A stretch of DNA of 45,165 bases, from IMG/VR virus record IMGVR_UViG_3300020125_000659, positions 1-45,165 of that record; one strand, given 5' to 3'. The translations under genes and the position numbers were made by a program. Below are positions 1-45,165 of the stretch, one piece after another (the first letter of the stretch is position 1; every line of letters begins with the position of its first letter). This stretch comes from a virus. The notes beneath the pieces are model-generated. The model made no database searches. It was not told where the DNA came from and saw only the letters and a program-made list of their open reading frames with translations.

Positions 1-14
1 CTCACGAGGAATCG

Positions 15-353
15 ATGAAAGCCAAGGACACAGTTCACATGAAAGATCCAATTCAGTGTGAAAAACACAAACACTACTCCATGAGTCTTGCCGAGCATTT
101 GCTAGAAATGCCAGAATACGAACTTCGCGCCTTCATCGAACAATGCCACACCGCAAATTGGGAAATGGATCTTGAAGATTTTTTGACCCACATGTACAAA
201 TCTCCCGCCGCCGCGCGAATGCGCCTTTTGTTTGGCAAGCTCGTAGAAAACTCCTGTTGTCCCCAAAGCCTAATCTGCGGAGTTATCTCCGCAATCATCC
301 TTTTCCGAGCCGAAAAACTCCTCGGCAAAGACGCAAACACAACGCTTCAATAA
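15..353 (+). CDS. Hypothetical early protein
   Basis: This 112-residue protein matches no family I recognise. It is mixed in composition with a short Cys/His cluster near residues 15-21 and a Cys pair near residue 82, too little to claim a metal site. The ATG at 15 has a GAGGA ribosome site just upstream. If the window is a closed circle, this ATG overlaps the TGA of the gene running off the right end, so it would be the second gene of the early operon. The VWA gene follows 17 bases after its stop. The reading frame is solid; the function is unknown. Confidence 0.75.
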   Translation: MKAKDTVHMKDPIQCEKHKHYSMSLAEHLLEMPEYELRAFIEQCHTANWEMDLEDFLTHMYKSPAAARMRLLFGKLVENSCCPQSLICGVISAIILFRAEKLLGKDANTTLQ

Positions 354-370
354 CTAAAGGAGAGATAAAA

Positions 371-1009
371 ATGTCAAACGAAGTTGCCAATAAAACTGGT
401 CAAGTAATTCCAAAAAGTCTCGATGAGCTAGAAGCTCAAAGGCGCGAGAGCGTGTTGGAAAATCTCGTTTGCCTAGTCGATTGTTCCGGCTCAATGGCAG
501 ATTACATCAAAAATGGCCAAAAGCTCAAAATCTGCGCCGCCCGAGAAGCTTTGCAAACTCTCTGGGAAAAAACAGATTGGAACATTTGCGACTTTCACGT
601 CTTTCAATTCGACGATTCACCAATAGCGCTTTCTTGTTCTGAAACTGATCCGCCCCAAATTTCCGATCCCCAAGACGGAACAAACTTCTCCTCGGCTCTC
701 CAAGCCGCATTAGACAAAGAACCAACAAGAATTATCCTCTGCTCTGACGGCGAATCAAGCTATCCAGAAAAGCAAGTTCTAGCTTGCCAAGAAAAAGCAA
801 TCCCCGTCGACACAATTTTCATCCAAGGAGCAAGCTCATATGGAATAGAAAGCGGTGAAACTCTACTTCGTCGAATTTCTGACGAAACCGGCGGACAATT
901 CACAACGGTTGACAACGCAGAAGATCTCGCCACGGTTTTTGCCCAGCTCGAAACTAGCGAACGCCTTCTTTTGACGGATCAATCTTCAGACGATCCGATT
1001 GAGCTCTAA
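371..1009 (+). CDS. von Willebrand factor A (VWA) domain protein
   Basis: The 212-residue protein is essentially one VWA fold. The metal-ion-dependent adhesion site is visible: DCSGS at residues 37-41 after a hydrophobic strand, T104 in a GTNFSSAL segment, and D126 in SDGES. VWA domains bind protein partners through a divalent cation and often work with MoxR-type AAA ATPases; no MoxR gene is present here. There is no signal peptide, so it should be cytoplasmic. I chose the ATG at 371, preceded by AAAGGAGAG, over an upstream in-frame start at 257 that lies inside the previous gene. Zinc-ribbon genes follow directly. The fold is confident; the partner is unknown. Confidence 0.88.
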   Translation: MSNEVANKTGQVIPKSLDELEAQRRESVLENLVCLVDCSGSMADYIKNGQKLKICAAREALQTLWEKTDWNICDFHVFQFDDSPIALSCSETDPPQISDPQDGTNFSSALQAALDKEPTRIILCSDGESSYPEKQVLACQEKAIPVDTIFIQGASSYGIESGETLLRRISDETGGQFTTVDNAEDLATVFAQLETSERLLLTDQSSDDPIEL

Positions 1010-1010
1010 A

Positions 1011-1223
1011 ATGTCCCTCCAAGATATGATCGATGCCGACAAGCTTCTTTGTCATGGCTGTGCAACCTTCGTCCAAAATCAGGCTGAATTTTGCGCCTGC
1101 GGCGTTTGCCCAAGATGCTGCCAAGGAGATATCTGCGAAACTCAGTCAGATTTTGAAAATCCAAGTCATTATATCTCTGCCTGCGGACAGTGTGGAACAT
1201 ATGACAAAATCATCCGAAGATAG
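1011..1223 (+). CDS. Small zinc-ribbon-like protein
   Basis: This 70-residue protein has several Cys pairs (CHGC, CACGVCPRC, CGQC) spaced like one or two zinc ribbons. The ATG at 1011 begins two bases after the VWA stop codon, suggesting translational coupling and perhaps a joint role. A TTG twelve bases upstream in the same frame lies inside the VWA gene and is less likely. A role in nucleic-acid or protein binding is inference from the cysteine pattern only. Confidence 0.72.
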   Translation: MSLQDMIDADKLLCHGCATFVQNQAEFCACGVCPRCCQGDICETQSDFENPSHYISACGQCGTYDKIIRR

Positions 1224-1338
1224 AATCGTCTCAAACGAATGTCACGCAAATCGGCATGGACATTGCCCAGGAATTCACCATCATCTTGTCCGCTGTACTT
1301 GTGACTGCCACGAAAAATCGAAAGAAAACCCAGCATGA
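1201..1338 (+). CDS. Very small Cys/His-rich protein
   Basis: This 45-residue product has a dense Cys/His core (residues about 13-36) with C, H, C, HHH and CTCDCH, likely a metal-binding knuckle. It overlaps the previous gene by 23 bases, and its stop overlaps the next ATG as ATGA. Both flanking overlaps match the packing of this operon, which supports the ATG at 1201 over a longer frame starting at 1033 inside the upstream gene. No family is recognised. Confidence 0.55.
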   Translation: MTKSSEDRIVSNECHANRHGHCPGIHHHLVRCTCDCHEKSKENPA

Positions 1339-1661
1339 GAAAAACCAAAAAAGAACAAGTTGAGCTAGACAAAGAAATCACCCAAATCAACGCCGGTTTG
1401 GAAAGTCCAAAGCTAACTTTCACAATCGCAGACCTAAAAGAAGATCCTTCAGAATTTGAAACCGAGCTTGTTGATTTTCTCCGCCGGCATTCGGGAGATG
1501 AAATAAATCTTACTGGAAAACAAGGAATTTTTCATAGTTTAGGTGGCCCAAGCCAACAAAAAATGAACTTCTCCGCCAAACTAAAATGGTCTCTTGCCTC
1601 TTTCGAAACAATCGCAGCAAATGGGAAATACACAGTAACGGTAAAGGTTCCAATCGAATAG
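1335..1661 (+). CDS. Hypothetical early protein
   Basis: The 108-residue protein has a charged, probably helical N-terminal third and a beta-rich C-terminal half. I recognise no family, signal peptide or membrane segment. Its ATG overlaps the upstream stop as ATGA, so translation is probably coupled. Confidence 0.72.
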   Translation: MRKTKKEQVELDKEITQINAGLESPKLTFTIADLKEDPSEFETELVDFLRRHSGDEINLTGKQGIFHSLGGPSQQKMNFSAKLKWSLASFETIAANGKYTVTVKVPIE

Positions 1662-1670
1662 GAGTTTTGA

Positions 1671-1841
1671 ATGCTCAACGAATTTATAGAGGTTCTTCGA
1701 GGTGAGTTTAACGAAGAGGTTGTTAAACAAACTTCCTGGGGCCGTAATCAAATTAAGCTTGCTTTTGAGCAAATTGTAAATCGCGCGGCTTTGAAATATT
1801 TGGCTGAAGCCGGAAACACAGATTCGTTAAAGGAGGAGTAA
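1671..1841 (+). CDS. Small hypothetical protein, 56 aa
   Basis: This short frame starts at ATG 1671, nine bases after the preceding stop, with an AGGAG site at 1660-1664, and ends at TAA 1839-1841. The product is a 56-residue, mostly helical protein with mixed charge and no recognised motif. The next gene starts three bases later, and its AAGGAGGAG site lies in the last codons of this one. Regular spacing and strong ribosome sites on both sides are the main support. Confidence 0.6.
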   Translation: MLNEFIEVLRGEFNEEVVKQTSWGRNQIKLAFEQIVNRAALKYLAEAGNTDSLKEE

Positions 1842-1844
1842 AAA

Positions 1845-2156
1845 ATGGCCGCAAGAACGACGCTTAATGATTTTCAAGAAGCACTAGAGTTGATTGACAG
1901 GCTTTTAAAAAAGTACGCCTCAAAAGACGAAGGTTTAAAATCAATCTGGCTCACCCAAGGCCCGGCAACGCAACTTTTGCATGTTCAAGGACATGAAGAA
2001 AAACTTCGTCTTGCCATGCGAGCAGTTCCAATCGAAAATCTTAATTTCGAAGATTTCGTATCTTTGGCCTGCCGAGGCTTGATGCTTCTTCAGCAAGCGC
2101 AGCTTTTCTTTCCAAATCACGCAAAAGAGTGGAAAGAAAATGCCAACCGTGAATGA
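1845..2156 (+). CDS. Hypothetical helical protein
   Basis: This 103-residue protein is predicted from composition to be mainly alpha-helical, with no Cys cluster or membrane segment. It has one of the strongest ribosome sites of the operon (AAGGAGGAG, about eight bases before the ATG), suggesting good expression. Its end overlaps the next gene by 17 bases. Function unknown. Confidence 0.72.
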   Translation: MAARTTLNDFQEALELIDRLLKKYASKDEGLKSIWLTQGPATQLLHVQGHEEKLRLAMRAVPIENLNFEDFVSLACRGLMLLQQAQLFFPNHAKEWKENANRE

Positions 2157-2334
2157 TGTTGATATAGACTTTGACTCAATGTCAGACGAACAACTCGAAG
2201 CATATTTGGCTGAGCTTCGAGAAATCAGCAAAACCCGCAAACCCCGAGCCGGCGCGAGCATCAAAAACAGCTTTGACAAACCCGCTCGCGCCCCAAAACA
2301 GCCCAAAAAAGACGTAATCAAAATCGAGCTTTAG
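2140..2334 (+). CDS. Small hypothetical protein with basic tail
   Basis: The 64-residue protein has an acidic N-terminal half (residues 1-30, many Asp and Glu) and a Lys/Arg/Pro-rich C-terminal half, a two-charge layout seen in small nucleic-acid or protein adaptors. It overlaps the upstream gene by 17 bases. No family recognised. Confidence 0.62.
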   Translation: MPTVNDVDIDFDSMSDEQLEAYLAELREISKTRKPRAGASIKNSFDKPARAPKQPKKDVIKIEL

Positions 2335-2343
2335 GAGGATTAG

Positions 2344-2538
2344 ATGTTTAATTTGCCAACCTGTTGTGAGTGTAAAAATGGCACCCTTTTACCTCTCTCC
2401 GATTATTCCCACCCCCAACACGGCTCCTCAGTGCAATTTAAAGCTTGGATTTGCAGCGACAAAAAATGCAGTTTTGTAGTTCGAATCGACGGCGGAAATC
2501 CAACCTACGGAACCGACAAGCCAACACAAAGGAGATAA
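2344..2538 (+). CDS. Small zinc-ribbon protein
   Basis: This 64-residue protein carries a CCEC pair near residue 7 and a C-x4-C pair (CSDKKC) near residue 37, fitting a small two-knuckle zinc ribbon. An AGGAGG site stands about eight bases before the ATG. It lies in a row of very small cysteine-rich genes. Metal binding is inferred from spacing; the ligand is unknown. Confidence 0.68.
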   Translation: MFNLPTCCECKNGTLLPLSDYSHPQHGSSVQFKAWICSDKKCSFVVRIDGGNPTYGTDKPTQRR

Positions 2539-2540
2539 AA

Positions 2541-2663
2541 ATGGCAACTCAGATAATTAGTTGGGCATGTAAGAATTGTGGCGCGGATTATGATCTTGAA
2601 GAAGAGGCAAATGCTTGTTGCGAGCCTGAGGAAGAAGATGAGGAACAGGAATTGGAGGATTAA
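2541..2663 (+). CDS. Very small acidic zinc-knuckle protein, 40 aa
   Basis: The product has CKNC at residues 10-13 and a CC pair near residue 27, then a tail of Glu and Asp. The ATG at 2541 follows AAAGGAGAT, two bases after the upstream stop; a longer in-frame start at 2445 lies inside the previous gene. The acidic tail could mimic nucleic acid or contact a basic partner, which is speculation. Confidence 0.58.
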   Translation: MATQIISWACKNCGADYDLEEEANACCEPEEEDEEQELED

Positions 2664-2837
2664 ATGTCTTGGTTAGTAATACGAAAAATCCAGGCTGATG
2701 ATATGGACTTTCATGATCTTGCAGTAGCAGAAAACGATCATGATAGAGTAACTTTTACTGGTCCCAAGGCGCTAATGCTCGTAGAGAGTTTTTGTATTTG
2801 GAGAAATGCTATGGAAGAACACGAGGACACTATCTAA
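2664..2837 (+). CDS. Small hypothetical protein, 57 aa
   Basis: The frame begins at ATG 2664 directly after the TAA of the previous gene and ends in TAA 2835-2837, which overlaps the nuclease ATG as TAATG. The product is acidic, with several His and Asp residues and no recognised fold. Back-to-back placement and coupling on both sides are the evidence. Confidence 0.55.
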   Translation: MSWLVIRKIQADDMDFHDLAVAENDHDRVTFTGPKALMLVESFCIWRNAMEEHEDTI

Positions 2838-3784
2838 TGCTAACTATCGACCAATATCTTCAGCACACAGTCCCAGACCTAAAAACCCTCCCCCGCGATA
2901 TGTGGTTTGATAATTCAACCATCGAAGCTTGGTTGGATTGTCGAAGGCTTGCGTGGTACAACTATGCAATGGGCTTTGAGTCAAAATCAGCAGCCATGTC
3001 TGCCGGAACGGTTTGGCATGCTGCAATTGCCGAGCTTCATAAAACTCGAGATGTGGCAAAAGCCAACATAGCTTTAGCTCGAGAATACGAAGCTCACAAA
3101 ATCATTCTCCAATCTGGTCCGAGCCGTTTAAGTTTTGGAAATCTCAACGATGCTTTTCAACAATATCACGCGCGTTTTGGAACGGATGTTGGAATTGAGC
3201 ACCATGTTCAGGAGTTTAAGTTTGCTATTTGGATTCAAGGCGAGTATAATTGTCCAGAGGGACAATGTATCTGCCGTTCGTATGCCGAAAAACGTTGTTT
3301 TTATTTCGTCGGCCGCTTTGATGGAGTTTGCACCTACAACAAGTCTGATCTTCTAGTTTTCGAAACCAAAACCAGCGGCCAACTTTCAGCCTCAACTTTG
3401 GAGGGTTTCGATGTTTCTCGTCAAGCAACAGGATACTGCGCTGCTGTCGAGAAAATTATGGCTAAAAACGGTTATACTGGAACGAGAGTTAAAGGAGCTT
3501 TATTCAACATTGCAAGGCTTACGAGCAAGGTCGAATTTGCCCGGCACGTTACCCTCAGGCACCCGAATCAAATTGCTGAATGGGAAAAAGAAACAATCCA
3601 AATTGTCTCGGAAATTCGTAAAGACTGGGCGGGCCAGGAAAAGCCGGTAAAAAATCGCCGGAGTTGTACAAGATATGGTTCTTGCCAATTTTTAGATCTT
3701 TGCGCTTCATGGGAAGGAAAACCAAAAACCGAAAAGCCTGGAATCTTGAGCAACTATCGAGTTGTGGGATGGACACCTTATTAG
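2837..3784 (+). CDS. PD-(D/E)XK nuclease, Cas4/AddB-like with probable Fe-S cluster
   Basis: This 315-residue protein has the motifs of the RecB/Cas4 PD-(D/E)XK superfamily: H61 in GTVWHAA, D162 in GRFDGV, E176 and K178 in FETKT, and QxxxY at residues 196-200. One early cysteine (C35, in WLDCRR) and three late ones (C277, C283, C289) match the Fe-S staple of Cas4 and AddB nucleases. It probably resects DNA ends to give single strands for the recombinase encoded next. The start at 2837 forms TAATG with the upstream stop; a start at 2792 would lie inside the previous gene. No CRISPR genes are nearby, so a Cas role is unlikely. Confidence 0.87.
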   Translation: MLTIDQYLQHTVPDLKTLPRDMWFDNSTIEAWLDCRRLAWYNYAMGFESKSAAMSAGTVWHAAIAELHKTRDVAKANIALAREYEAHKIILQSGPSRLSFGNLNDAFQQYHARFGTDVGIEHHVQEFKFAIWIQGEYNCPEGQCICRSYAEKRCFYFVGRFDGVCTYNKSDLLVFETKTSGQLSASTLEGFDVSRQATGYCAAVEKIMAKNGYTGTRVKGALFNIARLTSKVEFARHVTLRHPNQIAEWEKETIQIVSEIRKDWAGQEKPVKNRRSCTRYGSCQFLDLCASWEGKPKTEKPGILSNYRVVGWTPY

Positions 3785-3803
3785 TCCTAAAAGGAGGTGA
3801 TTC

Positions 3804-4550
3804 TTGAATTGTGCTCAGATTGGAGAACCAGGAACTGGCAAAACCCGCTCGCTCAGAACAATCTTGCCCTTCATCAAACGCCAACAAAAACCATTTGTTA
3901 TTCTAGATTTTGATAGCAAATTCACCGATGATCCAGTTGCTGCAAAAGCTGTTCAAGACGGGTTTTTCATCCTTTTCGATCCCGGATTCAAAGTTTCAAG
4001 TGGAAGTTTCTCGGATCGGATTAAAAAAATCGAATCCGTACCCTCCAAGCCGCCAGAAGGTTGGATGAAAATTGGAGATATCATCGATGACCTAGATCAA
4101 AACTCAGACAAGTTTTGCGGGGCAGCAATAGACACACTAACAATGCTCGAAGATCATATCAAGGAATATATTTCCTTTTCTAATCGTCGAGCAAAATTCG
4201 AATACTCTGATTGGACCAGCCTTCAGTTATCATACAAAGAGCTTTTTCGAGCCTTTTACAGCCTCAAAATGCCCTTAAAAATTATCAACATGCACTCTCA
4301 GCTAGAAAAAGACGAAGACACCGGTCGACTCAAACTCCTCCCCAAAATCCAAGGAGGCTTCCGTGACGTTGCTGGGTCTTATCCCACTGAGTTTTTTCTT
4401 ACTTTTGCTAAACCGAATCCAGACAAAACGAAAGGGCCGATTTATTCCTGGCAAATCGCGCCAGATTCGAGATTCACCAGCCGTTCGAATATCTTTGAAG
4501 GAAAACTAGACGTTCCCCAAGACTGGGAACCGATTTGCCAAAAGCTCTGA
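3804..4550 (+). CDS. RecA-like AAA ATPase, Sak4/AAA_24-like recombination protein
   Basis: The 248-residue protein has a Walker A GEPGTGKT at residues 7-14 and a Walker B strand ending in D110 (GAAIDTLTML). Size and gene order fit the phage Sak4/AAA_24 group, RecA-like ATPases that help single-strand annealing. The start is a TTG at 3804: AAGGAGG ends six bases upstream, and no ATG or GTG fits before the Walker A. Together with the nuclease upstream and the ssDNA-binding candidate downstream it forms a recombination/replication group. The annealing role is inferred from the family. Confidence 0.8.
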   Translation: MNCAQIGEPGTGKTRSLRTILPFIKRQQKPFVILDFDSKFTDDPVAAKAVQDGFFILFDPGFKVSSGSFSDRIKKIESVPSKPPEGWMKIGDIIDDLDQNSDKFCGAAIDTLTMLEDHIKEYISFSNRRAKFEYSDWTSLQLSYKELFRAFYSLKMPLKIINMHSQLEKDEDTGRLKLLPKIQGGFRDVAGSYPTEFFLTFAKPNPDKTKGPIYSWQIAPDSRFTSRSNIFEGKLDVPQDWEPICQKL

Positions 4551-4557
4551 GGTTTCG

Positions 4558-4782
4558 ATGCAAAAAATCCCAAAAAAACACTCCGTAAAAGTAGTGGAGG
4601 GGAATAGAAAAACAGATCTTTCAAAGTTTCAAGGCTTGAAATTCGAAGGCCCAAACCACGCAGATTTTTTTCTAACCCCCGGCCAGTTTTTCACCGTAGT
4701 CAAAATGGCAGACTACGCCCGAACCTTAATCGAAGCCATGCCAAGGCTTCCAAAGCCTCGAAAGGAAAATTTCAATGGCTAA
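4558..4782 (+). CDS. Hypothetical protein between recombination genes
   Basis: This 74-residue basic protein lies between the RecA-like ATPase and the DUF669-like protein and overlaps the latter by eight bases. I recognise no domain. Its place inside the recombination group suggests a small accessory protein for single-stranded DNA handling, which is inference from context only. Confidence 0.65.
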   Translation: MQKIPKKHSVKVVEGNRKTDLSKFQGLKFEGPNHADFFLTPGQFFTVVKMADYARTLIEAMPRLPKPRKENFNG

Positions 4783-5224
4783 AATGAAACTCGACTTCAC
4801 CGAATCTCAACGCCAACTGTGTCCCGAAGGCGAATATTCGCTTCGTTGCAAGCAAAAAACCCAAGAGCTTTCAAAAACCTCGAAGCAGCCGATGCTGACG
4901 GTTGATTGGATCCCATTCGATCCGCCTTCGGGCGTTTCAATGGACCAAATCGAAAAATGCACCATCCGCACCTGGGTTTCTCTGGCTCCGAATGCGTTGT
5001 TTACCTTGAAGAATCTCATGCACGCTTCTGGAGTTGAGTGCGAATGTTCTGGGTGTAGCAACAACTACGATGCAAATCTCGATGTTTGTCCAAATTGTCA
5101 ATCCGCGATGTTCGAGTTTGATCCGGATTTTATCGACACCGCAACGCCAAAAGCCTTGGTAAAGATTGAAAAAGATCGCCAGGGCGAAAAAGATGTGAAC
5201 GTCATCAAGAAATACTTTATCTAG
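4775..5224 (+). CDS. DUF669-like ssDNA-binding candidate with zinc-ribbon insert
   Basis: The 149-residue protein resembles the DUF669 group of phage proteins, often found beside recombinases and thought to act as SSB-like factors: a PEGEY start, a KTSKQPMLTVDW strand, a hydrophobic helix around residues 70-85 and a beta-ending C-terminus. Between residues 89 and 108 it carries extra CxxC pairs (C91/C94 and C105/C108), an inserted zinc ribbon. I expect it to bind single-stranded DNA during replication and recombination. The family assignment is from memory of the pattern and moderately sure. Confidence 0.65.
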   Translation: MAKMKLDFTESQRQLCPEGEYSLRCKQKTQELSKTSKQPMLTVDWIPFDPPSGVSMDQIEKCTIRTWVSLAPNALFTLKNLMHASGVECECSGCSNNYDANLDVCPNCQSAMFEFDPDFIDTATPKALVKIEKDRQGEKDVNVIKKYFI

Positions 5225-5232
5225 GAGAAAAT

Positions 5233-5484
5233 ATGATCCCAACAATTGGAAGAATCGTTCACTATATGAATCTTGGTGATAAAGATGGTCTTTATCCTCC
5301 CGAGATTCAAGCTGCCTTGATAGTTAAGGCAGATCCGATAGTAAATAAGTCTGATGTGTCAGAGGAGAAAGATTTTAATGTAACACTTTTAATCTTCTAT
5401 CCAACGGGACAATTCTGGCGAGAAAAAGTTCCATTTGCCAAAGAACCAACTCGTGGTAGTTGGTTTTGGCCAGCTAAAATCTAG
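5233..5484 (+). CDS. Conserved small phage protein of unknown function
   Basis: This 83-residue protein has the general look of a widespread small tailed-phage protein: an MIPTIGRIVHY start, a central Ala/Val strand, then YPTGQF and a Trp-rich end. I recall the pattern but know no function. An AGGAGA site precedes the ATG. A GNRA-loop hairpin follows the gene. Confidence 0.72.
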   Translation: MIPTIGRIVHYMNLGDKDGLYPPEIQAALIVKADPIVNKSDVSEEKDFNVTLLIFYPTGQFWREKVPFAKEPTRGSWFWPAKI

Positions 5485-5495
5485 TCTTTCTTCCG

Positions 5496-5519
5496 AACCA
5501 GGGGAGAAATCCTCTGGTT
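5496..5519 (+). other. RNA hairpin with GAAA tetraloop
   Basis: Arms AACCAGGGGA and TCCTCTGGTT pair over ten bases with one G-U wobble and close a GAAA (GNRA) loop. It fills most of a 51-base gap inside the early operon. Only three T follow, so it is a weak terminator at best. It could mark a processing site or attenuate downstream expression. Confidence 0.5.
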
Positions 5520-5535
5520 TGGTAGAGGGATTAAA

Positions 5536-5904
5536 ATGGCAATAAGAGAGAAAACTATTTCTGAGAAATTTAGAGAGATAATAATCCAAGTTCGACAAGA
5601 AGGTTATAAGATTAATCACTGTCTGGTAAATAGCATAGGTGAGCTTAAAATTCTAGCAGAAATCACCTTTGTAGCAAATGCGATACAAATACAAGTTAAT
5701 ACCGGTCAAATAGGAAGTTTTTATGGAATTCCTATCTTCTCAGCCAAACAACAAAAATCAGAATTTGCCTTTGTTGTGGAAACTCCTTCAGGATTTTTTA
5801 CAATAACCGAAACAGAAGCTATACCCTACAAGTCTCCAGGACCAACTTTCATAACGAGGATCACAAAATGCTCTGCCCAAAATGTGGAAGTGAAACAAAA
5901 GTAG
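5536..5904 (+). CDS. Hypothetical early protein
   Basis: The 122-residue protein has a helical N-terminus and beta-rich remainder, with no recognised domain. Its ATG follows GAGGG after a hairpin in the intergenic gap. The 3' end overlaps the next gene by 37 bases. The local DNA is more AT-rich than its neighbours. Function unknown. Confidence 0.68.
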   Translation: MAIREKTISEKFREIIIQVRQEGYKINHCLVNSIGELKILAEITFVANAIQIQVNTGQIGSFYGIPIFSAKQQKSEFAFVVETPSGFFTITETEAIPYKSPGPTFITRITKCSAQNVEVKQK

Positions 5905-6062
5905 TGAACACCCAGGATGGCAGAGCCAATCAAGTACCCTTAGCCTTTAGAAATCTAAATCTCATCCGAAGGAGGCGAAGATGCTTAAAAACCGGCTCGC
6001 ATGTGTTTTTCTCTGTTGAGCTTTCGGAAGAGCAATGGGAAAAAATCGTGGAAGCGTTATAA
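5868..6062 (+). CDS. NrdR-like zinc-ribbon protein, no ATP-cone
   Basis: This 64-residue protein follows the layout of the zinc-finger domain of the ribonucleotide-reductase repressor NrdR: MLCPKCGSETKVV at the start, then RRRRRC near residue 34, then a hydrophobic strand ending in E. In NrdR the second knuckle is CxxC; here only C39 remains, followed by LKTG, so the fourth ligand looks lost or replaced. The ATP-cone that follows in NrdR is absent. It may bind DNA or be a decoy; no nrd genes are in the window. Confidence 0.6.
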   Translation: MLCPKCGSETKVVNTQDGRANQVPLAFRNLNLIRRRRRCLKTGSHVFFSVELSEEQWEKIVEAL

Positions 6063-6105
6063 GATTTATACGATATGCTCAAATTCAGATAGATACTTTA
6101 AAACA

Positions 6106-6123
6106 GGAGATGATAACATCTCC
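6106..6123 (+). other. Short perfect hairpin in intergenic gap
   Basis: GGAGATG and CATCTCC pair perfectly around an ATAA loop in the 95-base gap after the NrdR-like gene. No T-run follows. It contains a GGAGATG that could pass for a ribosome site with ATG at 6110; pairing would hide it, which favours the downstream start at 6158. Confidence 0.4.
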
Positions 6124-6157
6124 ATTTGACGATTTTGAGCAGAAAGGACCAACCTTC

Positions 6158-6337
6158 ATGACCAAAATTCTCTCAGCCGAATCTTATTCCTGCACCAAAT
6201 GCGACAAAACCATCAAACGAAAAGACGTCTATCTTAAATCTGGAGGATTTTATCATGTTGAAAAATCCTCAATCTCAGGCGGGGGTTCGAGGTTTTGTGG
6301 GCCTTTGAAGGAGGAGAAAAAAGATGGAGAAAAATAA
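6158..6337 (+). CDS. Small zinc-finger-like protein, 59 aa
   Basis: The product has CTKC near residue 11 and a later His and Cys, fitting a small zinc-binding fold. I chose the ATG at 6158, with AAAGGA ten bases upstream; in-frame starts at 6110 and 6035 are possible but lie in a hairpin or in the previous gene. The end overlaps the next gene by 14 bases. Function unknown. Confidence 0.55.
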   Translation: MTKILSAESYSCTKCDKTIKRKDVYLKSGGFYHVEKSSISGGGSRFCGPLKEEKKDGEK

Positions 6338-6677
6338 ATCTGTCCCGGCGCGGGAGACGGCGTTGACACAAGCACAACGGCATGAATTAAACTTTCAGCA
6401 TCAGGTCAACCCCGCTAACCCGCTGCTTCCGATTATTCGCGACCTCAGGGCAGCGCTCGCCGCGAAGGACGCGGAGATCGCGAGGCTCGAGGGCGACATC
6501 GAGCATGGGCGCTGCTGCGACGACTACACACGGCTGCCGGGCTGCGGGCATCCTCGATGCGTCGTGTCGGAAGTCTGCGAGATTTGCGCCGAGATCGGCG
6601 TGCGACTCTCAACCGTTGAAGATGAACGCGACGCCGCACGGGCGGAGATCGCCGAATTAAAAAAGGGTAAAAAATGA
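6324..6677 (+). CDS. Coiled-coil protein with cysteine-rich centre, foreign base composition
   Basis: The 117-residue protein has two heptad-like Ala/Glu/Arg stretches (about residues 38-60 and 95-117) around a centre with CC, CGHPRC and CEIC, a possible zinc-stabilised hairpin of two helices. From about 6340 to 6660 the DNA is clearly richer in G and C than both neighbours, and codons end in G or C, suggesting recent transfer. It starts with GGAGG upstream and overlaps both neighbours, so it has been fitted into the operon. No function recognised. Confidence 0.68.
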   Translation: MEKNKSVPARETALTQAQRHELNFQHQVNPANPLLPIIRDLRAALAAKDAEIARLEGDIEHGRCCDDYTRLPGCGHPRCVVSEVCEICAEIGVRLSTVEDERDAARAEIAELKKGKK

Positions 6678-6913
6678 GCACTGATTATTCCATCGGATGC
6701 AGACAATGTAAAAAAGAAAGACATTTTGGTCAAATAATGGCAGGAAGATGGAGTTTTGGGTTTGGGTCTGGGGACAGAAAAGCAGAGGAGGCTACTTTTG
6801 CCTTTATAGAGGAGCACTATACTTGTGATGAAGGTCAATATATCATAAATAATTCCCAAGCCGATATTTTTGACAATTTTGAGGACGTAACTAGATATAA
6901 CGAAGAAACCTAA
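6674..6913 (+). CDS. Hypothetical early protein
   Basis: This 79-residue protein has a CRQC pair near residue 9, a Gly/Phe-rich middle and an acidic end. Its ATG overlaps the upstream stop as ATGA, and the DNA polymerase gene begins one base after its stop. AT-rich composition returns here after the GC-rich gene. Function unknown. Confidence 0.65.
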   Translation: MSTDYSIGCRQCKKERHFGQIMAGRWSFGFGSGDRKAEEATFAFIEEHYTCDEGQYIINNSQADIFDNFEDVTRYNEET

Positions 6914-6914
6914 A

Positions 6915-9275
6915 ATGCTTCAAACCCAGATATATATAAAAGATATCGTTCCCGGAAGAGGAGACCCAAATGCCAAACTTGCCTTCATTGGAGAAGCTCC
7001 AGGCGCGGAAGAACTTATCGCCAAAAAACCTTTCATCGGCCCCTCTGGGGCATTGCTTGCTAACCTCCTCAGCCACAACCAAATCCTCGATTCCCAAGTT
7101 TGGATTGACAACGTGGTTCAGACAAAACCACAAAATCGCAACCCCAGCTTTGAAGAAATCAAAGCCGCGATTCCCGATCTTCGTCGACGTCTTCGTTTAT
7201 TGCCTAATCTCAATTGCATTGTGCCTGTTGGAGCTGTGGCTTTGCAGGCACTTTCTATTTTTCAATACAACAAGATATTAGACTATCGCGGCTCGGTTCT
7301 TTGGTCGAGGCTTCTTAATAAAAAGATGGTCCCAATTGTCCATCCAGACTTTATTATGAAGGATGGATGGAGAGAGAATAGGTATACCCATGTATCCATC
7401 GGAGACATTGCTCGAGCAGTTGAAGAATCTAGCCAGCCAGAAAGAATTCTCCCTCTCCGAAATCACAGAATTCTTTACCATATTGACGAAATTATCCAAG
7501 CGATTAGATCCCTTCGATATGCAGAATTTTGGAGTTTCGATGTTGAAACCTCACTCCCCTGTCTCGGCTTCTCTAGTAATCCATTGGAAAGTTTCACTAT
7601 CCCCTTTTCAGGATTAAAATATTGCCTCACCCCACAACAACGCGAATTTGTAATCAATGAACTTCGCCAAGTTTTTAACCACGACGCAAAAATAATCTGC
7701 CAAAACGGAATTTTCGATTGGCAGGTTCTTTGGAAAGACTATAGCATTGATCCACAAAGTTGGCACATATACGCGGACACGATGTATTTGCATCAGCTAC
7801 TTTACCCTGAGTTGCCCCATTCACTCGCATTTATCACCTCTGTTTACACAAGAGAGCCCTTTTATAAATCCGAAGGCCGCGAATGGCAAAAAGGCAAAGA
7901 TGACGAAGCCCAATACTTCCGCTACAACGGCAAAGACTGCTGTGTTACCCTCGAAAGCTTCTTTGAAATGCTGGAAGAAGCTCGAGAGGTTGGTCAAGAA
8001 GAATATTTCTTCAAAATCCTCATGCCAGCTATACCTGTGCTTTTCAAAATGCACGTTTCGGGAGTTTATATCTCACAGCAAAACTTATCAATTGCCAAGA
8101 CTCACCTCAACAGAATTGCGAATATCGCCAGAATTAAAACGATTCGCTCCCTTGGATTTGAAGTCAACCCACGTAGTCCTCTTGATATGGAAGGTTTCCT
8201 CCACGAAATCGGAGTGAAAGAAAAAGATATTCAACGATCAAAAAAAACCGGAAAGGTAAAAACCGATGAGGATTATCTTAAACAACTTTTCCACAAATGC
8301 CGCCGGCCAGAAATCCTTGATCTTCTCACTCTCCGAGGTGCCCAGCATTTACTCTCAGGATTCACCAATCTCAAAACAGATTCCTCTGGAAGATATCATG
8401 CTATCTTTAAACCCGGACCTAAGTCTGGAAGATTGGCTAGTTCCGGGGACGGTAATGGACCTCAACTTCAGAATATTCCCACACCATCACGACAGCTCAA
8501 CTTGCGAAGCGTATTTGCTGCTCCCCCTGGTCGTGCATTTATCAAATGCGACTATGAACAAGCCGATACTCGCGCACTTGCATATATTATTCCTGAGCCT
8601 ATGCTCGTCAACTTGTTTGAATCAGAAGATTCTGATATTCATTCTCAAATCTGTCACCAAGTAATTCTTCCTCATGTCTCGCGTGAGGAAATTTTCAAAG
8701 GCTCGAAATATGACAAAGAACGCAAAATCGCGAAAGAAACCGGCCATGGAACCAACTATGGTATGGGAGCTCGAAAGCTTGTTAAAATCCTTTGGGAAAA
8801 CGACATCTTCATCACCGAAGCAAAAGCCAAAGAATTCCAAGCCGCATACTTCACCCGCTTCCCGAACCTTAAAATGTATCATCTCAATATCCAAACCCAA
8901 ATACGCAATAGTCGGACTATTTGGGACCTTAATGGTCGGCGACACGTTTTCTTGGGCTTTATCGATGATACCTTATTCCGGGAAGCCTACAGTCGTCCAC
9001 CACAAGCGACTATCGCAGGGCTCATGCTTAGAGGAATGGTACGTTTACAACTCAAAATCGACCAAGCTTCTTGGCAAAATCCTCCGCTTATCCTAATGCA
9101 AATCCACGACGAGCTTGTAGTAGAGTGTGATATCTCCGACACTCTCCGAGTCGCCAAAATGCTAAAAGAATCTCTCACCATCTCCCTCAGTGCTCATGGG
9201 AAAGAATTTGTTATTCCAATGGAAATCGCCTCGGGAGAAACATGGGGAACAATGCGCAAACTAATGGTAGAATAG
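6915..9275 (+). CDS. polA-like: Uracil-DNA glycosylase / family A DNA polymerase fusion
   Basis: This 786-residue protein replicates the phage genome. Residues 1-175 look like a family 4/UdgX-type uracil-DNA glycosylase: GEAPGAEE at 26-33, PFIGPSG at 39-45, an Asn-containing DNVVQTKP strand and HP at 143-144. A 3'-5' exonuclease follows with D209/E211, N264/D268 and Y337/D341. The polymerase domain has motif A DYEQADTR (D546), motif B from R603 and K607 to Y615-G616, and motif C HDE at 731-733. The usual motif A Glu is Asp, and His611 sits where E. coli Pol I has Phe762. SPO1-like phage polymerases are reported with a similar glycosylase part. All catalytic blocks look intact. Confidence 0.92.
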   Translation: MLQTQIYIKDIVPGRGDPNAKLAFIGEAPGAEELIAKKPFIGPSGALLANLLSHNQILDSQVWIDNVVQTKPQNRNPSFEEIKAAIPDLRRRLRLLPNLNCIVPVGAVALQALSIFQYNKILDYRGSVLWSRLLNKKMVPIVHPDFIMKDGWRENRYTHVSIGDIARAVEESSQPERILPLRNHRILYHIDEIIQAIRSLRYAEFWSFDVETSLPCLGFSSNPLESFTIPFSGLKYCLTPQQREFVINELRQVFNHDAKIICQNGIFDWQVLWKDYSIDPQSWHIYADTMYLHQLLYPELPHSLAFITSVYTREPFYKSEGREWQKGKDDEAQYFRYNGKDCCVTLESFFEMLEEAREVGQEEYFFKILMPAIPVLFKMHVSGVYISQQNLSIAKTHLNRIANIARIKTIRSLGFEVNPRSPLDMEGFLHEIGVKEKDIQRSKKTGKVKTDEDYLKQLFHKCRRPEILDLLTLRGAQHLLSGFTNLKTDSSGRYHAIFKPGPKSGRLASSGDGNGPQLQNIPTPSRQLNLRSVFAAPPGRAFIKCDYEQADTRALAYIIPEPMLVNLFESEDSDIHSQICHQVILPHVSREEIFKGSKYDKERKIAKETGHGTNYGMGARKLVKILWENDIFITEAKAKEFQAAYFTRFPNLKMYHLNIQTQIRNSRTIWDLNGRRHVFLGFIDDTLFREAYSRPPQATIAGLMLRGMVRLQLKIDQASWQNPPLILMQIHDELVVECDISDTLRVAKMLKESLTISLSAHGKEFVIPMEIASGETWGTMRKLMVE

Positions 9276-10447
9276 GATGGCTACAAAAGTACATGCTGTT
9301 TACCAGCGAAAACGAAGCACCAGAAATCTATCATCTCTGGTCTGGAATAACAATTCTAGCTCATATTCTCGGACGAAAGGTGTGGTTAGACAGAGGTTAT
9401 TTCACCACCTATCCCGGACAAATAATAACCTTTCTCGTCGGCCCGCCGGCAACCAGAAAATCCACCGCCATCGATATCGCAACAAGTTTACTCCAAGAAT
9501 TACCCGACATCAACGTAATCGCCAACAAACTTTCAGCCGCAACCTTGCTCGATTCTCTCGATCGCGGGATGATAATAGATCCCAAGGATGGCTTGGGAAA
9601 ACCTGCGGACAGTATTGGTTTTGTGAGTGCCTCAGAGCTTTCTGTGTTCCTGCCAAAAATCGCATACGTAGAAGAAATTATTCCCATCTTAACCGACCTT
9701 TTCGATGGAAAAAAATCATTCCGACAGAAAACGAGATCCGGCGGGCTTGTGGAACTCAAGAATCCTATGATAACTATGTTAGCCGGCTCTACGGCGGATT
9801 GGTTAGAGTCCAACATCCCAGTAAACGCTTATGGCGGTGGTTTCTTATCGCGAATAATCTTTGTATGGGCGAACAAAAGATCGAAAGATGTTCCCCTACC
9901 TGAACTAACACCAAAAATAAAACGTCTTCGCCTCGAACTCGCAGCAGAATTAACCTGGCTTCACAACAACCTCGAAGGCCAGATTCTCTGGACCGACGAA
10001 GCGAAAGAATGGTATGTTAAATTCTACTCCTCCTGGAATCCAGACGACGATCCGGGTAACTCCGTTCACAAAGGATATCGAAATCGCCGAACCGAGCACC
10101 TTTTACGAGTCGCTATCGTCATGGCTGTGTCACAAAAGCGACAACTCGTTTTGGATGTCGATGCTCTTGTGGCTGCTGACGAGAGCTTGAAAATTATCGA
10201 AGTCGGAATGCACAAATGTTTTGAAAACGACCCGCCGAGAATGGTCTTTTCAAAGCACTATCAGATGGTTTTGGATTTTCTAACCGAGAAGGGACCAGCA
10301 ACAAAAAGGCAGATTTTGCGGGCGTTGTGGAGGCACATAAACGCAGCAGAGTTGTCTATGTGCCTCCAAACTTTTGACGACGCAGGATTAATTCAACAAC
10401 ACATAGCAGGACAAACTTCTACTTTTCAGCTTATGAAACAACCGTAG
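9242..10447 (+). CDS. DUF3987/YfjI-like P-loop ATPase, putative replicative helicase
   Basis: The 401-residue protein starts with an aromatic EAPEIYHLWSGI segment, then Walker A GPPATRKST at 67-75, a Walker B-like strand with SEL at 131-133, a sensor-like AGST at 181-184 and a possible arginine finger R204 in GGGFLSR. The last 80 residues look like a winged helix. DUF3987 proteins are RecA/AAA-fold ATPases common beside phage polymerases that lack a DnaB gene, so it may unwind the fork; that role is inferred. It overlaps the polymerase by 34 bases. Its stop lies 17 bases inside the convergent minus-strand gene. Confidence 0.8.
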   Translation: MGNNAQTNGRIGWLQKYMLFTSENEAPEIYHLWSGITILAHILGRKVWLDRGYFTTYPGQIITFLVGPPATRKSTAIDIATSLLQELPDINVIANKLSAATLLDSLDRGMIIDPKDGLGKPADSIGFVSASELSVFLPKIAYVEEIIPILTDLFDGKKSFRQKTRSGGLVELKNPMITMLAGSTADWLESNIPVNAYGGGFLSRIIFVWANKRSKDVPLPELTPKIKRLRLELAAELTWLHNNLEGQILWTDEAKEWYVKFYSSWNPDDDPGNSVHKGYRNRRTEHLLRVAIVMAVSQKRQLVLDVDALVAADESLKIIEVGMHKCFENDPPRMVFSKHYQMVLDFLTEKGPATKRQILRALWRHINAAELSMCLQTFDDAGLIQQHIAGQTSTFQLMKQP

Positions 10448-10718
10448 TTGTGGTGGGCGGGGCCGCCGTTGGGATTGTTGTGGTTTGAACAATCTTTTCC
10501 GGCGGAACCTCCACCCCACCACAGTTTGGGCAAACTTGAACCAAAGCGGTTTTTGCCACATGAGGCGAACCTGAAGATGGAATCGCAAAAGCCATCGCGC
10601 TTCCCGCCATAAGACCAGTTGCAGGATTCCCCGAAACCTGTCCCGCAATTGCGCTCAAGACAAAAATAATCGCCCGAATAATCGCAATCCCCTGCGGGCT
10701 AGTGAAGAAGCTTCCCAT
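10431..10718 (-). CDS. Small membrane protein, holin candidate
   Basis: The 95-residue protein has a hydrophobic N-terminal half (about residues 10-48, one or two membrane spans with Gly and Ala) and a Pro/Thr-rich tail with a CPNC pair. It is the last gene of the late operon and follows two membrane-anchored coiled-coil proteins, a usual place for lysis genes. I prefer ATG 10718, which has AGAGAGGA upstream, over an in-frame ATG at 10745. Its 3' end overlaps the convergent helicase gene. Holin function is inference. Confidence 0.6.
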   Translation of the reverse strand: MGSFFTSPQGIAIIRAIIFVLSAIAGQVSGNPATGLMAGSAMAFAIPSSGSPHVAKTALVQVCPNCGGVEVPPEKIVQTTTIPTAAPPTTTTVVS

Positions 10719-11223
10719 TGTCTTTGTCCTCTCTTCCTTTTTCAAAAGCTATTGCTGATTCGAGTTGTTCGATTTTTTGATGATCTTCTTCTATGTGACG
10801 AAGATTAAAATCTGCTCTTTTATTCATTATCTCCTCATTCTCAAGCATCCTTTCTTTAAAAGCCCTAAATTGCGTCTCAACCTCGGTAAACATCTGACTC
10901 ATTGCCGCGATTTTTGGGTCAGCAGAACTAGGAATCATTCCCCTGGTATATTCTTCTTGCCACAAAGTTGCTTTATCAGCAATTCTCTCAACGTTGTTTA
11001 TACTCAACCAAAGCGGCACAAAAGCAGCCGAGAGAAGCAAAATACACAATCCAATTGCCGAGATAACAACCTGATAATCTGGTTTTCCCGCCCGCGAAAG
11101 TTCATCTCTAATTCCAGATAGGCTCTGACCAATTCCCGCAACCTGATTTGAAATCCCCCTAACACTCTCTTCTAAAGTCGCCACCCGACTATCAAGATCA
11201 GCATTTGTAACCGGCTTCAGCAT
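10699..11223 (-). CDS. Membrane-anchored coiled-coil protein
   Basis: The 174-residue protein has a coiled coil (residues about 10-40), one membrane span (about 52-75, Val/Ile/Leu-rich), then a long charged helical tail. Topology resembles spanin-like or lysis-associated phage proteins but no motif decides it. ATG 11223 has AGAGGGA upstream and starts eight bases after the previous stop; a TTG at 11244 would overlap that gene. It overlaps the next gene slightly. Role in lysis is inferred from place and shape. Confidence 0.65.
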   Translation of the reverse strand: MLKPVTNADLDSRVATLEESVRGISNQVAGIGQSLSGIRDELSRAGKPDYQVVISAIGLCILLLSAAFVPLWLSINNVERIADKATLWQEEYTRGMIPSSADPKIAAMSQMFTEVETQFRAFKERMLENEEIMNKRADFNLRHIEEDHQKIEQLESAIAFEKGREDKDNGKLLH

Positions 11224-11231
11224 TTGTCCCT

Positions 11232-11579
11232 CTAGTGTCGCCAAGCTAATGCTGTAATCGTAGCTACTACTGATCCTGCAGCGATAATAGTTGTAATAAT
11301 ACTAATAATCACTGGCCTAGTAGAAGTTGTTCCATCTATCCTTCCTTGTAAAGTAGTAAAACGTGAATCTAAATCCTCTACGCGTCTCATTATATTAGCC
11401 TGCTGTGAATTATAAACATCTGAATGCAAAAATTGTTGACGATCTACTTCTCTTTGCTGGGCCATGTGTTGAAGAGCAGTTAAACGATTCTCCACCTCCT
11501 TTGCCCGCTCGTCAAACAACTCTCTCAGAGCCCGAAATTTTTCCTCCCATAATTTTGAATTCCAAGATTGGTCTGGCAT
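11232..11579 (-). CDS. Coiled-coil protein with C-terminal membrane anchor
   Basis: This 115-residue protein is a heptad-rich helix (residues about 8-85, with LTALQHM and VEDLDSRFTTL segments) followed by a single hydrophobic span at about 88-111. It would sit in the inner membrane with the coiled coil on one side. The next gene has a coiled coil before its span as well, so the two might pair. Function unknown; lysis or injection are options. Confidence 0.68.
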   Translation of the reverse strand: MPDQSWNSKLWEEKFRALRELFDERAKEVENRLTALQHMAQQREVDRQQFLHSDVYNSQQANIMRRVEDLDSRFTTLQGRIDGTTSTRPVIISIITTIIAAGSVVATITALAWRH

Positions 11580-11582
11580 TTT

Positions 11583-13919
11583 TCACAATCCTGCACGTTT
11601 GAGTTTGAGAGATTTAGGAGAATTTTTCTCCTGCCTCTGTTGACTAGTCATCTGCCGCTCGCGCATGGCATTTTCAATACTCTGATGCAAAGCTTGGGTG
11701 TTGGCAAAAAGCCCCGAACTCGCCGCCGCATCGAAGGCTTTTGACAAATCATCCGGCGTTCCATCAATCAAAGCATTCGCAATTGCCGTCGAAAACTGCG
11801 CCATGCCATGGGTTGTTTGTTGGTTTTCAGTCTTATTGATCTCCATAATCCTCTGTTGCATCTCCGCATCTGCGCTGCGAACGCCTATAGTTGCTTTAAA
11901 AGTTTCGCCAGGCGTTTCCTGCCGCTCCAGCGAGCCGGTGAATCTTGTTGAAACTCCCGGGATTTGGTCCCCGAAAATTTCCTTAGCTGCCTTAGAAAGC
12001 GCAACGGGGATAGAAAGGCCCTCGGAGAAGCCTTGAGGTTTGTATCTTGCACCTTCTTGTCCATATTGCACCAGAGCCCCTTCCAAAACTCGCCGCATTT
12101 CAAGGCCAGCCGGCAAAACCAAGCTAGCGGTTCGCCCAAACTTTGCCCACTTTTCTTCCGGAGGATCATCAGACAAAAGGCCAAGGGTATCATGGATTAA
12201 GCCACCAAAGGGCGTTAAGCCGGTTAAAACATCTCTATCGGGAAGATATTTAAACAACCCCTCTCCTGCCGTCCAAAGTGCATCAGAAGTTTTTCCAGCC
12301 TTCAACAAATCCATCGCCTCAGGAACCGATCCCAGCCCGCCAAGATGTTTTCCAATCGCCAAATTCATCCCATAATAAGCCATCGAACTTGCCGCGCCGG
12401 TATAGAACATAAATCTCGGTAAAAACATATAGTTTCCACTTCGAAATTGCTTCATAATAAATTCTGTCTGACGGATCGGAAAACTCATAAACTGTCCAGC
12501 CACAAGTTTCGCCAAAGGCGTCGAAAGTGTCGGGCTTTGGTGGACAACACCAAACAAAAAACCTGTTTCATTAGCTGCCGACATCGCCTGAAGCATGCCC
12601 TGATTATAAGTATCAGTTCCCTTCAAGGACATAAATTCCTTCAAAGAACCAATACCATTCTCATTCATAAACCTCGCCAAGCCGGCATGAAATCCCAAGC
12701 CTTTTTTCAAAAAATCCGCTGTGTCGAACATTTTGTAGCCAAAGTGCTCGAATTTTTCCATCCCTTTTTGCAAAGCGGTTTGGTCGGATTGGGAGTAGTA
12801 AAATCTATCCATATCTCCCAAAAACTTTCTCTCAGCAGCTAATTCCCGCCCTTCGTTGGTCATGAAATTCTTTAATCCCTGAAGCGTCACCATTTCGCCT
12901 TCTTTAGCTAAAACATTCAAACTCTGGCTAAGATGCAAAAGCGCCATTCCAGGATTGTAAAGCATCAAGCTGTTATAAAAAGTCTTCGTAATCCCTGCAG
13001 CGTATTGGGCGCTGGGAGAAACATTTATCGGTCCGCCCCCGAAGGCAAAACGAACACTGTTTATCATTGTGTCGACGCCATTTTGAACTGAAGTTCGCCG
13101 GCCAGTTAAACGATTCAAAAGCCGCTCGGTATATTGGCGTTCTACGTCTGGAAGCTGCCCCATTGCATCCCGCATGCGCTGAATAACTGGGTCAAACTGA
13201 TTTTTCCTATTCACCATCGGCGCCGCCGCACGGAGCCAGTCTATGCCAGAAACATCCTTCGCCGAACCTTGCTCGATAATTTTGTAAGAAATCTCCTTTG
13301 GAACAATGTGAGACAAGCCATATTGGCCAACATTTGGATTGTCTTTGTTGAAAAGCTCTTTTACTGTCGGCCCAACAATATCATCATCCAAAACCCAAGC
13401 ACCGCCGGGGCCGAGTTTTTTCAAATTATCCGTTCCATTATATCTATCCACCATCCACTGCTTCACCGAAGCAGCTTCGTTTCTAATAGCCGGCGGGAGA
13501 TCAGCCGTTTTGGTTCGGCCATTTACATATTTAGTAAACATATCATGCACATCTTGATCGAAAGTCCGCATTCCTGGCTTGTCGGATTTCCAAAGCGGAT
13601 CGATCATGGACAAAAAAGGACCATTTCGATCAATAAATTGAGCATTCGCAAGCTTGGTTTGGGAATCTGCACCAAGAAGGCCAAAGTCTTTTCCATCTGC
13701 TGCTGGATCAACTAAGGATCTTCCAAGCTCGCTTTTGTAAAACGTATCTGGGCTAAAAATAAATTGAAAAAGCATCTGACTCGGCTTTCCCGGCCCAGCA
13801 GTTTTATCCACATCCACATCATCCTTCCAAGGCGCTTCAATCCCATCTTTTAAACTCGTCCCAATCACCGGCCAAGATTCAAACGCCTTGCACGCCCAAT
13901 CCCAAAGTGGATTTGCCAT
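11583..13919 (-). CDS. Large virion-associated protein, ejection-protein candidate
   Basis: The 778-residue protein has no family I can name. It is helical, with Gly/Ala-rich hydrophobic stretches (for example around residues 545-575) and a charged Gln-rich C-terminus. It is the third of three large consecutive genes after the tail genes, the place and size expected for internal virion or ejection proteins of podoviruses. I see no clear lysozyme or transglycosylase motif. The ATG at 13919 overlaps the upstream stop as TAATG, preferred over in-frame starts at 13925 and 13955. Confidence 0.65.
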   Translation of the reverse strand: MANPLWDWACKAFESWPVIGTSLKDGIEAPWKDDVDVDKTAGPGKPSQMLFQFIFSPDTFYKSELGRSLVDPAADGKDFGLLGADSQTKLANAQFIDRNGPFLSMIDPLWKSDKPGMRTFDQDVHDMFTKYVNGRTKTADLPPAIRNEAASVKQWMVDRYNGTDNLKKLGPGGAWVLDDDIVGPTVKELFNKDNPNVGQYGLSHIVPKEISYKIIEQGSAKDVSGIDWLRAAAPMVNRKNQFDPVIQRMRDAMGQLPDVERQYTERLLNRLTGRRTSVQNGVDTMINSVRFAFGGGPINVSPSAQYAAGITKTFYNSLMLYNPGMALLHLSQSLNVLAKEGEMVTLQGLKNFMTNEGRELAAERKFLGDMDRFYYSQSDQTALQKGMEKFEHFGYKMFDTADFLKKGLGFHAGLARFMNENGIGSLKEFMSLKGTDTYNQGMLQAMSAANETGFLFGVVHQSPTLSTPLAKLVAGQFMSFPIRQTEFIMKQFRSGNYMFLPRFMFYTGAASSMAYYGMNLAIGKHLGGLGSVPEAMDLLKAGKTSDALWTAGEGLFKYLPDRDVLTGLTPFGGLIHDTLGLLSDDPPEEKWAKFGRTASLVLPAGLEMRRVLEGALVQYGQEGARYKPQGFSEGLSIPVALSKAAKEIFGDQIPGVSTRFTGSLERQETPGETFKATIGVRSADAEMQQRIMEINKTENQQTTHGMAQFSTAIANALIDGTPDDLSKAFDAAASSGLFANTQALHQSIENAMRERQMTSQQRQEKNSPKSLKLKRAGL

Positions 13920-15706
13920 TAGCATTTCTCTCCAAGCTTTTGGGTTTGGTCCCAAATATCGGAGAACAACAATTTATTTGTCTCGCGTTCGGCCGCCTTT
14001 GCCGCGATTGCCTCAGTATCTCCCGGAAGCGCCCTCAAACCTGTTTGTAAATCAAACTGCTTCAAATCAATATTAGCATTCGCTCCCCGCCCTCCTGCAA
14101 GCATTCCCGCACCTTTGCTTTCAAGCTGATATTGTCCTGGAATTTCCACACCCTTTTTTTCTGCGGGCCGAATGAAACCCTCTTGCAAGGCGCGGCTTGT
14201 GCCCATTTTAATTCCGGCCGTCTTGAGTTCTTCTGGAGACAGATTAATATTAGAGTACCCCTGTCCACGAATAGCTCCGAGGATCTTTTTCGGCATGAAC
14301 GTAGGAAAATCACCTGAAAGCCCTTCGGGATTATATTGTTTAACAAAGGCGTAACCTTTCTCAGTTAGGTGTAGGCCACCAGAAGCAGGATTTAGCTCAA
14401 CTAAGCCATGCTTGATTGCTTCTGGGCCTTTGATTGGCACGTTGTAGAAGAGATCATAAACCTCATCAGGAGAAAAAGAACGCCTCTTAATCGCCTCGTA
14501 AGGTGGGATATTCCCAGCTAAAAGATTCATCGGGCCTTGAGATTGCTGGCCGGCTTCGGCTAGAATTTCATCAGCCTTAAAAGGCATTTTTGCCCGTTCA
14601 GCCATGCTATCTACAAGGTCCGAGGCATCTTCAAAATTAACTCCTCTAGACATCAAAAAGTTAATCGGTTCCTGAACCTGAGTAGCCGTCATCACATCTT
14701 CGATCGGAAGATCGTTCTTTTTGACAAGATTTTCGATATTAGTTTCCAATGCTGCGCGGGCCGGGATTTTCGGAACCAAATTTTCCACCAAACTATCTTC
14801 ACTCGAAGGCGTTTGTCCAAGATTATGGCTTCCCGAATCCACCATCATTTGCTTCGCCGCGCCCTCGATATCTCCAGTTGTGGCAATTTTTCCAGCTTTT
14901 TCGAGCATATCTGCTTCGGGAGGAATATTATTAACAACATCCTTTGCCCAAGAATTAACCTTTCCTTCATATTCGTTAGATTTAAGAATATTTTGAGTTT
15001 CCTCTGGAGGAACCTCAACATTTCTAAATCTCTCCTCCATTCCAGTAGCACGTTGCAAATCTTCTTTTTGTTTAGCTTGTAAAAAAGCATCCATCATTTC
15101 CCCATCAGAGCCAAAAGATGGAGGAGGAGAGCCAGGAGGACCAGGAGGTGGACCTTTTGGTGGAGTAAACCCCTCTGCTAATCCTTCATTTGCTATTTTA
15201 TAAGCCTCTAAATCAGCTGGAGATTTAAAAATAGAAAGATCTAAATTTGATCCGCCCGGCAAAGTAGCCGCAGCGCCTTCTGCGCCGCCGAAAATTCGCC
15301 TTCCGGCAGCTTTAATAGCTTCCCCTCCAAGGTGCAAAGCGCCAAATTCCGCAGCATCTTCTGCCCCGGATTTAAGCCGATCAATAATCCCCGCTTGTGC
15401 TTCATCTGGCTTTTTTGCAAATCCATAAATCGCTCCTGTAGCAAGAGATTTTCCAAGACCTGGAACCAATCCAGCGCCTTCTAAGCCAGCCTCAACTGGA
15501 TTTAAAACCGTTGCAAATCCAGCCATTTCGCCTGAAAATCTTCCAACCTGTCCGGACAAAGGCAAATCCGCCGGCGCATCGGGCTGGGGAACATACCCGC
15601 CCGCACCGGTTTTCACAAAACCTTGTAAAAACTGCGTCCCAAAGCCCTCTTGCTCGGCTTTTTGGCGCTGCTTTTCAGCTAGAATTTCTTCCGCCGCCGA
15701 GCCCAT
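13919..15706 (-). CDS. Virion-associated protein with proline-rich segment, ejection candidate
   Basis: The 595-residue protein has a Gly/Ala-rich, partly hydrophobic N-terminal part (residues 20-150), a short proline-rich segment near residues 185-200, and a long helical C-terminal part. It belongs to a chain of three large genes joined by TAATG overlaps and likely encodes an internal or ejected virion protein. I see no catalytic motif. Assignment rests on place, size and composition. Confidence 0.6.
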   Translation of the reverse strand: MGSAAEEILAEKQRQKAEQEGFGTQFLQGFVKTGAGGYVPQPDAPADLPLSGQVGRFSGEMAGFATVLNPVEAGLEGAGLVPGLGKSLATGAIYGFAKKPDEAQAGIIDRLKSGAEDAAEFGALHLGGEAIKAAGRRIFGGAEGAAATLPGGSNLDLSIFKSPADLEAYKIANEGLAEGFTPPKGPPPGPPGSPPPSFGSDGEMMDAFLQAKQKEDLQRATGMEERFRNVEVPPEETQNILKSNEYEGKVNSWAKDVVNNIPPEADMLEKAGKIATTGDIEGAAKQMMVDSGSHNLGQTPSSEDSLVENLVPKIPARAALETNIENLVKKNDLPIEDVMTATQVQEPINFLMSRGVNFEDASDLVDSMAERAKMPFKADEILAEAGQQSQGPMNLLAGNIPPYEAIKRRSFSPDEVYDLFYNVPIKGPEAIKHGLVELNPASGGLHLTEKGYAFVKQYNPEGLSGDFPTFMPKKILGAIRGQGYSNINLSPEELKTAGIKMGTSRALQEGFIRPAEKKGVEIPGQYQLESKGAGMLAGGRGANANIDLKQFDLQTGLRALPGDTEAIAAKAAERETNKLLFSDIWDQTQKLGEKC

Positions 15707-17403
15707 TAGTCTTGGACCTCTTTAAAAACAGATCTTTCAATTTCATTCGAAACCGTAGCTGGCATTCCCAAGCCTTGAACAATCGAATGAATCACAAAAG
15801 CCTTTTCGGGCTTGGAAAGATCAGTAAGTTTGATTGTATTTGCTATCTCCTTTCCAGCCTCATCAACCGATTTGGTGGAAGTCAAAGTGGCTAACGCATC
15901 TTGGGTAAAAGCCTCGATATCTGAGGCATCAAGATCGTGAAAGGTTTTCTTTTTGAAACTCTTTGGCAAGCCTTCGCCTGGTTTTGCCAAAGGTTTTGGA
16001 ACAACCGGAGGCGCATTAGGAGGCGTAGCTTCAAATGGTGTTGGTCCACTAGGAGTTGGTTTAGAAAAAGTAGAAGCAGTATTTCCCTGTGGCGTAGCTT
16101 CTGGAGTTGCTGGACCAGAAGATCGGCTTTCTGGAAGACTAAGATAACCTTTGTATCTCTGTGATCTCTCACCTTCTGCCGCAACCTCAGCCGGATCTTT
16201 TTCCACTCCAAGATCAATCAAAAGTTGCCGAGCCTTCGCTTGCGGAGAACTTCCTGGCTTTGCCAAAGGATCTTCTTGTTTTCCCCAAGCCGCCCTAAAA
16301 GTTGCTTCTTCGCTAGGAGTTATTTCTCGATTCGCGCCTTGGCGAACATTTGTAATCCATTCATCAAAAGATCCAGGTTTTGCAGTCTTGGCAATTGATC
16401 TATTTGGATAAGCCAATTGAAGCATCTTAATCGCCGTTGGATCTCCGTCAGCCGCAGACCTAACCACGCTCCAGATATTATCGCCAGTATCCGTTTTCAA
16501 AATCTTCATATAAACCTGACCAGGATTTGAAGCATCGGGAATTGGAAACTTTGCATAGCCTTCGGGGGCTGGATATTTGTTAAAAGTTGCCATATCCATC
16601 GATTGATCTTCAGGAGGGAGGGTCGAAAAAACCCCCTTCAAACCTTCCTCATCAGCAGTAAAAGTTTGCTTATACTGACCACTCGGAAGCTGATTCATAG
16701 CTTCTTGGGTTATTGAACTTTTTTCCCGCCCGCTCAGAGGCATTTTTTCTCTCTGAGCCAATGCTGCATAATTTGCCTCAGTTTGTGAAGACATTCCTTG
16801 CCCATAAGTCGGCAAAGCCCTCGCGGCGGAAAACTCAGCATCGCGAGCAGCTTTTAGTTCCTCGGGAGTTGTGGGATAGTTAATCGCAGCAACCCTATTT
16901 GGCAAAGAAGGCCCGCCAACTGCTGCGTTTCGAGGCTGCAAAGTTGTTCCAACCTCCGCCGGCACGCGATTGCCAGTTTGAGCTTCATATTCCTGCGGAG
17001 TCCATCCCCGCGCGGAAGCTTCGGAAAGATCCTTTCGCTCCGAAGCATCAGCGCTTTGAAGCCCAGACAAATAAGCCATTCCCATTTGTGGAGAATGACT
17101 AAATGAAGCAATCGCACCAATTAATCTTGTCGCCTGACCAACCAAACCATGTGGATCAGTAAGTCCCTTAGCTATATCCCCTGTAAAAGTTGGAATCCCT
17201 TTATCTGTCCTCGGCGCATTTCCAAGCAACGTATTTCCCACCGACTGCATCATACTCGGCTGTTTTGGCTGCCCAGAAGAATCCAAAGTCGGATTTGGAT
17301 TCGCCGGCTCTTGCGGCTGGGGAGTTTGAGGCGCGCTTGGATTGTTTGGATCAAGCTTGTTCTGATTCCCCGAAAGCATTCCAACAATCGCGTCCCAGGA
17401 CAT
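15706..17403 (-). CDS. Virion-associated protein, Pro/Gln/Asn-rich
   Basis: The 565-residue protein has a low-complexity Pro/Gln/Asn-rich start (residues 12-50), a Gly/Ala-rich middle and a second Pro/Thr-rich stretch near residues 410-475, ending in a folded helical domain. It is the first of the three large genes after the tail module. Low-complexity linkers around folded parts are common in ejected or flexible virion proteins. No enzyme motif is seen. Confidence 0.58.
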   Translation of the reverse strand: MSWDAIVGMLSGNQNKLDPNNPSAPQTPQPQEPANPNPTLDSSGQPKQPSMMQSVGNTLLGNAPRTDKGIPTFTGDIAKGLTDPHGLVGQATRLIGAIASFSHSPQMGMAYLSGLQSADASERKDLSEASARGWTPQEYEAQTGNRVPAEVGTTLQPRNAAVGGPSLPNRVAAINYPTTPEELKAARDAEFSAARALPTYGQGMSSQTEANYAALAQREKMPLSGREKSSITQEAMNQLPSGQYKQTFTADEEGLKGVFSTLPPEDQSMDMATFNKYPAPEGYAKFPIPDASNPGQVYMKILKTDTGDNIWSVVRSAADGDPTAIKMLQLAYPNRSIAKTAKPGSFDEWITNVRQGANREITPSEEATFRAAWGKQEDPLAKPGSSPQAKARQLLIDLGVEKDPAEVAAEGERSQRYKGYLSLPESRSSGPATPEATPQGNTASTFSKPTPSGPTPFEATPPNAPPVVPKPLAKPGEGLPKSFKKKTFHDLDASDIEAFTQDALATLTSTKSVDEAGKEIANTIKLTDLSKPEKAFVIHSIVQGLGMPATVSNEIERSVFKEVQD

Positions 17404-17924
17404 TAGGAGGCCCTTCTTTCTAGGAATTTTATAAATTCACCATCTTGTAATTGTGGATCGTTTTCGAGATTCCATTCGAGATTAACACTTGTTGGCCAGA
17501 TAGAGGGATTGATGAAAAAATTATTCAGAACCTTTGCATTACTACACATCACCGCCGAACGAATATTGGTATATCCTTTTTTAATTGCCAAAAGAGCCAT
17601 TTCTCGAATTAGTTCGATATTGATAAATCTCCCCCGCGCCTCGGGCTTAACATACATCCCAAAAAACTCAGCTGTCTTACCAATAGAATCCAACTCATCC
17701 GCGATTGCGCCGAGTTGAACAAATCCAAGTATTTCTCCCTCTTCCTCATAAACCAAATTTGGATCTTGATTAGCTTCTATCTGTCTAAAACCAATCTGCA
17801 AGTACCAATTCACATTTCTCTCTGTTGGTAAAATTCTCGAGCCAAATTTATGTTGATTCTTCAACAAAGACAAAATTAGCTTTCGCAGATAAATCGAATC
17901 TCTCTGTTCCCAATATCTAATCAT
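17403..17924 (-). CDS. GNAT-family N-acetyltransferase (first copy)
   Basis: The 173-residue protein has the GNAT outline: a strand with EILGFVQLGAI near 64-74, then FFGMYVKPEARGR at 87-99 (motif A with the pyrophosphate loop in the ARGRF form), a long helix and a YTNIRSAV strand. GNAT enzymes move an acetyl group from acetyl-CoA to an amine. Its ATG overlaps the upstream stop as ATGA. It lies among virion genes, so a virion protein or host defence factor could be the substrate; the sequence does not tell. Confidence 0.72.
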   Translation of the reverse strand: MIRYWEQRDSIYLRKLILSLLKNQHKFGSRILPTERNVNWYLQIGFRQIEANQDPNLVYEEEGEILGFVQLGAIADELDSIGKTAEFFGMYVKPEARGRFINIELIREMALLAIKKGYTNIRSAVMCSNAKVLNNFFINPSIWPTSVNLEWNLENDPQLQDGEFIKFLERRAS

Positions 17925-18979
17925 TTTCCAAGAATCTGGCCAACAGGGCCGATGTGAGGGTTGGAGATTCCACCAGTAATACCAGTAACTCCCGTCTCGA
18001 GATTTCCAAGAGGTTGACGAGAAAGATTATACATCGAAGCGCCTGCTTGCATTGGGTTGTTTACACCCTGCCAAAATTGCTGAGAACCAAGTCCAAGAGC
18101 TTGAAGCGGAGCCATTTGGTTTTGAGCAGCTAGACCATAATTTTGTTGTTGCTGTCCCAAAGCGGTCATAAATTGGTTAAAGACATTTCCCGGAGTTTGA
18201 GCAGAGGTATTGATTCCAGACATAAATTGATTATAAATCTGTCCCGGAAGCTGAGCGCCCTCTACTCCAGATTGGGTTAAACCTTGGCCAATATTTGCAA
18301 TCGTCCCCTGTGCCTGTTGTTGCTCTTGAAACTGCCGCTGAGCGAATTGATCGGAGAGATTCTGGCCAGCTTGAGAAATCGCCGCAATCGGCGCTCCAGA
18401 GCTTCCCAAACCCCTTGAGGCAAATTGAGCATTAATAGTCGGAGTAATCTGATTATTCATTGCATTTTGATAAAGAGGATTATACAACGTCGGATTCATA
18501 ACATTATTCATCGACTGCGTTGCGCCACCAAGAGCTGTATTATAAGCTCCTTCACCTTGGTTTATGTTTCCAGCAAAATTCTGTGCTGCTCCGAAAAGAT
18601 TCGGAATCTGACTATTCAAAGCTGATTGCTGACCAATTGCTTGTTGGGCACCTCCAAAAAGACCTGGCATTTGGCCGCCCAAAGCGGCAGAATTTCCAAC
18701 ATCCGATAAAGATTGACCAGCAATTCCGCCAGTAGCTCCAAGGGCTTGATTAGTATACCCAGAAGCCAAATCTCTCTGCGCCGCGCCACCGGAATATCCA
18801 GATTGCAACGCCGGCATGAGATTTTGCAAAATATCATTAAAGTTTACCGCATTTTGCCCAGTAGAGGCATCTCCAAGAAATCCGGTACTCGGATCAGGGC
18901 TGCCAAAAACATAGTTTGCCGCTCCTCTACCCCAAGTAGGAACGCCCGGCCTAGAGGAATTTCCTTGTGCTGGAGGCAT
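17921..18979 (-). CDS. Gly/Gln/Asn-rich structural protein
   Basis: The 352-residue protein is dominated by Gly, Gln, Ala and Asn, with repeating helix-like segments such as QQ-rich stretches. It has no membrane span or Cys. It lies between two GNAT genes and after the nozzle gene, so it is probably a tail-tip, internal or ejection protein. The composition resembles low-complexity virion proteins in uncultured podoviruses. No family is named with confidence. Confidence 0.58.
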   Translation of the reverse strand: MPPAQGNSSRPGVPTWGRGAANYVFGSPDPSTGFLGDASTGQNAVNFNDILQNLMPALQSGYSGGAAQRDLASGYTNQALGATGGIAGQSLSDVGNSAALGGQMPGLFGGAQQAIGQQSALNSQIPNLFGAAQNFAGNINQGEGAYNTALGGATQSMNNVMNPTLYNPLYQNAMNNQITPTINAQFASRGLGSSGAPIAAISQAGQNLSDQFAQRQFQEQQQAQGTIANIGQGLTQSGVEGAQLPGQIYNQFMSGINTSAQTPGNVFNQFMTALGQQQQNYGLAAQNQMAPLQALGLGSQQFWQGVNNPMQAGASMYNLSRQPLGNLETGVTGITGGISNPHIGPVGQILGK

Positions 18980-18982
18980 TTT

Positions 18983-19534
18983 TTAGCCCGCCTTTTCCTC
19001 AATTTTAGGAGCCTGAAACTCTGGATAATCCAAAATTGGCTCAAAAGTATCTGTCGCCAAAACCGCCTGAGCTGTGTAACTTCGAAATCCCATCCTAGCC
19101 CATTGGCTATGACTTAAAGATCCGGGCTTGAAAGCGACTTCAAAAGCCCCAACACCATTAACCACTCCCCATTCACAAGCTGCTCGGATCAGTTTGTTAG
19201 CTAATCCCAAATGACGAAATTTCGGAGTTACATATAGAACTTGACCAAGAAGATACTTTTTCGGGCTTCCAATTACTCGAAATGAAAGGACAGCAAGCAA
19301 AAAACCCTTTGCCACTTTTCCATCCAAAGCCACAAAGCCCTTGAAACATGGATTTGCCTTTAGCTGTTGGAGGCAAAAAAAGATAAAATCCTCAATCTCC
19401 TTATCAATATCCTTAAAGCTTGGATAAAGTTTCTCCTTGTCCGACGTTGTCTCAAGCATCTCTCGATACAACGGACCGACATGAATTAAATCCGCGGGAA
19501 ACATTTCCCGAATCTTAAATTCTTTCATTTTCAA
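18983..19534 (-). CDS. GNAT-family N-acetyltransferase (second copy)
   Basis: This 183-residue protein shows a clearer GNAT pattern than the copy downstream: a GFLLAVLS strand near 77-84, VLYVTPKFRHLGLANKL at 99-115 as motif A with the acetyl-CoA loop, then a helix and WARMGFRSY near the end (motif B). It overlaps the upstream stop as ATGA. Two separate GNAT genes flank one virion gene, suggesting virion-protein acetylation or host modification, but the substrate is unknown. Confidence 0.78.
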   Translation of the reverse strand: MKMKEFKIREMFPADLIHVGPLYREMLETTSDKEKLYPSFKDIDKEIEDFIFFCLQQLKANPCFKGFVALDGKVAKGFLLAVLSFRVIGSPKKYLLGQVLYVTPKFRHLGLANKLIRAACEWGVVNGVGAFEVAFKPGSLSHSQWARMGFRSYTAQAVLATDTFEPILDYPEFQAPKIEEKAG

Positions 19535-19956
19535 TCCAATCCCGCTCGGCGATACACTTTGTATGCCAGCGTTAGTCCAGAACCGCCAATTCCATTGGAA
19601 ATCGATAAGATAACATCTATCTTATCAGGGCTTTTAAAGTTTCTTCGCTTCAAAAGAGCACATTGTACCCCACCCGCAGGAGTAGCAGTCCCACTCCCAA
19701 CTAAAATTCCACTAGTAATCCAAATGTCGGCTCGAATATCATCCAAGCAAACCACATCCCAGTCATAATATGCAAACTGAGATTGATCCAGGGTTTCAAT
19801 CGGGATTTCCACATCTCCCGGCGGGACAATCGCGATTCCCTCCACTTTTTGGGCATACAAAAGTCGCAGCAAAAATTTCGAACCAATAGCAAGTTCTTGA
19901 GAAGAGCCCAAAGCACTTCGCACTTGGCGAATGATTTCTTGTATATCCGCGCTCAA
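19531..19956 (-). CDS. Hypothetical tail or neck protein
   Basis: The 141-residue protein has a helical start and a beta-rich Gly-containing remainder. It lies between the nozzle gene and a GNAT gene with ATGA overlaps on both sides, so it is probably part of the virion. No family recognised. Confidence 0.58.
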   Translation of the reverse strand: MSADIQEIIRQVRSALGSSQELAIGSKFLLRLLYAQKVEGIAIVPPGDVEIPIETLDQSQFAYYDWDVVCLDDIRADIWITSGILVGSGTATPAGGVQCALLKRRNFKSPDKIDVILSISNGIGGSGLTLAYKVYRRAGLD

Positions 19957-21491
19957 TCTTTCCTCGGTTGGACGCGATATTGGATGTTCCAGTTTCGAAG
20001 ATTCTTCATAAAATTCACATTCGCCGAAAGCTCCATGTAGAAGTAATCTCCAACTTCCATTGTTTGCGGCTGGGCAATAACTCGAGCTTTTGTGAGTTTC
20101 GTATCCCCAGCACTAGGACTGCCGGCGGGGATAGAAAAAGTAAAAGAATCCAACAACCCATCAGAGTTGAAAATTTTCAAAGTAAAATCTTGCACCGCAG
20201 GACCTTGTACCACGTCAAACCAAGCTCTTTGGAAAACCACATCTGAGTCTTGCTCAAAAATATATCCAGTCTGAATCAAAGCCGGGCTTCTCAAAGGCGA
20301 AACAGGTGCCATAATGGCTACTTGTTCGTTTTGAGAAAGAACAATCATATAGGTTTTAACTTCATAAGGCACATCTGAGTAAAACGAATGTACCTCTTGA
20401 CTATCATGCGGCCCGGACCAATAGATATTTTGTGGATCGGTAAGATCGCCAATGTAGCAATCATCTGGGTTGGGAAAGACATAGATATAAGGAATTCGCC
20501 AACCAAAAGTGATAGAGGTACTTATGTGGGAAAACTTATCCCGAATCTCTGGTGCGATCGGAATTGGATCCAAAGCGCCTCGGGGGAAAAGATAAACTCG
20601 GTTATCTGTCCCAAGAAAAACCGCGCCTTCGGAAGTTTCAATTTGCTGACCGGCATCGAAGATTCCAAAATTCTTTTTCAACTGCCTAAAAACCGCATTC
20701 CCAAGACTCGGATCGCCATCGAGGATGAAAAAGCTAGATTTGCACCCAAAAATCAAATGACTTTGCGCCCCGAGATCGATATCTGAGGCTGAGGCACGAA
20801 AAATACAAGTAAGCTCGTCAGGGATATCTAGAAAGCTTTCTCCCCGAATAACGTCTGGATTCAAAGAATCAGTGAAAAAGACAATCGTTCTTCGAGTTGT
20901 GGTAGAAACATAAGCCAGCCAAATTCGATTTAGATGATAATAGACAAATCTCGGAAAAGCATTAAAATCCGGCTGGAAATCTGGATTAAAACTAGGAAGA
21001 TAGTCATGAAGTTCCAGACTTCCTCCAACCAAAACTGCCTTCTTTTTCCCACAAGCCTGATTCACAACAAAAGTTGTTGGCTCCGAAATATTCGGCGCAA
21101 AGGCAAAGCTCCAGTCATAGAAAACTGGATTGTTTCCAAGACTAGTCCCAACAACGGGCAAAGCTGTTCCAGATTCGACATCATAGATAAACCTATCTTT
21201 TGTTCCCGCCTCCCAATTCGCTCCAGCTAGATAATGACTATCTCCGGCCAAAGAAAGCCAAGCTCCCATACCATGAGCTTGTTCTGCTGGCGGATCTAAC
21301 AAAGTTCCATTAAGCGTCGGCACTTCTGGAATACTTAAACCTGGAAAAGAATCCCCATTACTATCCGCCCAACGCCCAATTACGTTGTGCATTTTTCTAA
21401 TTCTCGGCCCAACCTCATAGCCGGTTCCATAACTATAAATAGAGCTTTCTATTGGAATTCGAATCTTCTTAACGTTTTCTTCCTCAGCCAT
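19953..21491 (-). CDS. Tail nozzle/stabilisation protein candidate (T7 gp12 or P22 gp10 type)
   Basis: The 512-residue protein is almost all beta, with repeated short strands ending in Trp, Tyr and Gly, as expected of the beta-propeller of podovirus nozzle or DNA-stabilisation proteins. Features include an IRKMHNVIGRWADSNG start segment and repeated YVFP and FFTD-like strands. It directly follows the adaptor gene, the usual podovirus order. It would extend the tail tube below the adaptor ring and hold the DNA in. The family call rests on fold impression and order. Confidence 0.65.
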   Translation of the reverse strand: MAEEENVKKIRIPIESSIYSYGTGYEVGPRIRKMHNVIGRWADSNGDSFPGLSIPEVPTLNGTLLDPPAEQAHGMGAWLSLAGDSHYLAGANWEAGTKDRFIYDVESGTALPVVGTSLGNNPVFYDWSFAFAPNISEPTTFVVNQACGKKKAVLVGGSLELHDYLPSFNPDFQPDFNAFPRFVYYHLNRIWLAYVSTTTRRTIVFFTDSLNPDVIRGESFLDIPDELTCIFRASASDIDLGAQSHLIFGCKSSFFILDGDPSLGNAVFRQLKKNFGIFDAGQQIETSEGAVFLGTDNRVYLFPRGALDPIPIAPEIRDKFSHISTSITFGWRIPYIYVFPNPDDCYIGDLTDPQNIYWSGPHDSQEVHSFYSDVPYEVKTYMIVLSQNEQVAIMAPVSPLRSPALIQTGYIFEQDSDVVFQRAWFDVVQGPAVQDFTLKIFNSDGLLDSFTFSIPAGSPSAGDTKLTKARVIAQPQTMEVGDYFYMELSANVNFMKNLRNWNIQYRVQPRKD

Positions 21492-22238
21492 TTAGTCCTC
21501 GAAGGTGATATTTCGAAAATACTTCGGATCTAGCATGGGAATTGAAGATTGAATTCCATCTTCACGCATATCATAAGCTGAGCCGCGAATTTCCATCCAC
21601 ATTTGATTTCGCATTTGAACAGCCGAAATAAGCCTAGAATCATCAGCGTAGTCGTAGACTTCACAAAGCAAGGCTTGTTGAAGATAAGCGCGGTAGGGGA
21701 ATTGAGGGATTTCGTTGATGCTAGTAAGTTCTTGAATCAATCGAAAGTAGTGAAGTTCATAAGCATAACTCTTATCTGGCGGAGGATCGAGATAAATAAG
21801 TGCGTCGGAACGAGAGATATAAAAACACTCTGGAAGGCCCCGACGAGAGGTTTTAGCAAGTTGGAGATTGTTGAAAAAATCCGGGCGAGTGCCTTGAATA
21901 ATCGGATGCCGAACCGGAGTACCAGTTGATTCGCTCATAAGGGCATAAAGTGGATCGGTATAAGCTACTCTCCAAAAATCCGTCGGCAGCTGAAGACAAA
22001 GCGTACTAATTTGGGGGATTGTTCTGGCCACAATTGCAAATGGCCAATCCCATTTTAGATAAAGCTCTCGAATAATATCCAACAACCATCGATAGCCAAG
22101 GGCATTTTTAATCACCCCATCTACCGGAGGCAATTTTGTTGCTGGATCGAGAGTAATGTCCGGCCTTGATGCTTTCGCAGCACAGTTTTCTACGATCTCT
22201 CGTAGCGAATTTCCCGCTTCGTATGCTGCAAGGCCCAT
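21492..22238 (-). CDS. Tail adaptor/connector protein candidate
   Basis: The 248-residue protein looks like podovirus head-tail adaptors (T7 gp11, P22 gp4 group): a YRWLLDIIRELYLKWDWPFA helix around residues 49-68 and a FPYRAYLQQALLCEVYDY segment near 190. Such proteins form a ring under the portal. It lies between capsid and nozzle genes, as expected. Its ATG starts three bases after the previous stop. Confidence 0.7.
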   Translation of the reverse strand: MGLAAYEAGNSLREIVENCAAKASRPDITLDPATKLPPVDGVIKNALGYRWLLDIIRELYLKWDWPFAIVARTIPQISTLCLQLPTDFWRVAYTDPLYALMSESTGTPVRHPIIQGTRPDFFNNLQLAKTSRRGLPECFYISRSDALIYLDPPPDKSYAYELHYFRLIQELTSINEIPQFPYRAYLQQALLCEVYDYADDSRLISAVQMRNQMWMEIRGSAYDMREDGIQSSIPMLDPKYFRNITFED

Positions 22239-22241
22239 GGG

Positions 22242-22565
22242 TTAGTCGTTTTCGCTAGCAATACAAAAGTAAGCAATCGTAGTATTTCCAGCCGTCAAAT
22301 TCCCACCAGACATGTTTCGAACAGTAATCACAATTTGCTTACTTCCACAAACAACCTTGGAAATCACAATATCATCATCCGCAGAAACAATAATTGTTGC
22401 AAACCCAACCATGTTTGGCGTAATTGCGCCATCCGAAATCGTCATCGTCGCCGAATTAGCAGTTGCTACAGCACCAAAATCCCCCGTCCCTTTTCCCGCC
22501 GCCAAAAACGGCGTCAACCCTCGAAGACTACGAAGCTTAGTGGTATTTACCGCCGGATTTGCCAT
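22242..22565 (-). CDS. Small beta-rich protein, capsid decoration candidate
   Basis: This 107-residue protein is rich in Ala, Thr, Val and Gly and appears wholly beta-stranded, like small head-decoration or fibre-base proteins coded near major capsid genes. AGGAGAG stands before the ATG. It has two cysteines and no signal peptide. Decoration is an inference from size, fold and place. Confidence 0.55.
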   Translation of the reverse strand: MANPAVNTTKLRSLRGLTPFLAAGKGTGDFGAVATANSATMTISDGAITPNMVGFATIIVSADDDIVISKVVCGSKQIVITVRNMSGGNLTAGNTTIAYFCIASEND

Positions 22566-22574
22566 TTTTCTCTC

Positions 22575-23057
22575 CTAGTTCTTCATAATTTGTTCAAACC
22601 GCTCAATTCGAGCAATATCCTCGCCGCGCAGGAGTGAGCCAGAAAACTTATTAGTTCGAGACATAAGCCTTTCGCGTTCGATCTTCCAAGACTCAGAAAT
22701 CACATAAGCCAAATGTTGAGCAACACGTTTTGGAACTTGATGTCTACCGGGCGGGTAGTATTTCCAATTAAGGTTATAGATATCTCCCATCGGGCTCGAA
22801 GGAACAGTAATTGTCACCAAATCATCCGGCCCAATCTCATCAATATTTCTTCCATCCGAGTGCATCGAACTGTCAAGCCGCAGCTCGGCAATTTTCGCCT
22901 CGGTGTTCTTCAACCGAATCTTCAATTCTTCTGGAGTTAAATCATCCACATCCTTTTTCATCAAAGCATCAATATCAATCTCTGTCGGCATTTTTTCTTC
23001 CTTTTTGACGGTCTGGGAGGGGGAGAAATCCCCCTCCCACCGGATTTTACGAGCCAT
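22575..23057 (-). CDS. Hypothetical virion-region protein
   Basis: This 160-residue protein has a charged helical stretch (residues 30-62), a beta region, and a basic helical end. It lies directly after the major capsid gene and has AAAGAGGT before its ATG. No family is recognised; it could be a head completion or minor capsid protein. Confidence 0.6.
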   Translation of the reverse strand: MARKIRWEGDFSPSQTVKKEEKMPTEIDIDALMKKDVDDLTPEELKIRLKNTEAKIAELRLDSSMHSDGRNIDEIGPDDLVTITVPSSPMGDIYNLNWKYYPPGRHQVPKRVAQHLAYVISESWKIERERLMSRTNKFSGSLLRGEDIARIERFEQIMKN

Positions 23058-23068
23058 TAATTACCTCT

Positions 23069-24385
23069 TTAATTCGGGTGGAACGTAGTCTGATACTTGC
23101 TGCTCGACTCGATACGATAGAAGAAATTAGGATTCTTGATAACCGCTTTGAAAATCGCCTTCCAAGAACCCTTTCGACGCTGCTTCATCGGATCAGAATC
23201 ACTCGGCGCGTTCGGAGTAACCATCGTTTCGATGTCCGAAAGGGTCAAAACACCGAAAGACTCCCGACCGAAAAGGTAGCTTTGTTGAACAAAAACACCC
23301 GTTGCCGGCTTAACAGGAACAACTCGACCACCAGCAGAATAGGTAATCGCCGTTCCCGTGGCAGCCACGGTACCACCAACAACACGATAAATACCAGGTC
23401 CAACATCTTCGGCTTGAAGCGTTGGCGAACTTCCAGTGGGAGCTACATAAATATTGTAGGAATAAACGCCCGAAGGCAGAGCAGGGAGGGTGAAAAGCAG
23501 AACATCTCCAGCAGTAAAAACTTCATTGGTAACAGTACCAATGTGCGTTTCAAAGCCATTGATATCCAACCCAACAATCTGGTAGTTATACGACGCCGCC
23601 GTCGGCAAAGCCGTTTCACCACCCGAGGCCGCAGGAGACGAATTAGTCCCAACAACAACTCCCGTATCCTCACCAATTACAGGAATAAAATTGCTCCGCA
23701 TCCACCGCACACCCATCCATCGGCCAACTTCACCATTAAAAAGCGGAGTCTGATTCCCATAAACCGCCGCCGTTTGAAAAGTCGGATCGCGTAGAAGATC
23801 CTGCTCAACCGCCGGCGAAACAACACCCACATAATCGCCATCATAATCTGGCGCGCCATACGTGCGAAGTGAAGACAAAATCCGCTGGATAACATCAGTA
23901 GTCATCACCGAACCAGCAGCAATTGCTGTCCGATCCGTAATTGCCGGATCGGTAAAAATCGTATTCGTGCCGCCCAAAAGCACACGCTGACACTCGCGAT
24001 CGATTGTCTCAACCGCTTGTGTAGCCATGCGCTCTGCCATGATTTGAAACGCCTTGTGGAAAATCGTCAGTTCAGCAACATCCGTGATAGCATGGATGTC
24101 TCCCCACTGATCCACAGTTGCCTCAACCTTGGCAATGTTCGGCTCTCGAAGCGTTGTAGGCGTAACCCCCTCAGTCAAAGGCTTGTTCGGCAGAGAAATA
24201 CGATCATACCGAATCCACCGAGCAGTTTTGCCCTGACCTTCGGGAAGGTCTTCTTTGTCTCCCAATTGCTGAAAAACAACCTTCTTTCTAGCAATCTCAA
24301 GCAACTTCTTCTTGAGATATACAGGCACCATGTCGAGGGTTCCAATAGGATTACCCCCGATCATGATTGTAGTTTGAATAGCCAT
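23069..24385 (-). CDS. Major capsid protein, N4-gp56-like, with Ig-like insertion
   Basis: The 438-residue protein matches the N4-gp56 type of HK97-fold capsid proteins: LTEGVTP at 70-76, a VEATVDQWGDIHAITD strand near 87-102, and a long spine helix with RMATQAVETIDRE around 119-131. Residues about 240-355 form a Gly/Thr/Ser-rich beta segment with YNYQIVGLDINGFETH and YSYNIYVAPTG, like one Ig/fibronectin domain inserted late in the chain; it probably projects from the capsid. GAAAGGAG and GAGGAAG precede the ATG. The scaffold gene lies just upstream. Confidence 0.87.
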   Translation of the reverse strand: MAIQTTIMIGGNPIGTLDMVPVYLKKKLLEIARKKVVFQQLGDKEDLPEGQGKTARWIRYDRISLPNKPLTEGVTPTTLREPNIAKVEATVDQWGDIHAITDVAELTIFHKAFQIMAERMATQAVETIDRECQRVLLGGTNTIFTDPAITDRTAIAAGSVMTTDVIQRILSSLRTYGAPDYDGDYVGVVSPAVEQDLLRDPTFQTAAVYGNQTPLFNGEVGRWMGVRWMRSNFIPVIGEDTGVVVGTNSSPAASGGETALPTAASYNYQIVGLDINGFETHIGTVTNEVFTAGDVLLFTLPALPSGVYSYNIYVAPTGSSPTLQAEDVGPGIYRVVGGTVAATGTAITYSAGGRVVPVKPATGVFVQQSYLFGRESFGVLTLSDIETMVTPNAPSDSDPMKQRRKGSWKAIFKAVIKNPNFFYRIESSSKYQTTFHPN

Positions 24386-24408
24386 TTTACTTCCTCACTT
24401 TCTCCTTT

Positions 24409-25074
24409 CTAAATGAGCTGATTACCCACACCGGTTTCAGCAGCCCATTTTTCAATATCCGCGGCGGAAGCTGTGTCGAGATTCAGAACTTTACCCTTTG
24501 GTTCTGGTGTGCTTCGGGTTGTTTGATTCTCGACATGAACCTGTCCAGCCTCGTTTCGCCGAATTTCACTATCCTCTACCGCCGCAGGCTTTTTGCCGGC
24601 GTATTTGTCTGGATCGCGGCCGCGAAGGAAGGTGAGAATATTCGATCGCGGCTCGATTACACCACTTTGCTGCCTTCGTTGTTCACGAACGGTTTCTACC
24701 TCTCGCTGGATTTCAGGATCTTTGTATTCTGGAAACTCAAGCATGGTTTCGAGTTTGTCTGTCTTATCTGCCATCTGCATCAAAGCATTTTGATAAGGCG
24801 TCAAAACCTCTCGCAAAATTGGATCCATTTTTGGCCGCAAAAATGGCGTCCATTGATCGTTTTTGTCTTCTGCCGGCTGGGAAAGCTTTTGAGCAATCTG
24901 CCCAACCGCCTGAGCCGTTTGGCGGGTTAAATTCGCGCTTTCTTGCATCCGCGAATCCATATTTACCAATCGCTCAAGTTCTTTGTTTCGTCTCGAAAGC
25001 TCATCAATCTTTTCCTGATAACGAGTCTTAGCCCGCTCTGCTTCTTGTTCTGCTGCCTCTTCCTTTTCGGACAT
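24409..25074 (-). CDS. Capsid scaffolding protein candidate
   Basis: The 221-residue protein is highly charged, with Glu/Lys/Arg/Gln-rich helix throughout residues 1-140 and a coiled-coil pattern near 15-40. It has no Cys and no membrane span. Place immediately before the major capsid gene plus this composition is typical of phage scaffolds that shape the procapsid. GAAGGAGGG precedes the ATG. Confidence 0.78.
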   Translation of the reverse strand: MSEKEEAAEQEAERAKTRYQEKIDELSRRNKELERLVNMDSRMQESANLTRQTAQAVGQIAQKLSQPAEDKNDQWTPFLRPKMDPILREVLTPYQNALMQMADKTDKLETMLEFPEYKDPEIQREVETVREQRRQQSGVIEPRSNILTFLRGRDPDKYAGKKPAAVEDSEIRRNEAGQVHVENQTTRSTPEPKGKVLNLDTASAADIEKWAAETGVGNQLI

Positions 25075-25095
25075 TTCAAAGCCCTCCTTCCCGCA

Positions 25096-25428
25096 CTAGT
25101 GCGTAATTATATCTGGGATTCCAATATTCGAAATAATCCCATTCTTTCTTGCCGTTGTAATCGTCGAATCAGCTTTTTCGGCTCTTTCTGCCTCCATTTG
25201 ACCCTTGTGAAACTGATAAGACTTCTCAATAAAGCCTACAAAGTAGTCGTTTTCGAGAAGCCTTCCAGTCAGCATTGCCCGACCATCGGCGGAGGTTTTT
25301 GGATTGTTAAGCTCATTCATAATATGCGCCCGCCGGGCTCGGGCGATTTCCTCAAGCCATTCCCAGTGCTTTGATTTGAGGAAATCCGCCGCGAATTGTA
25401 AAAACTCGTTGTCGTTTTGAAACTTCAT
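25096..25428 (-). CDS. Hypothetical protein upstream of scaffold
   Basis: The 110-residue protein is helical and charged, with a LTGRLLENDYFVGFIE segment in the middle. I use the ATG at 25428, which overlaps the upstream stop as ATGA, rather than a start 18 bases earlier. A perfect 12-base palindrome (25092-25103) covers the stop codon. Function unknown; likely a head or packaging accessory. Confidence 0.68.
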   Translation of the reverse strand: MKFQNDNEFLQFAADFLKSKHWEWLEEIARARRAHIMNELNNPKTSADGRAMLTGRLLENDYFVGFIEKSYQFHKGQMEAERAEKADSTITTARKNGIISNIGIPDIITH

Positions 25429-25574
25429 TTCTTTGTCGGTTTCCAACCATGTTCAACAGCATTTAAAAGACGTTCTTGCTTCTTAGCATTCTTCAACGAA
25501 GTGCCTTTTGCGTGCACCTCATTTGGTGTTGAGACTTGATACTTTTTTCCAGTCTTTTTAATCGTAACTGGCAT
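25425..25574 (-). CDS. Small conserved basic protein, 49 aa
   Basis: The frame runs from ATG 25574 to TGA 25425-25427. The protein is basic, with a YQVSTPNEVHAKGTS segment followed by a KKQERLLNAVEHGWKP helix. I recall this layout (strand, TP turn, HAK, helix, NAVEHGWKP) from small phage proteins near portal and capsid genes. It overlaps the next gene as ATGA. Function unknown. Confidence 0.72.
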   Translation of the reverse strand: MPVTIKKTGKKYQVSTPNEVHAKGTSLKNAKKQERLLNAVEHGWKPTKK

Positions 25575-25581
25575 AAAAATC

Positions 25582-25824
25582 CTACTGCCCCGGCTGGGCT
25601 CTGTGAGGATCGGTCATGTCGACATAACCATCACAACCCTTGCAATGTTTTGGGGCGCCAACATGCATGTTAATTCCCTCACACTTTACATCTTGTCCTT
25701 GTCCTTGTCCGGGTACGACTTTTTGGGCTTCTTTTTCGACTTTGACATCTTTTGGCGCCTCCTTTGGCGGTTGTGAGATTGTTACTGATTCAACATCTGA
25801 GACTGGAACTTTAACTTCCGTCAT
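25582..25824 (-). CDS. Small Cys-containing hypothetical protein
   Basis: The 80-residue protein has a disordered Val/Lys/Pro/Gln-rich first half and a short second half with C, C and C (CEGI and CKGC) plus His, possibly a zinc knuckle. It overlaps the end of the portal gene as ATGA. No family recognised. Confidence 0.6.
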   Translation of the reverse strand: MTEVKVPVSDVESVTISQPPKEAPKDVKVEKEAQKVVPGQGQGQDVKCEGINMHVGAPKHCKGCDGYVDMTDPHRAQPGQ

Positions 25825-27986
25825 TGTGTTCCTCCTCCTTGTAGTTGCTGCATTAAGGCCGAAAGTTGATCCGATCCGGGCGCACTAGGTTGATTTTGCG
25901 GCCGGGGACCACCAGAAGCTTGTCCGCCATTTCCACCCCCATTCTTTCCACTATTCAAAGCCATAATCGTCTGCAACTGCTGCATTTGTTGTTGTTTTTG
26001 CTGATCAGCAATTTGCTTTTGGATCACCTGGGTTGTATCTTCGATATGTTTATCCCATCTTTCAAGTTCATCTGGATCCTTAATCTTCGCTCGATCTAAA
26101 TAATGCTGCTTAAGATGCGCCTGGTTGTCATCTCCCGGCGAAACAGCAATCGGTCGATCTTGCTGATTAAGTTTGAATTCCAATTCTGGATCGACAGAAA
26201 AACTATAACCACCAGGATTAAACATCTCTTGTGCATCTTGAAGACCCAGTCCTTCGGTCCAGATTTTCTTAACCAGCCAAGGCCAATTTACTTGTTGCAA
26301 AACCTGCGGCGGCAGGCCACGAGCGATATTAAGAAAATTAATCATCTGCTGTCCAAGAATCTGCCTATTTCTCGAAGCAATCGAGCCCATCCATTTGAAT
26401 TCGTAGTTTCCAATAATATCTTCGATCGAAACTTCTTTCTGAATCAAAGGCGCCCCTCGGCGGCCGAGGATTCGAAGGAGAATAGTTTCATCCATAAACT
26501 GCTCAATAAGCGAATAAGACATTTCAAGCAGCGGCTCACCGAATTGCTCTTCCAAATCCTCGATGATTTGCGTCATCGGGAGAGAGCCTTGGGAGATCAT
26601 GGTGGAAAATCCAGCGGCGGTATTTTGTGCTCTCCCGCGCCCGCGAACCGCAGGCTGGCCTTGCATTGCGGCATTTGCGCCCGAAAAATCCTGCATAAAC
26701 CCCTGAAGCATCGAAAGCGTCTGAAAGCCAATCTGAGCTACCGAGGCAGGTTTCGTGAAAACAACGCTCTTAAGAGGATCCGCCATGAGCCATTTGGCTC
26801 CAGGGTGAAAACGGATAGAATTAGAATAAGCAACAGACCCAGGATCCACAATAGTAATAGGATTAAGCTCATATTGCACCGAATCCATAGTTTGATTGAC
26901 CATATCGTTTAGCATATACTGAACTCGGTCAATCGTATCCATAATTCCACGACCATAAAACTCATCAATAACCCGAATCAGTCGGGGAACAAAAAAGGGC
27001 TTCTTTTTATGCCAAAAAGGATTCTCCTGAATCCGAACCACATGCCAGTCGTTGATGACGGTTATCAGCCACTCTTTCTCACCTGTTCCATCAATATCCC
27101 GAGTCCAATAAAGCTCCGAAAGGTTTCGATGATTTTTCGAAAGATCATTCCACCGATCCGAAGGATCTTGCGAAAGACCAAAGCGTTGGAGTTTTTCGCG
27201 CCGAAATCTAAACCAATCCCGGCCGCGATTTGTCGGACCGGTTTGATTATAAACCTCCTCAGGAACAACATAAACGGTTCCAAGTTTCTTATCGTTCGGA
27301 TTAATAGGCTTCGAGCCCATTTCTTTAATGTGCTCAACCGAAACTTCAATATCCTCCCAAGCCAACTCGCAATCTTGGACATCCAAAGCCGTTGTGGGCC
27401 AAACATAGAAGTTAAACAAATTCCGAGCCCGAAAAAGCGGACCATACTGATACTTCACATTCTTATTAACCATCTTATAACGCTCATTCTGCTGAATAAG
27501 TTTGAGCGCTTTTACCATCTTATCTTTGTCGGCAAAAGTCAGCTTTCCAGGCGAAGTTCCATAAGTTACTAACTGCCTAATAAAAGGAATCGAATCCGAT
27601 TTGATCTTTTGCTGCTTTTTGAAAAAGTAGTAAAACAAATGCTCCAACGAATCCGCCCGCATCTCATCCGCAATTTCATCAACATTCAAAACCTGAAACC
27701 AGTCATCTGAGGCGGGAAAGAAGTCTCGAATAATCGAGCTAGTCCAAGTTTCACAAGTTTGCCTAGCTGCGGCAAGAAAAATCTTACTCCGGCCAGAATA
27801 CGAATTTTTGTCCAGCTCACAATTCCAAATCCTATAATATCTCTGCCACTTCTCCTCCGCCCGAATCCGATCATACCGAATCCGCATCAAAAGCGGAACA
27901 AGTCCTCTTTCCACCTCATCCAAAATCTCCGAATCCATCGCCAGATTTGGATATGGGACTCGAATCGAAGTCTTCAAGTTAGCCAT
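25821..27986 (-). CDS. Portal protein
   Basis: The 721-residue protein fits podovirus portals by size, place and pattern: an EEKWQRYYRIWN helix near residues 43-54, an RSKIFLAAARQTCETWTSS segment, a long wing, GRGIMDTIDRVQYMLNDMVN near the stem and crown, and a Gln-rich C-terminus. Twelve copies would form the ring through which the terminase pumps DNA. It starts directly after the stop of the previous gene. Scaffold and capsid genes follow, as usual. Confidence 0.86.
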   Translation of the reverse strand: MANLKTSIRVPYPNLAMDSEILDEVERGLVPLLMRIRYDRIRAEEKWQRYYRIWNCELDKNSYSGRSKIFLAAARQTCETWTSSIIRDFFPASDDWFQVLNVDEIADEMRADSLEHLFYYFFKKQQKIKSDSIPFIRQLVTYGTSPGKLTFADKDKMVKALKLIQQNERYKMVNKNVKYQYGPLFRARNLFNFYVWPTTALDVQDCELAWEDIEVSVEHIKEMGSKPINPNDKKLGTVYVVPEEVYNQTGPTNRGRDWFRFRREKLQRFGLSQDPSDRWNDLSKNHRNLSELYWTRDIDGTGEKEWLITVINDWHVVRIQENPFWHKKKPFFVPRLIRVIDEFYGRGIMDTIDRVQYMLNDMVNQTMDSVQYELNPITIVDPGSVAYSNSIRFHPGAKWLMADPLKSVVFTKPASVAQIGFQTLSMLQGFMQDFSGANAAMQGQPAVRGRGRAQNTAAGFSTMISQGSLPMTQIIEDLEEQFGEPLLEMSYSLIEQFMDETILLRILGRRGAPLIQKEVSIEDIIGNYEFKWMGSIASRNRQILGQQMINFLNIARGLPPQVLQQVNWPWLVKKIWTEGLGLQDAQEMFNPGGYSFSVDPELEFKLNQQDRPIAVSPGDDNQAHLKQHYLDRAKIKDPDELERWDKHIEDTTQVIQKQIADQQKQQQMQQLQTIMALNSGKNGGGNGGQASGGPRPQNQPSAPGSDQLSALMQQLQGGGTQ

Positions 27987-28331
27987 CTATTCAAGCTCCA
28001 GTTGAAAAAGGCAATGGGGAAGGGAAAAGGTTTTTTCTCGAACCGGCTCTTTTACAAGCGTTAGAGTTTGGTTTTCCAACCAAGTCCCGCCAATTAGCTC
28101 AAATTCAAGCATTTTAAAAGCCGAAATGTCTCTTTCCAGTGTCAAAAAGCCCGAAATTGCGTCTCCGGGCCGGGAAAGCAGGCTAAACCTACAAAGCCCA
28201 TTTTCCCCCCAAATAGCGTGATTTGGGATGAAAATAGCCTTTTTTACTCGATATTTGGAGGCAAAATAGCAGAGAGGAATCTCCCAAATTACTGGAAAAC
28301 GTTCTTCAGGCATATGATAAGTTATAATCAT
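27987..28331 (-). CDS. Hypothetical protein before portal
   Basis: The 114-residue protein is mainly beta with aromatic residues and no membrane span. I use ATG 28331, overlapping the upstream stop as ATGA; the frame could extend to 28367 inside that gene. It does not carry a signal peptide, so the row of four secreted-type proteins ends before it. Function unknown. Confidence 0.6.
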   Translation of the reverse strand: MIITYHMPEERFPVIWEIPLCYFASKYRVKKAIFIPNHAIWGENGLCRFSLLSRPGDAISGFLTLERDISAFKMLEFELIGGTWLENQTLTLVKEPVREKTFSLPHCLFQLELE

Positions 28332-31300
28332 CCCTGCGCCGGCGCTAAAAGCCCTTCTGGACGACAAATACCCTTACCAACACAATCAGCATTTGTCGTG
28401 CAAGTTGTACTAGGATCAAGATGACAAAGTGAGCCGGCTCTTTCCTCAGAACAAACCCCTTTTCCAGTCCCACTACAAATAGAATCATGTGCCCTACAGG
28501 TACAAATCATCTGTCCAAGAACCGTACAACCAGAGATTCCAGAGCAATCATTAGAGGTTGTACAAGTTGTGGTTTTAAAAATAGTTCCATCGTGGCACTC
28601 TCCACAATTTACCGTTGTATCCCCCGAACAAACTGGATGCCAATGCTGAATTACGTCCCAAACTGTTTTTCCAACCATCGCCGCTCCTGGCTCATCCATG
28701 TGAACAGCGTCCCCATAAGCGCGAAAGGTAGAAGCATAATCCACGCACGTAGCCCCAGTTCCAGTACAATTCGAATTTGTAAAACAAATCTTGGTAGCAT
28801 CATTATTACAACGCCTATTAGTAATAAGCATATCTCTCGAACGCCAAATAGGAAAAATATCAATTACATATTTTTTCAACCCCAACTCCCATTGTCGCTC
28901 TACAACAAGATCAGAAATCACATCTGAGGCACCAGATCCCAAATCACAAATTCCACCAAATGTACTTCCCATACTCAACCAAATATGTCTAGCTCCAGCA
29001 CTTTCTACGAGTTTCTGAGTCGCGGCAAATCTATTTAAATGAAAAGCTGGCCCACGATCGGCGCGGAGACGCTTATGCTGTGGCGTATCCGGTGAAGATG
29101 GACAACCAGGACTCCCACAATTTGTACAATGCCCGGAAACACAAGTTCCATAAAGATTTGGAATCCAAGTATAGTTATTAATCTTTTTAATTACAGCCGG
29201 CCCGCAATCCAAATCAGTAGAACACGGTTGCCGACCACAGGTAGACACACAAACTTTCGAGCCCGTACAAGTTCCTGAGCCTAAACAAATATTATCTGCT
29301 GAACAAATATTATTCAACGCATTAGAACAAGTAGAGCTACAAGCATGCGCACCTAGTAAATTCGGCCAAGGAAGTTCTCCACTCAAAGGCGCGATGGTAC
29401 AAGTTCCAACACCGGAGCAATCTGCATTTGTACTACAAGCTTGTTGAAGATTTCCCGAGCAAAGACCAGTAGAACAATCATTATCATTATTACAAGCTAC
29501 TCTCTGAACAGTATATCCATCCCCAGCTTTTGGTGTTGACTGTGGTGTTGGTGCCGTCATAGGTGGACCACCACCAAAATATCCTCCAGAATCATTTCCA
29601 ATAGAGGAGTCATTAAAACCACCTAAAGAAAACACATAATCCGGGGCAGGATAATCAGAGCAAGTCGATCCAGGACATTCTGAGCTAACAAGACAATCGT
29701 TTCCAGCATTTGTACCGCTGTGACAAATTCTAGAACCAATTATCAAATCGCAAGAACGCATACAACCAAAATTCACTTGATGCCCATTTGTACACTGTGT
29801 TGATCCGCATTCCGGGCCAGAGCATTGGGCACAGGTAGATCCAGGACACTGACTAGCAACAGTACAAGCTGCGCCGGAATTTGCTCCTCCATCACAAACA
29901 TCAACAGTACAAGTCGTGGGCATGGAAGTAACACAATATCTTAAATCTGGAAGCCCAATACCAGTTAAGATAGTAGGTAATCGAGATTGCCAACCAATTA
30001 TTTCATTAGCATTAATTCCACAATTAAGAATCGTCGTGGCTTTTCCAAAGTGTTGAGTTACGTAACTTGCAAGAAAATTTGAATACTTAAAAGTATTTGC
30101 ACAAATTCCACCGTAAGCTAAGCATTCGGTATTGGTAGAACAAGCAATTGAGACATTTCCAGCACAAGTTCCACCAAGAGTGCCTCTGGTTACAGAATCA
30201 TACCCAAAAGCGAGTGTAAGGCGGTTATCTCCATTTTTATCTTGAAGATTTTGTATCGGAATCGGATCAGGCTCACGGATGTCAGCATAAGCCATAATTG
30301 CGGTAACATCAATATTTCCAACATTTGTCCTATGCTCGATTTGTAGAGAAAGATTTGTCAACTTTGTTTGTGTCCAAGCGGTATCATCTGGAGCAAGAAC
30401 CCTTAATAATTTGCTCCCACGAACAAATGAAACTGCGCTAGGAGAATCGGTTGTTCCATTTCTACAATTCGTAGGAGAAGAAGAACCATCACATTGATTT
30501 AATCTATAATCCCTCGCATCCGCAGTAACAGACTTGGCATAGGCAAAGGAAAAAACACTACTAAGACTTTCCCCACTAGCTAGAGTTAGTGGGGTTAAAG
30601 TCACAGTAGTCTTATTTCCACTAGTTGTTTCTCTTTGCCAGTCTGTTCCAGTATCGTCTTCTGCCCCAGTTGCAAAATCATCTATACAACCTGCATGGGA
30701 GCCGGTACAGGTATTATTCCATTGATTTGGGGTACCATCACTAACTGGAAAAAGTCCTGAGACCCGGCCTACTCCAATATGTGTGGAATCATCTCCAGCA
30801 AAATCATCATAATAAGCAGTATAACCCCCTCCTTCGGTTGTTTGTGCTCCCCCATAAACCCGAGTGGGGATGATATAATCTCCAGAAGTAATATCTGTAT
30901 TAGTAGTTCCTAAAACCTTAACCCCATTTAACCACAATTCACAAGTAACACTACAACTCGGACCGGCACAAGATCCGGTACTTCCATTTGTTTGATGAAG
31001 CTCAGCGCTAATAAAAACTCCGGTAGATTGAATTGGAGTAAAACCAAAATCACCATAAGTACTTCTATCTTTATATCGAAGCGACCAAGAGCCATCGAGT
31101 TCAATATCTACCCGACAACCATAAGCCAAGAAATCATCAGTAAAGCCAAAAATCGGGGCGCCAGTAGTTGTGGGAAGAACATCGATTCGAGGATAAATTC
31201 GAGCATAAATATCACTATCTGCTGGCGTATAGATTTCAAGAAGCACCGCTGAAGCGGTCGTAGCAGCTCGAACAATTTTTAACGATCCCAAACCAGTTCT

Positions 31301-31441
31301 TTTAATCGAAGTTTGCTCTGAAATTCCGGTCCCCGTAATAGTCAAATACCCAATATCTAAAGTATCAAATCCATCCAAAGCTTTCCGAACAGCGAAAGCC
31401 TGAGAGGGAATTAACAAAAATATAAGTAGCCAAATCTTCAA
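28328..31441 (-). CDS. Secreted-type SGNH hydrolase with cysteine-rich repeats
   Basis: The 1037-residue protein starts with a signal peptide (LLIFLLIPSQAFA, cut near residue 17). Residues 20-240 look like a concanavalin-like beta domain. SGNH/GDSL blocks follow: GYDSVTRG at 413-420 (S416 nucleophile; Tyr replaces the usual block I Gly), CGINANEI near 474-481, GFND at 608-611, and DAVH at 911-914 for the Asp and His. Between and after these blocks lie many C-x4-6-C repeats of the form CSTNADCSGVGTC, about 430-450, 516-595, 650-750, 878-900 and 938-1026. It may de-esterify a surface glycan, as a tail spike or a secreted protein. Its C-terminus overlaps the next gene. Confidence 0.72.
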   Translation of the reverse strand: MKIWLLIFLLIPSQAFAVRKALDGFDTLDIGYLTITGTGISEQTSIKRTGLGSLKIVRAATTASAVLLEIYTPADSDIYARIYPRIDVLPTTTGAPIFGFTDDFLAYGCRVDIELDGSWSLRYKDRSTYGDFGFTPIQSTGVFISAELHQTNGSTGSCAGPSCSVTCELWLNGVKVLGTTNTDITSGDYIIPTRVYGGAQTTEGGGYTAYYDDFAGDDSTHIGVGRVSGLFPVSDGTPNQWNNTCTGSHAGCIDDFATGAEDDTGTDWQRETTSGNKTTVTLTPLTLASGESLSSVFSFAYAKSVTADARDYRLNQCDGSSSPTNCRNGTTDSPSAVSFVRGSKLLRVLAPDDTAWTQTKLTNLSLQIEHRTNVGNIDVTAIMAYADIREPDPIPIQNLQDKNGDNRLTLAFGYDSVTRGTLGGTCAGNVSIACSTNTECLAYGGICANTFKYSNFLASYVTQHFGKATTILNCGINANEIIGWQSRLPTILTGIGLPDLRYCVTSMPTTCTVDVCDGGANSGAACTVASQCPGSTCAQCSGPECGSTQCTNGHQVNFGCMRSCDLIIGSRICHSGTNAGNDCLVSSECPGSTCSDYPAPDYVFSLGGFNDSSIGNDSGGYFGGGPPMTAPTPQSTPKAGDGYTVQRVACNNDNDCSTGLCSGNLQQACSTNADCSGVGTCTIAPLSGELPWPNLLGAHACSSTCSNALNNICSADNICLGSGTCTGSKVCVSTCGRQPCSTDLDCGPAVIKKINNYTWIPNLYGTCVSGHCTNCGSPGCPSSPDTPQHKRLRADRGPAFHLNRFAATQKLVESAGARHIWLSMGSTFGGICDLGSGASDVISDLVVERQWELGLKKYVIDIFPIWRSRDMLITNRRCNNDATKICFTNSNCTGTGATCVDYASTFRAYGDAVHMDEPGAAMVGKTVWDVIQHWHPVCSGDTTVNCGECHDGTIFKTTTCTTSNDCSGISGCTVLGQMICTCRAHDSICSGTGKGVCSEERAGSLCHLDPSTTCTTNADCVGKGICRPEGLLAPAQG

Positions 31442-34400
31442 TTCAAACTCTCAATCGTTACAATATCACCCGTGATTGTGTTCAAAGAATTTGCGGTTCC
31501 CCAAGTTACTTTTATATCAAGTGCCTTTGTAACGTTCGTCGCCACTGAGACCGGCTGAGTAGTAGAAGACAGTTCCGAAATATAAGGCGCATCTGCCAAA
31601 ACAAGCGCCCCGGCCGTTACGGTTGGAGGATTTGTTACAACAAATTTAAAAAGTCCCTCACATTGAATATTCGCACTCGCGCCTGGGGCTGAGCGGGCTT
31701 GGATATAGGCTTCAAGCATAAATTGCCTATTCCCAGTAAGAGTTGGAAGGGTATTAGCTCCGGTAGAGCAAAGCACCGTAGCTCCAGCATAGAGCTTAAT
31801 ATTCAAAGTCGGCGAGCTAGTTGTTCCAACCGTTCCAAGAACAACTAGCCTAATAACTCTTCCAAGCCGCCAAAAATTCGCTGGAAGAGTTAGAGAACCA
31901 TTAGAAATGGTACCAATAATACTAGTTTCCGTAACCGTATTTGCTACAGTCGCAGCCGCGCTAGAAGTTGCTGGGGAGGTAGAAAATTTATGTGGAGTTA
32001 CTCCATCTGCAAGTTCCCCACAAGCAGAGCTATTAAAACTATTATTCATCTGACAACTAAGAGCTGATCCACCAAAATTAGAAAGGGTTATACTAACTCG
32101 ATTCGTAGCAAATCCCAATGCCCCAAGCCCACCAGCATCAGAAAGTGTTGCATGACAAGCTTTTGTTTGATCTGCCATCAAACAAAGATTCCCGGAAGCA
32201 GAATCACTACTATTATTTGGAATAATCCTATCGAGATTTGTTAGTTCATGGACGGAGATTTTATTAGTATTTATTTCTGGAGTTACTGTCGCAGTAGGAG
32301 TCGGTGTCCTCGTTGCAGTAAAAGTTGACGCAGGTGGAGTAGGAGAAAGAACAGGAGTCGTAGTCGGCGATACTGTAGGGGTCGGAGTAGGGGTTACAAT
32401 ATCCTTGTTATAAAAATTCACTGGCCCATTTATAGTCTGCTTTCCATGAAGCATTAAAACTTCTTGTCGAACCGAGCCATCTCCAAGTCCCCAAACATCC
32501 AAAACACTATCCCAACAGGCTCGCCCTTCGGAAGCCACTAAAGAACAATCCGTCTTTCTTGGGGCATCCAAAACGCCAACATTTGCGTCCGAGCTCCAAT
32601 CAACCACAACGCCGGGGGGAATGGTTACTGGATTATTAAAGCAAGTTCCTTGAATTAATCCTCCACATTGTGTAACCGTGCTTGGGAGATCTGTAGAATC
32701 TATTAGTCTCCAAGTTGGAACCCCTGGAGTTGCTCCGCCAGCGGTTGGACCAGCCAAAAATTGACCAGAACCAGGAGTAGCTGTAGCTATTCCTGTTGAA
32801 GTTGGTGTAGCAGTAGGAGTTGAGGTAGCCGTAGCCGTTGGAGTGGCTGTTACAGTAATAGTAGGCGTAGAAGTAGCTGTTGGCGTAGAACTAGGAGTTG
32901 CCGTCCTACAAATCGGCGAATTATTCAACCCCTCCGCCAAATTTCCCGCCCCACAATCCCAAGGAGTTTGGGTGGGAAGTTGGGTAATAGTTACTGTTGC
33001 AGTTGGAGTAGGAGTAGGAGTTATGGTCGGCGTTGAAGTCGCAGTAGGAGTTGCGGTTACTGTAACTGTAGGAGTCGAAGTCGCGGTGGGCGTTGAAGAT
33101 GGAGTGGCTGTTCTACAAATTGGTGAATTGCCCATCCCCTCTTGGAGATTGTGTGATCCACAATCCCAAGGAGTTATAGTTGCAACCGGGGAGCCTCCTG
33201 TTCCACAATCATTCGCTGCACTAGAAAGCTCCGAGCCATCAAAGCGAACGCATTTATTTGCGGTCAAAGAGCTAGTATGAATAAACCCACCAACGTTAAT
33301 ATCTCCATCAGTTTGTAAACTAGCATCACCACCTGTGTTTGTTATCTGAATCTGATTTGTCGAAACCTTTATATGTGGATCTTGCGCTGAAGAGCCATTT
33401 CCATCAAAAATCCAATTAATACTAGTAAACGTATTCCCATTATCCCCAAAAGTTACATTATCCATCTTTGATGGATCGAGATTGATAGTGTTTCCACCGG
33501 TTATTGTTATATAGTTTCCCGAAACAAATCCCCCAGTGGTATCACCATTCGGACAATCTCCAGCCGCAGAAACAAGGCTAGTTCCATCAAACCGAACACA
33601 ACTATTAGTTATAAAACCAATCTGAGCCGTTCCACCATTGGCAATTGGAAGAGTGCCTTTGATTTCATTATTTATTGTCGAACCTGGACCAAGAGTTACA
33701 CAGCCAGCGCCGTTACAAGAGACATCATTTGCAAGAACATTTCCAGAAAGCGAAGCGCCACCTGAAACAATCATCGGGCCGGCGGTGGTGTTTGTTCCTC
33801 CGGTAAGGGCTGAAAAAGCGGGCGGGGAAACAGCAGGACAGTTTGTACCATCCGAAAGACAATATTGATTACAAGCTATCCCCGGACAACTTCCCCCACC
33901 TCCCCCACCCGTGACGGTGCAAACATTCGGATTCCCCGAAACACAGGTCATCCCAATAATCTGCAAAGCCTCATCACAGGCATTGGAAGTGAAGGTTCCA
34001 TTATCTGCGATTATTTGTCCAAAAGCCTTATTGCATGCAGAAACAACTCCACTGGTTGTTCCCCCATCCGATGGACCAAACAAGCTTCCCCCGGCACCGT
34101 TGCCACAATTGGGACAAGCTGTCTGTACTCCTACAGGAAAAGGGCTGGGGGTAGACGTACCTCCAGGCGTCGCAGTTGGGCTGGGAGAGATAGTAAAAGT
34201 TGGCGTTGCAGTCTTAGTTGTAGTTGCCGTTGCTGTTGCCGCCGAAGTTGGAACAAAAGTAGAAGTTGGAGAAAGCGTCGGAGTCGTTGTTGGAGTAGAC
34301 GTTGGAGTTGGAGTTGGAGTATTAGTTGGGCTAGTTGTAGCTGTTGGAGAAAGAGTTGGAGTGCTAGTTGGAGTAATAGTTGGAGTTGGTGTAATTCCCG

Positions 34401-37170
34401 TTGGAGTTGGCGAAGTAGTGGGCGTTGGTGTTGGTCCGCCAAGCTCGTCAGCTCCAATATCAAAAGCCACACTTTGCGGCCGGGGAGCGCCCTCAAAATC
34501 CACAGGAACATCGACAGACAAGGTATTTCCTAAATTATATGCTGTTCCTCCGGCGGTTGTAAGTTTCAAGGTTGGGGGATAACCAGTTTCGTCAACAAGC
34601 GGATCGCCATAAATACTATGCGGATCAAGAGTATTAATGCAATCCGAAGTACAAAGCCCTCCTCGGCGATAGTTTGTTCCATGAAAAGAAACAATTGTAG
34701 TACAGCCAGGGCAATCATAAGTATTATAGTTAAAGGCATTTACGCCAGGGATAAGGTTGGTAATATTAACCAATCCCGCCGAGGGCGTGAGAGCTTTATT
34801 AAGAAAAATGTTATTTGTAATCGAAATCGACCCAGTCCAACTAGCCGTACCTGCATCACAATTGGCATCATCAATACTTGCCAGTAAGTTTTCAGCGAAA
34901 GTGTTGTTATAAATCTTCGTTGGCCCGCCCGTAACTGGCCCACTGGGGCAAAGCTGAACCCCAATATCCGAATCGTAGAAACGATTATTCTTTATAATCG
35001 TTCCTGTATAACTAGTAGCTCCATTGAACCAAATCCCGCGTCCAGAAGAACGTAAGGTTTTGATGGTATAGAACAAATTACTATCCATCGTAATATTGTC
35101 GCCGCCACCCTCAACACTAATTCCCTGAGCATCGCCAACACAACCACCACCCATTTCGTGAATAGTATTTCCAAACGCGGTTGAGCCAGAAGAAACCGAA
35201 AACCGAATCCCAGTTCCATTATCCGTCAATCCAGCTGGGCAGCCCGCGACAGTTCCAGTACAAAGTGGAAACAACGGAGGAACCTGAATTGCATAGATGT
35301 TGTTATTCGAAACTATTCCTGTCAAATCCGATTCCATGCGGATACCTTCTTGTCCGCAGTGGTGGATTGTGTTGCCAATCATTTCGTTGTCACGAGCTGC
35401 GAGCGAGCCTGAGCCGCTCGCATCAATACAACGATCCATCACATAACCAATATCGAGGTTATAAAAATGCTGTGCCGAATTGGCAAAAAGCCGCGCAATG
35501 CCATAAACTCGTTCGCGCTGAATCTTTAGCTGCCCACCACTGGGATTGGAACGAAAGGTGATGTTATCTCCACCTCCGCCATTTTGCAGATTGATTGCAG
35601 CAAGATCAGTCGGAATCTTCACATAAGTTGCTGTGTTTGGATTTGCCCCACTAGCCAAGTGCAAGCAAACCGCGCCGGCAACATACCGAAACATTCCGGC
35701 TGGAACCGTCGAATCACAAGCCGTAGAAGATCGATCAATATGATTTTCCTGCTCCGATCCTGAGCCTTCCAAAGACCAAACCGCAAAAGGATATTGTCCC
35801 GAAACTCCACAAGTTCCACTAGTACAATTAAAAACCCCCGAGCCGATCGAAGACCAAGTTGATCCATGAATATCTGTTGTACCATCAAAAATTGTTGTAT
35901 CGCCGGCAAAGTTCTCAACCGTTACAGGATTTCCAGCTGTTCCATAACAAGCCACCGGCCAATCCCAGCGTTTGTAAACCTGCCCACTTTCTCCTCGAAG
36001 CTCAAGAAAATCTCCTGGTCCGACCCCTGTGGTCCCACCAGCACAAGAAACATTCGCTTCCGAGTTCCATGCCCCAGTTCCCCCAGGAGATCCTGCACAG
36101 CTTGAGGCTTTGCCATCGCCATTGTTAGAGCAAGTTTGATCGACATACCAAATATCATTTGGTCCGGGCGTGGCCGAAGTTGTGGGAGTTGGAGTCCTAG
36201 AAACTGTTGGCGTAGCTGTCGGTGCTGTAGAGGTTGGGGATAAAGTTGGAGTCGGAGTAGTTGTTGCTGTTGGAGTAACTGTTACCGTCGGCGTTGCGCC
36301 GGTACAAGCTCCAGTTACAATCGCGCTATTCCAAGTCGGCGAAACAACTCCAGTACAAACTGCGTTGTTGTTTGTTGCGGCAGCATCGTCGACGCCATTT
36401 TGCCCACCAGAACAAGCTCCAGAAGCATGATCCCGCATTCCCCAAACTGAAACTAAATTCGGCGCAGAGGAAGAAATCTGACAAGCCGAATTTGCTAAAA
36501 GATTTGTGGTACTCTGTGCTCCAGTCCATTGGCGGACTTCTTCAACACGAATGTTTAGGGTTGGAAGAAAATTACCGTTGTTTGATGCGCCAACAGAACC
36601 AGTGCCATAAGTTACGTTTACAACATCTCCCGCTCCACAACCTAGCAATCCACCATCTTTGAAAACACACATATCCCCAACAGACCGACCCGCACAGGCG
36701 TTGTTTGTTGTATCTCCCGCACAAAAAATACAAGCAACCTCATGCGGATTTGTATCAAACGTAACTGTCTGAGCTGTTTCTGTTGCGCCACAACGACATC
36801 TAACTTTTTGAACCCCGCCACCCGGATCCCATTGAACAGCCAAACCCATTTCATTAGTTGCCGCACAAACCCCGCTGTTACAATCCGCCGCAACTGCACA
36901 TGCGGCTCCGGCGTTTGTTCCACCAACACAAACCAAAGCTCCGGCTTGGCCCGCAATAAATTGTTCCCGCGTGCCCGGAGGGCTGGAGCCCATCAACACA
37001 ACACCTTCCAAAGTTGCTGCTGTTCCAGAATTACAATCAAAAGGTGAAACAAGAGGATTCGTAGTAGTAACCGCCGCGCTTGAACCTTGAGCTGTAAAAT
37101 CCAACGAAGCCAAGGCTTCGCCCTCAAAGCTCAAAAGAAAACCAATTACTACCAGAATCCTAATCATCAT
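31438..37170 (-). CDS. Giant secreted-type fibre protein: beta-helix, Thr-Pro linkers, C-terminal knob
   Basis: The 1910-residue protein begins with a signal peptide (ILVVIGFLLSF to ALA, cut near 22). A cysteine-rich repeat (CVGGTNAGAACAVAADC) lies near residues 80-105. Five Thr/Pro/Ser-rich linkers stand near residues 290-333, 910-1010, 1350-1393, 1420-1463 and 1592-1629. Between the first two is a right-handed beta-helix-like region (about 334-907). Residues 1020-1340 hold fibre repeats with CVRFDG motifs, and the last 280 form a beta-rich tip. It is the only obvious receptor-binding fibre candidate. ATG 37170 overlaps the upstream stop as ATGA. Whether it is in the virion or exported is open. 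Confidence 0.7.
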   Translation of the reverse strand: MMIRILVVIGFLLSFEGEALASLDFTAQGSSAAVTTTNPLVSPFDCNSGTAATLEGVVLMGSSPPGTREQFIAGQAGALVCVGGTNAGAACAVAADCNSGVCAATNEMGLAVQWDPGGGVQKVRCRCGATETAQTVTFDTNPHEVACIFCAGDTTNNACAGRSVGDMCVFKDGGLLGCGAGDVVNVTYGTGSVGASNNGNFLPTLNIRVEEVRQWTGAQSTTNLLANSACQISSSAPNLVSVWGMRDHASGACSGGQNGVDDAAATNNNAVCTGVVSPTWNSAIVTGACTGATPTVTVTPTATTTPTPTLSPTSTAPTATPTVSRTPTPTTSATPGPNDIWYVDQTCSNNGDGKASSCAGSPGGTGAWNSEANVSCAGGTTGVGPGDFLELRGESGQVYKRWDWPVACYGTAGNPVTVENFAGDTTIFDGTTDIHGSTWSSIGSGVFNCTSGTCGVSGQYPFAVWSLEGSGSEQENHIDRSSTACDSTVPAGMFRYVAGAVCLHLASGANPNTATYVKIPTDLAAINLQNGGGGDNITFRSNPSGGQLKIQRERVYGIARLFANSAQHFYNLDIGYVMDRCIDASGSGSLAARDNEMIGNTIHHCGQEGIRMESDLTGIVSNNNIYAIQVPPLFPLCTGTVAGCPAGLTDNGTGIRFSVSSGSTAFGNTIHEMGGGCVGDAQGISVEGGGDNITMDSNLFYTIKTLRSSGRGIWFNGATSYTGTIIKNNRFYDSDIGVQLCPSGPVTGGPTKIYNNTFAENLLASIDDANCDAGTASWTGSISITNNIFLNKALTPSAGLVNITNLIPGVNAFNYNTYDCPGCTTIVSFHGTNYRRGGLCTSDCINTLDPHSIYGDPLVDETGYPPTLKLTTAGGTAYNLGNTLSVDVPVDFEGAPRPQSVAFDIGADELGGPTPTPTTSPTPTGITPTPTITPTSTPTLSPTATTSPTNTPTPTPTSTPTTTPTLSPTSTFVPTSAATATATTTKTATPTFTISPSPTATPGGTSTPSPFPVGVQTACPNCGNGAGGSLFGPSDGGTTSGVVSACNKAFGQIIADNGTFTSNACDEALQIIGMTCVSGNPNVCTVTGGGGGGSCPGIACNQYCLSDGTNCPAVSPPAFSALTGGTNTTAGPMIVSGGASLSGNVLANDVSCNGAGCVTLGPGSTINNEIKGTLPIANGGTAQIGFITNSCVRFDGTSLVSAAGDCPNGDTTGGFVSGNYITITGGNTINLDPSKMDNVTFGDNGNTFTSINWIFDGNGSSAQDPHIKVSTNQIQITNTGGDASLQTDGDINVGGFIHTSSLTANKCVRFDGSELSSAANDCGTGGSPVATITPWDCGSHNLQEGMGNSPICRTATPSSTPTATSTPTVTVTATPTATSTPTITPTPTPTATVTITQLPTQTPWDCGAGNLAEGLNNSPICRTATPSSTPTATSTPTITVTATPTATATSTPTATPTSTGIATATPGSGQFLAGPTAGGATPGVPTWRLIDSTDLPSTVTQCGGLIQGTCFNNPVTIPPGVVVDWSSDANVGVLDAPRKTDCSLVASEGRACWDSVLDVWGLGDGSVRQEVLMLHGKQTINGPVNFYNKDIVTPTPTPTVSPTTTPVLSPTPPASTFTATRTPTPTATVTPEINTNKISVHELTNLDRIIPNNSSDSASGNLCLMADQTKACHATLSDAGGLGALGFATNRVSITLSNFGGSALSCQMNNSFNSSACGELADGVTPHKFSTSPATSSAAATVANTVTETSIIGTISNGSLTLPANFWRLGRVIRLVVLGTVGTTSSPTLNIKLYAGATVLCSTGANTLPTLTGNRQFMLEAYIQARSAPGASANIQCEGLFKFVVTNPPTVTAGALVLADAPYISELSSTTQPVSVATNVTKALDIKVTWGTANSLNTITGDIVTIESLN

Positions 37171-37478
37171 GGCTCCTGTGAACAACACCAGGTAACGTCT
37201 GCTGTACCGCCAGTAACACTTGCTGTCATGGTATCAGCCATTCCGTTGAAAAAAGCCGTAACCGTTCCGGTGCTAAGAGTTGCCATGGTAAAGGTTGAAG
37301 AATTTCCAATCGTTCCAGTAATAAGAACCGTCGGTGAACCAGCTGTTACAACAATCCCGGACCGACAAGGTCCTTTATATTCGTGAAAATTAAAAGGCGT
37401 TGCTGGAAGTTTTGGAGAAGCTGACCAAGCAAGGGTTGGAAAAAATAACACAACTACCAAAACTAAAAGCTTTCTCAT
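37167..37478 (-). CDS. Small secreted-type beta protein
   Basis: This 103-residue protein has a clear signal peptide (LLVLVVVLFFPTLAWSA, cut near residue 20) and a mature Thr/Gly/Val-rich part with one Cys near 38 and CC near 98. It resembles one small beta domain. It is third in reverse order of the four signal-peptide genes and overlaps the giant fibre gene as ATGA. Function unknown. Confidence 0.65.
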   Translation of the reverse strand: MRKLLVLVVVLFFPTLAWSASPKLPATPFNFHEYKGPCRSGIVVTAGSPTVLITGTIGNSSTFTMATLSTGTVTAFFNGMADTMTASVTGGTADVTWCCSQEP

Positions 37479-37493
37479 TTTCCTTTCCTTTCT

Positions 37494-37649
37494 TTAAGGC
37501 GTAGAAGTTGGAGTTGCAGACGTAGTTGCTGTCGGTGTGGGAGTAGCCGATGGCACCGCATACGGCCCAACACATTTCTGATTCCATCCCCAAGCAAAAC
37601 TAGTTAAGCTAAAGATTGTAAAGAAAAAGAAAAATCCAATGATTTTCAT
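37494..37649 (-). CDS. Tiny secreted-type peptide with Thr-Pro tail, 51 aa
   Basis: The frame starts at ATG 37649, overlapping the TerL nuclease stop as ATGA, and ends at TAA 37494-37496. The product is a signal peptide (FFFFFTIFSLTSFA), a short part with one Cys, and a tail of alternating Ala/Thr/Pro like the linkers of the giant fibre. It may be a cut-down relative of the fibre N-terminus, or a surface peptide. Confidence 0.58.
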   Translation of the reverse strand: MKIIGFFFFFTIFSLTSFAWGWNQKCVGPYAVPSATPTPTATTSATPTSTP

Positions 37650-38485
37650 AACGCCTCTTTTTCTTCGGGAATATCGATTGTGGAAATTATGCTAAGATTC
37701 TTTTGAAACTCCAAAGTCTGAGTGCCTTGAAAATTTACAATGGCGTAACGAATAGGATCGATGATATTTTCGTAGTATCCATCCGAAGAAGGAAGTTCTT
37801 TTTCCGCCCGGCCTTGAACCTGCTCGTCATAATGATACCCACCCCGCAAAGCGTCTCGGAGAAGACTATTTGAAGGGCTATCATTCACAAGAAAACAAGG
37901 CTTTTGTCGATAATTCGAATTCATCAACTTTCTCGTTAGCTCAAGAGTGTGTTCGATCTTAAAATATCTATAGACTGGATTGATTCCAAATTCATTTCTC
38001 AAGATTCTAACTTCCGAATCTCCTGTTGGCCTTTCGAAATCTCCTGCTCTATCACAGCAATCCAAGAATCGACGACCAGGAAAATAAGTAGCAGACTGAG
38101 TGAGAATGTTGCGAACATAAAGACGAAAATCAACATCCGTACCCATGTCGGATTCAAGAACAACGAATTGGACGCCATCGATGAACTGACACCAAGCCAC
38201 AGCAGGATGATGATAGCCGAAATCCCAAGACCGAATAATAGGATACTTCGGCGAGACTTGAATCGGAACAAACATTCTCGCATCGTCATAATCATGGAGA
38301 AAAACCGGCTTTCCGAGGAAAGACGAGAAGTCGATTTCATATTCGCGGTTCCAATCATTAGCTGGGATCCCAGAACTTTGTTCGGCTTTCCAATCTTCCG
38401 AACGTTTTTTCGGATCGGCGGTGTAGTGAAGCTGCATTACGTAGAAACCGTTCTTTTTGTTCCGCCATTCCTTCACACCCTGCAT
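37646..38485 (-). CDS. terL-C: Terminase large subunit, nuclease part (split gene)
   Basis: The 279-residue protein matches the C-terminal half of phage TerL: a linker with DWNREYEIDF near residues 44-53, then RSWDFGYHHPAVAW near 85-98 with the first nuclease Asp, D141 or D146 in a LDCCDRAGD segment, and a final DPIRYAIVNF helix with a late Asp. These fit the RNase H-like metal site. It lacks any Walker A or B; those are in the gene 40337-41224, about 1.85 kb upstream. It overlaps the glycosyltransferase end by 13 bases and has no clear ribosome site, so it may rely on coupling. Confidence 0.82.
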   Translation of the reverse strand: MQGVKEWRNKKNGFYVMQLHYTADPKKRSEDWKAEQSSGIPANDWNREYEIDFSSFLGKPVFLHDYDDARMFVPIQVSPKYPIIRSWDFGYHHPAVAWCQFIDGVQFVVLESDMGTDVDFRLYVRNILTQSATYFPGRRFLDCCDRAGDFERPTGDSEVRILRNEFGINPVYRYFKIEHTLELTRKLMNSNYRQKPCFLVNDSPSNSLLRDALRGGYHYDEQVQGRAEKELPSSDGYYENIIDPIRYAIVNFQGTQTLEFQKNLSIISTIDIPEEKEAL

Positions 38486-39363
38486 AGGGATTCCACAAGA
38501 TCGATGGAATTGTTGAGATCATAAGTCTTTGCCTTTTCCGAAAGTTTCATACATCGATCTTCCATTCGAGAATCAGAAAGGCATCGTTCAATTGCGGCTT
38601 TGAGATCAGCAACCTCGGGCTTGGCGGTGCCAAGGTTTACGCCAATTCCAGTTTTTGCCACCCGCGCAGCCACAAAAGGCTTATCTTCGGTTTCGCCGGC
38701 GCAGATTATTGGTGTTCCATGATAAATTGCCAACGAAACTCCACCAAAACCACCGTTTGTGATGAATAAATCTAGATTTTCCATATAAAGATAGTGCTCA
38801 ATAGCCTCGGAGATGAGATAATAGCTACTTTTACAAGCTTTTTTTGCCGCTTCGATGAGAAATTGATCCTTTTTTGCCACAGTTCCTTGAGTTACGTGGA
38901 TATATGGGCGCTTTTTGCCAAAATTAACAGGTTTTCCCGCTGATTTCCGCACAACTGGGCCGATAAAGTGCAAGTTCCCATGATCTTTCGAGTCTTCGAA
39001 CTCCGGAAGCGAAGCTTGGAGGAACAGATTAGCATCTTCGTAGCGAAAAATCATGGGCAGAGCATTAAAAACCACCCAAGGAATGCCTTTTTGCTTGCAA
39101 AACTCCGCCGCGCCGAGGATTGGCAGCTCAGAAATGATCAAATCCGGGCAGAAAATGCGAGTTTCGAGATCGATTTTGGCGTTTTGGAAGGCTTTTTGGT
39201 CTTGAAAACGGGCTAACCAGACAGATAAAATCGCCGGCGAATCGTCTGGAACCTTGAAACTTAGGTAGGAAATTTGGTGATTTCGATTTTTAAGTGCGTT
39301 TTGAAACACCTTGGCGGGCGTTGAGTGGCCGATATAGTCATATCCGATAAATAAGATCCGCAT
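38473..39363 (-). CDS. GT1-type glycosyltransferase
   Basis: The 296-residue protein fits the UDP-glycosyltransferase (GT1/MGT) fold. The N-terminal acceptor half has IGHSTP near 11-16; the donor half has YIHVTQGT near 154-161 and the sugar-nucleotide signature at 197-243, including NGGFGG and ARVAKTGIGVNL. The usual donor-site His is Asn203. It lies between the two terminase parts and two genes from the Thr/Pro-rich fibre. Possible acceptors are fibre Thr/Ser, host surface glycan or a small molecule; none is shown. A hairpin sits in the 60-base gap before its ATG, and AAAGG is present. Confidence 0.82.
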   Translation of the reverse strand: MRILFIGYDYIGHSTPAKVFQNALKNRNHQISYLSFKVPDDSPAILSVWLARFQDQKAFQNAKIDLETRIFCPDLIISELPILGAAEFCKQKGIPWVVFNALPMIFRYEDANLFLQASLPEFEDSKDHGNLHFIGPVVRKSAGKPVNFGKKRPYIHVTQGTVAKKDQFLIEAAKKACKSSYYLISEAIEHYLYMENLDLFITNGGFGGVSLAIYHGTPIICAGETEDKPFVAARVAKTGIGVNLGTAKPEVADLKAAIERCLSDSRMEDRCMKLSEKAKTYDLNNSIDLVESLCRV

Positions 39364-39377
39364 AATAACCTTTCCAA

Positions 39378-39414
39378 GCCAGCCAAATCGTCCCCCAATA
39401 ACGACTTGGCCGGC
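39378..39414 (-). other. RNA hairpin before glycosyltransferase gene
   Basis: On the minus strand GCCGGCCAAGTCG pairs with CGATTTGGCTGGC over 13 bases with two G-U wobbles and an 11-base loop. No T-run follows. It lies in the only gap near the terminase insertion and may limit read-through or protect the 3' or 5' mRNA end. Confidence 0.5.
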
Positions 39415-39423
39415 CCGGAAAAA

Positions 39424-39663
39424 CTATTCGCCGGCCTGAAGCTTAGCCGTCAAAGCGTCCAGCTGTTCAACCGTAACAGGCGAGCCATTAGCCACCTGCT
39501 GCTTCAAAGTTGCAACATCAGCAATAATTCTATCCACCTCGGTCGACAACGCATCAAATGATTCGGTGAGTCCCATAGTTTTGTCCTCCTGTTCTTTTAG
39601 TCTTTGTTCTATTTTACTGATTAAATCACTGCTATCGCAGTGAAAATAAACATCGATCCTCAT
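39424..39663 (-). CDS. Small coiled-coil protein
   Basis: The 79-residue protein begins with a short beta segment (IDVYFHCD) and continues as one helix with heptad pattern. I have an impression of similar small tailed-phage proteins with an IDVYFH start near lysis or packaging genes, but no function is known to me. It overlaps the upstream gene as ATGA. Confidence 0.65.
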   Translation of the reverse strand: MRIDVYFHCDSSDLISKIEQRLKEQEDKTMGLTESFDALSTEVDRIIADVATLKQQVANGSPVTVEQLDALTAKLQAGE

Positions 39664-39857
39664 ACATAAACGCCTGAGATTTGACGAAAAACCTGACCAA
39701 CCATGTTCCAGCTAAGTTCGATCCATCTTTTGTCCTCCTCAGTAAGCTGCTCTTCAGATTGAAACTTCTCCCAAGCCGCTCGCTGTGGCGACCCAAAAGC
39801 AAAAGAAGCGTTGATGACTTTTGTCAAAGTTGTATTTCCCGTTGTCCCGCCGGCCAT
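39660..39857 (-). CDS. Small hypothetical protein
   Basis: This 65-residue protein has no recognised domain. It starts two bases after the small membrane protein, with AGGAGGC upstream, and overlaps the next gene as ATGA. It lies in the gene block that separates the two terminase parts. Confidence 0.6.
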   Translation of the reverse strand: MAGGTTGNTTLTKVINASFAFGSPQRAAWEKFQSEEQLTEEDKRWIELSWNMVGQVFRQISGVYV

Positions 39858-39858
39858 T

Positions 39859-40017
39859 TTAGCCTCCTACTCTTCCAAGATGACTTCCCAAAAGCTCACA
39901 AGTAAACCAAATTGCCAACCCAAGCCAACCAAAACTCGTTCGGGGCAAGGGAGGAATTTCAAAAGCCGCGAGAAAAAGTAGTACAACTGCGAGAACTTGA
40001 AAAATAAGTAGGATCAT
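39859..40017 (-). CDS. Small two-span membrane protein, 52 aa
   Basis: The frame from ATG 40017 (AGGAGG nine bases upstream) to TAA 39859-39861 gives a 52-residue protein with two hydrophobic spans (about residues 2-19 and 29-45) and a short PLPRTSFGW turn. Many tailed phages carry a similar small membrane protein with a GWLGLA segment. A holin-like or envelope role is possible but not shown. Confidence 0.65.
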   Translation of the reverse strand: MILLIFQVLAVVLLFLAAFEIPPLPRTSFGWLGLAIWFTCELLGSHLGRVGG

Positions 40018-40025
40018 AAATCCTC

Positions 40026-40337
40026 CTAGGGTTTTCCCACGCCTTTTGCCGCCGCGCTAACCCCAGCCTGAATGGCCTGCAACACCGCTGCGGAGATGGC
40101 GTTCGTAACCGCGACTTCACGATTCGCTTCGGCGTTAATTGCGTCTGTGTTCGCCATTGAGCTATAACCATGAACCTCGACGCTTTCGTCGCCTCTTTTG
40201 AACAATACCGACTCTGCCTTGACGTCTTTGCCAGAATCAATTGAAATCGAACCATCTTTGTTCTGGCGGATTTTCATAGTTGTTACATTTGCACAAGAGC
40301 AAAAAACAAATATAACAACTACAAAAATCTTAAGCAT
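40026..40337 (-). CDS. Putative lipoprotein
   Basis: The 103-residue protein starts with a hydrophobic signal (LKIFVVVIFVFCSC), with a weak lipobox FCSC near residues 12-15, then a polar domain and a basic, Ala-rich end. It might be an outer-membrane spanin or other surface lipoprotein, implying a Gram-negative host. ATG 40337 overlaps the end of the TerL ATPase gene. The lipobox is not textbook, so lipid attachment is uncertain. Confidence 0.55.
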   Translation of the reverse strand: MLKIFVVVIFVFCSCANVTTMKIRQNKDGSISIDSGKDVKAESVLFKRGDESVEVHGYSSMANTDAINAEANREVAVTNAISAAVLQAIQAGVSAAAKGVGKP

Positions 40338-41224
40338 CAAGCCACCTCGTCGAAAACCAGGTCTTTAAAAAACCCAGGATGTGCGGAAGAAACTCCGGTA
40401 AACCTGCCAGTACCTTCAATAGTAGGACGTGCTGCCGTATAAGTCTGACGGGCGTGTTCCCAAAAGGCGAACTCATCTGCGAAAATAGCCGTTGCCGACA
40501 ACTGACGCATTTGGTGTTCGCCCTGAGCAACTGCGACGATTTCAGAATGGGTTGTTGTGCAAATAATTCTCCCACGCTTTTGATCCGTCGGCGGAGGCGA
40601 AAAATCTCGGAGATTGTTGATGATGAACTTGGCACGCTTCACTAGTTCAAGAGAGCCTTCCGACTCATCGCGACCTTCTTTGCGTGCAGCAAAGTAAATA
40701 TATTCGCGGTCGTGGAAAAGGAGCAGCCAAACGTGAAGTGCAATACAGGTCCAACTAACCAGCATACGACGCGACTTAGGGACGAGGAGTCTTCTCTCAG
40801 TAAACCAGACGTGGACGAATCGTTCGAGATATTCGAGCTGGGGAAAGGGTTTGATAAGTCCGGCTTTGTCATGGGGATCTTCGGTTAGAACTTGTTCACA
40901 GAGAAATGGCCAAGGATGAGCTTTGTATTTCGCAATTTGCCTCCGGCGAATTAGGATTTGCTGAGCTTTTGCGCGGGCTTGGATAGAACTGAAAGAATTT
41001 CTTGGTCGATTGTTTGAGAGGCTTGGGAGGCTAACTTGTCTGCTATCTGAGTTTCCATCGGGGTTAGATTTCTCGGATCCACAAACCAAACCGCTCCCGG
41101 AGCTATCGAGGCTTCCCTGAGTTTTTGCCGAACCACCCGCAGTGTTTCCGTTGTCAACGGCGGTGGAATCTGAATCGTCGTTCTCAAGGTTGACATTAAT
41201 GTACGGTTCCTTGCCCACTAACAT
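40337..41224 (-). CDS. terL-N: Terminase large subunit, ATPase part (split gene; start unclear)
   Basis: From about base 40940 the frame encodes the N-terminal ATPase of phage TerL: KAHPWPFLCEQ, a Walker A-like PKSRRMLVSW, a Walker B FADEFAFWE and a coupling motif with GVSSAHPGFF, and stops just after it. The nuclease is a separate gene at 37646-38485. The only ATG of the frame (41224) gives a Ser/Asn/Asp-rich first 80 residues that look like a shadow of the 81-residue gene at 40951-41196. Near the domain start there is no ATG, GTG or TTG; CGGAGG is followed by ATT at 40937-40939. A -1 frameshift from the 81-residue gene, a non-standard start or a sequence error are all possible. Confidence 0.78.
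   Translation of the reverse strand: MLVGKEPYINVNLENDDSDSTAVDNGNTAGGSAKTQGSLDSSGSGLVCGSEKSNPDGNSDSRQVSLPSLSNNRPRNSFSSIQARAKAQQILIRRRQIAKYKAHPWPFLCEQVLTEDPHDKAGLIKPFPQLEYLERFVHVWFTERRLLVPKSRRMLVSWTCIALHVWLLLFHDREYIYFAARKEGRDESEGSLELVKRAKFIINNLRDFSPPPTDQKRGRIICTTTHSEIVAVAQGEHQMRQLSATAIFADEFAFWEHARQTYTAARPTIEGTGRFTGVSSAHPGFFKDLVFDEVA
40951..41196 (-). CDS. Small protein between TerS and TerL
   Basis: The 81-residue protein has good codon and residue balance, with APGAVWFVDPRNLTP near 32-46 and a helix after it. Its ATG overlaps the TerS stop as TAATG, with AAGGAA upstream. The TerL frame runs through the same bases in the -1 phase. This frame looks more protein-like. It could be a packaging accessory or the true N-terminus of TerL reached by frameshift. 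Confidence 0.6.
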   Translation of the reverse strand: MSTLRTTIQIPPPLTTETLRVVRQKLREASIAPGAVWFVDPRNLTPMETQIADKLASQASQTIDQEILSVLSKPAQKLSKS

Positions 41225-41699
41225 TTGAAGTCCAATCTGGCAATTCGCCGGTCTTTGAGTAGTGTTCTAGTTCTTCGTCGGTGCAGCGATCCAAAATAGA
41301 ATCCATATCATCCACAACCAAGCGCTGAGTTGCTTTTCCGCAGGCGCGGTCGAGAATGTCGTGGATAGCACGAAGGCGGGTGTTTGGCGAGACTTTGGCA
41401 GATTCGGCAATCTGCATGTTGAGCTGCATCATTCGGGGCGCAACGGCTTTAGCAATTGTTAATGGAGAAAACCTCTCAACTACTGCTGAACCAGAAGCCA
41501 AATTACGAATTGTATTTTCTGTCACATCTTGTTTGGCTTGGAGAAAGAAAGGATCGTTTAAGGTGAGGGAAACTGTTTGAACCGAAATCCCAAGCTCAGT
41601 GGCGATATCGAGATTTTTGATCCCGCGCATGTGGAGCGAAAAGATTCGCAGGTGCAAACCTTTGAGCATGGGCTTTCCTGCTGGGCGGCCGGCGGGCAA
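41196..41699 (-). CDS. terS: Terminase small subunit
   Basis: The 167-residue protein has an N-terminal helix-turn-helix (IATELGISVQTVSLTLNDP near residues 32-50), a long central helical oligomerisation part and an acidic tail. TerS rings bind the packaging site and load DNA to TerL. It is the first gene of the late operon. The start is TTG 41699, with TAGGAGAA nine bases upstream; an ATG at 41669 would cut the basic N-terminus and lacks a ribosome site. The late promoter must lie in 41700-42100 but I cannot fix it. Confidence 0.8.
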   Translation of the reverse strand: MPAGRPAGKPMLKGLHLRIFSLHMRGIKNLDIATELGISVQTVSLTLNDPFFLQAKQDVTENTIRNLASGSAVVERFSPLTIAKAVAPRMMQLNMQIAESAKVSPNTRLRAIHDILDRACGKATQRLVVDDMDSILDRCTDEELEHYSKTGELPDWTSNVSGQGTVH

Positions 41700-42104
41700 G
41701 GTTAGATTCTCCTAAAGTTTATTTGCGAGTTTGAGGCTCTGCGCGCACAGGGTCAGTGTGACAGGTTGAGGACGCGGAGTCAATGCCATATGTAGCAGAA
41801 TCAGCCTCGAAGCCATGCTATATATGGCATGGAGGTCTAGCAATAAAAAAATTTTGCTGAGGAATAATCGCTTTCTCTCAAGTGGTTAAGATTTCAAACG
41901 TCTAAAAGTTTCAAGAGGGTTTGCAAGATGCCGCAGAGTTGCAAGGGGAGGGTTGTTGATTTTGTTGGACAAGATATGGCGAGGAGTTTGCTATTGATAT
42001 GAGTTAGTTGTTGGCTGCTTTTGTTCTTTGACAATCCTGGGCTCACGGGCCAGAAACCGCGAAAGTCTGTTTTTCTCTCCCCTATTTGCAAGGAGAGAAA
42101 GACA
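41700..42104. promoter_or_regulatory. Divergent control region between late operon and 42105 gene, with stem-loop
   Basis: About 400 bases without a gene. A strong stem-loop at 41783-41830 has 14-base arms (ATGCCATATGTAGC and GCTATATATGGCAT, one mismatch) and a 20-base loop. A second small inverted repeat with a run of seven A lies at 41839-41858. TTGACA occurs at 42028 on the plus strand without a good -10. The late promoter on the minus strand probably lies here but no clear sigma70 pair was found, so late genes may need another factor. Confidence 0.5.
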
Positions 42105-42413
42105 ATGCGAGCACTTCCTGTTTCGGCTACTCGTTCGGTCAAGATCAAGGATCTTAAGCCGGAGTTTCGCAAACTCATTCCCGCAGACCATAAGGGGGAT
42201 GACTACCAGTTTTCTACTTCTGGTGAGGCGGATTTCCCCGGTGATCTTGATGAGGCAATCGAAAAGCACGGTAAGGCGACCGTCTACGAGACTTTTCTTC
42301 GCCAAGCCAAGACGGATCATCAGAACGAAATGGCCGCCAAGATTCTCGAAAAGGTGCTTGATCCGAGCAAGAGCAAGCGCGGATCGGGCGCGGCGGTTCA
42401 GATTAAGCTTTAG
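42105..42413 (+). CDS. Small hypothetical protein, relative of 43789 gene
   Basis: This 102-residue protein starts at ATG 42105 with AAGGAGAG upstream. It has an N-terminal basic part, a FPGDLDEAIEKHGKATV segment, a helix with AAKILEKVL, and a Gly/Ala/Val tail ending in VQIKL. The product of the gene at 43789 has the same order: LDEFRAALGENGVLTV, LAKKLGKE, Gly-rich tail ending VRVELED. Codons ending in G or C suggest high expression. A DNA-binding or host-takeover role is speculation. Confidence 0.72.
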   Translation: MRALPVSATRSVKIKDLKPEFRKLIPADHKGDDYQFSTSGEADFPGDLDEAIEKHGKATVYETFLRQAKTDHQNEMAAKILEKVLDPSKSKRGSGAAVQIKL

Positions 42414-42421
42414 TTAGGTAA

Positions 42422-42565
42422 ATGATGCCTAGCAAAAAGCATGCCTGCGAAGCATGCGGCAAGAATCATGCCACATGGCTCGGCGCAGGCTTCTACCTCT
42501 GCCAACTATGTTTAGCCTTTTTTAGCTTCGAAACGATGCTAAACCAGCCCATTTCGGGCTCCTAA
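42422..42565 (+). CDS. Small zinc-ribbon protein, 47 aa
   Basis: A frame from ATG 42422 to TAA 42563-42565 codes for CEACGKNH near residue 9 and CQLC near 27, a two-knuckle zinc ribbon. The ribosome site (TTAGGT) is weak but the gene starts eight bases after the previous stop. It is followed by a strong terminator, so it would be the last gene of a two-gene unit. Confidence 0.5.
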   Translation: MMPSKKHACEACGKNHATWLGAGFYLCQLCLAFFSFETMLNQPISGS

Positions 42566-42621
42566 AACCCTTCAACGCTTCAAAGCCGCAAATAGGGGAG
42601 AAAAAAGCAGACTTGAAATGC

Positions 42622-42668
42622 CAAAAGACCCGAATCAGGCAAAATCGCCTGGTTTCGGGTCTTTTTTT
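42622..42668 (+). terminator. Rho-independent terminator, nearly symmetric
   Basis: AAAGACCCGAA and TTTCGGGTCTTT pair, extended by AGGC/GCCT around an AAAAT loop, and eight T follow. The A-run on the left makes it work on the minus strand too. It ends the 42105-42565 unit and shields the origin-like region from it. Confidence 0.85.
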
Positions 42669-42875
42669 GTGCTTTCGAGGCTGGAAATGCGTTGCGTAGG
42701 GGTGCTGTCGACGGGATGTCAACCGGAAGAAGTGGAAATTACTAGCGGATGACACTCGGATGTCACGTGTAAAGACGCGGAAAGACTCAAAAACCACATC
42801 ACTCGCTGCCGCCCTAGCTCCTGCTCAGCCACTCTTTCTCTTGATATATAAATATATATATTATATATTAAGAGA

Positions 42876-42922
42876 GCAAGAGCTTAAGCACGCAAGAGCT
42901 TAATAGCATAAAAGAGCCTTAA
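42876..42922 (+). repeat. Iteron-like direct repeats
   Basis: Two exact 12-base copies of GCAAGAGCTTAA lie 16 bases apart, and a third, AAGAGCCTTAA, follows 18 bases later. They stand next to the AT-rich hairpin. The period near 1.5-1.7 helical turns would place a bound protein on changing faces. Confidence 0.6.
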
Positions 42923-43012
42923 GGACCAAAATGGACCGAGAGGGAGGGAGCAGGACTAGGGTAGGCAGCTGATGATGTGGAAAGTGAATGATATCATGGA
43001 CTTACCCGTGGC

Positions 43013-43040
43013 TTGACACTGACATCCACTGTGCTACCCT
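43013..43040 (+). promoter_or_regulatory. Sigma70-type promoter before 43085 gene
   Basis: TTGACA at 43013-43018, a 16-base spacer and TACCCT at 43035-43040. The -35 is perfect, the -10 moderate. The spacer and the next 20 bases contain TGACATCC motifs, possibly operators. Confidence 0.6.
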
Positions 43041-43084
43041 AGACCTGCGGTTGACATCCCGCTGACACCCCAAGGAGCCAAAAA

Positions 43085-43555
43085 ATGCTATTCCCCGAAA
43101 TACCCAAACTTCCAGAGATTTTAGACCATAAACGAAAACATTTAAGACTTTGCGGCCGATGCTACTTATCTGCCACAAAAATCAAAGGAGCCTCAGCAAA
43201 AACGCAGCTAGACTTGATAACAAGCATCCTCAAAGCCCACACAGAACAAGATATTCCAATAAGACTTGAAGGATTGGAAATGAAAATCCTTCTAAAAATT
43301 CCCGAACGCGTTTGGGAAGATTGCAAAGCCGCGGTTGCAAAGATAAACAGAAGATTAGATTTATACGTTGTTTCAATAGAAAAACTTCAGCCCAAAAATG
43401 CCGAAGCAATCAAAGCAGCACAAAAGATAGCTAAGCAGAAAATAGAAAAAGAAATAAAAGAATTCGTTAAACAGAAACAAGAAGACGAATATGAACCAGA
43501 TGTTAGTAAGGTTTTTGCGCCATTTCAAAAGGACCAAAAAGATGAAAATGACTAA
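43085..43555 (+). CDS. Hypothetical helical protein
   Basis: The 156-residue protein has a CGRCYLS segment near 23-29 and a long Lys/Glu-rich helical C-terminal half with coiled-coil character. AAGGAG stands before the ATG and a sigma70 promoter lies about 45 bases upstream. It may bind nucleic acid or a host protein, but no family is recognised. It overlaps the next gene by 14 bases. As the first gene after the origin-like region it could be an early regulator; that is inference. Confidence 0.7.
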   Translation: MLFPEIPKLPEILDHKRKHLRLCGRCYLSATKIKGASAKTQLDLITSILKAHTEQDIPIRLEGLEMKILLKIPERVWEDCKAAVAKINRRLDLYVVSIEKLQPKNAEAIKAAQKIAKQKIEKEIKEFVKQKQEDEYEPDVSKVFAPFQKDQKDEND

Positions 43556-43706
43556 GGAAGAACGAAAAGAGGCTTTAAAGAATCGAAGAACCTTAATGAA
43601 GCAATTTTATAAGCTAGAAAACTCAAAGCCGTTCAAACCGCGTGCCAGAGCACTAACCTGCCAAGACATTCCAAGAAAAACGCTCTGGGAGCGAAAAAAG
43701 ACTTGA
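43542..43706 (+). CDS. Small very basic protein, 54 aa
   Basis: This Lys/Arg-rich helical protein starts at ATG 43542 (AAAGGA nine bases upstream); a second ATG six bases later is possible. An upstream in-frame start at 43491 lies inside the previous gene. Its high positive charge suggests nucleic-acid or ribosome contact. The -35 of the next promoter overlaps its stop codon. Confidence 0.55.
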   Translation: MKMTKEERKEALKNRRTLMKQFYKLENSKPFKPRARALTCQDIPRKTLWERKKT

Positions 43707-43731
43707 CAACCGCCGCTCCCATCGCTAAACT
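43703..43731 (+). promoter_or_regulatory. Sigma70-type promoter before 43789 gene
   Basis: TTGACA at 43703-43708, 17-base spacer, TAAACT at 43726-43731. Transcription would start near 43738, giving a leader of about 50 bases with AAAGG before the ATG. Confidence 0.78.
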
Positions 43732-43788
43732 CGAACCATCAAAAGCGCCGATCGCGAGACACGCGAGCGCAAGAAAGGCAGACATCCA

Positions 43789-44067
43789 ATGCGTAACTAC
43801 AACATCAGCACTACAATGAAGCACGACATGGGCGACGGCAAGGGCGAGCAGACCTACGGTACAGAGATTTCCGTCGAAGGCCCCGACACCCTCGACGAGT
43901 TTCGCGCTGCCCTTGGCGAGAATGGCGTTTTGACCGTTCTCTCTGACGCCTTCGAGGCCGAGCAGACTGCTACGCTTCGTGGCCGTTTGGCCAAAAAGCT
44001 TGGTAAGGAAAAGCAGGCTGGCGGTGGCCGTCTCGCCAATGCCGTGCGGGTTGAGCTCGAAGACTAA
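43789..44067 (+). CDS. Small GC-rich hypothetical protein, relative of 42105 gene
   Basis: This 92-residue protein has its own sigma70 promoter upstream and a strong terminator downstream, so it is a single-gene unit. Codons strongly favour G and C at the third place, unlike neighbours, pointing to high expression or transfer. It shares order of segments and a Gly/Ala-rich tail with an alternating Val/Leu end with the 42105 product; the likeness is weak but consistent. No family is recognised. Confidence 0.75.
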   Translation: MRNYNISTTMKHDMGDGKGEQTYGTEISVEGPDTLDEFRAALGENGVLTVLSDAFEAEQTATLRGRLAKKLGKEKQAGGGRLANAVRVELED

Positions 44068-44092
44068 AAAGCCCCGAGCCCTTACTCAAGGC

Positions 44093-44134
44093 AAATTCCC
44101 CGCAGAGTTTTTCAATGCTCTGCGGGGATTTTTG
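44093..44134 (+). terminator. Rho-independent terminator
   Basis: CCCCGCAGAG pairs with CTCTGCGGGG around a nine-to-ten base loop and ATTTTTG follows. It ends the 43789 unit. For the facing HNH gene the T-run is poor, though the AAATT side could give weak termination. Confidence 0.8.
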
Positions 44135-44148
44135 CATTTAAAGCAGCC

Positions 44149-44613
44149 TCATTCTAGGATTTCTCTTTTCCCAGCCTTTGTAACGGCATTTATCAGAGCA
44201 AAATCGCGCCCGCTTTCTATTCGTTTTGAAGGATTTTGCACAGAACTCGCAAGATACTTCAAACGCTGCAACACGCGTTCTTTTTCTCTTGCCTTTGCTC
44301 GGACGTAAACTTGCAGATTCGGACTGAGTCTTTGAGTTTCGTCTTCTGTCCAATTTGGAAGATTTAAAAGCTTTTTGAATTTCTTTTTTAAGGATTGTTT
44401 CACGAACCATCTTCGTTCTCCGATCGTCCATAAAGCTCGATTTCCTAGTCTGCTATTACAATCTCTACAACAAGAAACTAATTGGATTCTAAGAAGTTTC
44501 ATTAGTTTTACGTCGCCACAATCGTTCAGATTCCTCAAGAGCGATTGTGGGACCACGTGGTCTTGGGAGTCTGCTGCTTCACCACAATAGATGCATAGGC
44601 CGTCGTCGCGCAT
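44149..44613 (-). CDS. HNH endonuclease
   Basis: The 154-residue protein has the HNH core in residues 7-60: CIYCG, DHVVPQS with H19, then CCRDCNSRLGN with N53 and four Cys for a structural zinc. A basic helical tail follows, with a possible CEFC-type pair in another frame only. It could be a homing-type or nicking enzyme, or packaging-linked. It is the only gene on the minus strand between terminase and the early genes. The start at 44613 lies exactly where a sigma70 promoter would begin transcription, so the mRNA may be leaderless. A longer start at 44697 overlaps the promoters. Confidence 0.82.
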   Translation of the reverse strand: MRDDGLCIYCGEAADSQDHVVPQSLLRNLNDCGDVKLMKLLRIQLVSCCRDCNSRLGNRALWTIGERRWFVKQSLKKKFKKLLNLPNWTEDETQRLSPNLQVYVRAKAREKERVLQRLKYLASSVQNPSKRIESGRDFALINAVTKAGKREILE

Positions 44614-44619
44614 GCTTCG

Positions 44620-44648
44620 AGTATAGGCCGTTGCAACGATAAATGCAA
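44620..44648 (-). promoter_or_regulatory. Sigma70-type promoter for HNH gene
   Basis: On the minus strand TTGCAT (44648-44643), a 17-base spacer, and TATACT (44625-44620). The ATG of the HNH gene lies seven bases beyond the -10, at the expected transcription start. Confidence 0.72.
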
Positions 44649-44704
44649 CCCCCAAGGCGAGCCCACACCCTCGGAGAGCCCTAGCACGATCGACCACTTA
44701 GCGC

Positions 44705-44734
44705 TTGACATCCCCCTCAAACTGTGCCTATACT
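44705..44734 (+). promoter_or_regulatory. Sigma70-type early promoter
   Basis: TTGACA at 44705-44710, 18-base spacer, TATACT at 44729-44734. It faces the early operon and, through the circle junction, would drive the genes up to 10447. A TGACATCC motif overlaps the -35, as at the 43051 site, so the same protein may act on both. CCTATACTCG is shared with the opposite HNH promoter. Confidence 0.82.
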
Positions 44735-44739
44735 CGCCC

Positions 44740-44814
44740 ATGGTCCGTCGACCCTCGCCCGCAGTCCCAACACCCGGCGATGCCTCGACCACTCCGACCA
44801 CGAAAGCCAGGTGA
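44740..44814 (+). CDS. Possible leaderless leader peptide, 24 aa
   Basis: ATG 44740 stands six bases after the -10, and a Pro/Thr/Arg-rich frame of 24 codons ends at TGA 44812-44814, inside the AGGTGA ribosome site of the next gene. It has no ribosome site, so it would need leaderless start. It may equally be plain leader. Confidence 0.25.
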   Translation: MVRRPSPAVPTPGDASTTPTTKAR

Positions 44815-44820
44815 CTCAAA

Positions 44821-45165
44821 ATGCCAATAATCTGCAAAACCTGCAAAGACTCTTTCACCAACGAGTTAGAAGCTAGAAAGCACTTCGTGCTTTCCCATGG
44901 CACCACAAAATGCCGACTGTGTCTTCGAGAAGCCGCAAAAAACGGCCGCTTTTGTGAAACCTGCCGAAAAGCATTTCAAACCGAAATCTCCAACCAAGAA
45001 AACCAAGAATCTTTCGCCGAACGAATCAGAATCCAACTAGCCAAGCTCGAAAAAGAAAACGATCGACATTTTTTTGCCCTCAAAGGCGCTTTCTTGGATC
45101 GCCAAGCAGAGCTTTTTTGCTCGCACAACAATCCCAAAGACGCAAAATGCGAAGCATGCGAGAAA
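44821..45165 (+). CDS. C2H2 zinc-finger plus zinc-ribbon protein, runs off window end
   Basis: The frame is open for 115 codons to the last base. It starts with a C2H2-like finger: CKTC at 5-8, then H21 and H26, followed by CRLC at 31-34 and CETC at 45-48, then a long charged helix and CSH and CEAC at the end. AGGTGA lies before the ATG. If base 45165 joins base 1, five more codons follow and TGA at 16-18 closes a 120-residue protein with ATGA overlap to the next gene. As first gene after the early promoter it may be a regulator. C2H2 fingers are uncommon in phages. Confidence 0.68.
   Translation, partial: MPIICKTCKDSFTNELEARKHFVLSHGTTKCRLCLREAAKNGRFCETCRKAFQTEISNQENQESFAERIRIQLAKLEKENDRHFFALKGAFLDRQAELFCSHNNPKDAKCEACEK

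Follow-up and report, generated by a model that had tools for sequence, protein, structure and literature searches.

The minus strand of the window (the whole 45,165-nucleotide stretch of viral DNA analyzed here) encodes the large terminase subunit, TerL, as two proteins: an ATPase chain and a chain composed of the ATPase lid and the nuclease. The two genes lie 1,851 bp apart, with five ORFs on the same strand between them. To our knowledge, TerL is one protein in nearly all known tailed viruses. The window does not satisfy this single-polypeptide criterion, having two ORFs instead, and its terminase works like TerL, with packaging activity inferred, but is not a standard TerL. It is in our judgment probable that the window encodes a genuine two-chain TerL that assembles in trans, a reading for which there are no protein or biochemical data. 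The genomic-context criterion for TerL is met, as TerS, portal and capsid genes (major head protein) are present. The relevant genes, all on the minus strand, are as follows.

41196..41699, minus strand: TerS, 167 aa, immediately upstream of the ATPase gene, with which it overlaps; matches phrog_2538 (terminase small subunit) at 3.7e-8
40337..41224, minus strand: TerL chain 1, ATPase core, 295 aa, stopping directly after the coupling-motif helix
40026..40340, minus strand: inserted ORF 1, 104-aa lipoprotein (lipobox FCSC), with a 4-nt overlap with the ATPase stop; no confident family
39859..40017, minus strand: inserted ORF 2, 52-aa hydrophobic protein; no family
39660..39857, minus strand: inserted ORF 3, 65-aa protein; no family
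39424..39663, minus strand: inserted ORF 4, 79-aa coiled-coil-like protein; weak matches only
38473..39363, minus strand: inserted ORF 5, 296-aa GT1-like glycosyltransferase (PF06722 9.2e-8, PF00201 8.5e-7), overlapping the nuclease start by 13 nt
37646..38485, minus strand: TerL chain 2, ATPase lid segment and RNase H-fold nuclease, 279 aa; matches TerL structures
25821..27986, minus strand: portal protein, downstream; phrog_1216, 8.9e-27

The initial annotation had proposed a TerL split into ATPase and nuclease genes about 1.85 kb apart, and the ORFs together with profile and fold matches bear this out; the five overlapping, same-direction genes that it placed between the two parts were confirmed as the ORFs at 40340-38473. 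A phrog_2 search revealed no second TerL on the window contig. The same search missed even the known chains in three related loci (L162, L025 and L055), so the absence of another TerL there has not been shown. Promoter and terminator scans gave results at chance level, and no relative of the GT1-like ORF 5 that might indicate its origin was found in viral contigs or phage records.

The chain 1 ORF has the C-terminal end GVSSAHPGFFKDLVFDEVA, followed by the stop codon. Chain 1 matched the PHROG TerL family phrog_2 (3.6e-6), and a profile of the ATPase chains (A5) matched T4 gp17 at 1.7e-20, aligned to gp17 residues 100-300. The ASCE ATPase criterion, i.e., the presence of Walker A, Walker B and coupling motifs, is met by invariant or near-invariant residues at these positions.

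40763..40777, minus strand: deviant Walker A, PKSRRM; K150-S-R-R-M154 is invariant in a 7-sequence alignment and aligns with the gp17 P-loop
40472..40477, minus strand: Walker B, D250-E251, invariant columns
40385..40399, minus strand: coupling motif (motif III/C), ...TGVSSA; S279 is invariant, and the motif is the counterpart of gp17 TTTPNG

The Walker A of chain 1 is the lambda-like deviant form, whereas gp17 has the classical one (GKT).

The chain 2 ORF starts with MQGVKEWRNKKNGFYVMQLHYTADPKKR and contains EYEIDF and RSWDFGY. Upstream of the ATG, which has no clear SD, the reading frame stays open only as far as 38518 and includes no further start codon. A model of chain 2 alone folds confidently (AF2 pLDDT 87.8), and a fold search with it returned TerL structures, namely D6E TerL (7.5e-9), the SPP1 nuclease (5.6e-5) and RB49 TerL. 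Only the fold search gave such matches; sequence searches of the PDB, whether started from the nuclease chain alone or from its profile, returned nothing relevant. Chain 2 shares 33% identity with an intact TerL (2e-21), and the window nuclease is divergent, with 24-33% identity to its relatives. The criterion of an RNase H-fold nuclease with an acidic cluster is met.

38342..38485, minus strand: first 48 residues of chain 2, strands E4-8 and E15-19, helices 30-37 and 42-48
38222..38224, minus strand: nuclease Asp D88 (WDFG), invariant in 38 sequences
38051..38053, minus strand: nuclease Asp D145, invariant in 38 sequences
37757..37759, minus strand: nuclease Asp D243 (DPIRY), invariant in 38 sequences

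As judged from the structural model, the first 48 residues are the equivalent of the C-terminal (lid) part of the TerL ATPase domain, and the same elements recur at 222-273 in the fused TerL of a relative, L010. The downstream frame had initially been described as beginning at the linker before the nuclease; in fact its start lies at the lid segment, about 80 residues N-terminal to the first nuclease Asp.

TerL is thus cut inside the ATPase domain, after the coupling-motif helix (approximately residue 300 of T4 gp17), and not at the ATPase/nuclease border; the second chain therefore carries the lid segment as well as the nuclease. That the upstream frame stops just past the coupling motif, and that the two parts join end to end with little lost, had both been read from the sequence beforehand, and both hold. 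When set against L010 (41% identity to chain 1 and 28% to chain 2), only a linker of about 19 aa is absent and nothing conserved is lost. Beyond its conserved residues, chain 1 extends by 1-2 residues at the C-terminus and chain 2 by 2 residues at the N-terminus. In the AF2 model of L010, whose best fold match was T4 gp17 (9.6e-19; phage D6E TerL, 6.9e-17), the position of the break corresponds to a loop modelled with low confidence (208-215), which connects helix 197-203 to the strands that follow.

A survey of 129 metagenomic or MAG loci with both parts revealed that the junction is family-wide: 84 of the 129 are split at this position and 45 are fused. This set is redundant, and clustering at 85% reduced it to 82 loci (53 split, 29 fused). 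In most relatives, the stop of chain 1 coincides with the end of the core model or lies close to it. Among the 84 split loci, the genes are adjacent in 34, separated by less than 1 kb in 34 and by more than 1 kb in nine, on opposite strands in six and in reversed order in one (L139); spacing ranges from 4-bp ATGA overlaps, seen in L012, L068, L071, L156, L158 and L070, up to 7.3 kb. In L012, a clear SD (AGGAG) is present at the junction. The opposite-strand genes, which are separate transcription units, were observed in at least five samples, in four complete loci (L029, L046, L052, L060) and two cut ones (L036, L053); the four complete loci share 75-90% DNA identity, and both terminase genes are conserved in them. 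The nuclease in these six loci was found by an iterated search of both strands, a one-strand scan having given 34 "ATPase only" loci. Most of the remaining "ATPase only" loci have a short contig or flank, but a few (e.g., L041, L054) yielded no nuclease in the DNA examined despite flanks of several kb on either side. Several chain 2 proteins of relatives carry N-terminal extensions of about 80-110 aa, some intervals in GC-rich relatives include stretches without clear coding character, and intein-like inserts occur at other sites in some relatives (L066, L126).

The initial annotation held that a two-chain motor would be unusual, which is true of known phages but not of the window lineage, given the proportion of split loci and their variable spacing, strand and order. 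It also proposed that an intact TerL in close relatives would expose the split as an artefact. This argument fails: intact forms such as L010 exist, while the nearest ATPase relatives of the window (L025, L162, L170, L055 and L029), from other metagenomes, are all split at the same junction.

Both chains in the relatives are under purifying selection, with dN/dS of 0.02-0.20 and unsaturated dS in nine sets of close relatives, including opposite-strand ones. Distances of the ATPase and nuclease parts correlate (r=0.81, Mantel p=0.001), as would also be expected from plain vertical descent. The nuclease tree did not place the window with the L025 group, which suggested a chimeric origin, with window ATPase and nuclease of different descent. 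This reading was rejected: the AU test did not reject a clade with that group (p 0.70), and the constrained tree was the better one.

Two-gene TerL as such is already known from Arthrobacter cluster AY phages (BillyTP, BlueShadow), in which ATPase and nuclease are encoded in two genes (PMC11920828, PMC12820723). Those genes are consecutive with a 17-bp overlap, in contrast to the 1,851 bp and five ORFs in the window and separations of up to kilobases in its relatives. Chain 1 of cluster AY (359 aa) includes the lid by length and sequence, and chain 2 (198 aa, phrog_9 type) starts at the first nuclease strand, whereas the window is cut earlier, between core and lid; the window therefore does not fit the cluster AY type, in which the genes follow one another directly and are divided at the ATPase/nuclease border. 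Fused TerL proteins of the window's own family (L010, L057 and others) have the same motifs and fold as the window chains, in one chain of 500-550 aa in which the linker takes the place of the window's stop and start. T4 gp17 and D6E TerL resemble the fused relative in fold and, unlike the window, are single chains. Literature searches on split or two-gene terminases returned no description of the core-lid arrangement; one of them turned up only the Jug phages and Parabacteroides phage PDS1. In PDS1, two adjacent CDS (about 337 and 148 aa, 92 bp apart) are annotated as TerL, and the authors of the study suspected that the codon table or the assembly was at fault (PMC10773633); by length its cut is later than that of the window, and membership in the window's family has not been shown. 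A core-lid cut with kilobase-scale or opposite-strand separation appears to be undescribed so far.

Among the other explanations, the one that survives best, albeit improbable, is that the two halves are not parts of a single motor subunit, the core being a stand-alone ATPase and the lid-nuclease chain serving in genome cutting only. The distances and strand differences between the genes, and the N-terminal extensions of chain 2 in relatives, are compatible with separate functions. Against this, the lid segment of chain 2 has no obvious use in the absence of a core, core-lid movement has been implicated in driving DNA translocation (PMC9410871), and fused relatives hold core, lid and nuclease in one chain in the same order. 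Slightly less credible still is a broken terminase, with an insertion disrupting terL and the genome either defective or mis-assembled. The window contig is a single linear metagenomic record with no visible read depth, the cargo in the gap is apparently unrelated, and the window nuclease is more diverged than its ATPase. However, dozens of contigs from different samples have the same junction, selection on both chains in relatives is strong, the catalytic residues are all intact, and the edges of the insert are clean gene overlaps. We give the least credence to the post-transcriptional or post-translational joining of the parts into one ordinary TerL (through a group I/II intron, a split intein, ribosomal bypass or a frameshift): group I introns divide terL of the Jug phages into 2-3 pieces whose splicing to one mRNA is proven (PMC12363816), Mic1 TerL carries inteins (PMC7156551) and intein-like inserts are found elsewhere in relatives, but an Rfam search at E<=1 detected no intron in either the window region or L001/L007-L010/L012, the closeness of the chain ends to conserved residues leaves no intein remnant, and the 4-bp overlap in L012, the opposite strands of L029-type loci and the reversed order of L139 speak against it. 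The criterion of a self-splicing RNA or intein at the junction is not met, and the earlier view that this is not a plain intron stands. Splicing, recoding, inteins and assembly error cannot explain the opposite-strand and reversed loci.

If the window does encode a two-chain TerL, chain 1 would provide the ATPase core, with Walker A, Walker B and coupling motif, and would be translated separately from chain 2. The two chains would then dock and rebuild the shape of a normal TerL, and several such heterodimers may sit at the portal; docking in trans, stoichiometry and packaging activity are all inferred. ATP hydrolysis by chain 1 would produce a movement taken up by the lid of chain 2, whose nuclease would cut the concatemer. 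Since the fused relative has a flexible loop at the junction, a stop and restart there would cost little. Once separate, the halves could host other genes, as in the lipoprotein-to-GT1 cassette of the window, or move apart. The broader proposal is held with less assurance, though we lean toward it: in this broad lineage of uncultured phages, ATPase core and lid are separate proteins linked only by non-covalent contacts, and their genes are free to host cargo, switch strands and repeatedly fuse and split.

TerL is commonly regarded as a hallmark protein made as a single chain, and complete TerL genes serve as phylogenetic and completeness markers; phages with a split TerL would be misread as broken, or missed. 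A natural cut between core and lid yields two chains that can be separately mixed, mutated and titrated, so that models in which packaging is powered by core-lid movement become directly testable. The close fused and split relatives within one family constitute a natural series in which the fission and fusion of genes for an essential motor can be studied.

The terminase large subunit (TerL) of the window is encoded by two genes on the minus strand, where the order is the small subunit (TerS), an ATPase ORF, five small-to-medium ORFs and a nuclease ORF, with the portal and major head protein genes further on:

41699-41196, minus strand: TerS, phrog_2538
41224-40337, minus strand: TerL ATPase ORF (chain 1), 295 aa
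38485-37646, minus strand: TerL nuclease ORF (chain 2), 279 aa

Chain 1 ends in GVSSAHPGFFKDLVFDEVA and chain 2 begins with MQGVKEWRNKKNGFYVMQLHY; the open frame upstream of the latter reaches only 38518 and contains no other start codon. Since the two chains align end to end with fused L010 (L-numbers denote related loci on metagenomic or MAG contigs) and lack only a linker of ~19 residues (FNETEKSTTEEEMDKRKFP and neighbours), the split TerL described in the initial annotation is correct, and the five genes it placed between the halves were all found on the minus strand. Elsewhere in the window, a 1,916-aa ORF downstream of the terminase genes (31438-37188, minus strand) has long Thr/Pro-rich linkers and no PHROG match, an HNH_5-like ORF near the contig end (44149-44697, minus strand) scored 1.2e-5, just under the Pfam cut-off, and a 786-aa ORF (6915-9275, plus strand) carries an unusual fusion of a uracil-DNA glycosylase superfamily domain (PF03167) with a family A DNA polymerase (PF00476).

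Comparison with TerL profiles, a check proposed by the initial annotation, matched chain 1 to TerL phrog_2 (3.6e-6), and a profile of 28 ATPase chains matched T4 gp17 at 1.7e-20 over gp17 residues 100-300. The deviant Walker A (K150-S-R-R-M154), Walker B (D250-E251) and coupling motif (S279) of the window chain are invariant in a 7-member alignment, and K150, R152, D250, E251 and S279 do not vary among 28 members either; we infer that K150 may be a lambda-like deviant Walker A residue. The window nuclease chain had no match in Pfam, and its PHROG match was marginal. With this chain tblastn found an intact TerL (33%, 2e-21), its AF2 model (pLDDT 87.8) matched the folds of D6E TerL (7.5e-9) and SPP1 nuclease (5.6e-5), and three residues, D88, D145 and D243, do not vary across 38 sequences. 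BFVD also contains some short nuclease-like proteins without names (306 and 324 aa), which may be additional members.

Contigs of IMG/VR and GTDB were scanned and loci sorted by HMM classification, which yielded 129 loci with both parts, 84 split and 45 fused. This set is redundant, some loci repeating a contig or near-identical virus; clustering at 85% left 82 (53 split, 29 fused). Among the 84, the halves overlap or are adjacent in 34, are separated by <1 kb in 34 and by >1 kb in nine (at most 7.3 kb, L166), lie on opposite strands in six and are reversed in one. The closest ATPase relative of the window, L025 (54% in the tblastn segment), has its halves 1.33 kb apart. Relatives with the same break, suggested earlier as a search, thus exist: the junction position is common to nearly all split loci. 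Random frameshift errors are an unlikely cause, as they would not cluster at one linker.

Several loci have further peculiarities. On a single contig the nuclease gene precedes the ATPase gene (L139:2199-3825, plus strand). In L126:2402-3979 (plus strand), the split ATPase chain is interrupted at Walker B by an intein-like insert lying between ...SSVL and CDEMAF, so one terminase has both a split gene and a likely intein. Intein-like inserts in the nuclease also occur in L066:7959-10469 (plus strand) and L023/L024, with TerL of 836 and 853 aa; the L066 insert is absent from near-identical L064. Eight nuclease chains (L104, L105, L108, L129, L133, L141, L147 and L157) have an extra N-terminal region of ~80-110 aa, which could be a docking part.

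In L029, L046, L052 and L060 the ATPase gene (230-250 aa, plus strand) and nuclease gene (289 aa, minus strand) are divergent and about 4.6 to 6 kb apart; these contigs share 75-90% DNA identity and have kept both genes, and in L029 a portal ORF follows the nuclease gene on the same strand. Halves on opposite strands rule out splicing, bypass and frameshifting as a general joining route, which bears out the earlier view that this is not a plain intron. The content of the interval differs by lineage, which fits a junction that tolerates insertions rather than one mobile element. No viral relative of the window GT1 was found.

Content of the interval between the TerL halves
Window: lipoprotein to GT1
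L162/L166: endolysin-like gene
L133: DNA methylase
L119: DUF3310
L094: lipoprotein
L001/L008/L009: small conserved protein

AF2 modelled fused L010 with a pLDDT of 84.9 (best match gp17, 9.6e-19). The junction in that model is a loop (208-215, pLDDT<50) preceded by a helix (197-203) that itself follows the coupling motif; strands 222-225, 228-232 and 239-243 and two helices come after it, and the nuclease starts at about 308. Residues 1-360 of gp17 are commonly assigned to its ATPase domain, so a cut near gp17 residue 300 falls inside that domain. The lid segment therefore opens chain 2, which may also include the final strand of the core sheet. The initial annotation was right to assign the nuclease to the downstream frame but not to start that frame at the linker before it, as the lid segment comes first. 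Movement between core and lid has been implicated in driving translocation (PMC9410871).

Across nine groups in which dS was unsaturated, L029/L046/L052 among them, both chains had pairwise dN/dS of 0.02-0.20. ATPase and nuclease distances were correlated (r 0.81, Mantel p 0.001), as expected of co-travelling pairs, though plain vertical descent would give the same. The concatenated tree of 77 rows has a clade of 40 (27 fused and 13 split, the latter mostly with adjacent genes) that holds every fused member except distant L002; the deeper lineages, the window's among them, are all split. At least 10 changes of state are needed there (5 forced by starred branches), 8 in the ATPase tree (4 forced) and 10 in the nuclease tree (2 forced); thus fusion and fission both, or repeatedly, happened, though an uncertain root leaves the direction unsettled. 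L025, L162, L170, L029 and L055 form a group with the window ATPase (92% SH-aLRT). Throughout this group the halves either lie on opposite strands or are separated by >1 kb, and the grouping was not rejected by the nuclease data.

When phrog_2 was used to look for a second TerL, the window and the L029 and L046 contigs showed none other than the ATPase chain already identified; the search was uninformative for L162, L025 and L055, where even known chains were missed, and the window, a virus record, is possibly a fragment. Targeted searches of open-access literature found no description of a TerL split between core and lid, and tblastn of 50,697 phage records with the window ATPase and nuclease and several relatives' chains turned up nothing but distant matches, of which those examined that carry an annotation are TerL genes, whether or not split. 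Cluster AY Arthrobacter phages also have a two-gene TerL, but the genes are consecutive, of phrog_9 type, and divided where the two domains meet (359 + 198 aa) rather than between core and lid. In Jug phages terL is intron-split and spliced. In Parabacteroides phage PDS1 (MN929097, L185:1503-3055) TerL occupies two adjacent CDS, for which its authors suspected a codon-table or assembly issue; it may be worth a second look. None of the three shows a core-lid cut, kilobase-scale separation or halves on opposite strands. We conclude that the window encodes a genuine, functional-looking two-gene TerL, the assembly of its two chains being inferred and not demonstrated, and that it is a variant of the two-gene TerL already known.
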